From: Bugulina stolonifera
Lineage: Eukaryota > Bryozoa > Gymnolaemata > Cheilostomatida > Bugulidae
DNA length: 64,000 bases
Reading direction: 5' to 3'
Assembly (NCBI GenBank): GCA_935421135.1
Contig: OW285193.1
Location: 16,788,099 to 16,852,098 of the forward strand
Shown here: positions 1-64,000 of the stretch, one piece after another
How the letters are laid out: every line of letters begins with the position of its first letter
Numbering within the stretch: the first letter of the stretch is position 1
Program-made: the position numbers and the translations under genes
The notes under the pieces: generated by a model
The model's input: only the letters and a program-made list of their open reading frames with translations
Database searches by the model: none
Told to the model about the DNA's origin: nothing

Positions 1-43
1 GGACTTTAACTATCTGAAAATTAATATAATAATATAATCATAC

Positions 44-3000
44 CTCTTTAATGTTGAGCAGTGAAGTGAGTGAATTCTCTATGTGCGTGATAAGACAACT
101 CCACATCTTCTGGATACCAGAGTCGACTAGATATTGAACACTTGGCTGATTTAGTTTCAGTAAATCCTCCAGAAAAGTAATTCCAGACCGACAGAACGTC
201 AAACTGTGTTCTGTCAGTGAGATGTATAACCCATCTGCAATGTAACATCTAATATTATGTACTATCTCACAGTACTAGGTTTCCCAATGCACTGCATTTC
301 AACTAGAAATATGCTAATTGCATGCTTTCCATAAATACACCCACCAACACACACATAAAATAAGTAGAGACTTCAAGTAACATTTCAACTAGGTGTAGTG
401 GGTACTTGAGAAGCATTGGCCTAGCTGAAGAATTAGGTCAAGTTGAGATTATTGTAACTTTATGGAATCAACAGTGGGAAAATAGAATTTAAATTTCTCA
501 GGTAAGCGTCCTGTAGGTTTAAATTGTGAATAAATACATGATACTATTTAGAATGTTATTAATCCATCCTATGTGCAATATTTACATGGGTGACTATTAG
601 GAGTTATGGCATCATGTGCTATAGAGAAATACATAGACATCAAGATCACGTAATCACTTACCATACACATGTGTCTCTATGTCTGTAAAACCTGCATTTA
701 TCATACTGTCTAGCAGAGCGTTTAACTTAGACTTATTAGGGAAGTGTTTTGGCTGCCATTGGTCCTCCTATAAAGAGCATAAACAATAAACTCACAATCC
801 AGCACTATCAGTCATGTACAGAGTCTTGGTATAAACCAAAGAATTAAACTCCAATTCTATCAAATGAATGGCAGAGAAACCATTTGTTTTCTAACAAATT
901 ATCAGATAAGTCATAGCAGTAGTGTTATTGTTATGCCACATTCAGGCAAATGATTGATACTAACCTCGGCTTTCTTACCACTGGAGTCGAGGAAATTTCT
1001 GGTATGCTCCTCTATAGACCTCTCCACGTCTTCGTGAATCAGTGAGTTAAACATGAACTCTAAGTCTAACCCAACTTCCTGTAGCTGCAATACAGTAAAA
1101 ACTAAATCATTCGATCACTCTTTATAGAACTAACAGTGAACACTTCTATGTAGGAGTTGTCTTCTCTTATATATTATACTTTTAATTGAGAGAGAACAAC
1201 TTCACATATAAGCAATTTGCGTGTTAATGTGAAGTTGTCCTTTCTCAATATGAATCAAAACATACAAGAGAAGATAACTCCTATCACAACAACAGGTAAA
1301 TAAGACTCAATATTTAGCAAACCTAGCAACTAAATTGAAGTAAATGAATTAATACTCTATGAACCAGGGACAAGACTCATTTTACAAATCATTTCACACT
1401 AATGTGCATGCTGTGCTAATAATAAACATTCATGAAACACACCTCTAGATAAATGCACAGCTTTACTATTGGTATAAATAGAGCATATACATGTATTTTA
1501 TTATAATCATTACCGTGCGTATTGTACTGATTTAAAAATTATCTTTTCCCACATATAAATGGCATATAATAGAGTCCACAGATTGTTACTCTTACATAAA
1601 TCTGTGATGCATATTTGGTTAGTAAGTCGGTGAGTGTTCAGCATCAGTAATTCACTAGCTGCATGTATTACTAGCACTCACCAATGGTTTATATACAAAT
1701 ATTTACAAAACCATGTATGTAAACTTTTGAAAACAAATAACTTGGTTTTTTCCCGTGGGGAAATTTCAAGAGAATATAATTCCCAGTAAAACCCAGGAGC
1801 AGACAACTTCCTGCTGGCTGTTGAAGGGCCAGTGTCTTCACAACCATTAAGCAAATTCAGGGAAATGAGTTTTCACATATTTCCTGCAGATTGCTATACT
1901 ACATGTATAATAACATACATGATTGTAGATAAAGAGAGAATACAGCAGGGTCTCAGTTAGTAGCACTGGGCTTACCTTAAGACAGGAAGTCCTGGCGATA
2001 CAGACACAGTCTGCTATGGCTGATATCCCAGACTTGCTACCAAACACCTGCCTCTTGTATACCTCTACAAAGTCTTCTAGCTCTTCTCTTGCCCAGACTA
2101 TTACACCTACAGTATATGTACCTGGCCTATGACATACCTCACTACAGTATATGTACTTGGGCTACGATATACCTCACTGCAGTATATCTACTGTACTTGG
2201 GCTATGATATACCTCACTACAGTATATCTACTTGGGCTATGATACACCTCACTATAGTATATCTACTTGGGTTATGATACACCTCACTGCAGTATATCTA
2301 CTTGGGCTATGATATACCTCACTATAGTATATCTACTTGGGCTATGATATACCTCACTACAGTATATCTACTTGGGCTATGATATACCTCACTGCAGTAT
2401 ATCTACTTGGGCTATGATATACCTCACTATAGTATATCTACTTGGGCTATGATATACCTCACTGCAGTATATCTACTTGGGTTATGATACACCTCACTGC
2501 AGTATATCTACTTGGGCTATGATATACCTCACTATAGTATATCTACTTGGGCTATGATATACCTCACTACAGTATATCTACTTGGGCTATGATATACCTC
2601 ACTGCAGTATATCTACTTGGGCTATGATATACCTCACTATAGTATATCTACTTGGGCTATGATATACCTCACTGCAGTATATCTACTTAGGCTATGATAT
2701 ACCTCCCTACAGTATATCTACTTGGGCTATGACATACCTCACTATAGTATACCTACTTGGGTTATGATACACCTCACTGCAGTATATCTACTTGGGCTAT
2801 GATATACCTCACTACAGTATATCTACTTGGGCTATGATATACCTCCCTACAGTATATCTACTTGGGCTATGACATACCTCACTATAGTATATCTACTTGG
2901 GTTATGATACACCTCACTGCAGTATATCTACTTGGGCTATGATATACCTCACTACAGTATATCTACTTGGGCTATGACATACCTCACTACAGTATATCTA

Positions 3001-6000
3001 CTTGGGCTATGATATACCTCACTGCAGTATATCTACTTAGGCTATGATATACCTCCCTACAGTATATCTACTTGGGCTATGACATACCTCACTATAGTAT
3101 ATCTACTTGGGTTATGATACACCTCACTGCAGTATATCTACTTGGGCTATGATATACCTCACTACAGTATATCTACTTGGGCTATGACATACCTCACTAC
3201 AGTATATCTACTTGGGCTATGATATACCTCACTACAGTATATCTACTTGGGCTATGACATACCTCACTACAGTATATCTACTTGGGCTATGATATACCTC
3301 ACTATAGTATATCTACTTGGGCTATGATATACCTCACTATAGTATATGTACTTGGGCTATGATATACCTCACTACAGTATATCTACTTGGGCTATGACAT
3401 ACCTCACTACAGTATATCTACTTGGGCTATGACATACCTCACTACAGTATATCTACTTGGGCTATGATATACCTCACTATAGTATATCTACTTAGGCTAT
3501 GATATACCTCACTACAGTATATCTACTTGGGCTATGATATACCTCACTGCAGTATATCTACTTGGGCTATGACATACCTCACTACAGTATATCTACTTGG
3601 GCTATGATATACCTCACTATAGTATATCTACTTGGGCTATGATATACCTCACTGCAGTATATCTACTTGGGCTATGATATACCTCACTGCAGTATATCTA
3701 CTTGGGCTATGATATACCTCACTATAGTATATCTAATTGGGCTATGATATACCTCACTGCAGTATATCTACTTGGGCTATGATATACCTCACTATAGTAT
3801 ATCTACTTGGGCTAAGATATACCTCACTACAGTATATCTACTTGGGCTATGATATACCTCACTATAGTATATCTACTTGGGCTATGATATACCTCACTAC
3901 AGTATATCTACTTGGGCTATGACATACCTCACTGCAGTATATCTACTTAGGTTATGATACACCTCACTACAGTATATCTACTTGGGTTATGACATACCTC
4001 ACTGCAGTATATCTACTTGGGCTATGATATACCTCACTATAGTATATCTACTTGGGCTATGATATACCTCACTACAGTATATCTACTTGGGCTATGACAT
4101 ACCTCACTATAGTATATCTACTTAGGTTATGATATACCTCACTACAGTATATCTACTTGGGCTATGATATACCTCACTATAGTATATCTACTTGGGCTAT
4201 GATATACCTCACTACAGTATATCTACTTGGGCTATGACATACCTCACTGCAGTATATCTACTTAGGCTATGACATACCTCACTACAGTATATCTACTTGG
4301 GCTATGATATACCTCACTGCAGTATATCTACTTGGGCTATGACATACCTCACTACAGTATATCTACTTGGGCTATGATATACCTCACTGCAGTATATCTA
4401 CTTAGGCTATGATATACCTCCCTACAGTATATCTACTTAGGCTATGATATACCTCACTATAGTATATCTACTTGGGCTATGATATACCTCACTGCAGTAT
4501 ATCTACTTGGGCTATGATATACCTCACTGCAGTATATCTACTTGGGCTATGATATACCTCACTATAGTATATCTAATTGGGCTATGATATACCTCACTGC
4601 AGTATATCTACTTGGGCTATGATATACCTCACTATAGTATATCTACTTGGGCTAAGATATACCTCACTGCAGTATATCTACTTAGGCTATGACACTCTCC
4701 TACTATAAAGGTGCAAACACACGGGAGCGGTTTGGAGCGAATTTGACGCTCGCGAATCGCCAGAGTGCCGACGCTCTCAAAACGCTCGAGCTCAGCCTGC
4801 CGAGGTATTGAGACGATTCGCTGGACGCTGATTGGCTGGTAAACGAAGTTAGTAAACAGAAACACGTTATTAGTGCGGGGTGAATACATACCGGCATGCC
4901 ATTGGGTAATGGTTAAATCGCCGCGCTCTTCGTTCGCCCCGTGTGTTTATCAAGGGCATAGCGTTCGACGCTTGACCAGAAAACGCTCGCCCCAAAACGC
5001 TCTCGTGTGTTTGCACCTTAAACATATAGCAAGACTAAATACTCCATTATACGCTATAATATCTCACCAGAGAAACAGCCGTAGAACTGCTGAGGGAATG
5101 CCTTGTAGAACTCTTTGCACGTTTCCTTGAGAGTACCAAAGAACACCTCACACAGACGTCTTATATACAGACTAGTGGCGCCCTCTATCTTCAACTGTCT
5201 CATGTTATATCTGATTACAGTACTCCGATTCTTGAGGAACAATTGGCAGGCCTATGGGAAGAGTACAGTCATAGTCTATGATTCATCACAGATTTATATA
5301 CATATTGTATTAGTGAAATACAGTCACATACCCAGAATCTTCACATGCATGTATATGTATATAATTATCCATTTTTACAGTACTTGGCCTACCATATCAT
5401 AACAAGGAATATATAATATGCACAGAATAGTAAATTGTGAATACACGTTTGAGCTTTACATATATATTATACCAAATATTTACCTGAGCTGACTTTCCGA
5501 GTCTGATTAACTGGGTGACTGCGGTCCTAGCACTGTTATTACCAGACCTAATCGTCCTCTCAGGTGGGGCGAGCAACTCCTGCATGAGTATGTCTGTCAG
5601 CTGTTTAACTCTATGGTCCACCCGAGCGCTGTAAAGTTGTATATAACATTAGGTATTATAATACACATAACGTACAGATTATACAAGGGACATAGAGGTA
5701 AATGGTGACACATCTAAAGTATTAGACCAAACCTAACAGAAGTCATTGAGAATCAAGACAGCCAGAAATAGGCATTGATGTCACACAGTAACTAACAATC
5801 TACCTATCAATACGGGGTCTGATCCAGATGTTAGATAAGACACAAAATAGCAGTTTATGAGTATAGCAACTTAGTGAAATGTTGCTAGGGGTTAGTTAGT
5901 AGATGCAGGAGTTCCCGTGAAGAAATCTAACTGATGATATGAGTAAATGTATTATTTATTCCCACATACACCGTGAAGTCTACAAGTTTATAAAATTATT

Positions 6001-9000
6001 AAAGGCATTGTATCAAAACATTTAATTACACACAATCATGTATACACTGTACATACACTGTTATTAGCAAAACGATATTCAATTATACACTATTATTATA
6101 ATATTAGAAATTCATTTAATTAAATTTAAAAACTGACCTTTTGCCTCCGTTAGTTCCTGCTTCTATAATGTGCTGCAAGAGTTTGGAGAAAAACCTCCTC
6201 TACTGATATGAGTTAGCCCACTATTAGGATTCGGAGTATAACCTCCTTTATACTGTTACGTTACATGTAGTTTATAATTGTTACTGATAAATAGTGTTTG
6301 GAGTATAACCTCCTCTACTGGTTGTTAATGACTAACTGAACAGGTTGAACAGCAATTCCCTTCCTTTCAGGCCCACTAACAACAAAAATACCCACACCTG
6401 GCTAGAAGTCCGCAACACACAGTACACCCAGGCCACAATAGGAAGGCAACCCACCAGTCACCCTAGTGCCTCCAGATTTTGTAATAATATATGCAAGGGT
6501 GAGTCTGTGATGTCATGGTCAGTAAGTTCTAATCACATACCACAGAGGAAATATATTAACATGATATTTTCTTTACAGTGAGACTGGGAGTTATCCTCAC
6601 AATGCATCCTCATAAATGGACAGATAACTTGCAAAAACCACACAAAATATTTCTGGATGTGGAAGCATTGCTATCAATTAACTTTGTATGATGGACTTAT
6701 ATAATACATACCTGTACTCTCACAGTACTGGGGACTTATATAATACATACCTGTACTCTCACAGTACTGGGGACTTATATAATACATACCTGTACTCTCG
6801 CAGTACTGGGGACTTATATAATACATACCTGTACTCTCACAGTACTGGGGACTTATATAATACATACCTGTACTCTCGCAGTACTGGGGACTTATATAAT
6901 ACATACCTGTACTCTCGCAGTACTGGGGACTTATATAATACATACCTGTACTCTCGCAGTACTGGGGACTTATATAATACATACCTGTACTCTCGCAGTA
7001 CTGGGGACTTATATAATACATACCTGTACTCTCGCAGTACTGGGGACTTATATAATACATACCTGTACTCTCACAGTACTGGGGACTTATATAATACATA
7101 CTTGTACTCTCACAGTACTGGGGACTTATATAATACATACCTGTACTCTCACAGTACTGGGGACTTATATAATACATACCTGTACTCTCACAGTACTGGG
7201 GACTTATATAATACATACCTGTACTCTCACAGTACTGGGGATTTATATAATACATACCTGTACTCTCACAGTACTGGGGACTTATATAATACATACCTGT
7301 ACTCTCACAGTACTGGGGATTTATATAATACATACCTGTACTCTCACAGTACTGGGGACTTATATAATACATACCTGTACTCTCGCAGTACTGGGGACTT
7401 CAACATTATCTCACTCAGCCTTGCATTGACCTCTTCAATCTGATCTACAGCTCCTTCAAAGTCTCGCTGAGCGATGAGAACATCCAGGTCTTCGGGTACC
7501 TCCCTCAGACCCTCCATATCAACCAGCTCGTCATTGGCAGGGGTAGGGTCAGCTTCAAATGCTGTCAGAATGGAAATCATAGAATAATATATAAGATGGC
7601 AGCATCCAGCCAGTACATCCGCAAAACAGTTATGTAAGAGTTCACGTTCTATCCATCATATACATGTATATAGAGTTAGTAGACATACTTCGTGGCAAAA
7701 TAAATTGGCACAATAGACAGCACCTCTACCACTAACTAACAAACGAATGAACAGGTTCAGCTTACGGTTATAAGCTGAAGGTTCCTCCCCTTCAGGACTA
7801 GAGAGCTCCTTTCTCTCAGCTGCAGCCGCTGCCTCTCTTCTTGCCTTATCCTTGGCAGCTTTTTTCTTCTTCACTTCTTCCAGATATTCTAGCCACTGTC
7901 TCTATTGGACGGGTGTATAGATTGAATAATACATGTGCTTATATCACATACTGTAGGTCATGGGTATGTCTCATTTAAGAGCTAAGGCTATATTTCGTTG
8001 TTAGCTAGTATTAATGAATATAAATGTTGATTAACCACATTTTGATTTAATAAAATAAACTTCACAAATTTTAATTACAAATAACAGTTTTTGCTACATT
8101 AATAATTCTATACATCTCCTGCACGATACTCATGTATGTCAGTCTAATAGCAGGTTTTACACTTACCTTAGCCTTAGGATTCTCAGCTTGATACATTCTA
8201 GTATCGGGGAACATAAGTACTTTGAAGGCGTTCTTGACAGGGCCAGCATCTCTTACATTGACCACAGCTAGACTGTCCAGCTCGTACAGAGCCTGGAACT
8301 TGTACTTGACAGGAGCTCTCCTACTACAAAACACATCAGGTACTTGACAGGTGCTCTCCTACTACATAACACATCCATTACAGTAACTAAATCTTGTCAT
8401 GAGAAGCAGCTTTTCTTTTCACCGTGACTGCTGCTTATTTGGAGACGCTAAGAGGGAGGTAACTCCATGCAGCATGGAGAGGACATATCAATTAATCTCA
8501 CTAGTTTCTATATTAACTAAGATTATACAGTTACTGTCCCATAGGCTATAATCACAATCTGGGATTCCAAATTAAATAACCATCGTCACTAATACAGTAC
8601 GGATTCTGAATATGTCAGCTGTCTAAAAACTGACAAAGTATAGAGAAATACCAATTCACAAAGTGCTTTCAATATTTACTTGCTGTCGGTAATAATCAAT
8701 AAATTTCCCAATATAAAATAGTCAATACTAGTCAATACTAGTCAATTTTCATCTACATACTTGTTGAGGTTTGACTGCCAAGACGCTAACATCAGGCTGT
8801 CATTAAGTAGGAACATGTGACATTTTTGTAGCTGAGCAAACGACTCCGGCTCAATCTCCACCACGTCTCCGTCATGTACAAGATGTCTGCCAGAGACTTC
8901 CATCACGTGCTACAAAACAATAACAGAGTACGTAAACATATAGTCGTGCATATCCATCTCAGTATTCAAATAAAATAAAAAGTGCGGAGAGAGATGCAAG

Positions 9001-12000
9001 ATATTTCCTCTGAATTAGTGGACTGATTGTGTTTAGTTAGTGACTACAGACTTCCGTCAGAGGGCCGCAGACACACCAGCCTGGGCTAAACACACAATCC
9101 TTATTTTTGTTCGAGAAACTTGGGTGTGCCAATGAGCTAGCGATGGTTTTCTTTGACCAAGCAAAATCCCAGGTCAATGGCCTTTTCATCTTAGACTGGG
9201 CAGCCCTCTTGGGCTTTTCATTTACAACCCAGGCCGGTCTAAGAGGTCGCAAAGACGCTAATTATGCAATCACTATTTTTCAGGGCTTGAAACTGTGCCT
9301 ATGTCTACATTGTACTTAAATTGTACTACTTACTGCCACTGCTAATACCTCAAAGGTAGACCAACCTATTATCATAGTGATTTGTGGTTTATGCTAATGA
9401 AGGATGCATTCTTAATGTAAACAACAATGCCTATTGTTAGGTTGCTTTGTATACAGCACATTGTTTAGTACAAGGAATGAGACCTACTGATTGCGTGGCA
9501 TTTAAGGTTTCCCGCTCAAGTAGGTACATCCTGCATATTCTTAAGGAATTAGTCCTTTAACATAAGTTCTGTATGTATTAATTATCCATTGCATGGAAAT
9601 TTACTCACACTACATATAGAAAGTGTTCATAGTAAATATTTGAAGTTTATGTAGGAAGTCCCACTTGAAATAGTGGGTATTTAGCTCTATCAACACCTAT
9701 ATAGTTATAACTTTCCCTGAACTGGGCGTTTTGGTGGTTCACTGATTAGGCATCGCTTCTCGGCCTATTGGCTAAGATCAAAGTGTAGTATCTGTTCTAA
9801 AATTACTAGGAGCACGATTTGGTTGGGGTAGAGGGGCTGGGAGCGAAACTAGCTCTAGCAGCGACAATGAATTCATTTGCTTTAGACGGGCAGGCGAGGT
9901 TGCATGTGGGTGTAGTCTGTCCGAGGGAGAGGGGTTCGGCCTGTCCACTGCGGCATGGACCGCCGGGCCCCTGTCCCTGAAGCCCTTCCGCTTAACGGAG
10001 GGGGTTTAAAGAGTGAACTGTAAGATTTTATAAATTTTATTTGATTTGCTAATATTTGGTTGGAGTTTACGATTTTGCAGGAAGCGCGACTGAGGTTCAG
10101 CACATTGGAAAATGTGGTCTTTTGTTTTTCATTATTGATTTTTCATATTTCAGTCTAAGTTAGTATAAAGTTCACTCTTTAAACAGGAGTATCTGTTCTA
10201 AAATTCGGATCAGATCAGGTTATAAATGCAGTACAGCCAGTACTGTGTTTCACTTGCTGTTATGCGAGGGGGGCAACTCCCGATTGGTGGCGTGTGTTGA
10301 AATAGTACCACAAATCCAACAGTATAGCAGTGAGGCCTGTTTTGCTATGATTTTGGAAAGTGCTATATCTTTTCTCAAGGCCTTGCGGCTGAGAGAGCTT
10401 TCCGGCAGGGTTTGGCAACCCTGGGGCAGGACTGGGCGGAGAAGGTGTTTTGCCGGCACCATTGCACTCTCCAACCTTATAACTGGCTTTTAAGCCTTAG
10501 ATACAGTCGTGGTGACTGGACAGCCACTTCAGCCCCCACTCCTCTCTTCAAACAGGAGTATCTGTTCTAATCAGTTTAATATCTGATTCGTGGCACATCG
10601 TGTCACTATGATATTAATCTGATTTTTGGAACTGGGTGGAGCGCAGAAGCTTGCTTCGGCTCTGCCACGGGTTGTCTTGGTATTGCAGTACCTCCAAGCA
10701 CGGCCCACCTCCCCTACTGGGGAGAATAAATTAATTAAAGGAAATGAAACAATATTGCAAGCACACTGTGCTCACCTTGAGAAGTATCTGTGTGTGGTAT
10801 ATGCAGCATTAATTACAATATTTAATACATGTAATAATGCCTATATGTATATTATTGTAGAGATGCTCTCTTTCCCTGCAGACATGCTGCCTCCTGATAG
10901 ATCCCAGGCAGCTGTCAGCTCACTAGACAGAACCAGAGATAAAATGCTGCAGGAGAAGGTCATAGGTCGTCCAACACAAGGTCTGCATAGCGTATGAAGT
11001 AGCAGGGATTTGGTACTGAATAATGAAAGTGCCATAAATACCTCTGTTCTGTGGTATAGCCTGGCATAACCGGTCTCGCACATGTACATGTATATATGGG
11101 TGGAGCCCAAACCTAAGACTGAAATCCTACTAATAGGCTGATACAGATGGGTTGGGATGAAATCTGCTCTCAACAATTGGTATAAAACATACATACGTTG
11201 CTAAAGATGATGCAAAAACTCTACACTATTCCTGCAATGACTTAGCCTAGTGTGGCAACAGTTGTATAAGGTTTGCTGCTATGTAGTCATTATTATTGTA
11301 GATATAGACTGCCTAGTCTATTTTGAAGTGTCTGAATATCTGCCTTGTTTAAATGTATGTGCAATTTCACAGTTTTAGCTGAGGCTCCAGCCTATACACA
11401 TGTATGTACAGACTATTAAGCTGAAATTTCAGGCACAGGTCAACTTGCTCAATAATTTTACGGCCCATTTCCGTCACAGGGACGTGACCACACCGACCTG
11501 GGCCAAAAGTAAATTCTTAGTTTCGTGTCAGAAACCTAGATGTGCCGATGAGCTAGAGATGGTTGCCTCCAACCAAGCAAAATCCCAGGTCAACAGCCCG
11601 TTTGGCCATAGGCCAGCTGACCAACTTGGGATTTTTATTTGCAATCCAGGCTGGTCCAAGAGGTTGATAAGACACTAAAGTCTACTCATATGAATACTCA
11701 CAGAACAACCTTCAACTTTTTCCATGAGAAACGCCAGATTCTTCCTGGAATCCTCCTCATCTGCATGGCTCACCTCCACTATAGAAAACAATAATATAAT
11801 AAAATGCAACCTACAGATATTGATAGTAAAACAAAGTGCAACCCGCAGATATTGGTAATAAAAAAGTGTAACTTACCTTTATCTGATGCTATGGAGTTCT
11901 CCATGATGTATGTCATCATATTCTTCTGCTCAGTAAGCATGTGATTGAGCTGATACATCTCTCCTTCCAGAACTGTAACAAGTCATATACATACTAAAGT

Positions 12001-13029
12001 ATACGCCTACCAAGTACCATGTATGTTACTGCCTTTTGGCAACATTAGCATAATAATATATCTATGCAGTCTATTGTAGAGTAATTAGTCTGTGTTATAT
12101 ATTGTAATAGTTACACCTACGACTGCTAGGGTCAGGGAGTTGTCAGCTCACTATTACTTTCCACCAACTTTGATTAAATAACATTCATATAAGGCTTCAT
12201 CAGTTAATCAAAAGAATGGATTACCCACATTATACCTGAATGTTTACATATCCTGTAGCTCTGATCGATATTCTTATAACTCAAAATATGCATGAATACC
12301 TCATAACTTGTCATATGTCTGAACTTGTCATATGTCTAAACTTACTCGAGATCTCTTTAGCGGCGTCTATAAACTTGAGGTAATTCTCGTACACATTCTT
12401 CTTAAGAGCTCGCTTTGTCTCGTCACCCAGAGCCTGTAACTTTTGTCGCCCTTCCAATAAGCCATCGTCGCCTTCGACTGTTAGAGTGTTCACATCTGCC
12501 GCAAATAAAAAGCTACCTCTATAAAGCATATCTGTCAGTATCATCTTAAATTGAATTCTAATTGGAAGCTGAAATATATTGCCAGAAATACTTGGTTGAG
12601 TGGTAAACTTGTGCATAGCTGGAAAACAAAAGAAAGACTATTATGAGCTCTATGAAGCACTGGCAGGTGCTTGTCCCTACACTGTAGCATGAGAATAAGA
12701 TTTAAAAAGTAAAATTAAAACGCAATCGGTAGGTCTACCTGATGTTGTTAGTATTAAACACATAGTAAAAAGTTCAATATCAGCTGAATCTAAACATCAT
12801 TTAGCTGAAAGTGGAGAAAGGACAAAATAAATTATGTTAGTAGCCACGAAAGAAACTATTTTATAGGCCTGCTGCTATAGGCCTATCAAGCATAAAGTTA
12901 ATAAGTTTAAATATGGACAGATAATAATATAACATGACTACAAATATTTACATTTTTCCAGATCAAAGTTCTCACTCGTCAGTGCCTCCAGCAGGTTACT
13001 ACCCTCCATAGTGATAGTTGAGGAACAAT
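44..13029 (-). CDS. EXOC8: Exocyst complex component 8 (Exo84), 14 exons, 3' end outside window
   Basis: Exo84 subunit of the exocyst, which tethers secretory vesicles to the plasma membrane. Exons in transcript order: 12952-13029 (ATG at 13009-13007), 12346-12495, 11877-11972, 11702-11778, 8761-8909, 8167-8323, 7766-7901, 7375-7561, 5484-5628, 5068-5251, 1976-2106, 965-1084, 662-767, 44-234. All junctions are GT-AG and phases agree throughout, giving 1887 nt or 629 residues. Residues 20-101 are the Vps51/Exo84 N-terminal coiled region (KKNVYENYLKFIDAAKEIS, then LEGEMYQL). Residues about 118-240 are the PH domain (VVNVRDAGPVKNAFKVLMFP). A Lys/Ala/Glu-rich linker follows, then the C-terminal Exo84 domain with PEDLDVLIAQRDFEGAVD at 300-320 and QLKIEGATSLYI near 405. 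The human protein has roughly 725 residues, so about the last 80-100 are missing beyond the left edge. The start was chosen because it is the first ATG after an acceptor at 13030-13031 and the frame joins the family N-terminus. Confidence 0.95.
1151..1283. repeat. Foldback (inverted-repeat) element, about 130 bp
   Basis: Outer arms TAGGAGTTGTCTTCTCTT (1151) and its near-complement at 1266-1283 enclose inner arms around TTGAGAGAGAACAACTTCAC (about 1185) and TGTGAAGTTGTCCTTTCTCA (about 1239). The whole could fold into one long hairpin. It lies in the EXOC8 intron between exons 1976-2106 and 965-1084. A smaller relative with GTCCTCTCTCA arms lies at 48126-48199. This looks like a MITE; superfamily unknown. 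Confidence 0.6.
2110..4690. repeat. 35-bp minisatellite, about 73 copies, next to an EXOC8 acceptor
   Basis: A 35-bp unit repeats about 73 times with only point differences, mainly CTAC/CTGC/CTAT, GATAT/GACAT and GGGC/AGGC. The array fills most of the EXOC8 intron upstream of exon 1976-2106 and begins within a few bases of that exon's acceptor. On the transcribed (minus) strand each unit reads ATATACTGTAG then TGAGGTATATC. It therefore repeats an acceptor-like CTGTAG very similar to the real one (ATACTGTAG|GTGTAA) followed by a donor-like GAG|GTAT. There are no unique spacers, so it is not a CRISPR array. Open frames across it are artefacts of the repeat. Confidence 0.97.
4709..5018. mobile_element. 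PIF/Harbinger-like MITE, 310 bp
   Basis: Terminal inverted repeats AGGTGCAAACACACG and CGTGTGTTTGCACCT are flanked by a 3-bp direct repeat TAA (4706-4708 and 5019-5021). A 3-bp TWA duplication is typical of PIF/Harbinger elements. The inside is clearly richer in GC and CpG than its surroundings, with repeated ACGCTC/GAGCG motifs near both ends. It lies between the end of the 35-bp minisatellite and EXOC8 exon 5068-5251. No transposase is encoded. Confidence 0.75.
6690..7400. repeat. 39-bp minisatellite, about 18 copies, containing an EXOC8 donor
   Basis: Eighteen near-identical 39-bp units. Read on the minus strand each contains the last coding bases of EXOC8 exon 7375-7561 (AAGTCCCCAGTACTG, then GAGAGTACAG) followed by the donor GTATGTATT. 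The exon's own 3' end is the first unit of the array. The unit length is divisible by three, so both strands show long open frames that are not genes. Units differ mainly at one CpG: seven have CGC and eleven CAC on the plus strand, which reads CGA (Arg) or TGA (stop) in the EXOC8 frame. Confidence 0.97.
8339..8373 (-). repeat. Partial duplicate of an EXOC8 exon/acceptor junction
   Basis: About 35 bases here nearly repeat 8301-8335, which covers the first bases of exon 8167-8323 and its upstream acceptor. Both carry TACTTGACAGG, GCTCTCCTACTAC and AACACATC. The duplicate retains an acceptor-like CTAC/GTAG signal about 40 bp upstream of the real one. Confidence 0.7.
9040..9257. mobile_element. 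MITE of the TGTCTTCGCGACC family, left end lost
   Basis: Shares a body of roughly 210 bp with 11445-11675 and 43611-43875: ACACACCAGCCTGGGC, AGCAAAATCCCAGGTCAATG and a right end AAGAGGTCGCAAAGACG. The left terminal repeat seen in the full copy at 43611 is missing. It lies in the EXOC8 intron between exons 11702-11778 and 8761-8909. Short open frames over it are fortuitous. Confidence 0.7.
9800..10187 (+). mobile_element. First insertion unit in the U2 gene (388 bp)
   Basis: Flanked by 13-bp copies of the U2 target AGTATCTGTTCTA (9787-9799 and 10188-10200). It begins AAATT and ends CTCTTTAAACAGG, as does the second unit apart from one base. A 16-bp perfect inverted repeat, GTTTAAAGAGTGAACT at 10004-10019 and its complement at 10169-10184, brackets its 3' part. 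The first half is GC-rich. There is no coding sequence. U2-specific non-LTR retrotransposons (the Keno group) are known in other animals, so a short non-autonomous element using such machinery is one explanation. This identity is inferred only from target site and ends. Confidence 0.65.
10201..10556 (+). mobile_element. Second insertion unit in the U2 gene (356 bp)
   Basis: Follows the first unit directly and is bounded by target copies at 10188-10200 and 10557-10569. It begins AAATTCGG and ends CTCTTCAAACAGG. The middle differs from the first unit, so this is not a simple tandem duplication. It contains GC-rich palindromic parts (for example CCGGCAGGGTTTGGCAACCC) that suggest a structured RNA. 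No open frame of note. Confidence 0.65.
11445..11675. mobile_element. MITE of the TGTCTTCGCGACC family
   Basis: Homologous to 43611-43875 over ACCTGGGCCAAAAG, AGCAAAATCCCAGGTCAA and the right end GTCCAAGAGG then AAGACA; the left terminus is degraded. It ends about 25 bp from the donor of EXOC8 exon 11702-11778. Confidence 0.7.
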
Positions 13030-13620
13030 CTATAAGGAATCACAAAGTGTATAAAAACAGATAATTATTGTGACTATTCTAAAGAAGACATTTCTATGCT
13101 TTAGAATCTGTGATAGTTTGCATAAAATAAAACAATACATCAATGCAAATCTGCCCTGGTAAAACATCACAGTGCATATAACTTATTGAATGCCGTTGGT
13201 GTCTGCATAACAAGTTCACAAATGAAAATATCGTTATCTATCATCTAAACACAAGAACATTGCCTCCGGACGCAAGTTAACATAGGCATAGATTCCATGC
13301 TAATGCTGACTTGCGTTGAGAAGCAGTATGAATAATCTTTAGACGATTCAACTTACCGACTAGTCACTGGTAAAAAAGTACAGGGGATATGCGCAAGGTC
13401 ATCCACATTCACTGAAACTCTGATTCACTGACAAACTCTATTGAGATTCATACTGCGACAAGTCATTGACTGCTTACGTCCAAGTCAGTAGTTGATTAAG
13501 TCTAAAGAAAAGTTATACTTACTTATTGCTAAACAAAGCAGCCTTGAACTTGTAGCAGGCATACAATAATCAGCGCGCCCATATGCCAATCCAACTGCAG
13601 TATGTGCTGTTTCGTGAAAC
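13007..13620 (-). promoter_or_regulatory. Probable EXOC8 5' leader and promoter region
   Basis: The start-codon exon of EXOC8 begins at an acceptor (13030-13031), so at least one untranslated exon must lie upstream. Donor-like sites on the minus strand occur near 13350 (GTAAGT after GTCG) and near 13518, but I cannot choose between them. No convincing TATA box was seen. The transcription start should lie near or above 13350-13600. Confidence 0.4.
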
Positions 13621-16600
13621 ACAGTAGATATATAAAAAAAACTTGCACTTGGTGTAGGTGAGTTATTGATTTATTTCACCATTGGATTTTAATTTTAGTT
13701 ATTATTTTTATTTAAATTTGTCTTGATCTATTTTCCTTTTCCGGTTTCTGTCGCCAGTTTGCTCAATTCGATCTCGTCACTAGCTCGATAGAAAAGCTCC
13801 CAATTTTAAGTGTGGCGTCTTTTAATTAAGACGAAAGCTCGTATTGTTTAATCGAGAAAGCGCAACTCCTAACATTCTTGAATTGTTTAATGAGAAGACA
13901 ATCACCGTGGATGAAGGAGAGGATAACTTTATAATTACTCTTGTGTAGGTAATCACACAGTAGACTCCCAATCTGAATTACAATTGAATAATAATATACA
14001 GTAAAACAGTAGTCGTGGCTGTTGTGTTGTGGTGTACTCAAAACTCAAGCAAGAAGCTTCATTTGTGGCACTCATTAGACACTGGCAGTAGTCGCAGTAG
14101 TCGCAGTAGTCGCAGTAGTCCCAGTAGTCCCAGTAGATGCAGATAGTTGCAGATAGTTGCAGCCAAGACCTGTGCATGTACAGTGTATAATTATATTGCT
14201 GCCATATATGTTTTGCAAATGTATAAAATTATACTTATTTGGTTATAATTTCTTAATATCTGGTTTATATACGGAAAAGAGGATAAGTAGAGCAATCACA
14301 GAAATGAAAAGATTGCGGTGGCAACATAATTTAAGGACAGGTGCCCCATAAATTGCAAATTATTTGGTGTTATCACTTGCAAGGTACCACACTAGTTGTA
14401 GCCTAAATGTGCACAATAATGTAATGGTTTCTGTGATTTGGTGCGGTCGTCCTTGGACGACTATCGACCCAGAAATGAAGTGCCTATGAGTGGTAATAGG
14501 ACTTCGCATTACATGAAAGATCGAGCGGTCTCAGTAGCCCAAATACTACCAAAGACGACCCATCTGATCTCAAGTCCGACCTTCAGACTATACAATGAAA
14601 GAGAGTAATTCAACCTAGTAGGCGGTTCGCAGAGCGAATGACCTAGTAAAAGGAAGAGAAGTCCCTGTATCAAGTATAGATGTGTCTTTATTGAAAGCCA
14701 AGTGTAGACTGAGACAATGAACTGTAAAACAGTGCCCTTTATATAGTATAAGGACTTCCGGCCGACATGACGTCGGGAAAAGACGACGTGTGGTCGTCCG
14801 GAAGTTGCGCAACAAGATGGCCGCCGGAAGCCCGACGGCCGACCCAAAATAGGTCGGGTTCTACAAAAGTTGCTTATAATGGTCCAATTCATGTACAAAA
14901 TGAATATCAATGGATTCTGAGAGGTCGGGCCTCTGTACATGGGTATAAAAGGCATTAAAAGACTTAGAAATAATCATACAATCATATATAACAATATAAG
15001 AGTAGAGTACAAGCAGATATATACATGTATGCACGCAATAATGAGTGTCAGATGTAAGATACGACTGGGCGTACCATCACAATAATAACCCATACTTTTG
15101 CTCAAAGCTGCCAATTTTATACGCATGTAATTATGTTATTATTATTAGAAAAATACCTTATTACATATTTTTTGCTTGCTTTTGGCTGATAATCTAGTTT
15201 TTCCATGTATTATTTGACTAATTTTAAGAAACAACTTCATTGAAATTTTCAATCAAATATGTCTCTTGTACGTTGCTGATCTGAAACAATAGTCTATAAA
15301 TTACAAACTCATGTTTTTCCTCCACCTTCTGGCTCCGAGAATTACATTATTATATTCAGAAATCTGTCATCATCATAAGACAAGTAGGTGTTTTATTGTG
15401 AACTCAATATTAACCAATATTCATAATTTCCACTTAAACATGTTATTTTTATCCCTATACAGGGTAAACCACTGCCATAGAGATACATGTACTACATTGT
15501 ATCAAAGTCGAACTCTAGTGGTTATAGTAAGGTCGATAAGTAAGTAAGTGGATATACATACCCTGCTAGGTTAGGTGGAGGTATGATGTGTAAGTCCATT
15601 TGTTTCCTAGATTGCCTCCATATCTGAAGATCATTACATCATAATGATATACATGTGCTGAGGCTAATGAGGGTGAGGGCTGAAACCATGTACAGTGTAC
15701 AGTGTTTTGCTGAGACAAAAATTTAATCCAAGTTTTCTTTTTTTGTCAGCAAGAACAAATAACTGAGGAGTTGTGCTACCTTACTCACTTTTACTTTTCT
15801 GGTTTAGTCAGAACTGTTCTACAGGTATCTCCAGTCTGTGTTATCAGACTTTAAATCCGGTCTTTGTTTATGTCAATCTCATGTTTTTAGTACACTCTTG
15901 AAGTGGTCAGCATTTTATGACTGAACTAAGCTCCCAGTGTTCATCAATTACATATACGAGGAGTACTAGTTGAAGACTTACTAGTTGAGGACGTTATACG
16001 ACAAAGGGCATATTTTTGGTAACAATCAACTGAAGGATAATTATCCACTGGGGATAATCCATCATGTAAATATAACCAGTTAGACAAACTACCTGAAGCT
16101 AGACATATAAGTAACTATGGTAAAAAGGAGTGGCTATCCAGCCTTAGTAGTATTCTAGTTTCCTCATCATCATAATTGAAGTTAACATTCCAAATTTGCA
16201 GTCACTTTATTATCACTATTAGTATTAATTACTTCAAAATTTGGCACGGAATATATGCAGTGTCTTACAAGGTCACATGTTTTTATCATGTGCCACAGCA
16301 CAGGTATGAGCAGTGGGCTCATGCAGAGGCTAACCCTCTGTAGTCATCAATGAGAGAACTTTAAACATAACTACATGTTGAGTTGTCAGCCATTGTGCTG
16401 CTGATGATACGGATACAAAGGTACATGCAGACTTATCAGCAGAGAAGTATATCTAGAGCATTACTAACCCATGGTTGGAACAAGACTGAGGCAGAAGAGG
16501 TTTATAAAAAGAGGGCTAAAATATATAAAGCTGAAACAAAGCTTTGTAGCTATTCTGTCTTTGGAAATTTAAAATGAGGTAAGATAGAGTAACTCCTTGA

Positions 16601-17378
16601 GGCACCGGATTGTTAGTTCAACACCGCAAGTAATATCCGTTTGTGGCACCAGAACTATATTATTGTACTTTATGTGTGTTAGACAATGTTATCATGCCAT
16701 ATATACCTTCAAGGTTTATAGCTAGTCAATTTATTACTCAGATACATCAGTTACAATGTGTATATGTGCTACTAAATATACATTTTATTACTCTAACAAT
16801 AGCATAAATTCTAAGAATACTTGTATTGTATTGTAATGTTAGGAGGAGAATCAATTGCATTGTATTGATGCAACCATAGTACTAGAAACTGTGTTGTAAG
16901 AATTATCCTGGAAATCTTTGTAATCAAATACATAAAATAAAATCAGAATATCGCAAGTAAAAGGGGATCCTGAAACTGCATAACAATTCATTATGTTATA
17001 TGTAGCAACAGCGTAATAAAAAATGTGTTGGAGAAAAAATCAATACAGTGTAAAGGTTTAATATAAAAGTTATATCATAACATCCAAGAGCACAAGTAGG
17101 CTTGTATACCATTATTGTTTGACAATAAGTATTTGCTGACAAATAGCCCATATTGTATAGTACGTTAGCAGGTGATAGAAAATATTCATATTTATGTTTT
17201 TACTTCATAGTCTGTAAAACATCGTGACTTCAACATACTAAACCAAAATCGCTATATTATTTGGTCTTTAATGTAAACACGTTGATTGACAGGGTCGCGA
17301 TCATTGGTATTTTCTATAATTCATTGTTGCAAGACATTTTCGGTGAGCTAGTGGTAGTAGCTACATGTACATATATGG
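13030..17378. other. Spacer between EXOC8 and the DEG/ENaC gene
   Basis: Apart from the probable EXOC8 leader (to about 13600), a short 9-bp tandem (AGTCGCAGT) at 14086-14140 and the LTR-like element at 14420-15081, I see no gene. An open frame at 16383-16577 (64 codons) has no recognisable family, splice partners or promoter, and I do not call it. Confidence 0.5.
14420..15081 (-). mobile_element. Solo-LTR-like element (minus orientation)
   Basis: Starts TGTAATGGT and ends ACCATCACA, a TG...CA inverted terminus, with a 4-bp direct repeat ATAA on each side. Read on the minus strand it has a TATA box (CTATATAAAG) followed about 50 bp later by AATAAAG, the order expected for U3-R of an LTR. It is an inverted relative of 20544-21325; they share CTTCCGGCGGCCAT, GACGAC and the ends. 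No coding sequence accompanies it, consistent with a solo LTR. Confidence 0.6.
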
Positions 17379-20300
17379 CTAGCATTCGTTCATTTCCCCT
17401 TTATTTATTGAAGAGTTGTGATAACCATGGACTGCTTCCTCTAAAGCTGCTTGCTTCTGTTTCCGTCTTTGTAACCGCCTCTCTTTGATTTTTCTACAGT
17501 GTCCTATCGTGCTCATAATTATACACTCAAGGAATTCAAATGCTGTCAATACTGAACATCCGATAAATAGTCCAAGATGTCCGCCGATGCTTCCTGTAAA
17601 ACCATGTCATTGATTACCTTCATTACCTTCATTATTTGTTACAAGAACAGAGTTTCTGGAATTACCATGCTAAATTGTAAGAACTTGTAGAATATTCTAG
17701 AAAAACTGTTTGCCAGACTTGCTATACATACACATATGCCTGAGTGGTACTTGAACATGGCTGATGAGGTCACTTCTGGTTTACAAGTGTTCCAAATATG
17801 TAATATGTTTTTTATTAGTAATTTGATACACACTTCTCAGAAACCCTGAAGTCAATGCTCGCTTTGAGCTTTCAACAGCAAAATATGAATATGTTTATAT
17901 GGGTTAAGAGTTTAATAGTAAATACATGTAGTAATACAATACAAGATGTATTTATGTGACACTAATTCTCCTTAAATAAATTTCTACAAGAGTCCTGCCT
18001 GTCATCATCAGGGGAAAACAAATTTTATGTGATTGCCGACAATTCTGTTTTTATGGACACAAAGTTAGAATAGTCAGCATTTACACAACGCTGCATAAAG
18101 GAAAAAAGTGTACATTGCAGTAATTATTGGTAGGAATAGAACTAAAATTAACATTACAGTAAAAGTAAAACTATAGAAGCACTGTACATCAAACATACCA
18201 TACCATAAATGCACCTGTTTAGTACCACAGTTGAAACTAGTCCTTTGATCTACCTTTTAATGTTAGCGTACTTTTTTTTCAATTTATTTTAATGTACATG
18301 TGAATACACTTTAGCTTTATTTTATTGCCTTTCTCCGGGCCTTTAGTCTTTCTATGGATGCACTAGTAAACCCTTTCATATCTAGCTTTACAACATGCTT
18401 ACTTTCTTTCATCTAGTACACATATGCATATGTGAAATATAAGAGTAGTCCTAAAATATTTTATATCATTACCTTTCCGCTGATGATAACAATGGGACTG
18501 GACCCGGTGTCGAAATAGTAGAGAATTGAATAGCATCTCAAAAAGACGCATTTTAAAAATTTCATTTATCAATAAAAACATGATTAAGAAAATAAAAGTT
18601 CTTACCTAACAAGGCTGTGCTGTCCATTGCCTTATTTTGAATAGTTTCCATTTCTGACATGGATTCGAAATACAAATCCAGGCTCACCACATTCCCTCTG
18701 AAACATTTTAATGATGCATTATTACCTCTTTATAATCTTTCTCAGCCAGATGCTAAATGGCAACCCGTACATGAAAAAGTAGCAATTTTAGAGAAGAAAA
18801 ATTCAGAACTTTTACTCGAATTATAAACAGAATTAAAATAATATATAGAAGCCTACCAGTTGATGAAGGCCAAGCCTACACGTATATATTCTATCAAGTT
18901 GATTCATCTCTACATTATGCATGGTATTGATATGTTTATCTACTTACAACTGAAAATTCCACACCATAGAATTCTATTATTTTAGTTTGATAAGAAGTAT
19001 GAAACTATGGTAGTATTTTACATATGGAGAAAAACTTATATATATTTACAGGTATTTGGATTTTTCAATTTGACATGTTTGACTAGGTTACGAAAAGTTA
19101 CTTTTCTAGCGTTTTTTGTTTTTTTATTTTTCCATTTTACTTCATACTGTACATGTATCCAAAACCAAATAGCAAGCATATGCAATCAACAAACTCTCGT
19201 TTGCAATGAAAAGACACTGCTCATCTAAACAGCTATATATATGCAACAGGGTAAACCCTATCATAATATATTATATTGGTAAGTTTCTCTGTCAGTTGAG
19301 TGCCATGTCATTGCCACTAGTTATTTACGGCTTTCCATTTCCAAAAATAAGGTGCATTTGTACAGTATAACAATCTAGTGAAGAATGAGCAGTCGTCTAA
19401 TAAACATAACAAGACACTTTTGCTCCAGGGTATAATTTGCATACCCTGGCAGGTCTACGTGGTATATACTTTTCAGGAACGTTGAGTGTAACAGATTATC
19501 ACATATATGAAGCACTCACTTGATATACTGAACTTGTGTCCCGTACTCTGGGCCTCCCGGCACTGCCTCTGGAAGTTTTATTTTTAATTTCTTACCCAGG
19601 TCGGTTCCAAAAGGTATGTTAGGGAACCCTGAGTATGATAACTTGACATCAAACTCCTCGTCGTTGCAGGCTATGGGACAGTCGCATGATTCGCCAAAGT
19701 TGGCATTTATCTTAGCTAAAAATAAAACCATGTTACAAGCTAATGTGCAAATTCTACAAAATGGAGGTTATAAATAAGAGCGTGTTGCTAACTAGCCTCT
19801 GTTCCACAGAAAACAACAGATATACCCCCTGACTCAGGGCTGTAACAACCAGGGGGGCAAGGTGGGCCTTTGACACCCCAGAAATCTGTCCAAAAACACA
19901 TATTTGTTGGTGTCAAATTTCAAAATGAAACTTTGAGTACATTGATCACATATTTAGGGCCAGTATTGTTGTCTGAAAGACAGTGTAAGTGGCCTGTGAT
20001 TCTGTATATCTACTTGAATTTGATAGGAGAATATTTTAAGCTACTTTTAGTATCAGTCTGGGCAGCCTGATACTCCGGCCTGGAATTTTTGCCCCCTCAG
20101 CCAAAAATAGTTGTTACAGCCCTGCCCTGACTAATCTTTTGGATTATGTAGTACCCATTCTTTGGTAAATCAGCTTAACAGAGCAAGTCATGTTTAGCAG
20201 AAATAGAACATGTAGAGTAGAAGTTATGTTTGCATACCTATTTCAATAAAGGCACAACTGCTAAGTACGTCAAAGCTGCAGGAATCGAAGTCACCAGGGA

Positions 20301-22992
20301 AGTAGTAAGGTTTGCATCCACACTCGGCTACAACTTTCTTCAGCTTGCACTCTATAGCACAGGCTTCTACTGTATAGTGATCTACGTAGGTTAGCTCCTT
20401 ATCGGGATCACATTTACCCCACGGTGGATACAAGTTTGTTACCTGGTAATTCAAATAGCAAAATCAGGAAACAAAATAGTTAGAATATTTGCAACCATTT
20501 GAAAATATTCTCAGGAAGTTTTAGATCTCAATATAGATAATGTTGTAATGGTCTGGACATTTGCCTATACGGCCTCAGCTCGCCTGATGGACCTTATAGC
20601 ACCTTAAGTGCCTAGTAGTTGCCACGGCTCTACTTATCTAGTTCTGACAACCTGCACTTAGTTACCTATTAACTCATGCCTACATAGTTATGCATGTTTT
20701 GACCATACATTTGTAATTACTTATCACTTATATACTTATAATGTGAATTACTGAGCAATTATGTCCTTTTTGTACCCATGTAAAGAAGCCCGATCTCTCA
20801 GAATTGCCTGATATTGATTTTGCATATGATCTAGATGGTTTAAAGCATCTTTTGTCAAACCCAACCTATTTTGGGTCGGCCATCAGGCTTCCGGCCGCCA
20901 TATTGTTGCGCAATTTCCGGACGACACTACGTCGGCCTTTTTACCGGAAATTCCTCCAGAAGTTCCTATACTACATTGTATATAAAGCACACTGTTTTTA
21001 TGTTTGTTGTCTCAGTTCATGCTTGGATCTCAATAAAGATACATCTATACTTATATACAGAGACTCACTTCGTAGATAGATCATTCCAGTTGTTAAGGTC
21101 CTCGACCTTGCAACCTGAACTGCCTACTAGGTCGGGTCACTCTCTTTCTCAGTATAGCAAACAAGCATTGACTCGGGACCATATGGGTCGTCTTGAGTAG
21201 TTATTTGACTGCTAGTACCTGTTGATCTTTCATGTAATGAGAAGGCCTAGCACCACTCATAGGTTCTTCATTTTGGACAAGGGGTCGTCTTAGGACGACA
21301 GCACAACCCCCCAAAAACCATTACAATATTATTGCATCAAAATCTTCGAGACACATCATGCTGCAATAGTATTAGACTATGTTCCAATTAGAGCAGAGTT
21401 TGAAACTGCCACTACATGCTAGCAGGAGGTGAGAGTGCATTCCGTCCACACATAAGACTTGGCACCTTTTTACCATGCTAAGTACTCATAGCCTGAGAAA
21501 TTATATTATCCCTCTTACAGTGACTTATTTGGGAGCTTACTCTATTTTTCTGAAATCCGACGAATGCTTTCTGTCCAGGTCCTGCTGAATAACCCATGGC
21601 ATTTATGATAGGTGTCTGGTAAGGCGTGTGCACGATAAACTTTAGCCCCAGTTCGCTGCTTCCATGGAGATCAATTGACTCTGCATACTCCCACTGCAGA
21701 GAGCAATAATTCACCTTATATACATGTACTTGTATAATCGAATATGCAAAATTAATGAGCTTGTCTTTTACAGTGGAATACCAGGGGAATACAAATGTAT
21801 GAATAGCTAACAATAACAATCATCTTTGTATACAATAAAGCCATCAGGCAATTATTCAGGACTGACATAGAGGCCAAAGATAGCGGAAGGACGGACACTC
21901 ACACTTAGGCCTAAAACTGCGACGCTGGTGTAACAGCTATCTAAAAACTCGACAGATGAATTTTATGGGGGTAAAGTAAATCGAGGAAAGACCTCTAAAC
22001 TTGGCATATTTTGTGGGACTGATCTTTCCTTCCACTATCTTTGTAGAGGCCATGCAGGTTACATGTACATATTGATTACTTGTATACAAACCGTTTGGAT
22101 ATCAAGCATTATCTTCAGACCTCCAATAGGGCCGGCATTATCTTGAAACAATGGAGTGTGGATGTTTTCCTCTTCAGCTAGGAATTCTGGTAACTTTTGG
22201 TTAAACGTATAACAGTTTCCGTAAGCTCCAAATTTGTGAGTGAACCACTGAAAATGACAAGAGATTAGTGTAATGGGTGCTACTTTGAGAGAAGCGTCCT
22301 GCAACTGAAAAAGTAAGCTATAACACCTTGCACAGCATACATGTTGCCATGTAAGAGTAAAATTGATACTTCTATGCAAATTATGGGCTATTTTACAGCA
22401 TCACTTTTGCAGAATTTCTTTCTCTTGGTAACCAACTTCCTAACTATAAAATTGACTTCTGCTGAATTACATAACAAAAGAAGCCTAGACCAATTCTGAT
22501 TTTAGAAGGGAAATTCATGTAAGCAAACAAATCCAAAGATTTCACAATCAATTACCTCCTGATGGAACTAAAGTGGACAAACATTGTCACTAATATTATA
22601 CGAAACTTGATTAATGTAATTTATTTAGTAAATGTGATACGATAATTAAATTCAGTAAATTTGACGTCAAAACTTGGGCCCACCAGATGTCCACAACAGT
22701 AATATCAGCTAATCAGTCTAAGTTACCCTTGAGTCACATGCTTTCCCTCTAAATGTGCAAGACAGCAGAGTATTGGGCTCATCGCTGCTGTGGTTAGAGT
22801 GCTCATCAACCATCTGCCAGCCCGCTACTCGAGTAAAAGCAGCAAAGTTGAACATATCTTTTTCCTCATTACTCGTAGAATCTGTTGAATTATTGGAAGA
22901 CGGTTCTGTAGTGCTACTACTACTAGCACTCGCAGTGGTGGATGAAGTGGCTTCCTGGTTGACTTGACGTTTGACTCTCACACTATCAGGGA
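17379..22992 (-). CDS. Exons encoding the channel's Cys-rich extracellular region, TM2 and C-tail
   Basis: Exons 22727-22992 to 17379-17593 carry the family core: KFGAYGNCYTFN, LGLKFIVHTPYQTP, NLYPPWGKCD, the YTVEACAIEC/CGCKPYYFPGDF cysteine pattern, CDCPIACND, LDLYFESMSEMETIQNKA before TM2, and the pore-lining IGGHLGLFIGCSVLTAFEFLE. These are the palm, thumb and pore of a trimeric DEG/ENaC channel. The short cytoplasmic end is strongly basic (KERRLQRRKQKQ) and has no PPxY endocytosis motif. Confidence 0.93.
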
Positions 22993-25900
22993 CTACAATC
23001 ACATCAATTCTACATACAATAGTTTCCCTGTAGCAAGTGTCCAAGTGAGAGTAGATCAAGGCTTTTACCATGAGTTACATGATAAAAATGGGCAACGTGA
23101 ATAGCATTACAATCATGTATAATTTATGTACATGCACAATTGGTCTTAGTCTATGATTGTGTTACAGTGTACATGTGCATGTATGTGTAGGTGTACATAT
23201 ACACTTATATGTACATGTATATACTATAATTTTACATAGTAACACAACGTAGAGAGAGGTTGATGAGCATGTCAGAGCAAAAAATATGGTTCAATAATGT
23301 GAACACTAGACATTGGAACATGTTATAACTGTATACACACATGTAACCGTGTAATCGATTTTTCATAAGTAACCGGTTCCTCATACGTGACCGGTTCCTC
23401 ATACGTGACCGGTTCCTCATAAGTAACCGGTTTTTCATGAAGGCAAAACCTCACAGTTCATAACTGCCTTACTATACTGATGCACAATAAGCAGTGAACT
23501 GAGATACGCAACAAATATGGCTTCCATACCATTTGAAGTGTAAGGGATCATTTGATCACTGATGGAGCCAGCCACAATGCGAGTGTTATGTTTACCCATA
23601 CTGTAAACATTTCCACTCCACAGCATCTTATTCATGACGTCTACGGACAGAACTCTATCCCAAATATTTACATTTGCGATCTCCGCCCCGCTTGAATCGA
23701 AAGTAGGCCTGGCACCATCTGTCAAATTAAAACAGTGCTGTTAATTGACATTCATGCACACATGTATGTACAGTATATGTTGAGATATATAAAGACCAGT
23801 TAATAGGATCTATGACCAAACAGTAAATGAGATCTAGACTTCATCCTTTGTTCAAATTAAAACAGGGGATTTCGCCTTTTTCGTTTCTCTTTGGGTAACC
23901 ACCCCCCCCCCCCAACCTAATTACCCCAACTACAAACATTGACCTCAGCTTATCCAAACAGTTTACAGTGCACTGTAACCATAGGGTAGTTGGAGCTTAG
24001 TCTACATGTATATTATATACACTTTAATATATACATGTATACAAGTATATATGACTGTAAAAGCAATGGGGTTGTCCTTGCTGTCTTATATCTACAGAAG
24101 TGCTAGAATAAGGAAAACTAGGTAATTATTCAGTCTGGTATTATTTCTACAGTTGATGAGTCTGATACGTACTTTAATGGTTCCCGGACTTAACCATCTG
24201 GAATTTGGCAATAGCTCCAGATATGACAAATATATGACAGATTTTTATTAATGTGCTGTGATTAATTATAAAGGTTGCCTTCAGACTGACATCCACAAAC
24301 ATATGAGTTGAGTTGACATGTTTCAGGTACTTCTATTTTACCACTTAGCTAACGGTACAAGGCATTCTCTTTCTCTTTATCTTTCCTAGTCAACTACAAA
24401 CTCTGTTTGTAGTAACTTATTAGCACCCAAATATTCTTGTCTTTGATGTACAGCATAAGTTGTGACTCTTTATGGATGTCATTTAATCAGCACCAATATA
24501 ATATATTGAGTTATTATCCTCCAACTAAATAGAATTGTGGACTATGCAGTGCTCAAAGTGTATGGCAGTTCTTACAGGCTCTGAGATGGGGTGGGAGGTG
24601 GGTGTGGTGAGTTGGGGTGTGGGCATGATGATTTCTTACAGGCTCGCCGAGCTTGGGCGAGCCTGTACACTTTGAGCACTGCGCCTATGGTAGGAATAGC
24701 ACTGTGTGCATACATGTATAGTCTGCATGTAGATACAATATTCTGCTACCATAGTCTGATTGCATCAATTACTGTACGTACCTTGAAAATTCAGGTAGCT
24801 GGCATATTCGTTAAAGTACACGACTTGCCCGTTAAAGGAAAAGTCCCTGATGTTAGAGATGTCATCGTCTCCATACACTTGCAGCCCCTCCTCATCACCG
24901 AGGAGTTGTTTGTATAGCTGAAAGAATTACAGATGAGGGTAACATGGGAGTACATCTGCTAAACAATAGCGGAGTGAGAGCAGGAAAGGAAAGTTCCATC
25001 ACACTTGGAAAGGTACATGTATATTAAGGTCATGCAATGGTCCAGCTCAGCCCAATGTTACTCTAAAGATATGGAGATCAGGGAGTGCACACTGGGAAGG
25101 GTTTGCAAAGAAGTTTAAAGGCAAGTGCAAGGTTTGTTGGAAGGAAATCAAATCATACAATAGAACAGGAGCGAAGGAAAAGGTTCAATATCAAATATTC
25201 ATAGGTTATATCAAATAATATAGAAATAATTTCAATGCAAACCAAATTGCCAATTGTGTGTTTTATTATACACTGACATCTATAACTGCATTGAGTTGAG
25301 ATATCGTACCAATAGGACTCATGCCAAAATTAAAACTTTATAGAGATGTTGTATAAGAAAAGAAGTCTATGTAATGTATTATAGAAATTGTTATTTAGAA
25401 CAGCCTCTACATCCCAGCACTGCGCTACACATAGACTTACCTTTAATTGGTTTAACTACAATAAAGAAATACTATAGTAAAACTGTTCTACTAAATTCCA
25501 GAACTACTACTAGTACATGTACATCTCAGGTTGATCAACTACTTGATTAAGATAACACTGGTAGCAGTTGTACATTTCTTAAACAATTTTAATTCTCTCC
25601 TAATTGGCTAATTGAGTTATTAGGTCATGATATGTAAGTCTTATATAATAATTATATGACCACAACCTCTCCCCATAACTTTTATATAACATGAACCTCT
25701 ACTAAGCTTCCTTTAATCACTCCACTTGTTTATAGGCTATATCCACCAACAGAATATTGTGTTAATTAAGAAACGTTTGTATAAAATCATGTCTCTAGAG
25801 TGCAACTAGAAATAGCTTGCCTGCGACAGTGCATATAATTATATACTGCATGGTAAATAGTAACAAATTAGACCTGAACTTGCTTGGCTTCTTTAAATTA

Positions 25901-28900
25901 AAATCTCTGTATAATCTATTCATATTTGCAGAGCTAAGCTGATGTTATCTTTATTTATTGGCTTATGATTATGATCTCTACACTAAGGTACATGTAAATA
26001 TTTGCAGAGAAGAATTAGCTGTAGACATGGATCTAAGGCTACTAGATCATTTTGTTGTAGTTGTCCACCCATGTATATAATAATTGTAGCCCATACTTGA
26101 TGTTATACATGCTAATGTACTGACACAACCACACAACCACATCTATAAGCAGCTCCAGTATTTTCAAGGACAGATCTGGTAAAAACTGATTTGAACAAAC
26201 CTGGATCAAGCTTGCTGAAAGCTCCACACCAGAGAGGAGTTTAGTAATTTATCCCATGACCTGCCACTGTCACTCAACATACACATATCTTACGTGTACA
26301 TGTACATACATGTACATGTACATACACATATCGTACGTGTACATGTACATACACATAGCATACATGTACATGCCAGTACATGTACATACACATATCGTAC
26401 ATGTACATGCATACAAATAACATGTACTTACTGTTTACCACCATATAACACACTCTCCACACACATTCGTGCATGTACTTACCTTTAAAGAGTGTAGCTG
26501 CAAAGAAAATACAAATACAAGTAAGATGTGTAGTATGCTTCAGGTGTTACGCATACGCAGAGTATGATAGTAGCAGTGTAATTGTATTTCATGTACACAT
26601 GTATAATAGAGTTAGTCTACAGTACATTGCTCACAAACACACACCACATCATAACCTAGACTTTTTATTTTTAGGAAGCAACAGGACTAAAGATCTTAAC
26701 AGTGCAATTATTACTAATAAATTGAAAGAACTGAACGAGTCAAGATGTTTTGAAACACTTAAGATCATGAGAACTAAGTTTTAGTCGTTCAATAATAAGA
26801 TACACTGTAGAAATCTGACTAGCAAGGCTACTGAGTATGTCAGACTAGTAATAACATAATACTGTAAAAGTTAGACCGTCAGACTGATAAACTAAGGTTT
26901 AAATAGTGGAAGAAAGATACCTGTGAATGCGCCCCTGAAGTTGAGTACTGCAGACACATGGGGTACCATCTATTGAACCTAAGCAGGGCCATGGTACCTC
27001 CTTCAGAGCCAAATATGGTGTACTTGATGCCGTAGATGAAGTCGGAGTTTGTCTGTTCAATCTGCTGTACTGATAGAATTGTCTCTTCTGAAAGAAAAAA
27101 GATTCTTTAAAAATGATTTTTAAAAGGTTAATACAAATAAAATAGGCTTAGAATCATAATTAACAAAATGGCACATTTACATGATGTAGAAGTTATCCTC
27201 TCACAACTAATTTTGCCTCGCATAGCCCTAGTCCTAGTCCAATATGGGTGACCACTGCAAGAACGAAACAGAAATTTCCCTTGACCCAGAATAATCAATC
27301 CAATGTAATATATTCTTCTAGTATTTATATATTTATGCATTCCACATATTTAGTGACCACGGAATTAATTTCTGATTAATCAACTATTTCTATATTCTAT
27401 GTAGTAAGTCACACCTGTGCAAGGTCCAGTACCTGCTCTCAATGTGCAGAGTACAGTTATACATGTACATGCATTCTCAGGTATTACCCATGTGCATGTG
27501 TGATGCAAGACTAAAATTCTATTAAATCGGTTAGCTGTTTTAGCAAAGTTTGTAGGCATATTACCTATTACATCATTGCCTTCCTTTGCAAAGTTTCGAA
27601 CGCGTTACTATACATATATCACACACACACATATTGTAGCACAATGTTTGAAATTGTTAGCTACAATTTAAATACAAGACAACCCCATATTATAAAGAAC
27701 TAATGATGTACAGCTATCAACAACCACATCTATGTTTTCATTTTAAAATAGCTAATTCCAAAGTAACTCTAAATTACCAAAAAGCTGTTAATGCATCTTA
27801 CTGTTTTCTCAAGTCTTGAAGGAATCTTTTCTTAGGTATACATCTTTTACCGAGGCTAATACGTGAAGAGTTAACCTAACAGATGTACTACATATGTGGG
27901 GTCTTACTAGGGTTAAATTTCGCTGTGACAAAAAATTCCTTCCAAAGAAAACATAATTTATTAGCTACCACAACACAGGTGTCATAAGCATGCAGATGGG
28001 TGAATAGTATTAAAGTGATTTACTTATAACTGTTCACCTGTCCAGAACTCATATCACCTGGCAGCACTAACAAATTGTTGAGCTAAAGTTGCTTCTGGCA
28101 TTGAATATCTGAGCCACTTTTTACCAGTAAAAATAAATCAAATGCACAATTTATTACATAAATTAGCACGTGACAATGTAACACGTAAGTGGTATATCTT
28201 CTATCACTGACCAGGTATATAATCTACCAAGTAGGTTGGCCTGAGAATGCTCAGGTACCTGAGTGAAGTAGGGTACTACTCCACTGTGTCATGTTCATGA
28301 ACATAGAAGGTCATAGTCTGAGATACCGGTATGCCCAAGTGAGTTAACTGCTAAGTGCTGTTGAATATTGGAAAATAAAGAAGGCTCTCCATAAGTTTAG
28401 AACCCAGGCTAATAATTTATTATTCTATAACCTGGTAAAGTAAAATGTGGTATAACAACATAAGCAAATCTAAAAATTGCTTAATTTGCTAGCACCTCTG
28501 CTGTGATTGAATCTACTTGAGTTGGTTGATAACGACACTCATTATCTACTTGGATGAATCTACCAAACTTCTTCTAAAAATAGCTTTATATACTATAAAC
28601 TGGGTTCTTAGTCTAAATACTGTGACAATAAAGCCACCTTTTGAAGAGAGCTACACTTTGCTAGACTGAGCTCAAATTCTGTCATGTGAACTGAGTTCCC
28701 AACAGAATCAGCTTGATCTGCATGCCTTACATGTATTAAAATCATTTTTATAAGTCTAAAATTATAGCACCCAAACTAATAATTAGGTTTTGGTACCAAT
28801 AGGCCTACTTTAGAACTACACTTGATGTTTTTTGTTGCAAGGAAAAGAAAAAATACATGTGAAAAGAATGGTCAAACTTCACAACTATGTTTGTGTTAAC

Positions 28901-31900
28901 TTGCAGACAGAGTTCAAAACTGTAGAAAACGTCTCGGTGACATTAGGCGTATTCCGGGATATTGCACGTGCAAGCTTTATAAATAACAATCTGCAGCAAT
29001 AACAATTTATCTTATTCAATAATATAATGCTAGCTATGTCTGTGCCTGGTAATAATATTTATTGTTAACAAGGGGAGTCCCCCTTAGATCAAGCATTATT
29101 CACGCCTGAACACATAAGCTGGGGGATATTAAAAGCGGTGTTATATGAACCAGTACAGTTTCCGAAGACGCCTATTACCTCCCATGTTCATTATGGTGAC
29201 CAGTAGCTCCTATTTCTCAGTGAGAAGAGTGAACCTTATGTACCCGGTTTGTAGAGTCATGCTTGACACTAACTCAAAGTGTTCAAATACTGTGTTAATT
29301 TGTTATGAAGGCGGATGTTAGCTTACCTCCTTGGCCATAGGACAGAACTGTCCCCAATTTGTGTTTCTTCATAGTCTTGATCCACAAGCACAAAGTCAAA
29401 CCGTCACTCTCCAGGGAAGAATTAGCATAATTAATGATGTCTGACACTGCCATTGCTGTCGAAGAAGAGTCATTGTTTGCCACTGCATAAACATCCCCAC
29501 TCTGTGCATCTAGAAATACAGATAGCATTGAGACTGTATCATCTTTCTAAATACATGAGATATCAAATGAGAGCTAGTACATGAAGTTCAAAGCTTGAAC
29601 TTGAACTTCTTAAAATTCAGAAGCTCAAAATTCAAATGCAAGTCTGTTCAAAACCTGACCTTTGATTCAGTGTAACCAATTATTCACCAAAAGACAGTAA
29701 ATTATATTACAATCATAGGCATCTTGCTATCTTCTATATTGCATGATTTTTAGATCCTGGTGTTGGCTGGCAGAAGTTAATTTATGGTAAGATCCAAGTA
29801 TGCCAGAATTACAAGTTTATACTTGCGTTTAAAACACAATTACCCACAATTAATTATATTTAATCGCAGATTAGAATCAACTATATGATTTACTGCATCA
29901 GTGATAGCAGTATAAACTATTTTAGCAGTATGATAATATCATTTAGCTTTTGCGGTTATTTTCTTAGATTATTATTTATGGTAATCATCCTTGCCATTTG
30001 CCCACCACTAATCTTAAGGAATTGGTTAGATGGGCTACATTTATCTGCATCTTAAATATCACTTAATGTTAATCCAGTACCTTTGAAGATGGTCAGTCAC
30101 AAGGTGAAACCAAAGCAGAAGCAGTAGGATTAGACTAAGACACTTTGATTAGTCTAGAAAAGTTTCAAGAATCAAGCTGTGGTAGAAATATACAGCTGAC
30201 AATTTAACGTTGTATTTAGGCCTATTTATAATAATATGTAAGCAGCCAAATCATTGGGGATATGGCTTATTGGGCGGGTAACTCCCTAGTTCATTACCTT
30301 GTTTTATGGTTGGAATGACATAATAACATGGTAATAGCATCTGTCTAGAAATAAGGGTTTTAATCAAATACATAAATATAAATGTGTATAAATGTCAGTA
30401 TTATATACTTTTAAAACTATATTTGTAAACACTTCTAATGCCCTCTTTTACATTGTTTAGTACTCTCCACTACATGTACATACTGCATTGAGTGGACTAT
30501 ATTTAAATATGGTTTTATTCGACCACTCATATACATTGTATATGAATGAGACCGGGATAATAAGGCTTTATGCCATTTACATTTTGTATAAGACGCACAT
30601 AATATTTATGGAAATGCAGCTGTATAAATACATGCGTTGCTAAGCTACCATCTTATGTGTCCTGCTAAAACAGGATTTCTTTCCTGGGAATACTAATAAC
30701 AACATTTTATCAAAGTTTCTTCTCGTTAATTTCGACAAAATTTAGCTATTGGTCAACCTACATGTACATTTGTATCATTAAAGGTAGCTATTTTTGTAAC
30801 ACTTTCATAAAAAGTTTCTCATAGTAACAGTTGACTGTAACATGTATACTTCATTCATTACATGCTTTCTTTTACTGCATATTTAAACTTCACGCCAACG
30901 ATAACAAATTGCCGCACAATACTGTGGGCACAATGTACCAGAGCTATAATTGTGGAGGCGAATAATGGTTTTCTGGAATTCACAGTAGTGACATCATACA
31001 GACTAAATTTATCAACATCAGATAATATTCAGACTAATTCCGATTAAATACGACTTGTCGGATATATTGGTTAATTTGAGGTCAATTGAGAATCTCTGAT
31101 ACTTGGTCACTTGTAAAGTCTACCAGGTAGATGCAAATTTAGTTTACATGTATATCCGCTTTCGGTATACACATGCGTACCGCATTAATGTCCAGCAGTA
31201 TACAACTCTATTTCACCCATAAGTTTTAGGATCTACATTCTACTGCTAGGCAGGAGAATTGGGTTATGATGATGACACATCATTTTTTCACTTCAAAGGT
31301 TATAAAATAGTGCATACATCATGCATTCTAGGATAGGAGCCACCAGGATTCTAACAACTCTGTCAAAAGTCTACATAATCTACACTCTACTGCAGTCTTG
31401 TGACTACTACATGTACATGTAGTCAACTAGGTAAGGTATTAGTAAACATGAAATACTTACTGTTTACACAGAGAGGGATTCTTCCACTGAATGTTCCGTT
31501 TTCTGTACAAGTCTGTTCAAGTTCACCATCCATCGCTTTCACGTCTGCTCCATCACAGTAGAAATTTATTATAGATCCTTCCACACACGATGTACGTTCT
31601 GCATTATGGTAGTCACCCCGGAGCTCATAGCTCAACCCATTATTTGTCTCTGGCAAGACACAGAAAGCCAGAGGCCGTGCCGTAGTGGTGGTGGTTTTAG
31701 GTTTTTCAGTTGTCGTAGGAGGATCTAAAAAGAGTGTACTAAATTAATCCATTACTAATTAAATTAATTACTAATAACTATAAAGTACAAACATTTTTAT
31801 ATTCAAATTTGGAAATGCATGTAGCAGTAACATTTACACTCCCAAAATAAGCTGTGATACTGTTCAATACAAATTTGTACAATAGCTTTTAGACCTGAGA

Positions 31901-34900
31901 AGCAATTGTATAGTTATGACCAACTAAAGTAAAATTCATTTCTGCACTAATTATCATGCTAGACCTATAACAATGCTCTTCCTTTGTTGTGGTCCCAATA
32001 GCTACCAAGAAGTAAAAAGCAACATTAAGCAAATTAAAATAAGATTGGGGAACCGGCTAACAATGTCCACAGAAGTTTGTAAATTTCACTCAACTGTTGA
32101 AGATAATTATAATATTGAAAGCTATTTGAGAAAGAATGTGCAAGCTTATGGTACATCTGGTAGTCTTAAAATTGTTAATGTTGCTCTTAAACCTGTAATT
32201 TCTGTACATGCATAATGCATTAGATACAGTCTCAAGCCCAAGACAGGTTAGCAAGGATGATATACTGCACAATATTTATGAATCTCCACTAAGAAGTGGG
32301 ATGCACAAATAATCACAATTTTTATGGATTCTTTGATTTATTTATGCTTATAATGAGCTTTGTAAAAGATGATGAAATAGATTAACCCAATTATGTACAA
32401 ACTGAGGGATAGGTATGAGATTTATGGACTATAGTCCATAAATCTCATAGCAGACAGCTCTAGTCACAGTGAATCAGTGTGATTCAAAGTGGCTATGTTG
32501 TCACAGAGCTAAACTTCCCCCATACCGGATACATGGTGTACATGTGGGAAGCCAAGCATGTTGACTCCAGCCTCATGATTTCTGTACTGTAATACCTGCT
32601 ACCAGTAGCTATGAATTACACATTTCTCCGATAATAATAATACATCCAGAGCTCTGTTGGGGTTTTCTGCTTTGGGTCTAGCAGTAAAATATTCCCTTAT
32701 TTTGTATCTGCATCTGGACCTTTTATAAGAACTTTGCTAATCTGCAGATTGTGACGTGAAAAGTTCATCAAGAAAGTTAATACTTTAATCTAGCAGTGAA
32801 ATGTAAGTGCAGTAACCAGACCTTGACTCGGTGAGGAGAGAGAAGGGGCTCTGGTAGTGTATAAACACACTCTACAATGATTATACAAGCGTGAAATATG
32901 CATAGTGGGTTATGCTAATATCTTCCTGTACAGGAAGCTAAGAACTGCTGTGCTGGTCTACCTACTAGATGAATTCATAACCTAAAATTACCTATCAGAG
33001 CCGCCAGGTCAGCCACCTGAACTTGTCCACGGTCAGAGTCACTGAGTTCAGGTATTACATAATCATAGCTATACACCGAGAGAACTTTCTTCAGATTTGC
33101 CAACGCCTCGTCTGTTAATTTCGACTTTCTCCATCTATAAAAAGAATAAAAGTTGACATTTGATATAGAACATTTCTGCAAAGCCTCGTTCCACTTACAT
33201 TGTCTATATTTATGTGCGTCCCTCACACCAAATCTTAACATGAAACTCAAAAGAATATAAATTATTTAGACTGTCTGTCTGCTTAGAGGACAGATACCAA
33301 TGTTAAAAGTACTGAGTTCTCAATAAGGCAGGGCAGAAGGTGAACCTGAAGGTCATTAGTAGCCCTTAGAAAAGCATCCAACTAGACACCCATGACATTA
33401 TTTTATCATAATTATCAATACCATTTAGGGTGCTTTTGCTGCCTCCAAAAACAAAGAAACGCACTCTTGTCTGAAACTAATTATAGGAAATAGAGTTGGT
33501 GAGTTGTATCCAATCCCTGTGACATCGTTAGCGTGTATCTTAAAACAAGTGATTGGACTGGCTAGGGCTGTTCAGTAAATTTCCGCAAGGCTTAAGCCCG
33601 GAGGTTAAGATTTGGAACTACTGTAGTTGTATAGAATTCATGACTGAACAGTAACGGAGCATGAAGCTGACAGTTGTGTCAGATGTGCATGCACCGTATA
33701 GACAAGACCCAAACGTGGAATGTAGTGCTACATGACTGCCTCAATGATTATTAATACAGCTTCATCTATAATGTAACAAATAAGTTAATTGTATAATTTT
33801 ATATCCTGGTGAACTAGATGGTACTGCCAACCTTTATTGGAAGGTTGCAAAATGATTTGACCTGGATATTTTTGGTTCAATAGGTGTGCAAGTCATATTT
33901 GGTAAATACTAAAATAATACCTGCAAAGCTATGTATATCATGCAAATAGTGCGTAAATAGTAATAGTATCCTACTACCTGTGCAAATTAATTTACATGTA
34001 TATGAAAGCATGATATGCTGAAATGATGATAAGGTGGTTGAAACAAAAGTCATCACTAGAATATTTAAAACCAGCGAGTTGGTCCCCCAATCTCAACTCA
34101 GTCTCGTAGATTACCATACTTCACGCTGGTGTAGCTAATCATCCTATTAACCTGGATTATTAGGGCAGGGCAGGTGTTGAAAATGGAGACAGGTTTCTAC
34201 AACACTCTCATGGGAATATAAATAAAGTTAACTAACATGTGGCAAATATAGAATCGTTGTCTGGCTGAATTTTTAAGAAAGTTATTTTAGTAGGAGATTA
34301 CCTAAGCCGTGTCTGGAGTTTAGTGGCACACTAATCTAGTGAAGGTGTATCATAACTGTATGTCCTAATATCATGCTTAGTGTCTTCGCGACCTTTTGGG
34401 CCGCCTGGATCGCAAATAAAAATCCCAAGATGGCCATCCGGCCTACGGCCAAAAGGCTATTGACCTGGAATTTGGCTTGGTCAGAGAAAACCATCTCTAG
34501 TTCATCATTTAGTTCTATAATGATTATGCATGTTCATATATGTATGTACATATGCATGGCCACATCCTGCAGAAGTTCACTCTAAGCAGTCATGTTGTGT
34601 TTAACCAGCCAAATATTTCTTTTTTAATGAGATGCACAGAAACTAAATTTAGGTTGTAAAACAAAAACCACTGAGTGTCAGCTGCCAACAGCATGTCTGA
34701 GTACTGCTCTATACTCTGTAGTCTTCATGCTGCAGTGACAGTGGTTTTAACGTTGGGTTTATTCTTTTGGTAACAGACACAGGTTAAGATTTTAGGTTTA
34801 TGGTAACTTTATTCTTGTTTATCCATTATTTAGAGTAGCCAAGTTACATATAACCAGTCTACATATAACTAGTCTACATATAGCTAGTCTACATATAGCT

Positions 34901-37900
34901 AGTCTACATATAACGAGTCTACATATAACTAGTCTACACATAACTAGTCTACATATAACTAGTCTACATATAGCTAGTCTACATATAACTAGTATACATA
35001 TAACTAGTCTACACATAACTAGTCTACATATAACTAGTCTACATATAGCTAGTCTACATATAACTAGTATACATATAACTTTTTGCTGGTTTTTGAGACA
35101 CCAATTTCAATATGTGTATAAAGTGTGTTTAATCTCTGTTTAGTTTTTGTAAGGCAGGTAGTTTCCAATATATTATGAGATTACTGGATTAGTGCCAACA
35201 GTTACTGAGAAAACCCAGAATATCAACACAGCATTCCTCTATCCTGGTTGCTATTAACAAGAGTTTTAGATGAAAGTGTTGATTGTTTTTTAGAACTAAT
35301 GATTTAAAAGGGCAAATATCTCGGAAATTCTCTTCTTTTATTATTGTTTTAAAAGAATAAAATCACACACATACAAGTGAATACACCTTTATCACGTGTT
35401 GTCTGTCTAGAATCTCAATTCTATGAAGAGGTAATCACTATTATTCGTTGTTGTATTCAAATTTTATACTATTTTCATAAAAAAAAACAAAGCTAGTCTG
35501 TCGCATGAAGATTTGATGTGTTCTGGTTGTAGATGATACGTTAGGTAATGGTGGACAGCTCAGTCTTCTTCTACCTCTTTACTGGTAGAAATCAGGAGAG
35601 GAACAAAGTCTAGCTACATGTAGCCATGACGAGCAAAAACTAAATCTAACAAGGGGAAACACAATTTCTCTCTTCTCAAAACTAAAATATCGGAGTCGCA
35701 CCGGTTGTTGTTGTACAGTACTCTAAATTAATGAAATATTATGTAGCTCTAAAGAATTTCTTGGTGGGTACAGCGTAATACATCAAGACCTGGACTGCCG
35801 CTACTAAATGTATTTGAGGCATAAGCTCAAAGACCTACATAATCGTACATGTAAATGCAGCTCTGCATGTGCTATCGATAGTTATAGGGAGACAGCTGGC
35901 AACCTCACCAGGTGTAAATCTAGAGAGCACAAAACTCCAACTCTCAACTGCTCTTATGGTCATCCACTAGAGTAAATAAAGGGTGAGGACACTTGAAACA
36001 CTTAAGACAGGTGTCACTGCCCTGTCACAGATCTGTGGCAAGTTTGAAAGTGCCAATAGTATTTTAACAGGTTTATTCTACAATTTCATGACATGATAGT
36101 TTATCAGAATACATGTTAAATTAAATTGAATTTTATTGTTTGGTTGTATGTTTTTTATTGATGGATTAAAATTTAGCGAATGCAGAAAAGTACGTAATTC
36201 TTCAGCTGTGTTATACCGTAATTCTTCAGCAGTGTTATACTGTAACTCTTCAGCAGTGTTATACCGTAATTCTTCACCAGTGTTATACCGTAATTCTTCA
36301 GCAGTGTTATACTGTGTTATACAGCGTTATACCGTATTATACAGTGTTACACTTGTCATGATATACCACCTCGGCACATGAAGTAGTAGTAGATGAATGG
36401 AACATTCTGATACTGTGGTAGATTTAGTGTCAGCGTTTCAGTTTAAATTAAAGTTAAGAAGAATTGGCCAATAAGAGTTGACCAAGACTTTATAGAGAAA
36501 TACAATGTTGGGCTCACCTAATTTTACCAATCTTCGGCCATCTCAGACCGTAACATATTAGCTGCTTAAAACCTCAACATAATATCACAGCTTTTTTGGG
36601 GTACACAGTCTATATGTCTGTGCTAAGGTACCACTGCATTCAGACACAGACTTGTGAATGGCAACTTAGGAACTGGCACATTGTGTATGGCTAGGAAATG
36701 AAAGCAGATACTGAAGACTTCTTTGCAAAGGGAAAGCATTACAGGCATCTACATGTACGTGCAGGTCTGCATAGTACAAGTACAGTATTAGTTAGCCCAT
36801 GTTCTATTACACATGTACATGTATATTATTGTATGATCAACAGCAAGCTGCTTACCTGTTGAAGTTACAGAAAGTAACCGATGGGAAATCAATCTTCTCC
36901 TTGTTATATTTACTGATCTCTGTAGTGGTAAGGTATTGCTGGTAGGTGTGAACACTCTGGTAGATCTCATATGTCACATATACGAAACAAGCTACAAGTA
37001 AAGTAACATTACGTATCATTTATAAGAAACTGTTAAAATTGTTACAACAATAGCTTGGGTAGCTACCGATAAATGCTGATGATAGCCATACCCGATGCTA
37101 AATAAAACTCTCTCTCCGCATAATTTTAGTAAAAGTGCAAAATAAGTATTTTTTATGTGTGAAGTGCAACTTCTTTCAAATTGAAAACTTCTTAGAAGAA
37201 AAACTGTTGTTTAGTTGCTATAAATAAATTTTCAAGAATAGCACCTTATAGAATTAGTATATGTTTGTATACCATGGTAATATGAATGTTCAAGTATAGA
37301 GTACACGTATATACAATATGTACATGTATATGGAGTAGGCCACCGGTTCTAGATACAATTGTAGTTGATCCAGTTAATGATTTTATGCCAACTAGATAGT
37401 ATCTTGAAATTTTTTGCTTAACATGGTTTTCTCATTGTGCTGTAGGGTAGACAGGCTCTTGCTATATTTTATAATCGGTTTACAGTTCACTAACTGACTT
37501 CAAGGGATCTTCCTCCACATGCTATATACTAAATAGTTCATGTAATTGTAGATCAAAGGGTTTTTAAGTGTAATTGCTCCGTGTAGGCCCCCATATTCCA
37601 AATAATCACCCAGTCTCACTTTAAAGTGTCTAATACCTTACATATAGATTCGCTGAATTTTTCGGCCTTTAGCAGCATAATATTATCTATGAAGAATAAT
37701 CAAATTCATACCAACGACGGCCCATTAAAAGTATTATTATGCTTTTACAAGTTGGAATTACGTTCTACATTTGCAAAGAGTCACTAACTTATCAATCTTT
37801 TCGTTAAACCTACGCTGCTGCTGTTGTGGGAAATGTTCTACTTTTTATTACAGTTTTACAGTACGTCACAAAAACTCTAGTTGTATATCAGAATTGGGAG

Positions 37901-38305
37901 AAATCATCGAGAGACAGCCAATTTAAGCTTTGGCGACTACCTATCAATTGGAACAGCTATAACCTAAATGCAATTTACTCTACTTGATTATATTTTTCTG
38001 CAAGTAAACTGGAAAGCAGCATTGTGGAAGTTAATGTGTCAGTAGAACTTACCCAGAAGTGCTATAATCCATACGGCTCTCTGTGCCCTGGTCGTAGCTA
38101 TAACTCTAGAGATGCCATGTGCAGACGTATTCTGTGCCCAGTACAGTTCGTACAATTCTTCCTCCTCTTCCTGAGTTTTTCTCTCTGCTTCTTCTGAGGT
38201 CATTCTCCTTGTTGTCCTTGCCGTGACTCCCAACGATATGAATGATTATGATGCTTGTGCTGGATGTTATAATTCCAGAGTAACCTTTGGTTCTAGACCA
38301 ACAAT
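17379..38305 (-). CDS. DEG/ENaC (ASIC-type) channel with inserted sushi and pentraxin/LamG domains
   Basis: Amiloride-sensitive-type sodium channel subunit. Coding exons: 38053-38203 (ATG at 38203-38201; the exon itself starts at 38305), 36856-36991, 32992-33134, 31461-31724, 29327-29509, 26921-27087, 26483-26497, 24782-24917, 23530-23718, 22727-22992, 22092-22247, 21541-21693, 20238-20442, 19520-19715, 18606-18697, 17379-17593. Phases agree at all 15 introns, giving 888 residues plus TAG. Order: acidic N-tail; conserved His-Gly gating pair H29-G30; TM1 about 43-66; FPSVTFCNFNR near 86-96; sushi domain 144-231; pentraxin/LamG-like domain 232-461; RVKR at 467-470; Ser/Thr/Asn linker; LLSCTFRGKAC near 540; Cys-rich palm/thumb 551-787; TM2 with GCS filter (IGGHLGLFIGCS, about 819-830); basic tail ending NEC. 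A plain channel would be about 570 residues; the module adds 318. An in-frame TAA precedes the chosen ATG. Confidence 0.93.
19835..20124. mobile_element. hAT-type MITE, 290 bp
   Basis: Terminal inverted repeats CAGGGCTGTAACAACC and GTTGTTACAGCCCTG with an 8-bp target duplication CCCTGACT (19827-19834 and 20125-20132), the hAT hallmark. No transposase. It lies in the channel-gene intron between exons 20238-20442 and 19520-19715. Confidence 0.88.
20544..21325 (+). mobile_element. Solo-LTR-like element (plus orientation)
   Basis: Begins TGTAATGGT and ends ACCATTACA, with near-matching 4-bp flanks ATGT/ATAT. A TATA box (GTATATAAAGC near 20980) precedes AATAAAG (near 21033). Inverted relative of 14420-15081. 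It is inserted antisense in the intron between channel exons 21541-21693 and 20238-20442. No internal retroelement genes are present. Confidence 0.58.
23345..23440. repeat. 18-bp tandem repeat, about 5 copies
   Basis: Units of ACCGGTTCCTCATACGTG with small changes, in a channel-gene intron. Each contains the palindrome ACCGGT. Confidence 0.85.
23530..29509 (-). CDS. Five exons encoding the pentraxin/LamG-like domain of the channel
   Basis: Exons 29327-29509, 26921-27087, 26483-26497, 24782-24917 and 23530-23718 encode residues 232-461. Recognisable are the pentraxin-type strands LTLCLWIKT with GTVLSYGQ, the paired-cysteine strand WYPMCLQYST, FSFNGQVVYFN, and the closing motif AEIANVNIWDRVLS. 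The fold is a concanavalin-like jelly roll that binds sugars, proteins or phospholipids in other proteins; the ligand here is unknown. Incoming and outgoing introns of the whole block are phase 1. The classical pentraxin HxCxS/TWxS signature is degenerate. Confidence 0.82.
24547..24681. mobile_element. Very short hAT-like MITE, 135 bp
   Basis: Near-perfect inverted ends CAGTGCTCAAAGTGTA and TACACTTTGAGCACTG, flanked by imperfect 8-bp repeats GGACTATG and CGCCTATG. The interior is G-rich. It lies just downstream of channel exon 24782-24917, in the intron. Confidence 0.65.
26270..26420. repeat. Local array rich in ACATGTACAT and CACATATCGTACG
   Basis: Irregular repeats of the palindromes ACATGT, GTAC and ACGTGT spaced about 40 bp, beside the 15-nt microexon. 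Open frames on both strands here reflect the repeat only. Confidence 0.7.
26483..26497 (-). CDS. 15-nt microexon in the LamG-like domain
   Basis: CTACACTCTTTAAAG (Leu-His-Ser-Leu-Lys), bounded by a good acceptor (TTTTCTTTGCAG) and donor (GTAAGTACA). It is phase 0-0, so skipping it would keep the frame and remove five residues. Confidence 0.75.
31461..31724 (-). CDS. Exon encoding the sushi (CCP) domain of the channel
   Basis: One symmetrical phase 1-1 exon of 264 nt, typical of shuffled extracellular modules. It opens with a Thr/Pro-rich stretch (PPTTTEKPKTTTTTARP) likely to be O-glycosylated. The CCP fold signature follows: C165, NNGLSYELRG, FYC (C200), C216, then C229 after GRIPL. Sushi domains normally have four cysteines; an extra one (C190) is present and may pair outside the domain. 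It encodes residues 144-231. Confidence 0.9.
34381..34505. mobile_element. Fragment of the TGTCTTCGCGACC MITE family
   Basis: Starts with the terminal repeat TGTCTTCGCGACC and continues with the body in reverse orientation relative to 43611-43875 (AAGATGGCCATCCGGCC, AGGCTATTGACCTGG). It is truncated after about 125 bp. Confidence 0.7.
34850..35080. repeat. 15-bp tandem repeat, about 15 copies
   Basis: Unit AGTCTACATATAACT, alternating with AGTCTACATATAGCT, in the second intron of the channel gene. The unit is a multiple of three, so the minus-strand open frame over it is an artefact. Confidence 0.93.
36193..36340. repeat. 24-bp tandem repeat, about 5 copies
   Basis: Units of the form GTAATTCTTCAGCAGTGTTA plus TACC, degrading to GTTATAC repeats at the right end. 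In the second intron of the channel gene. Confidence 0.85.
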
Positions 38306-41300
38306 CTGAAACGAGTTATTAGAGTGAGGAAACGTTGGCAGGGCTCTCCCATGTGTTCAGACTAACACTGGCCCTAAGTCTAAACATTCACCTGTGTTAG
38401 CAGTGATCAATCACTCACTGGAATATGCGGTCGGTCATATACAGACTATTAATTGTCCTGTGACAGATGTGTTAGTACCGGCTCACGCGTGTACATCACC
38501 GCTAATGCAGTTGAATAGCTATACTGTGCAGTTAAAATGCAGCACTTTCTGTGTTCTGTTGGCAGACTCAAAATTTTAATGAAATAAATAGCAGCTATAA
38601 TTCAGGACTTGCTTATAAAACAGTTAAGTTGTCCCATGCTGTAACAATTATGTTAATATTCCCGTGACTGAAGAGAAATTCTTTTCTATTATAAATGCAG
38701 CTTTATTTTGGCCCATTAGAACCTTTATATTTCAAATGATGCAGGATATTATATGTAAATGTATGTACATTTAGTTCTATGAAGTTGTTTACATGGATGT
38801 GTCCAAGACTTGGGCAAAGCCAAAGTTAGGGAATTTTTTGAATATGTGCTGAAGGGGCTCTGGGGGTCATCCAAGCTCTCACAGGGCCAGGGTAGTGACC
38901 TGGTGGGGGTTAGGCGGCACTGTTCTTGAAACCGGGTATAGGTGCATATCCAAGAGCTTAAAATGGAATAAGATTTTAAAATGAAAAATAAACGATTATG
39001 TGGCTAACTATTGAAGCAGCAGTTAATTCATTGTATGTGATTGGTCAATTCATGGTTTGAAGTTTCAAACTCTTACTTGTAAAATATTCATAGCTACTGT
39101 CCTTCTACGCCATATTCACAAGCACCTGGTCACAAGCACCTGGTTATGCTCATGGTCCTGAATAATTTTATAAGTTGGAATTAAACAGCTTTCTAAGTGC
39201 CACTATGTTTTGTGGAACAAGTAATTTTCTACCTAACAGGGAATTAATGGGAATATCGTTGTGCATTAGAGTTTCCAAGCAACATGGATTGATGTTACCA
39301 TTTTAGGGTTCTGTTCTGTCATTCTTGGATGATTTGACTTCAGAATAGGCCAGTAAACAAAGCCATCAATATGGTTGATAAACTGAGAATTGAATTATTG
39401 CCATATTGTAATGTTTTCTTTACATAAGCGTTCAGTTATTAATATACTTCATAGATAGAATTTTTATGTTAATGAAGTGCCAACTGAAATAATATATTAA
39501 TCCAGAGAAACCAGTAGAATCTAGTCAGTCTTGGTTAGATGAAAGTAGAGATACCAGCTGGATAGGGGGCAGAACTGACTGGGTCAAAATTTATACTTGT
39601 CCCATGTGTATGTGTATGGTATAGGATGTATGGGATTTATCCATTTGCAATTCAAATTATGAAAATTCCTGAAGTTAACTGCCAGAATATCAGAAGAGAA
39701 AAACTATTATACAAAACTAGTGTCGACATGGCTGTATAATAAACATCATGTCTGAACAAATTCTCTATGATAACAGAAGTTGTTACTTGACCATACCTAG
39801 TTAAGAATGACAGTTAGAATAAAATCCCTAATTAATGCATTTCACAACACATGTACGCAACCTCTACAACAAACCTTGTATGCAGCCTAATGGCAAACCT
39901 CTGCAGGAAGCCTTGCAACTTCTCAACAGATAGTTTAATGTCACGCATGTCAGGATGAGAGCCTTGCTTTATGTTATATATAAACTTCTATTCAACCGAT
40001 TGAATAGGGCAATGTGGAGGCTGGGCACAGCTCAAACTAAGCCCTATGGCCTGTTTTTGGTTTCCCATGTTGTAAATCATATGCAAACGCTTTATTTTAG
40101 CAGAAAGATAACATATGACTACAAACGCAGATCAGTTATTTTACAAGTAGTGTATGCATATGCACAATATTGAAGAAAATAAATTGTAGTTCATGCATGT
40201 ATGAAAGCCATTACTAAATTTCAGGGTCCTGACATTGTAGCTATGTGTATGTGTAAATCTATTTAGTCTGATTATAAACGCCTGCCTGACTCTCAATTTA
40301 AACTAAAAGTGATAATATTCTATTAGTTTTAGGCTACCAATAACCATAATTGATATTTGTGAAATATTTAGATCACACTTGTTGTACAGGGTAAGACGAT
40401 TCCTATGAAGTTAGGGCACACCCAAGGGTCATTTTCAGAGTTGTGAAACCAAGTCCTTGCTTTAAAAGTACTAAGAATGTTTTTGCATCTGGTCCATCGA
40501 AATAATTTTGATTTTGTAAAAGAGCTTATTCACCTGGATGAGAATAGATTTTATACATGTACATATATCCATGTAATGTCCACTGTCACATATAATAGTG
40601 ATCTATTAGCAGGACACCCTGTATATGGAATTGTATCATGTATCAATTCAATATCATATAACAGTGAAAAGGTATAAAAACTGAAAATGGCTCAATCTAC
40701 ATATAGATCAATGATAATAACAATATTCCCTATGAAGAAGAACACAAGGAGTAGACAAATCCAAAGTGTGGAGTAGCACCTAACACAGTCACAATGACAT
40801 GAGGTAACAACTTCTCATTTCACTGAAGTTAATAGCTTACATTATAGAAGTGCATCTACGACTGGTTGGTAGAATGACCTTGTTTTGGTGATATAGCTCT
40901 AAGAGACCAGATAGCTTCATGAAGATGAGATCAGAATCCAGAAGTCTACCAAAAAAACATTAGACAACTTCTAGTGAAGTGCGTCAACCTAGAAATGTTC
41001 TCCAAATACTGTATATGAGGCTCCTGTCAAAACTTGGTAGGAAATGTATCAATGAATATCCTGCTGCAGTGCTGCTTAAACAGCTCATACCCATTATATA
41101 GAAGTAGTGAAAGTAGTAATAGGTACAGCATATGTTATAGACCCAATAAAAAATTACATCATTTTGTTCCAGATAAAGTACATCTTGAGATATACCCACT
41201 AGGTGAAATATCTCCTGGTAGTTCCTAATGGGTGGAATGGTGGAATACCATACAATGGCAGAACATTATACAAATACATACTGTATTTATGCTCTTTTGG

Positions 41301-43559
41301 TCAAATTTCAATTTTAAAAAATTTTTTTGATATGTGAACTCCCAAATTAAATTTAATTTCAATGGGCTATACCTGTGTTATAACAAGGGTGGTATAAAAT
41401 CATGGGGAGGGGTGATGCTACAGTTTTTTGTCTAGTAATGTTCAATATACTTGTATATTATGTGTATACACTTACTGTAAACAGGTAGTCCAAATTTTGT
41501 CGCCGGAGATAGGTCTGTTTCAAGAAGCATGTCCACGGGAGGGAAAGCTGACCTGCCTGTAGTTTCACTAGAGAAATACAAAAGGCCAATTGTGGATAGG
41601 TCGGTGTTAAAAGTTGTTCATGTAATTGCTTATTTTAGGTATTTATATAAAAGTCTAAGACAAGTAGAAAACTTGTAAACTAACAGGATTACCTACAAGC
41701 CCAGCCTAGTGTTTCTAGAGAATAATACCATTTTAATTTACCAATTCATTTATACTATGAGTAGTTTTTACTGCACTGTATAATACCAGTCCGCCTTCAA
41801 TATATGCCATCTAATAGAGGCTTACATGTATCTCAACTAAAACCAGTACAATGTGCCCTTTGCATATATGTCACCAACACAAAGTCATGTATACAATAGC
41901 CTGGGTCCTAGTTCAGTAACATAACATTGAAGCATTTGAGGGCTTACAGTAGAATAACTTGAGTGAGTGTTAGAATAACAACTTCAAGTGGAAGTCCAGC
42001 CTCATTGGAATTTTAGAAGGTAGAATATTGAGGTAATGCAAATATGTAAATAATAAAATAAAAAAATACAATTTTGAGTTTTTTGAGAAAGTTATTCTTG
42101 CTATTAATATAGGGCCTAGGTATGTATAAAGAGTTCTGCTATTTAAAAATTCTGTAAAGTTTGCCCTAGGGCTATCATGGTCACTGTCAGAGTACATTGC
42201 AAGGGCTACTTTGCATATCCATATTTGATTGTGTATTGGAAATAGAAACTTGAGACTAGCTTGTTTATTACTATGGCTATAGGGGAATATCTTTACTAAC
42301 AAGGATGCTGTGCCAGGATGGCAAAATACAGATTCATGCTTGTTTATAAATATAATGTAGCCCATGATAAATGAGCTATCATAGTCCTGTACATGTACAA
42401 ATGTACATACAGGTCTAAGAGGGCAGATAATGCTGAGTTAAATTGGTGAATAAAGATGGAAAGTGGTATTCTTGGGTTTCCAAAACTCTGAAACGAGCAA
42501 CCATCGACAATTTTTCACATAACATCTAATATTGAAACATATTGCTATGCCCTGTCTGCCTTGTAATGTTTGAGGGCATGTGTACATGATAAAAATTAGT
42601 TTTTGAAATTTCAGATGTATCTTTTTCAAAAATAATACTGACACTGATTAGCATGTTCATTAGAATATTGTTATTCAGGTGACAAAGAATGTTACTCATA
42701 AATAGCATCATCCCATTGACAGCAGTCATCATTTTGTTATTATAACTGGTAATAACATTTACTGTGGTCACAAATACTCCAGCAAACTCCACTCATTGTA
42801 AAGTAATTAGTATAGTCTATTTTCCTGGCAAATAAAAATCAGAGAAAACTGCCAATAGTGGGTGGGGTATTGGAACACCCTTATTATAAACTGAATAGGA
42901 GGAAAGCTCAGTTTCTAAGCTATCTTTTGGTATATTATTCATCATTATAGCATCATTTTCATCAGAGTATGTTTAGATTATGCTAGGTAGGGTAGCGATG
43001 CCTTCCGAAAATTGCACTACGACTGAGAAAATAGCCCCTCCAATGCCTTTAAATTGATTATTAATAGACAGGAACATGAGATGTACAGCAGTAGCAGCAG
43101 CGGCAGAGTAGTAGTAGTAGATGTACTGATAGTAGATCACAATATGGGGAGATTAAACCTTCTGTCTATATTAGTAAGTACACTTTATTTAGGTACAGTA
43201 ACCATGGCAGCGCATGGGACAACCCTTTAGTTCAGATCTAACTACATGTAGTTTCAGTCAATCTTATACACGTATGTAAAAATTAGACAGAAAGAAGCAA
43301 ATCTACTCTGTATAGTTTGTTATGTTAGGGTACATGACTAGCTAGATACAGTTGTTTTATAGAATGTTTGCTAATGATAGTTTGAAAACACGGATCTTTG
43401 TTAAATTATTTACAATATAGACTTGTACTCTTGCTACTAAGACTTGTACATTTAAATTAATATGTGTCTGCTTCTACGGTTTAATTCAGGACGTGATATT
43501 ATGTTATTATTTAGAGTTTACTCCTCTTTGTTACACCTGCATGGACGGAGTCAGCTAAG
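38306..43559. other. Spacer between divergent channel and NHL genes
   Basis: About 5.2 kb between the minus-strand channel gene and the plus-strand NHL gene; it should contain both promoters. The only structured item I see is the exon-like segment at 41476-41567. Open frames at 41970-42365 and 42438-42792 have low-complexity composition and no family. Confidence 0.5.
41476..41567 (-). CDS. Orphan exon-like segment
   Basis: Bounded by a good acceptor (TATTTCTCTAG) and donor (ACA|GTAAGTG) with an open frame containing GRSAFPPVDMLLETDLSPAT. It has incoming phase 2 and outgoing phase 1. It lies 3.2 kb upstream of the channel's first coding exon. Its outgoing phase matches channel exon 36856-36991, so it could be part of an alternative 5' end, but the partner exon before it was not found. 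No family recognised. Confidence 0.4.
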
Positions 43560-46287
43560 ATGAATGTGTCAAGGTGAGTTATCCATTATTGGTAAACTAA
43601 AGATAAAAGATGTCTTCGCGACCTAAACTTCAGACCCAGGCTGATTTACGAAAATATTTTCCGGCACACATCCGTCACATGGTCGCGAACACACCGGCCT
43701 GGGCCAAAAGCAAAATCCTCATTTTTGCTCGAATAAATCAGGTGTGCTGAAGAGCTAGGAATGGTTTCGTCCGGCCAAGCAAAATCTCAGGCCAATAGCC
43801 CTTCTGACCTGGGTCGGACGGCCATCTTGTGTTTTTTATTTGTCACCCGGGTCCGTCCAAGAGGTCGTGAAGACACCTAAAAAGAAGAACTATTTAATGG
43901 CAGAGGTTGAAGTGCCTGTGGTATGCCTGACCACTATTAAGTATGCTAGAACTAACACAAAATAAAGATTTAAAATGCTAAAAATATATTAAGGGAAAGG
44001 AAGTTTGAACTGAATGCTCAAAAACTGTAGATATCAGCGATAACAGATGGTGACACCCTAGGCTGGGTTCTAGTCTGCTCAAGACTATTGGTGGGCCAGT
44101 TGAGGTTTTGGCGGACTGTTTATAACTTTGTTGTAAATTCTGAGGGTAAATAAACTTGCTTTTGCAAATTTGCAGTTGGTAATGTGATATGTCCACTTTA
44201 CAAAATCACGCTACCGTACATGTAGCTACTCAACAAGTACATGTATATAAAAACTCACCAGCCCCATGCAGCTTGAACTGCCAGGTGCCAGTGCTGGCCA
44301 ACTCCTCGTGAGAAAGGCCCAGATGGTATGGCCTTTTTGGCAAGGTGGGGGTAGAGGAGTTGCCTTGAAGCCATGCTGGCTTGCATGACCTCGAGGACTT
44401 TTGTTGAGGCACAGGAGCAATTGTGGCTGGATGCTCTTCTTAACACCACCGTGACTAGGATTCGAACCTGAACCCTTCAGCATGAAAGTCCAGTATTCTA
44501 ACCACTCGGTAACGGCTGCTCAACGGGTATATAGGACATGTACATGTATATTAAATATACTTGCTCATGTTAAATGGGCATTTTGTACTTTGTAGTGTCA
44601 CTTTCACCAAGTTAGAAAAATTCCTGAGTACATCTAATGAAGTCTTTCATATGGAGCTAGATCTTAACAAAAATAACGGCAGTATTCTATTTAGCGCATG
44701 GAGTCATCTTTGGGAAACTGATGGTGAAACCACTTCAATTCTCACAACTATTTCGAGGCTGTATCTAACCAACTTTCAGCAGCTCAATTCAACTCATGTT
44801 GCTCTAGTTAACTACAACAGGCACTGTATAACAGTACTGAACAGGGGAGATAATCAGGTTGAAACTTTAGCAGGGACATGTGATTCTGAAGGCTATGTAG
44901 ACGGAAGGGTGGGTACTGGGAAGCTAAATTATCCCCGAAGCATTGAGGTAGATATACGGAATCCAAGCAGGCTGCTAGTTACCGATTTATTTAACCATGC
45001 ATTGAGGTATGTGGATCTACAGACTGGAGAGCTGGGTACAGTTATAAACTCTGGTCTTAGTCACCCTGTGGGAATGCTATGGGCAAACCATAAGTTACTC
45101 ATAACAAATAACCATTTTATCTCAGAGATTAGCTGGCTCAATGACGGCACTGCTATCAGCACTGTTGTAACTGGCTCCAACACTAGTGGCGTTGCAGATG
45201 GCAGGTTTGAAGACGCCAGATTCTTCTCTCCATCAGAATTAGTAGAAGTTGGAGAAGACCTCTATTTAGTCGCTGATTATAACAATCAGCGACTACGTCT
45301 CCTAAATATGTGGACCGATAGCGTAGGTCCAGTATGTATTGATGGTGAATCTCGATGCATGACAAGGAGTCAAGTTCGATCTAAGCCCCGATCTTTCCTC
45401 AGAGTTGGGAGCGATTTGTATCTTGGAATGGATAGGGATATCTACAAGTTGAGTGGTAGGTTTAATGCAGTGTTTTTATCCATATAATTGTTAGAACAAA
45501 TTATATACAATGTACTTTCCTAACGCACAGCACAGCTCTTGAACCCATGACCTAAAGAATGTGTATTTTAAAAGTGCATATTATTATTATAATGTTCAAT
45601 GCTTGTATCTACGCTGTTGATAGCTGCTAGGGTGCTGCCTCACAGCCCTCCTAGGTGACCTTTTGGCCCCTGGGTTAGATTTGCTTGCCCAATCAATCAA
45701 AAATAGCTGCATCTGCCTAATCAGTTTGGATACTTATAGTCTGACCTTGCATACAGTGGTCCAAGTCTAAGAAGAGAGGTGGGGGTCTCTAAGGTAGCAG
45801 ACATAATCACTTGAGGGTGAAAAGCACCCGAACGGTGCGCACAGCGGGGAGGGGAAACTGGAAACTTTATCAAAATTAGACACCAAAATGGTGCAAAATC
45901 CAAGAACTTCGGGTTAAAATATGGTCCAAGATCTTAAGGTAAAATATGGTCCAATTAGTATTATTATTATAATAGTAATCTGCAGGGGGTCTATCAGTCT
46001 GAGAGACCCCCTGAAATTTATGGTGGGGGGGACTGTGTCCCTCCCCCCCCCCCAACTTTGACCACTGCTTGCATATAAAAATCAGTTATGTGACAACTCG
46101 CATGTTATCGTTGTTAATAGGAAGCAACATACCTACCAAAGCTGTTGATCGATTGGATGACCCTGACCAATGTAAGGAGAATGTGGCTGGAGATACTAAA
46201 CTAGATTGTAGAAACACTGCAGTCGCTCATAAAAGTGGACTAGTACTTTGGGCGGTGCTCTTATGTAACCTGGTAGGCAAGAACTGA
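43560..46287 (+). CDS. NHL-repeat beta-propeller protein with hydrophobic C-terminus
   Basis: Exons 44596-45455 and 46121-46287 are firm: donor AGTG|GTAGGT, acceptor TTAATAG|GAAGC, phases match, stop TGA. A 14-nt first exon at 43560-43573 (ATGAATGTGTCAAG|GTGAGT) fits the required phase 2 and gives 346 residues, but it encodes no signal peptide, so the true 5' end is uncertain. An ATG at 44567 inside the ORF is an alternative. The protein shows NHL blades such as GYVDGRVGTGKLNYPRSIEV, VTDLFNHALRYVDL, GVADGRFEDARFFSPSELV and LVADYNNQRLRLL. The last exon adds a short Cys/Asp-rich piece and the hydrophobic end GLVLWAVLLCNLVGKN, which resembles a GPI-anchor signal. NHL propellers bind proteins, RNA or carbohydrates; the partner is unknown. 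A poly(A) signal AATAAA lies at 46445. Confidence 0.8.
43611..43875. mobile_element. Full copy of the TGTCTTCGCGACC MITE family, 265 bp
   Basis: Imperfect terminal inverted repeats TGTCTTCGCGACCT and AGGTCGTGAAGACA. Body shared with copies at 9040, 11445 and 34381. No clear target duplication and no coding sequence, so the superfamily is not assigned. It lies in the proposed first intron of the NHL gene. Confidence 0.82.
44245..44524 (-). mobile_element. tRNA-derived SINE
   Basis: On the minus strand the head (about 44455-44524) looks like a tRNA: GCCGTTACCGAGTGG with an A-box-like part, AGTGGTTAGAATACTGG, and a perfect B box GGTTCGAATCC. Its 3' acceptor half ACGGT pairs with GCCGT. The anticodon stem is poor and about 200 bp of unrelated tail follow (GTTAAGAAGAGCATCCAGCC onward), so it is a SINE and not a tRNA gene. 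It sits just before NHL exon 44596-45455. Confidence 0.75.
45456..46120 (+). other. Second intron of the NHL gene
   Basis: Contains a GC-richer middle (about 45640-46060) with direct GGTCCAA(G/A) phrases and a G-run/C-run pair (near 46023 and 46040). It may be an old mobile element, but I find no termini. Confidence 0.5.
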
Positions 46288-47075
46288 GCCAACTGCTGCA
46301 AACACTCTGCTGCAGCTTCAACTTGGAAACTGATAAATACACAGATCTATAATTATGACTATAACAGATTTTTCACTCTGCAAAAGCAGGAATATGTTTT
46401 GTTAGTAAATCCATATAATACATGCACTTATAGTTGAACAAAATAATAAACACTGCGGCAGATTTTTATGTGGTAAAGACATGCGAACATATTTGTGCAC
46501 ATAATACTGTATTCTCACATGCTCCATTAGAGCCCTGCACAAGCTTTGGTAGTGAAATTCAAACTTCTTTTCACAAATTTGTTTGCAAGGATCAAGATAT
46601 CTTATTACATTGAGTAAAATAGAAAAGAGAAATGACAGGCATAAGCATGTTATATATTATTAATGACACTAATTGGAGTAAATATCGTATTTTATAGTCC
46701 ACTTTGTATTTTGGGATAAAATTACATAAATAGTTTAATTATCATGTTAGGAAGTTGAGCACCTGTATACTGTAGATATACAGTGTATCTATGCTGATAA
46801 TTGTAAAAATATCCGCTATGCATATGGTTTACATGTATTATATTATTATAATAAAAAATTTTGAGAGAAAATTGCGGTAGATTAGTGGAAGCGGCTATAA
46901 ACTTAGCCAAGACTCTGTAACATCTCTAGGTTTGGCTGTTGTTAGAGAATGAAGCCATAGATCTGGGCTATGTACACTGAATGCTCGAGTAGAAGCAAGG
47001 CGGTATATAAACTATTAGATTGCCTGAAGAGTACAATACTAAATGACTAAACGAACTACCTTCATGTACTGTTCA

Positions 47076-50000
47076 TTATAAGGAGGTAAAATAAGTAGGG
47101 TGTACCCCTGACCGCATCACATTGTCGTATGTTGGTAGGCTCTCATCTCCAGCTGCTGACTCTGGATCTGCTGTTGTGGTAGATTCCAATACTGATACAG
47201 AGCTGTGTATAGACTGTGTACACCCTGCGCTGCTGGCATCTGCCACGACCTTGATAGTACAGTGAATAACTGTATTATTATAAACAAGCACTTGGCATGT
47301 GTTTATGGAATGCATTTAGGCTACAACCTGTCTCTGCCCAACGAAACTCAGGGCGTAGTACAACTGTTCCTACAAAATCATCATGCCCATAATAAGCACT
47401 TTGGTTTCCATGTGGCAGATGTAGTGCATTCTTATAGCTCTCTTACTTACCTCATTGTAATCAGGAGGTGGAACATTTGTTGGTGCTGGAGAGCTACTCG
47501 GTCTACATGTATTACTATAGCTACTGCCGCTTTCCAATGCTGAAGATACGCTCCCTTGTGAAGGCAACGTTGTAGTGTGCGGAAATATCAGTGACCTGTG
47601 GTTGGCTGAAGGGGATTCTGGGTAATCTAGTACTCTGAGAGACAACTGAGATCTTGAATCACCTTCAATATTATTCTCTCTTCTACTGTAGGCGGATATA
47701 GGGAAGTGGATGGGATTCGCTCTTTCTGTAACAATCATTCATATTTACTGGTATTATAATTCTAACACTTAGCAATGAAATAGAGTTATCCTCTCTTCAC
47801 CCTGGCTCATAAATATGAAAAAGACAGCTTCAACAAAAGCTATATTGGTTTGATCTATATATGCTTAAGGGTGATTAAAATCCCTACAAAGTCAGAGCTA
47901 CACTTTCTAAAATTAAGGATAGTAGCTGCAGGTATACTGCTTATTGGTACCTGCACACAACTTGAAACATAAATATAATCCAAGATTTATTCTAATTGTA
48001 CGTTATACAGATAATTCGGATGAACCTATACTATATAATATGTACAGTACATCATATAACCCTGATAAAATTCTAGCTTTGGCACAAAATGCCCTGTGGC
48101 AAATTATACACCACTGATTATAATTCGAAGTCGTCCTCTCTCATTTTATCTAGTGGTGAGGAAATGGCAACACAAAACAAGCTGAGAGAGGACAACTTTG
48201 GATTATGATCAGTTGCTGATAGGTACCCATGATCCATGTTATATACAGTGCACATGTATGTACATCGTAAATTATTATCGTCTGCAGAGGTTCTATCATA
48301 CATATTGCATATTGGGGGATTGTTAAAACGGTAAAATGATAAAACATTAGATTCAGCATGTAACCAATCAGAAAGCTTTTAAAAAATTTGCAACAAAGTT
48401 ACCAACTTCTAACATTGTTTAGACATACACTGTGAGGGAACGAGTAGTAACACTTTGATGCACATTATTTGATGTTATATAAATATAGTCCAATTACCTG
48501 GTTCAGATACATCATCCGGGTTTTCATCCACATAGGTCGGCGAACGTCTAGCAGAGCCATATTTGCAGCAACTTATCAGGTAGTAGCAGATACATCCAAG
48601 AGTCAGAATACTAACAGCAAGCACTACTGGCACCACGATCTTCATATAACTGCAAGAGTTATTACATTATATGCAGGGTGGTGCATTGGAGAACAACGAA
48701 ATCATGATGTATGTATGACTGCTGCATTGTGGTCTTAATTAAAAAAATTGAATCTTTTAGAGCATTGTATAGTATTAGCAAGCCTGTTCCAATACATCTA
48801 ACGTTCGCAAAACAATTTTAATAAAATGAAAGTTGTAAAACCTAGATTTTAACTGAAAAATTGCAGATTTATCTCTGAAATCTGATTTGAGTGTGAACCA
48901 AAAATACTGATGTGAGCATATTCCTGTGCCTAGACAGTGCCTCCTTACTACTGTATACAAATGAGTATGAACAGGTCAGCATTCTTTATTCACAAACACT
49001 GATTATCAATCTACTTTAATGGTGAGCCTATGAAAGGACTCTACAGCTCGTATGGTATACGCACTGTAAAGTGTTATTGTCCTTTATGAGTCTTGGTTGT
49101 AGAAGGTAGAAAAATAATAGAATTGCTACATATAGACTCGATTAAACTGCAGTTATATACATGCATATCAGAGTTGGGTCCAAGTTGACTTGCAAGTCAA
49201 CAATTCAAGTCATTTCTAAAATTTTGGAGGCAAGTCAAGTCGAAGTCAAGTCAGCACTGCCTCAAGTCAAGTCAAGTCAAGTAACTTCGAAAATTTTGAA
49301 GGCAAGTCAAGTCGAAGTCAAGTCAGTGATGCCTCAAGTCAAGTCAAGTCAGCTGTCATGCAAGTCACAAGTCAAGTCAAGTCAAAGCCAAGTCAAGTCG
49401 AAATGCAAGTCAAGTGGAAGACAACTTCAAAAAATTTTACATTTTCCAAAACATCATATTTTACGTTTAGTAGGCATTCCAATCCATGAAAAACCTATGC
49501 CAAGGTGTAGCAGGGCATGTACATGTATGTTATGCAATCATGGTAAAAAACTAGTCTATATAAGTAGTATTATTGGCACTACGGTTGAGACTGGTCATAT
49601 AGTATTGTATACTGTATATTGTAATGGTGATGCGGTGTTACATAGAATGTAAACAGCACATAGTACAGCACAGAGTGTCCACTGGCCAGTCCTGCAATTT
49701 AACTCTAGTAATTATTGCACTGTGCATTGTATTCACTACTGACACCACACCTAGGCTACACTTACACTACTTGCACTGCGGTGTACTTGTGACTATGCAT
49801 TGTCGTTGTGTAGTCTCACGTACACACAGCCTAGATATTGCCTGAATTGTGTATCCTCATAGCTAACCTTGATATACTCTGAGTGCTGCTAGTAGCACTG
49901 ACCTAGTACAAATGATAAATAGGTAGACAATTGAGACCTTTTTTCCATGTTGGCTAAACACCGTACAAAATTTTTATTTGCAAGATTGACTTGGCAGAAC

Positions 50001-53000
50001 CCCAGTCAAAATCACAAGTCATTCATGTGTCCAAGTCAAGTCAAGTCAAGTCACATTGATGTGCAAGTCAAAGTCAAGTCAAGTAAGCAGGTTGGCAAGT
50101 CCAAGTCAAGTCGACTTGTGACTTGACTTGACTTGACTTGACTTGGCAAGTCAAGTCAAATCTATGACTTGGACCCAGCTCTGATGCATATACATTACGT
50201 GCTAGACATCCTCTGGCGACTGTACAGCTCTACATCTTAACAATGCTGCCGACACAGAAACGGAGTGAAGTAGTAACCACAGGTAAACCCTTCCAACCTG
50301 CAACATTGAATAGTTACCTTCTATATGACTGTACTCGTATAATAGCACACTATTTTACTGTTGTTCAACTGAGAAATAATGCACTTACATGATTGCACAT
50401 GACTACATGTACATGTATGTTAAGTAATTGAGATAATAAAATAATTGTATATAAACCTATATTTTACACTTCAACGAGAAAATCTATTGAAGTACTGTGG
50501 CTTCCTTATTTGGCTGTTGAATACCATTCTGTGGGGAACGCTGGTGGGTTGCTCTACTATAGTGTGTAGCTGTACTCCAACTTTTCAAGGGTCAAGTCAT
50601 TATCAAGTCACCAATCCAAAAGTTATTTGTCAAGAGAAAGTAAGACAGCAAACAGCAATGAAATTTTCTCTAACCGACGGTGATGTTATGTATAGTCTAC
50701 CCTTGTGCCATGAAAGTCTAAACAAGTATAATGAGAACATTTCCATTTCTATTTTCATGCATCAATAATGTACAAATAAAGACTAAAAATTAGAAAAATA
50801 TGGAACTCTTACAACCATATTTCGAATGCACCATCTTCTAACATGACGTAAAGTTCAACCACACCTCTTGAAAGATGTATAAACCAAAGTACCACTCACT
50901 TGTTCGTAGCTGTCATCAGCTATACTCGAGTCCCATAGGGCTTTGTGAGAGCCAGATAGCCTATAATATAATATAGCAGGAAGTGACTGGTAGATATGCA
51001 ACTCTAGCACCATATAACCTATATTAGTATGTAGAGTAAGATAAATCAACCCTGAAATGCTAGTACTGTAAGCTAGTAGTGACTGTATAACATGCTGTTA
51101 TGGAGTCAATAGCATCCAATGTCCTACTATTTACTATTCTTGTACACACAATAGTAATGCTAGTCTTGTACATGAAGGTTATATACATGTATATTGATTT
51201 GTATTACCCATTGACCTAGAAAAACACATAATATATATAAAGCATGCAGTAAGCTAATTATCCCCTGATAAGAATGCAAACAGTAGAGTGCAGCTAGATT
51301 AAGGAGTTGTCTGTTCAATGAGGTTTCTGCTTCATATTGTTCTACCTTCATGTAATTGATGCTAGCTACTTCAATTCAATGGAGATTTATTCAGTTGCAG
51401 GTTATTGCCATAGCATATCATTGATATTTTTCATACCAATGCTTGCTATACAGTAAGGTGCCCATACCATGCAAGTCTATGTATCTGTAGTTATACAATG
51501 TAGTGCTGTATATTTTGTATGCTACAGGAGTTACAATGTAGTAGTGTACTGCATTGCATGTATCTGTGTGGTTACTACAGTCACATAATGTAGCTCCTAC
51601 TGTACTGCATTATTTGCACATGTTGTGTTATTACAATGCAGTACTACACTGAATTATGTGTAGCCTATAATGTTGTGGTAGATTGTAGTACTATATAGAT
51701 CTACTGCTTGCACACAATATTTGAAGAACTGAAGCAAGCTGTCAAAATTGGACAAACAGTTAACAATAATATAATAATATCATAAACAATAATATCTGTA
51801 TTTTATTGAATCAAATGGTAGATGTTTATTTGTAATAAAGTAAAAACACTGTAATCATCATACAAAATAGTATCTCTAAATTAAAAGTAAAAACTTAACA
51901 GAGGAGAATTATACAAATATTGCCTTGTCCCAAACCATAGAATAGTGTACTATTGACTTCATTGCCCAAAATTCAAAGAGACAGTTATATAAAGTGCCAG
52001 GTCTAAATTTGAGCTCCCGTCAAAAATAAACAAGAGTTTATTTCCTTTTTACTTGTGTGCTGGCTTGTAAGCTGGGCCATGGTAAGCTGGGCCATTGTAA
52101 CCTTGGCCATGGTGAGCTGGTCCATGGTGAGCTGAGCCATGGTGAGCTGGTCCATGGTGAGCTGGTCCATGGTGAGCTGGTCCATGGTGAGCAGGGCCGT
52201 GGTGGGCTGGGCTGTGGTGGGCTGGGCCATGGTGAGCTGGGCCATAGCTAGTTTTAGGAGCACTATAGTGAGATCCATGGTGAGATCCATGGTGAGATCC
52301 GTGGTGAGATCCGTGGTGAGATCCGTGGCTGTAACTTGGCTTACCATAGTAGGAGTCTAGGCAGGAGTAGAAAGGTTTCTCGTAGCACTTTGCTGGGGCA
52401 TATCCGTCACACTTCCACACAGTGTATGCAATCTGGCACTGCTTGTGAGCTTTGTCACATGGGTAACAGTTCTCCTGGAACATTGTAAGAAACTGATAAG
52501 TGATCATACAATCATAGCGGTAGCCATTTCCATTACTCCTGTTATTTTGTTATAGAGTTTGCGACTCTTTTAGACTTTTTATGTCTTACTTCAAGAGATT
52601 GCAAGGAAGAAAATGGTTCAGATAATTTATTTAATCTATACTTACATAACCAGAGGCAGCTACATAAGCAACCACACATCCAAACACCAAGGCAAGGGCG
52701 AGTGTTTTGTTCATTTTGAGTTGAAAGGTTTTCTGATACAAAAATCTGTAAAATGACATCATTGAAATATATACATGTACTACACTCTAGCCAGGATAGT
52801 TATGTTATACTTGTAGTACATGTATAAAAATATAAATAGTTGGCTCATGGTAAGCCAGTGCTAGTGCAGTAAGTTGCTACTACATGCAGTTTTGTGAATT
52901 TCATTCGCAAGTTCATAATACAACATAATTATTTATTGTTAAATTTTAGAAGTCACCAATTTTATAAATAGCCCTCCAGTAGTCATATAATGAAACCATT

Positions 53001-56000
53001 TTATAAGATACATGATAATTATAGATAATATTTTTCTGGTAATATGTAAAATCAGCAAATACATTTTGTATAATTTATAAATGTTTTTTGTGCTACACAC
53101 CAAAATAGAGCACAGTATAAATATTTGAAATAAATTCTTTAAGTCTCTGAGGGTTTTTTATGATTATTTAAATTATATTTATAGCAGAAAACCAAATTGA
53201 CTTGCTAAGGCTACTCACCAAGAATCAGATGCTGTGAAGAGATTGACTGATGAATTGCAGTACCACCACCTCCTTTTATACCAAAGAGTCTCTGCTGATT
53301 AACCAATCAGGTTTGAGCAAAAATCACCAGAATTTGTGAACACCTCCAGAGGAAGTGAGGACGTGAAGCGTAGAATCGCACAGTCCTAACAGCTTCCACA
53401 ATATCGTAGACTGAGCTCATAGCCGGTACTACACAGTTTAGGGGACATAGTATATTATGTTTCGCACTAAAAAACCAGAATAGTAAAGCAAGAACCATCT
53501 GTAAAAGTGGCAAGCCTGTCTCAAAGGGTTCGATGGAAATAAGTTGGTGTTCAACAAGGACATTTCAATATCATGTTAACAACATGAACACTGAAGGTGC
53601 TCATAGGCATGCATGCCTGCTACATTTTAGTATTCACTTCCGGATTCACTTCTACATGTATAAATAAATTGCTGTACTTCTCAGAATATACAGAAATGTA
53701 AATATAAAATAGAATAAAAATACCAATGAATAAGGAATAGATTGATTATTAGTATAGGTGTCGGGTTCGCCTATGCTCTGTTTAATGATGTACTAGTATG
53801 GATTAATCAGCCTCCCACTGACTGTAAAATTGGACAACTACACAACTTTAGTTTCTAAAGCAGGACAGAATAGCAAGTCTACAAGCCTGAGCACCATCTT
53901 CTATTCCTATTTTAAGGTCATAGCTTATAGGCTACATAAAGATGTACATTGTAAGTGCCGTCTGCCACCAAGTCTAATTTATGCTTAGATGTAATAAGCC
54001 GTCTGTGTTTGCTGATGTTTAGAGAAGTCATGATTAGACAGGGCTGAACTCCTAGATATAGCTATGAGTTTGATAGGGACTTTCTACAATCAGTCTGCTG
54101 CCAAAACGAGCTTATCGTAGCCTAATACTACTTGATGTTATAATACATGTGCACATCATCCATTTTTAGTGATTATAATTTAATCAGTGAAATCTTTGGC
54201 TATAAATTTAAACAGAGACAGAGGCAAGTGAATGCACTTATAGGTAGTAGCCAAGGCTCTTATCTATGTCCATGTACATTGTATAACTGGGAGGGAAGAG
54301 CTGATAGTACATTGATAATGCGAAACCAAGCTAAAGTGGAAATCAATTAAAATCAATGAAATAATCGATCTATTTTTAGAATCTATTTTTAAGTTTCATA
54401 TTCTCTATCTCTTTTTGAAATGTTCACCTCCATCACAAGTAATCGTCTATACCTTAGCCTTAGGATCGGTATAGGACACAACAATATTAATAGGCCTACA
54501 CAATTCACCATCACATAAATAGGAACTACCCTTACTGTGAGAAAGATTTGTTACCTTACGTTACCACAGTAGATGATGATAGAAAATTAATTAGTAAACC
54601 ATTTAGTAAATGTTGAGCTACCTAATTTAATATTTTACTGGTTCCGTGCTACATCATCTAAAACACATTTCGTAAAAATACTCATACCCTCAAATATGTT
54701 TCATCCACATAAAAAATTTCCTCTTTTTCAATGATATGCTAACTTTGTCAAACATGGCCATGTTCGTCATAGAGTCAATCATTTGAAATGAATTAATACT
54801 AGAAAACACTGTTTGGTTTACATTGTAGTGTATTTGTAAATAGCATTCACTGCCTTTGATACATTTCACTTTATACAGTTACATGTTTGGTACAAATGTT
54901 GAAAATTTTTAATAATTTCATCGCAACATGATTTGATACCAAAGTTTGCTCAATTCTACAATCTGCGTACAATCTACATCTTCAACTGTTATGACCGAAA
55001 AAGTTTGGCAGATATAATTCACTTAGTATGGAGCTAGACACTGAGATCCCGATTTCCGCAAACCTGTTGATAAAAGGTATTAAATTCTTAGAAATTGACA
55101 AAATTTTATTAACATTATGTCGTTTGAACCAACGAGATGTTAAGCCTTTACCTCCGTAGTGCCACATGCACACATTTTTGTTTTACGGAATCGTATAGGA
55201 AGAAACTAAATTGCAATAGGCAAGGAATGTCCACAATTGATACAAATACACAGATGTTCTCTATTATGCATGTTATCTGGAAAAAACATATCTAAATTAT
55301 AGCTAGCATTTCCGAATAAATCATCAGGCTTTAGTCACGCACCACTGACCAACCACTTCCAATAATATTGATAATGCTGAATGTTTTCAGCCATAAATAA
55401 TTTAAATAGCGGCAAATCTAAAATAGTTGCAATAGACGGAAATTTTTTTAACTGATACAAAGCATTTCTAGTTAACCATAGTAATATTGCGTTCAATAAA
55501 TTCATAGTTTGTGAGTAACAGCCGGAGTGTTTTCTTTCATTTAGAAGGTATAATTTTTCCAGTAATAGGTCTATATAAATTCACAATAAATAAGTATATA
55601 CGTGTATATGTAAAGCTCTTATAATCATTGGTGGGCCTATAATCGTTATTACTGTTTACTACCCAAAGTATGTGTTGTGTTCTTCAACAGTGTGTTTACT
55701 GATTATAATATATGATATTATGTATACTAATAATTGAACGAATGAAATTGCAATGTATGTGACTTAAAATATTTATGCATAATGCAAAATGGCTATCTAG
55801 CCAAAGCTAGCTATGACTGTAAGCTGGACTGAGCTAAATGATGTCTCAACAGTATGATTCTTATAGGAAGAAACTATAAAACTGTACTTCTTCAAAACGT
55901 GGAACTGGATATAGGTATTCTATCCCCTAGAATGCCTTTAAATATTTTATGTCTTTGTTCAATTTTGTATTGAGCTTCAAACATATAACATCGGCAGAAA

Positions 56001-59000
56001 TACATTTAACTTTGCGTTGCTTCATAAAATAAATAATAAATAGATCAAACTATTAAATCTGTTCAGGGTTATTATTCTAGCATGGCAACTTTTATAGAAA
56101 GTAGGCTAAGTGAGGTAGACAAAGGAATAAGGATGACTATATCAAATAACCTGGTAAGTAAGAGTGTAAGTTGTGCTCCACTTACAATGTATATTACAAA
56201 AATTAAAAGCTGCACATTTACAAATGTAGGATCTGGGTATGTCATAGAGATGTGGTTTCAGGTAGCATCTCCAAAACCTTATTGCACTACAAGAATAACC
56301 ATGAGTTGTGTGGTTTGAACATAGTCAGGCTCACTGGTGGTCTTATGTTAGAACGGACACTTGCCCTACGGCACACCTACATGTAGATGAGAGGTCATGA
56401 AACTGTAGAGTCATGTTCTTTTCTAAATGATGAAGCATATTTGAGAACTAGAGAGAGGAATGCTGAGTACAATGTAGGACTACATACACCTGCACCATCT
56501 ACAGATAACAATCAGGAAATGAAGTCAGTCACATGTTATATGGATATCCTACCAGCTTGTCACCTGGTAGCCGGTTTGATAATCTGATAACATTATGTCA
56601 GTGGAGTAGTTTTTTGATGCAATGTATTTGCCAATTTCATCTGACACCAGATTTGATTACAGACTATTGTTCTAGAGTAGTACTACAATGTAAATTACAC
56701 CGCATAAGGTGTCCGAACAGTGCTTGCTGATTGGAAGCAGGTGCCCTGGTTGTCATGGTGATAGCATTACAGTACATGTAGAGTAGCATCAGCTCATTCA
56801 TAAAGAACCAAGAGTACGGCTATATGAATATTTAAGAGGCAATATGGAATTATTAGACATAATTTACAATGTATTATTTAAAAAACATTTGAAGAACTAA
56901 TTAATATGTATACACTGGTAATGTGACATCATATTTCATGTATAACAAATTGAATTGCAAAGAATAAATATTTCCAATATAAGGCTGTTGAAGCCTACGG
57001 TTTGAAATTGTAAAAACTATAAGTTATATAGCAGAGTTAACACTGCTGTAACAGTAAAGAGCATGGCTAGCCTACATCTTTTCAGCAGCATTTGCTTTTG
57101 TACTATTGTACATATACATGTAGATCCCAGTGAGGTTGGGATTCACTAGTCGTAGGTAGATAAAATAAGTAGCAAATAATAATATTAGAATAATTATCAA
57201 ATAAATAAATGCAATAAATAGTACCAAGACTTCTGATTAGCAATCGGCAGCTAAATTACACAATATATGAATTTAGCTTTGTCCCCAGCCTGGGTCCCAA
57301 ATCCTCTAAAATAAAGGTTGAGTAGTTGATGTTGGACTTTAGAACTTAGTCCATGTCCGTCCATAAATCCCATTATAATTTAGGAAGTTTAGGAGCTCAG
57401 GCTAATTGTACAAAAAATATGAATGATAAGACATTGCTAGTAACTATGAGTGACTATAAAATGGTTTTCGCACCGAGATTTAAAAATGGAAAAATTGATT
57501 CAAAAATATATTGGAATATTGCTTATAAAATTAATTTTGTTGGCACTGCAATTTCTGTCTAGCATTAGCTGCTTCTCCAGTTATATTGGGTGAAACCAGA
57601 AGTGTCTGTTCCCTCTACTACAGCTGCCGGTTAGACGGAGGTAGCTGGGAGCATTATGACACACATATCTCGAATCTACAGTGAGACAATTATGAGCACA
57701 TGTGAAAGCTTCGGGTATACTTTTACAACATGGTGTGTTTTAAACACATCCATCAGAGTAGTAAATTCTACTGAACAAGTAAAATCACCGAAATTGAATT
57801 CGTTATTATTCCGTAATAAATGATGGATGTGGAAATATACTTGGCAAGTATACTGCATACATGTATATAGTAATAAATTTACATGGGTAAGTATATATAT
57901 AAATACTGGGTAGCAAACACAAATATAAAGCTAGCCCTCTCTTTACCAGCAATATCAAATTTTTAATGTTTTGAATAAATTTTTCTGCCGTTGATAAGTC
58001 TTCAGACAAAATAACTAGTTTTTCTTATTGCCATGTGGTGAATTGAATGGATTGGAAAGACGAATCCAAAAATTAGACTAGAATGTAACTTCTAACAATG
58101 TTGCAAGACATTATGCTGATTGGATGTACACTACATGTACATAATCTTCCTACTCAATGAATTCAGGCTATTTTTAAGGGGTGTAGAGGCTAATTTACCG
58201 ATCTTAGGATCACAGGCTCAGGTGTGTTAGTAAGATATTATGATGTAGTACTGATTTTGCTGAAATTAAAATTATAAAAATGTGAAATAGTAACAACTTT
58301 CTACCAACCATAACTTCCGCATCTGCAGCATATATGACGTACTGTATAAATTCTAGTAGAATTGGACTTATAAAAATATTTTATTACAACTATAGATAAT
58401 TGATATCTATAAAGCAGCCTCACCTCTATAATGTTTCAAGGACACAACAGCGTTAGATACAGAGCCAGTCAGTCTGTCACAAGCTCTTCTATACGGATAT
58501 ACATCTAGACATTCGAAAACCCGTTTATCACACACATCTCTTGGAAATGAGCTGGACTAAAAATATAAATAGACCACCTATTGTTATAACCATATGACTA
58601 AAAAATGGGTCAACCAGTCAGTCAAATAATCAGAGCATCAGTCAGCTGATAGGTTAGTATATAATATTAGTTACTAGCCCATCCCGATTTGGAGGGTCCA
58701 GTTCTAGCCCAGTCTGGGAGGTGAACTATCACACACAACAGTAATGTTTCATCTAATATATACATCACTGCATTACTTGTGTGACAATCTACTGCCATTC
58801 TGGGTGCTCTACTGCTACTACTGCTGCCACCATTAGCTTATATTTCTATCATATTTATAATACTTACCCCCATGGAGACCTGCATCCCACTCCACTGGTT
58901 CATCATCATGTAGCTTCCATCAAAGGTTTGGATTGTCATAAAATTCTTGTTCAAGGCTTCCACATACCAGTAGTGTATTACATACTTGACTAAAATACAA

Positions 59001-59771
59001 ATTGTTTTAAGGTGAAATGCAAATGCCAAGATTGCTTTGATTGGAAATACAAACTGGATATCCTACTACTCCAAAACGCATTTAAAAATGTATTATTTAT
59101 TTGGTGAATATAAGGTTCAGTAACTTACAGCCACTTATGTTGTTAAAATCAAGGTTTGAAATTGCTGCCAAGTTTCCAGCACGATGCACATAGAGATCGT
59201 TACACCCTGGACAATCTGTAGCCATAACCACTGGTCTACTTCTGGCATAAATATTACCTAACTGTTGGCATGTTTCTCCATAACCTGCAGAATTAAATGG
59301 TTATAATTTGAAAAAAATATAAGATTTGCACAGAGAATGCAGGTGTAAACAAGATGCATATACTAAGGGATCATTTCCCATCACTCTACAGTGTACTAGG
59401 CCTGATATACAATGCACATTCAACCACACTGCTATCAATAGAAAAAGTCAAACTTGAAACTCTAAGGCATCTAAGATTTTAGGCCTATGATGGCTTATAG
59501 CTGCAAAACTGCAGACAAAAATAGTTTCCCATCTCTATCCAGTTGAGCATTGGATGTACAGTGTATAGTATTCACAAATAAGTGTAACGATATGAAAAAC
59601 ATTTAGTAAAGAATTTAGTCAGTGAAATCATCGGTAAGATAATTTACAAAGTGATCTCTACAAGTTACTGTGGCATAAGCTTGTAATGAGTTATATCCAT
59701 ATATACATCCTGTACTTGTACTTACCTAGACATGTGATAGTAAGAGAGATGATCACATAGAGATAGTTCAT
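47076..59771 (-). CDS. Single-pass membrane protein with PPxY/LPxY cytoplasmic tail
   Basis: Exons 59726-59771 (ATG 59771), 59129-59284, 58868-58989, 58424-58556, 50813-50864, 48498-48649, 47451-47725, 47076-47249. Phases match at every junction, giving 369 residues. Residues 1-16 are a signal peptide (MNYLYVIISLTITCLG). The roughly 155-residue ectodomain has six or more cysteines (TDCPGCND, VCDKRVFEC, RRACDR) and no family I recognise. A TM segment follows (MKIVVPVVLAVSILTLGCIC, about 172-191) with juxtamembrane cysteines (ISCCKYGS) that could be palmitoylated. The tail is Ser/Pro-rich with PPPDYNE, a WW-domain/Nedd4 ligand, and LPTYDNV near the end. The 52-nt exon is the weakest link, but it is the only segment found that fixes the phase 1 to phase 2 change. 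If it is wrong, this is two genes: a secreted one (58424-59771) and a membrane one (47076-48649). Confidence 0.7.
48126..48199. repeat. Small inverted repeat
   Basis: Arms CGAAGTCGTCCTCTCTCA and TGAGAGAGGACAACTTT separated by about 40 bp. Resembles the inner arms of the foldback element at 1151-1283. Confidence 0.5.
49169..50183. mobile_element. Non-autonomous hAT transposon, 1015 bp
   Basis: Inverted ends CAGAGTTGGGTCCAAGT and ACTTGGACCCAGCTCTG with a perfect 8-bp target duplication ATGCATAT (49161-49168 and 50184-50191). Subterminal arrays of AAGTC (49200-49420, and the reverse orientation at 50040-50160) are likely transposase binding sites. The interior has no transposase. It lies in the intron between exons 50813-50864 and 48498-48649 of the membrane-protein gene. 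Confidence 0.92.
52049..52732 (-). CDS. Secreted histidine-rich repeat protein
   Basis: Exons 52646-52732 (ATG at 52714-52712) and 52049-52474 give 164 residues. Signal peptide 1-20 (MNKTLALALVFGCVVAYVAA). Residues 26-61 hold six cysteines (C26, C29, C36, C45, C53, C61), probably a small disulfide domain. Five Gly-Ser-His-His repeats (about 73-90) and some nine Gly-Pro-Ala-His-His repeats (about 98-150) follow, and it ends AYKPAHK. Such His clusters can bind Zn, Cu or Ni or sense pH; function is unknown. AATAAA follows the stop within 15 bp. Start chosen by the signal peptide and the acceptor at 52733. It lies inside an intron of the membrane-protein gene, on the same strand. Confidence 0.88.
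53219..53280 (-). promoter_or_regulatory. TATA box and 5' leader exon of the histidine-rich gene
   Basis: On the minus strand TATAAAA (53274-53280) is followed about 30 bp later by the expected start near 53245 and a leader exon ending at 53219 with donor TTG|GTGAGT. The leader joins acceptor 52733 (TTTTTGTATCAG). A strong TATA promoter suits a highly expressed, tissue-specific secreted product. Confidence 0.65.
53281..58423 (-). other. Upstream part of the long intron; nothing firm
   Basis: About 5 kb between the histidine-rich gene and exon 58424-58556. Open frames at 56082-56318, 56387-56587 and 57353-57562 (plus strand) have no recognisable family and no clear splice partners. AT-rich, with ACATGTA motifs. 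Confidence 0.5.
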
Positions 59772-62700
59772 ATCTGCAACTCTCAAGTTAGAACGTTCAG
59801 TAGAAATGACTAACACTTTGCAGAGATTCCCCTTAATATACTTTCGCCGTGCTCCAGAGGTAAATGACAAAGACTAATTAGCAGACTGAGTACTAATCCT
59901 GCCAGTGCTATTGTAAATGATATTCTAAAGTAAATTCTAACTCCTATACACTTTGCTAACCTGCCTGTAAGAATTGATTGATGATTTTGGTACTCATATT
60001 CTTAATAAACGTTCATCAAGTATAAAGTTGCGAAATTTCTCTAATAATATCTTTATATGAATTTACATAATCGCATGAACTCAGTTGAATGACTTTCACA
60101 CCTGTTAACTTGGACAAACTTTGTACTATTTTATCATAAGCCAACGAAAGTATCAATTTTTTGTAAAATTGCATAAACGATATTCTTATTGTTAATTTTT
60201 TTGCCCTACTGGTAATAATAAGGATGAATCTACCTAGCTATCAAGTAAATACCCACTATGTGTGCCATGATTGTTTCCATCTCTCCTTCCTTGGGTGCTT
60301 GGTTTTCTCATTGATTACTTGTTTAATTTGATTTGGTGCAGCCATTTTAAAATTTCAACACAGGAGTTAAAGTTAAGAAGTTCTTGGGAATTAATGTTAG
60401 CGCACCACAGCACCACATGCCATACATGGTCTTGACATATTATGTGTGTACATGTATATACAATATATTATGAGATATACATGTACAGTTGCAAACGAGT
60501 TACGAACATCGGAATGATTTAGATTTTAAAAACGAAGTAAAATGCAGTAGTGCGCACTCCTAAGATATTTTTGTCAGACGAGTGATTTTATTGGCTTAGG
60601 GATATGATAAAGACAACTAGTATTTTTACAAAATATTCAATAAAAATCAAGTTTATCGGCTACAAGTGTAACAACTATTCTACTTGAAGAAAATAATAAA
60701 ATTTTTAAAACATCCATGAAACTTCTCATTGCTACAGAATTACTAATTGGAGAATGCTTGACACAGCCTTATATAGCACAACAAAGATTGCCTTAGATTA
60801 ATTTAATGGCGACTTGCATACCTAAAATTAATTGAGAACATTTAAATTGCAAGCAAAATAACGGCAGTGGTGACGATCTAATCATGTTATGTGAAACCTG
60901 CCATAGAAACAAGGTATTAAACATACCGGATGCCTTCTTCCTATACTGGCATATAACTGATATTTGCGGCCAAAAATGCACCTGTGCTGCGGTGCGAGAT
61001 GGTTATGTAACAATAAAAATATGCGTTTTCCATCTCAGTGTTGTAGAACAGAGCATGATTCAGATAGAATGACCTTGCAAAATTTTCAAAACCTGCAGAG
61101 GGTAGGTGCCAAGTAGAGCGCTTGTGCATAATTATATAATAACATCAGTGCATGGGAAATTAGCTGAAAACTGACAACTTGCCCACATAAACTATTTGAG
61201 TAGCTTACTTACCTACGTATAGATATAAGCAATGCATGTGTTTTTTAACTCAAAAATATTTTGTGTATGTATGAATTCTATTATTTATTACTTACATGTA
61301 CCATTACCATTATTGCATTGCATGAACACAGTATTACCTCATGTAAGTACAGTGATGTCTACATATCATATAACATATAGGTTAAAAAATAAAGTACGTC
61401 AGAGTCATGATAACGTGATAGATTCACATCCCTGCGTTTAAGGGCACGCCATTAACTTTAAATTTGCATCAATATAGCCTGCCCTCACTTATAAATCACC
61501 CGTGAAATGCCTCACTGCTCCATAATCACAAATTGGAGACTGATCAGAAACAAATTGAACATAGCAATGAATGAACTGAACTGTAAAACGGGAGTAACTT
61601 CACCCGTCCATGCCTATCTACTGTAGGTAGACCCCTCTTATATTTCATAATCCTCTTTCATTAATATGTAGTAATTAATTGTATATGCCCAAGATGAATC
61701 GTAGATTGTTTAGAGAGTGGTAATTAGACTATGAAACACATAATCTACAAACTTGAAAAATTGTTGCAAAAAATATTAAAACATTCATAATTAGAATGTA
61801 ATAGTTTAATGAGCTATCCGAATGCAAATTTTAGTAATTAATCAAATAAAACTACATGTAGAATGTCTTCTTATTCTAACATGCTCTGGGTATTCATGAT
61901 GTATGGATAGTGATAAATATAATGTATCTCAAATACAATTAATCATTAATTCACCCAGACATACAATTATGTATTTGAGGGGTCAAACAAATGATATTTA
62001 TAGTTATTATGGTGAAATTATTGTCATTTAATATTGTGGTTTGAACTCAATTTTACAGACTAATAAATTTAATGTGTAACATTAAGGGTTGCCTAACAGT
62101 TGCAAAGAATGCGATATCTTTTATCTTCACTTCACAATGTTAAGAACTACACATTGTACAACACTTGGTAGCAGCAAAAATTCCTTCTTAACCTACAAGC
62201 AGCTACGTGAGAGGCTGATGGAGAATTAACCGTGTCACTTTGCAGTTGGAAAACACAAGTAAATATTTGAAGCGATCAACTCTTTTTCTGTTCACCGAAA
62301 ACATGTAACACAGGAGACCTTTCTTACAACACCTTGTGATGCCCTCTAGCCTATAGGACCTGTCTCCTTCTCTAGGACAAAAAGCTAGCTGTTCCAACAA
62401 CGATTTTTGTACCCAGCAGGAAGTCTATATCAATTTTTACCACCTGCAGTTTAAGTTATTAATTACAAACTGTCCAGTGAGTGTAAATACCTAATAGGCC
62501 AGACTAAATAGTAGATACCAGACTGTAATCTCTTATAATAATATCATTAGGGTGAGCCAGTACCACCAAAGTTGTTAAATGATTATTATTATGTCATAGA
62601 ACTAATTACAGCTTGCACTTGCAGCTAATCACTAGGGGCTAACCCAAACATATATACATTAGATCAATTAAAAAAGACATTATTTAGTAAAATGCACATG

Positions 62701-63477
62701 TACTATGCAATGTACGTTATGTGATATATTATATGTGCATGTACATGTATGTTATGTGTAATGTCATAGCCAATGCTCTATGCCCTATAGTCAAATAGTA
62801 CATGTGTACACAGGTGGTGCTGCACAGATCTATTATTTATGAATAATGAATAAAACAGGTATTATATTATATTATTATTATATTATGTTATATTATAATT
62901 ATTATATTATATTATATATTACATTACATTACTATATTATATTATATCTCATGTAAAAGAAAGTTGTTTTGGAATTAAAATCAACGGCAGGAGCAAGTAT
63001 CTCTGTAAATATATCACATATGAATATTATACCTATATGTATGTGTCATGATGCATAATATAATTGAGAATTGACCAATAAATAGTGAATAATTACATGA
63101 TTGCAGTAGCAGTACATGACTTGTACGTTTAGGCCTACATGTTAATGAATGAATAATAGCTCATACAGGATTTTGCACTAATTATAGTTTGGTGCATTTT
63201 AGGATCACCTGCAAATTTTGTTCCAACAGATGCAATAATTCAAGTTTTGTAGATTTTTTACTAATTTTACAAATGTTATTAATCAGAGTATTATTTTGAT
63301 GCTTCCTGCTCCTAACTCACTGGATCTCTGTGCAGCTTAAAATTTATAGACGTGTAACATGTGGACCTAGATAATACATAGCGTACAATCGTACATGTAG
63401 TATTATATCCAGACCTGGTATTTTACTAGATATCTGCCAATAAGTTATTTTAATGCTGAAATGTATAGACTTTAGGA
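59772..63477. other. Gene-free region
   Basis: Upstream of the membrane-protein gene. I see no coding exon or RNA gene. It contains an AT-only low-complexity run (62860-62950) of TATTA/TATAT repeats. Confidence 0.55.
62860..62950. repeat. AT low-complexity tract
   Basis: Nearly pure A/T with TATTA and ATTACATTAC repeats. Confidence 0.85.
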
Positions 63478-64000
63478 CAGGGATGCCCAAATGTGTTTCT
63501 AAGGGACACAGTGTCCCTTTGCATGGGTTTTGGTGTCCTTTCATCACTTCTCAAATTTTACATGCAAACATATCTTTTGTGGCTGAACGGTGAAAGCAAT
63601 TGCACTGCTCAAACTACAATCAAAAATGCATCCCAATGTTAAAAAATCCCCACATTTGAAAATCTTAAAATATTTTTAGCTGACACAAGTAGATTTCTGT
63701 CAACGATTTAAAATCTACAATAAATTGATAGCCTGATTGACTTAACCACAGTGCCAAGAGATGAAGACACAGTACAGTGGAAAGTCCAGCTACTCCAAAT
63801 TATCTAAAATTACTGTCAAACTGATGACACTCTTTGGTAGCACATTCTTGTGTGAGAGTTTGTTCAGTCATCTGAACTACATCAAAAGCAAAAATCAGAC
63901 AAGACTGACTGACAAACATACCAGGCAGCTACTAAAGGAGACACAGATTTTGAGGATGATACAAGAGAAAGGACAATTCCATGTCACCCACTAATATTGT
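63478..64000 (+). mobile_element. Left end of a hAT transposon, internally shortened, runs off the window
   Basis: Begins with a hAT-like terminus CAGGGATGCCCAAATG. Less than 300 bp later the C-terminal part of a transposase appears in the same direction. A full hAT element would have 1.5-2 kb of coding sequence between, so an internal deletion is likely. The right end is outside the window. Confidence 0.55.
63761..63994 (+). pseudogene. hAT-family transposase C-terminal fragment
   Basis: The stretch LFGSTFLCESLFSHLNYIKS followed by RLTDKHTRQLL matches the C-terminal dimerisation region of hAT-type transposases and of their domesticated relatives (ZBED/GTF2IRD2-like). It ends at TAA 63992-63994. 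The DDE catalytic part is absent upstream, so it is a relic. Confidence 0.75.

Follow-up and report, generated by a model that had tools for sequence, protein, structure and literature searches.

Protons, peptides, proteases and force all regulate channels of the DEG/ENaC family, and the matrix tethering of mechanosensitive members has long been debated in terms of separate proteins. Channel physiology has been little studied in bryozoans. The conserved extracellular cysteines of the family are described as forming seven disulphides (PMC6197857 / PMC7413742). Between helices alpha1 and alpha2 of its finger, ENaC carries the GRIP domain, described as a set of beta strands found in ENaC alone; furin activates the channel there, and ENaC activation takes paired cuts, by which a peptide is released (PMC6197857, PMC7413742). 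For published bilaterian ASICs, including that of the bryozoan Membranipora, an ectodomain of about 300 residues is reported, and the available text mentions no sushi-pentraxin module (PMC9949801). Acetylcholine receptors are clustered by the CCP protein LEV-9, which has to be cleaved, and PTX3 is named as an inducer of AMPA-receptor clustering in a title in the reference list of the same article (PMC9083331).

The gene described here lies on the minus strand of the window, the whole stretch of 64,000 nucleotides from Bugulina stolonifera that was analysed, and the window coordinates below refer to that strand. Its predicted CDS (38203..17379) consists of 16 exons and 15 introns and comprises 2667 nt, encoding 888 amino acids. 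All 15 introns have GT donors and AG acceptors, and the phases are consistent throughout. Along the frame, an ASIC-type N-terminus is followed by TM1, a sushi domain, a pentraxin-like domain, a furin-type site, a cysteine-rich region, TM2 and the filter. An initial annotation had proposed sixteen exons with consistent phases leading from an ASIC N-terminus to TM2 and the filter, and this structure was recovered as an open 888-aa frame. It had also placed a sushi and pentraxin/LamG module in the extracellular loop of an ASC channel, a layout for which it knew of no described member; the bryozoan copies found conserve this layout, and no description of it turned up in the literature listings searched.

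The Pfam ASC family matched the protein in two stretches and passed its cut-off (292.1 bits versus 23.6, E 1.2e-86), and its hydrophobicity peaks, at residues 43-61 and at 831-849, correspond to two TM helices around one large ectodomain. Exon 1 (38053..38203; open frame, donor GTAAGT) contains the start codon, the cytosolic N-terminus, the HG gating motif (SAHGISR, with SAHG at residues 27-30) and the start of TM1; the start region matches the Bugula neritina protein P0004 and the Watersipora subatra protein P0001. Exon 2 (36856..36991) adds the remainder of TM1, the first palm strand and the post-TM1 motif FPSVTFCN, and its 136 nt are equal in a second B. stolonifera gene on chromosome 5, the C5 paralogue. 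Exon 3 (32992..33134) starts the finger domain, with what we take to be the helix alpha1 region, aligns with cASIC1 up to residue 139, and ends in phase 1. Tandem repeats were seen between exons 2 and 3, and the introns are long. Behind the insert, frame and cASIC1 alignment placed the ASC extracellular domain in exons 11 (22092..22247) and 12 (21541..21693), the cysteine-rich thumb region in exon 13 (20238..20442), which is present twice in the C5 paralogue as a twin thumb exon, and the thumb/palm in exon 14 (19520..19715). Exon 15 (18606..18697; frame and alignment) encodes the lower palm, in which the acidic residues E803 and E809 (893-residue numbering) are kept. TM2, the filter, the cytosolic tail and the stop codon are found in exon 16 (17379..17593; frame, hydrophobicity and alignment), and the selectivity filter GCS (residues 834-836; GAS in cASIC1) was located at 17553..17561 by counting from the exon.

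Among PDB sequences, ASIC1 ranked first (2.2e-57), followed by ASIC2 (6e-52), ASIC5 (1.5e-48), ENaC beta (8.2e-27) and the FMRFamide-gated channel (2.9e-24). The protein shares with ASIC1, ASIC2 and ASIC5 (cASIC1 6AVE) the two TM helices, the HG motif, FPxVTxCN, a GxS filter and 14 aligned extracellular cysteines; one more cASIC1 cysteine, C276, aligns to F. Which of the 14 make up the seven bonds is our assumption. In contrast to these ASICs, it carries a finger insert of about 370 residues, and residues of proton sensing and of the acidic pocket are replaced. Residues D238, E239, D346 and D350, presumably those of the acidic pocket, are L, H, F and A. For rat, the residues that sense protons at the palm/wrist and palm-thumb sites are listed as H73, D78, K211, E411 and E416 (PMC9949801). 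Two of these five (E411 and E416) are kept, and H73, D78 and K211 (chicken H74, D79 and K212) are changed to T, S and N. As three of these five key positions differ, this channel probably has a weaker canonical response to protons.

The insert splits the finger domain at a point between residues 139 and 143 of cASIC1, the only place at which the cASIC1 alignment is interrupted. It is composed, in order, of a Thr/Pro stalk, a sushi domain, a pentraxin-like (LamG-fold) domain, a furin-type site and a Ser/Thr linker. Both borders, at the end of exon 3 and the start of exon 10, are phase-1 introns, and phase-1 borders are a mark of exon shuffling. Exon 4 (31461..31724; symmetric 1-1) contains the Thr/Pro-rich stalk and the sushi (CCP) domain, as judged from cysteines, PDB profile matches and phases. 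The pentraxin-like domain begins in exon 5 (29327..29509; 183 nt, symmetric 1-1; LTLCLWIKT...GTVLSYG), continues through exon 6 (26921..27087; 167 nt), which holds the second cysteine of the pentraxin pair (WYPMC), and through exon 8 (24782..24917; gene model and profile), and ends in exon 9 (23530..23718; 189 nt, symmetric 1-1; IANVNIWDRVLS); exons 5, 6 and 9 are equal in length in the C5 paralogue. Exon 10 (22727..22992; gene model, cASIC1 and W. subatra alignments) contains the furin-type site, the Ser/Thr-rich linker and the re-entry into the ASC finger domain (FNFAAFTRVAGWQ...).

Single-sequence Pfam scans recognised the two inserted domains weakly. In the whole protein, Sushi was found at E 0.058, below the cut-off, and the cut-out module yielded Laminin_G_3 (E 0.0031), Sushi (0.015) and Pentaxin (0.089), all below the curated cut-offs. 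The whole C5 protein returned ASC alone even at E <= 10. Because ASC alone exceeded its cut-off in the three full-length proteins scanned, a Pfam-architecture search would probably miss this layout. The module thus needed additional evidence, and alignment-based PDB searches and profile-profile comparison were therefore used. In hhalign, the module profile, built from four sequences of which one is partial, matched NPTX1, NPTX2, a SAP-like pentraxin and PTX3 with a probability of 94.5, E 8e-8 and a score of 53.05, and the match was collinear over 139 columns. None of 200 column shuffles reached this score (maximum 20.88). With the four-sequence profile, 35 PDB sequences came in at E <= 10, of which 34 were CCP proteins or neuronal pentraxins (15 of 17 with the two-sequence profile); single matches of the four-sequence profile were weak, the best having E 0.0017. 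By profile comparison, the predicted pentraxin assignment is firm. The sushi cysteines C165, C200, C216 and C229 have CCP spacing and are kept in all four sequences, with Pfam scores, among the matches listed, of 14.2 to 17.4 bits versus a cut-off of 20.7. In CCP domains a tryptophan precedes the fourth cysteine; here, it is F in all four. PF00354 reached 16.0 bits at best (cut-off 25), and for one of two members it was not among the matches listed. The domain resembles NPTX1/2, PTX3 and SAP-like pentraxins in the collinear profile match, the cysteine pair and the NIWDR strand. It differs in residing within a channel and in lacking both the calcium-binding QEQD motif and HxCx[ST]Wx[ST], the pentraxin signature, at whose places FNEYASYLN and WYPMCLQYST are found.

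That chance produced the domain matches is excluded, because related genes have the same layout. W. subatra P0001 follows it end to end and collinearly, with 46% identity over 98% coverage. The truncated B. neritina model P0004 ('ASIC5') joins the N-terminus, TM1 and the sushi domain and extends to the start of the pentraxin domain. The C5 paralogue repeats the exon plan in frame: of 15 exons compared, nine are equal in length and six differ by multiples of three, its borders having been set manually after the model of the window gene and one of its donors (GTCAGT) being weak. The junction 32992/31724 is covered by all three of these copies, and 23530/22992 by W. subatra and the C5 paralogue. 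That module and channel exons belong to two adjacent genes, or were wrongly joined by an assembly error, might be suspected from the long introns and the repeats between exons 2 and 3. However, three further copies of the gene, one of them on a different chromosome, show the same joint, and exon 10 alone unites the insert end with channel sequence. The mis-join reading was rejected on the shared joint and can be practically discounted; a separate gene for the module exons, which the initial annotation had named as the finding that would overturn it, is thereby contradicted. We regard it as nearly certain that the predicted ASC channel, sushi and pentraxin-like module lie within one gene.

The phases 1/1 at both borders also bear on splicing, because skipping the module exons would keep the frame. 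The main product could then be an ordinary ASIC, with the module form as a minor isoform, and the name of the W. subatra entry, isoform X2, hints at the existence of isoforms. However, module sequence occurs in both deposited models, that of W. subatra and that of B. neritina, and the module is conserved, and we consider a usually skipped cassette very unlikely.

The insert sits at a finger position similar to that of the ENaC GRIP, after helix alpha1, as judged by setting the cASIC1 139/143 break against the GRIP description rather than against an ENaC alignment, with ASIC helix borders that we assume. The alpha and gamma GRIP of ENaC is likewise an extra finger domain with a furin-type site; the insert differs in being a sushi and pentraxin-like pair with one site, which is missing in the paralogue. 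RVKR (22967..22978) was the sole R-X-[KR]-R site in a motif scan of the window protein, and the protein has no pair of protease sites around an inhibitory tract; W. subatra has two sites, the shared RVKRQ and RSKR. No R-X-[KR]-R was found in the C5 paralogue insert, and furin priming is therefore not general; for the channel of the window gene, its motif makes priming conceivable, with the odds leaning against it. A stronger version holds that the channel is mainly protease-gated, the insert being a lineage-specific GRIP counterpart that keeps it shut until RVKR is cut, with ligand recognition secondary. The similar finger position, the RVKRQ common to the window gene and W. subatra and the additional RSKR in the latter would fit this, but the single site in the window gene and its absence from the C5 insert do not, and we judge it unlikely.

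Our preferred reading, with a probability of roughly 0.6, is an ASIC-type subunit whose finger-inserted module serves as a recognition domain in cis and was captured by exon shuffling. The sushi-pentraxin module would have entered an ASIC-type gene at a phase-1 intron, before the paralogues diverged. Atop the trimer, it could bind a surface or matrix partner, either protein or glycan. Because the QEQD-type motif is missing, the ligand is probably not of the calcium-dependent kind of classical pentraxins. The bound module may position the channel, and the bound state or tension may be passed to the finger and thence to the gate; from the sequence, we give even odds to a role of the module in positioning or gating the channel. 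In the proteins of the window gene and of W. subatra, a protease of the furin class might cut behind the module, which would then be held by its stalk only, with the finger freed; this release may be likened to proteolytic relief of the ENaC GRIP at a similar place. A receptor and a channel in one subunit is a reasonable interpretation of the predicted protein. LEV-9-type CCP proteins similarly use a CCP domain to serve an ion channel from outside and are activated by proteolysis, but they are separate, secreted and act on acetylcholine receptors, whereas the CCP domain of the present protein is part of the channel subunit itself.

The module could instead bind no ligand and take no part in gating, being a passive, glycosylated spacer of the ectodomain that the protein needs in order to fold, to be trafficked or to be protected. 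Its Thr/Pro- and Ser/Thr-rich flanks and N-glycosylation sequons would suit a spacer, as would the absent calcium motif. Among the three full-length proteins, identity was 37-43% in the pentraxin part and 63-71% in the ASC part; the module thus evolves faster than the channel core, which fits a ligand-binding domain and also a looser spacer. However, six structural cysteines and the N-[IL]-W strand are kept in both paralogues and W. subatra (the cysteines wherever the four sequences, one partial, cover them), and the exon plan is kept in both paralogues. A spacer need not keep such a two-domain fold, and we regard this alternative as rather unlikely.

Searches for the module beyond bryozoans relied on shared 5-residue words, so that distant module relatives could be missed. 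Residues 142-475 of W. subatra P0001 found only themselves (one match, 8000 candidates scored), and the two-sequence module profile gave a single match among 5182 candidates, to B. neritina. When a donor gene was sought within the B. stolonifera genome, the C5 module yielded 16 matches at E <= 10, nine of them in the two channel genes; the other seven lay in the sushi part, at E of at least 0.1. Pentraxin and sushi matches occur elsewhere in the genome (for sushi, among the matches listed, 150 of 676 candidates). On 12 genome loci, the module profile gave six weak matches (E 0.049-0.3), with the pentraxin part at L027, L028, L030 and L031 and the sushi part at L024 and L025; L032-L035, beside the window, gave no module-profile match. 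The two domain types share one neighbourhood at C1:32167385-32183649, which may encode an SVEP1-type sushi and pentraxin protein; unlike the window gene, it has many sushi exons and, among the matches listed, no ASC. From the sequences of these 12 loci and the genome matches, no donor gene is nameable.

A module of a kind usual on secreted immune or synapse-organising proteins here sits within the outside-facing part of a channel. A recognition module covalently placed in the gating finger would make the tethering question testable within one protein, would illustrate the origin of a receptor channel by exon shuffling in a single step, and could offer a molecular handle on sensing in bryozoans. 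A broader scenario, which we find doubtful, is a bryozoan invention in which one shuffling event, by placing the whole module in the gating finger of an acid-sensing-type channel, created a single-subunit receptor channel that responds not to protons but to a ligand on a surface or in the matrix, be it self, a symbiont or a neighbouring zooid. Some members would be protease-primed, and duplication would have produced a two-gene family with tunable parts, namely twin microexons in the pentraxin part of the window gene and the twin thumb exon in the paralogue.

The intron 26920..24918 contains two 15-nt microexon candidates, not one, both with AG/GTAAGT flanks: exon 7 (26483..26497; LHSLK), where W. 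subatra has HSVLK, and an alternative or additional candidate (25441..25455; LNQLK), which is in frame if included. When 2000 introns were simulated with the same dinucleotide composition, 55 contained one such candidate and none contained two, by a criterion fixed only after the pair had been seen; a chance origin of the pair is unlikely. In the C5 paralogue, no microexon with a GT[AG]AG donor was found, the sole match being the end of exon 6. Because the W. subatra protein shows a single segment of this kind, a 16-exon mRNA with one microexon is likelier, and one with 17 exons is possible.

The gene on the minus strand was rebuilt exon by exon from 38203 to 17379, and 17 candidate exons with AG acceptors and GT donors formed a single open frame of 893 residues. 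When one 15-nt microexon was dropped, 16 exons with 2667 nt and 888 residues were obtained. This bore out the initial annotation, which had joined 16 exons into a protein with an ASIC-type N-terminus, TM1, a sushi domain, a pentraxin-like domain, and TM2. Residue numbers refer to the 893-residue form; beyond residue 353, those of the 888-residue form are lower by five. Two 15-nt microexon candidates, LHSLK (26497-26483) and LNQLK (25455-25441), are located in the same 2-kb intron in the pentraxin part, and two such candidates occurred together in none of 2000 simulated introns.

Pfam detected ASC with an E value of 1.2e-86, split in two stretches, TM1 and TM2 appeared as hydrophobic peaks at residues 43-61 and 831-849, and ASIC1 structures were the top PDB matches (E 2.2e-57). 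The alignment to chicken ASIC1 was interrupted once (query 22-137 matched 22-139 and query 514-868 matched 143-478), and 376 residues (138-513) replace three ASIC1 residues in the finger domain. The ASIC-type protein is a true DEG/ENaC subunit bearing a new built-in module.

The insert comprises a Thr/Pro stalk (residues 144-163), a sushi domain (164-231), a pentraxin-like domain (232-466), an RVKR site (472-475), and a Ser/Thr-rich linker reaching to about residue 512. In single-sequence Pfam scans, Sushi (14.2-17.4 bits, cut-off 20.7), Pentaxin (12.9 and 16.0 bits, cut-off 25), and Laminin_G_3 (18.1 bits, cut-off 27.6) remained below threshold. When two modules were scanned alone, Pentaxin was matched in one of them and Laminin_G_3 in one. 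A PDB search with a profile of four bryozoan sequences yielded 35 sequences at E <= 10, namely 32 complement-control proteins, two neuronal pentraxins, and a plant transcription factor as the sole match of another type. With a two-sequence profile, 15 of 17 matches were complement-control proteins or neuronal pentraxins. Because the individual matches of the four-sequence profile were weak (best E 0.0017) and many were repeats of the same proteins, their weight rests on the pattern. In a profile-profile comparison with NPTX1, NPTX2, a SAP-like pentraxin, and PTX3, the module aligned over 139 collinear columns with a probability of 94.5, an E value of 8e-8, and a score of 53.05, compared with a maximum of 20.88 in 200 column shuffles; the sushi part scored 9.55. 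Four sushi and two pentraxin cysteines were present in every bryozoan sequence covering them; C190 is an additional cysteine of the window protein. All four bryozoan sequences contain a phenylalanine at the site which we take to be that of the CCP tryptophan. By these comparisons, the sushi and pentraxin-like folds are well supported. The module does not retain the pentraxin calcium motif, QEQD, and therefore classical calcium-dependent pentraxin binding is unlikely.

The module and the channel could have been encoded by two separate genes, but this is ruled out by proteins of two other bryozoans that join the same parts, one of them as far as the pentraxin start. A protein search with the whole window model gave three matches among 5660 candidates. 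One was P0001 of Watersipora subatra, entered as isoform X2 of an uncharacterized protein; it was collinear over 98% of the query with 46% identity and also contains the RVKRQ site. The other two were partial matches to nematode channels (26% over 34% and 31% over 12%). The Ensembl annotation of W. subatra is described as built primarily from transcript-data alignment (PMC12902671); P0001 itself comes from NCBI and UniRef. When the module served as query, one of 5182 candidates matched, the Bugula neritina protein P0004, named ASIC5. This 297-residue model joins the N-terminus, TM1, sushi, and pentraxin start, and breaks off near the point where its equivalent of exon 5 ends. The protein searches rely on shared words, which limits their sensitivity, and thus the module may be present in other phyla too.

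A second gene of this layout was found when the Bugulina stolonifera genome (27 contigs, 234,951,659 bases) was searched with the 888-residue protein. The 52 exon-level matches at E <= 1 comprised, outside the window, a whole paralogue on contig C5 and weaker matches elsewhere that were confined to the ASC part. The paralogue (C5:1343396-1363854, minus strand) was assembled in frame to 948 residues, with exon borders hand-picked using the window gene as a guide. Nine of 15 compared exon lengths were identical and six differed by multiples of three; one intron has a weak donor, GTCAGT. Neither a microexon in this paralogue nor an R-X-[KR]-R site in its insert was found, and the Pfam scan of the whole protein yielded ASC alone, with no module domain. 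Two intact, same-phase copies of a thumb-domain exon, 205 nt each (C5:1346796-1347000 and 1345964-1346168), are possibly mutually exclusive, which would give one channel with two thumb versions. When the genome was queried with the C5 module, the two channel genes accounted for nine of the 16 matches at E <= 10; the other seven lay elsewhere, were confined to the sushi part, and had E values of 0.1 or more. The window protein shares 50.5% identity with the paralogue, 47.3% with W. subatra, and 65.3% with B. neritina; the paralogue shares 53.0% and 45.8% with the latter two, respectively. Judged by identity, B. neritina is thus closer to the window gene and W. subatra to the C5 paralogue, a pattern suggesting that the duplication predates the split of these species.

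Both insert borders, the end of exon 3 and the start of exon 10, are in phase 1, and therefore skipping of the whole cassette between these exons would preserve the frame. Within the insert, the exon of the sushi domain and two exons of the pentraxin-like domain are symmetric 1-1 exons. Phase-matched borders and symmetric exons of this kind are a classical mark of exon shuffling. Searches of the open-access literature, judged by titles and abstract starts, brought up no paper on an ASIC or ENaC protein that carries a pentraxin or sushi domain. The consulted passages of a survey of 700 DEG/ENaC sequences, including a Membranipora ASIC, do not mention such a module (PMC9949801).

With the ASIC helix borders that we assumed, the insert follows the alpha1 region of the finger, a position like that of the GRIP domain of ENaC. 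GRIP is described as restricted to ENaC and absent from ASIC, as lying in the finger between its alpha1 and alpha2 helices, and as the site at which proteolysis by furin and prostasin activates ENaC (PMC6197857, PMC7413742). Ionotropic receptors are reported to be clustered from outside by CCP proteins, and LEV-9 to act after cleavage (PMC9083331). We infer that the module might be a recognition domain in cis, which would position the channel and act on the finger, that a furin-class protease might prime the channel in some members, and that classical proton sensing is probably reduced. Four residues of what we take to be the acidic pocket are changed in the window protein. An obvious pocket is described solely for chordate Group A ASICs (PMC9949801), and thus its loss alone says little. 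The same paper lists five residues as fairly conserved in ASICs; the window protein retains two of them and differs at the other three.

Across the whole genome, ASC gave at least 88 exon-level matches (93 of 215 candidates were scored), many on C10, C5, and C1, and by these matches B. stolonifera is predicted to have a large DEG/ENaC family. Unexpectedly, the ASC control search also matched one prokaryote, Thermotoga maritima. Two loci on C1 about 35 kb apart (32167385-32183649 and 32202565-32218829) show the same succession of scores for their sushi and pentraxin matches, and by this likeness they resemble a duplicated gene of what we presume to be the SVEP1 type, or an assembly duplicate. 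The window is located on chromosome 7. To its left, at 17 and 33 kb from the edge and on the same strand, are two sub-cut-off pentraxin matches (L034, C7:16770514-16770657, and L032, C7:16755436-16755588), neither of which was matched by the module profile.

Downstream of the channel gene, minus-strand open frames at 7344-12637 probably represent the exocyst gene EXOC8/Exo84, based on matches to VPS51_Exo84_N (30.3 bits, above the cut-off of 24.2) and Exo84_C (27.6 bits, below the cut-off of 32). A single plus-strand open frame of 310 residues (44555-45487) resembles an NHL-repeat propeller by eye and had no Pfam match at E 0.01. The minus-strand open frame at 52049-52549 contains a long His/Gly/Pro repeat (AHHGP), and composition probably accounts for its match to Extensin_1 (20.4 bits against a cut-off of 105). 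Tandem arrays are present at 2107-4692 (35-nt unit, 74 copies), at 6693-7400 (39-nt unit, 18 copies), and, within the second intron of the channel gene, at 34845-35080 (15-nt unit).
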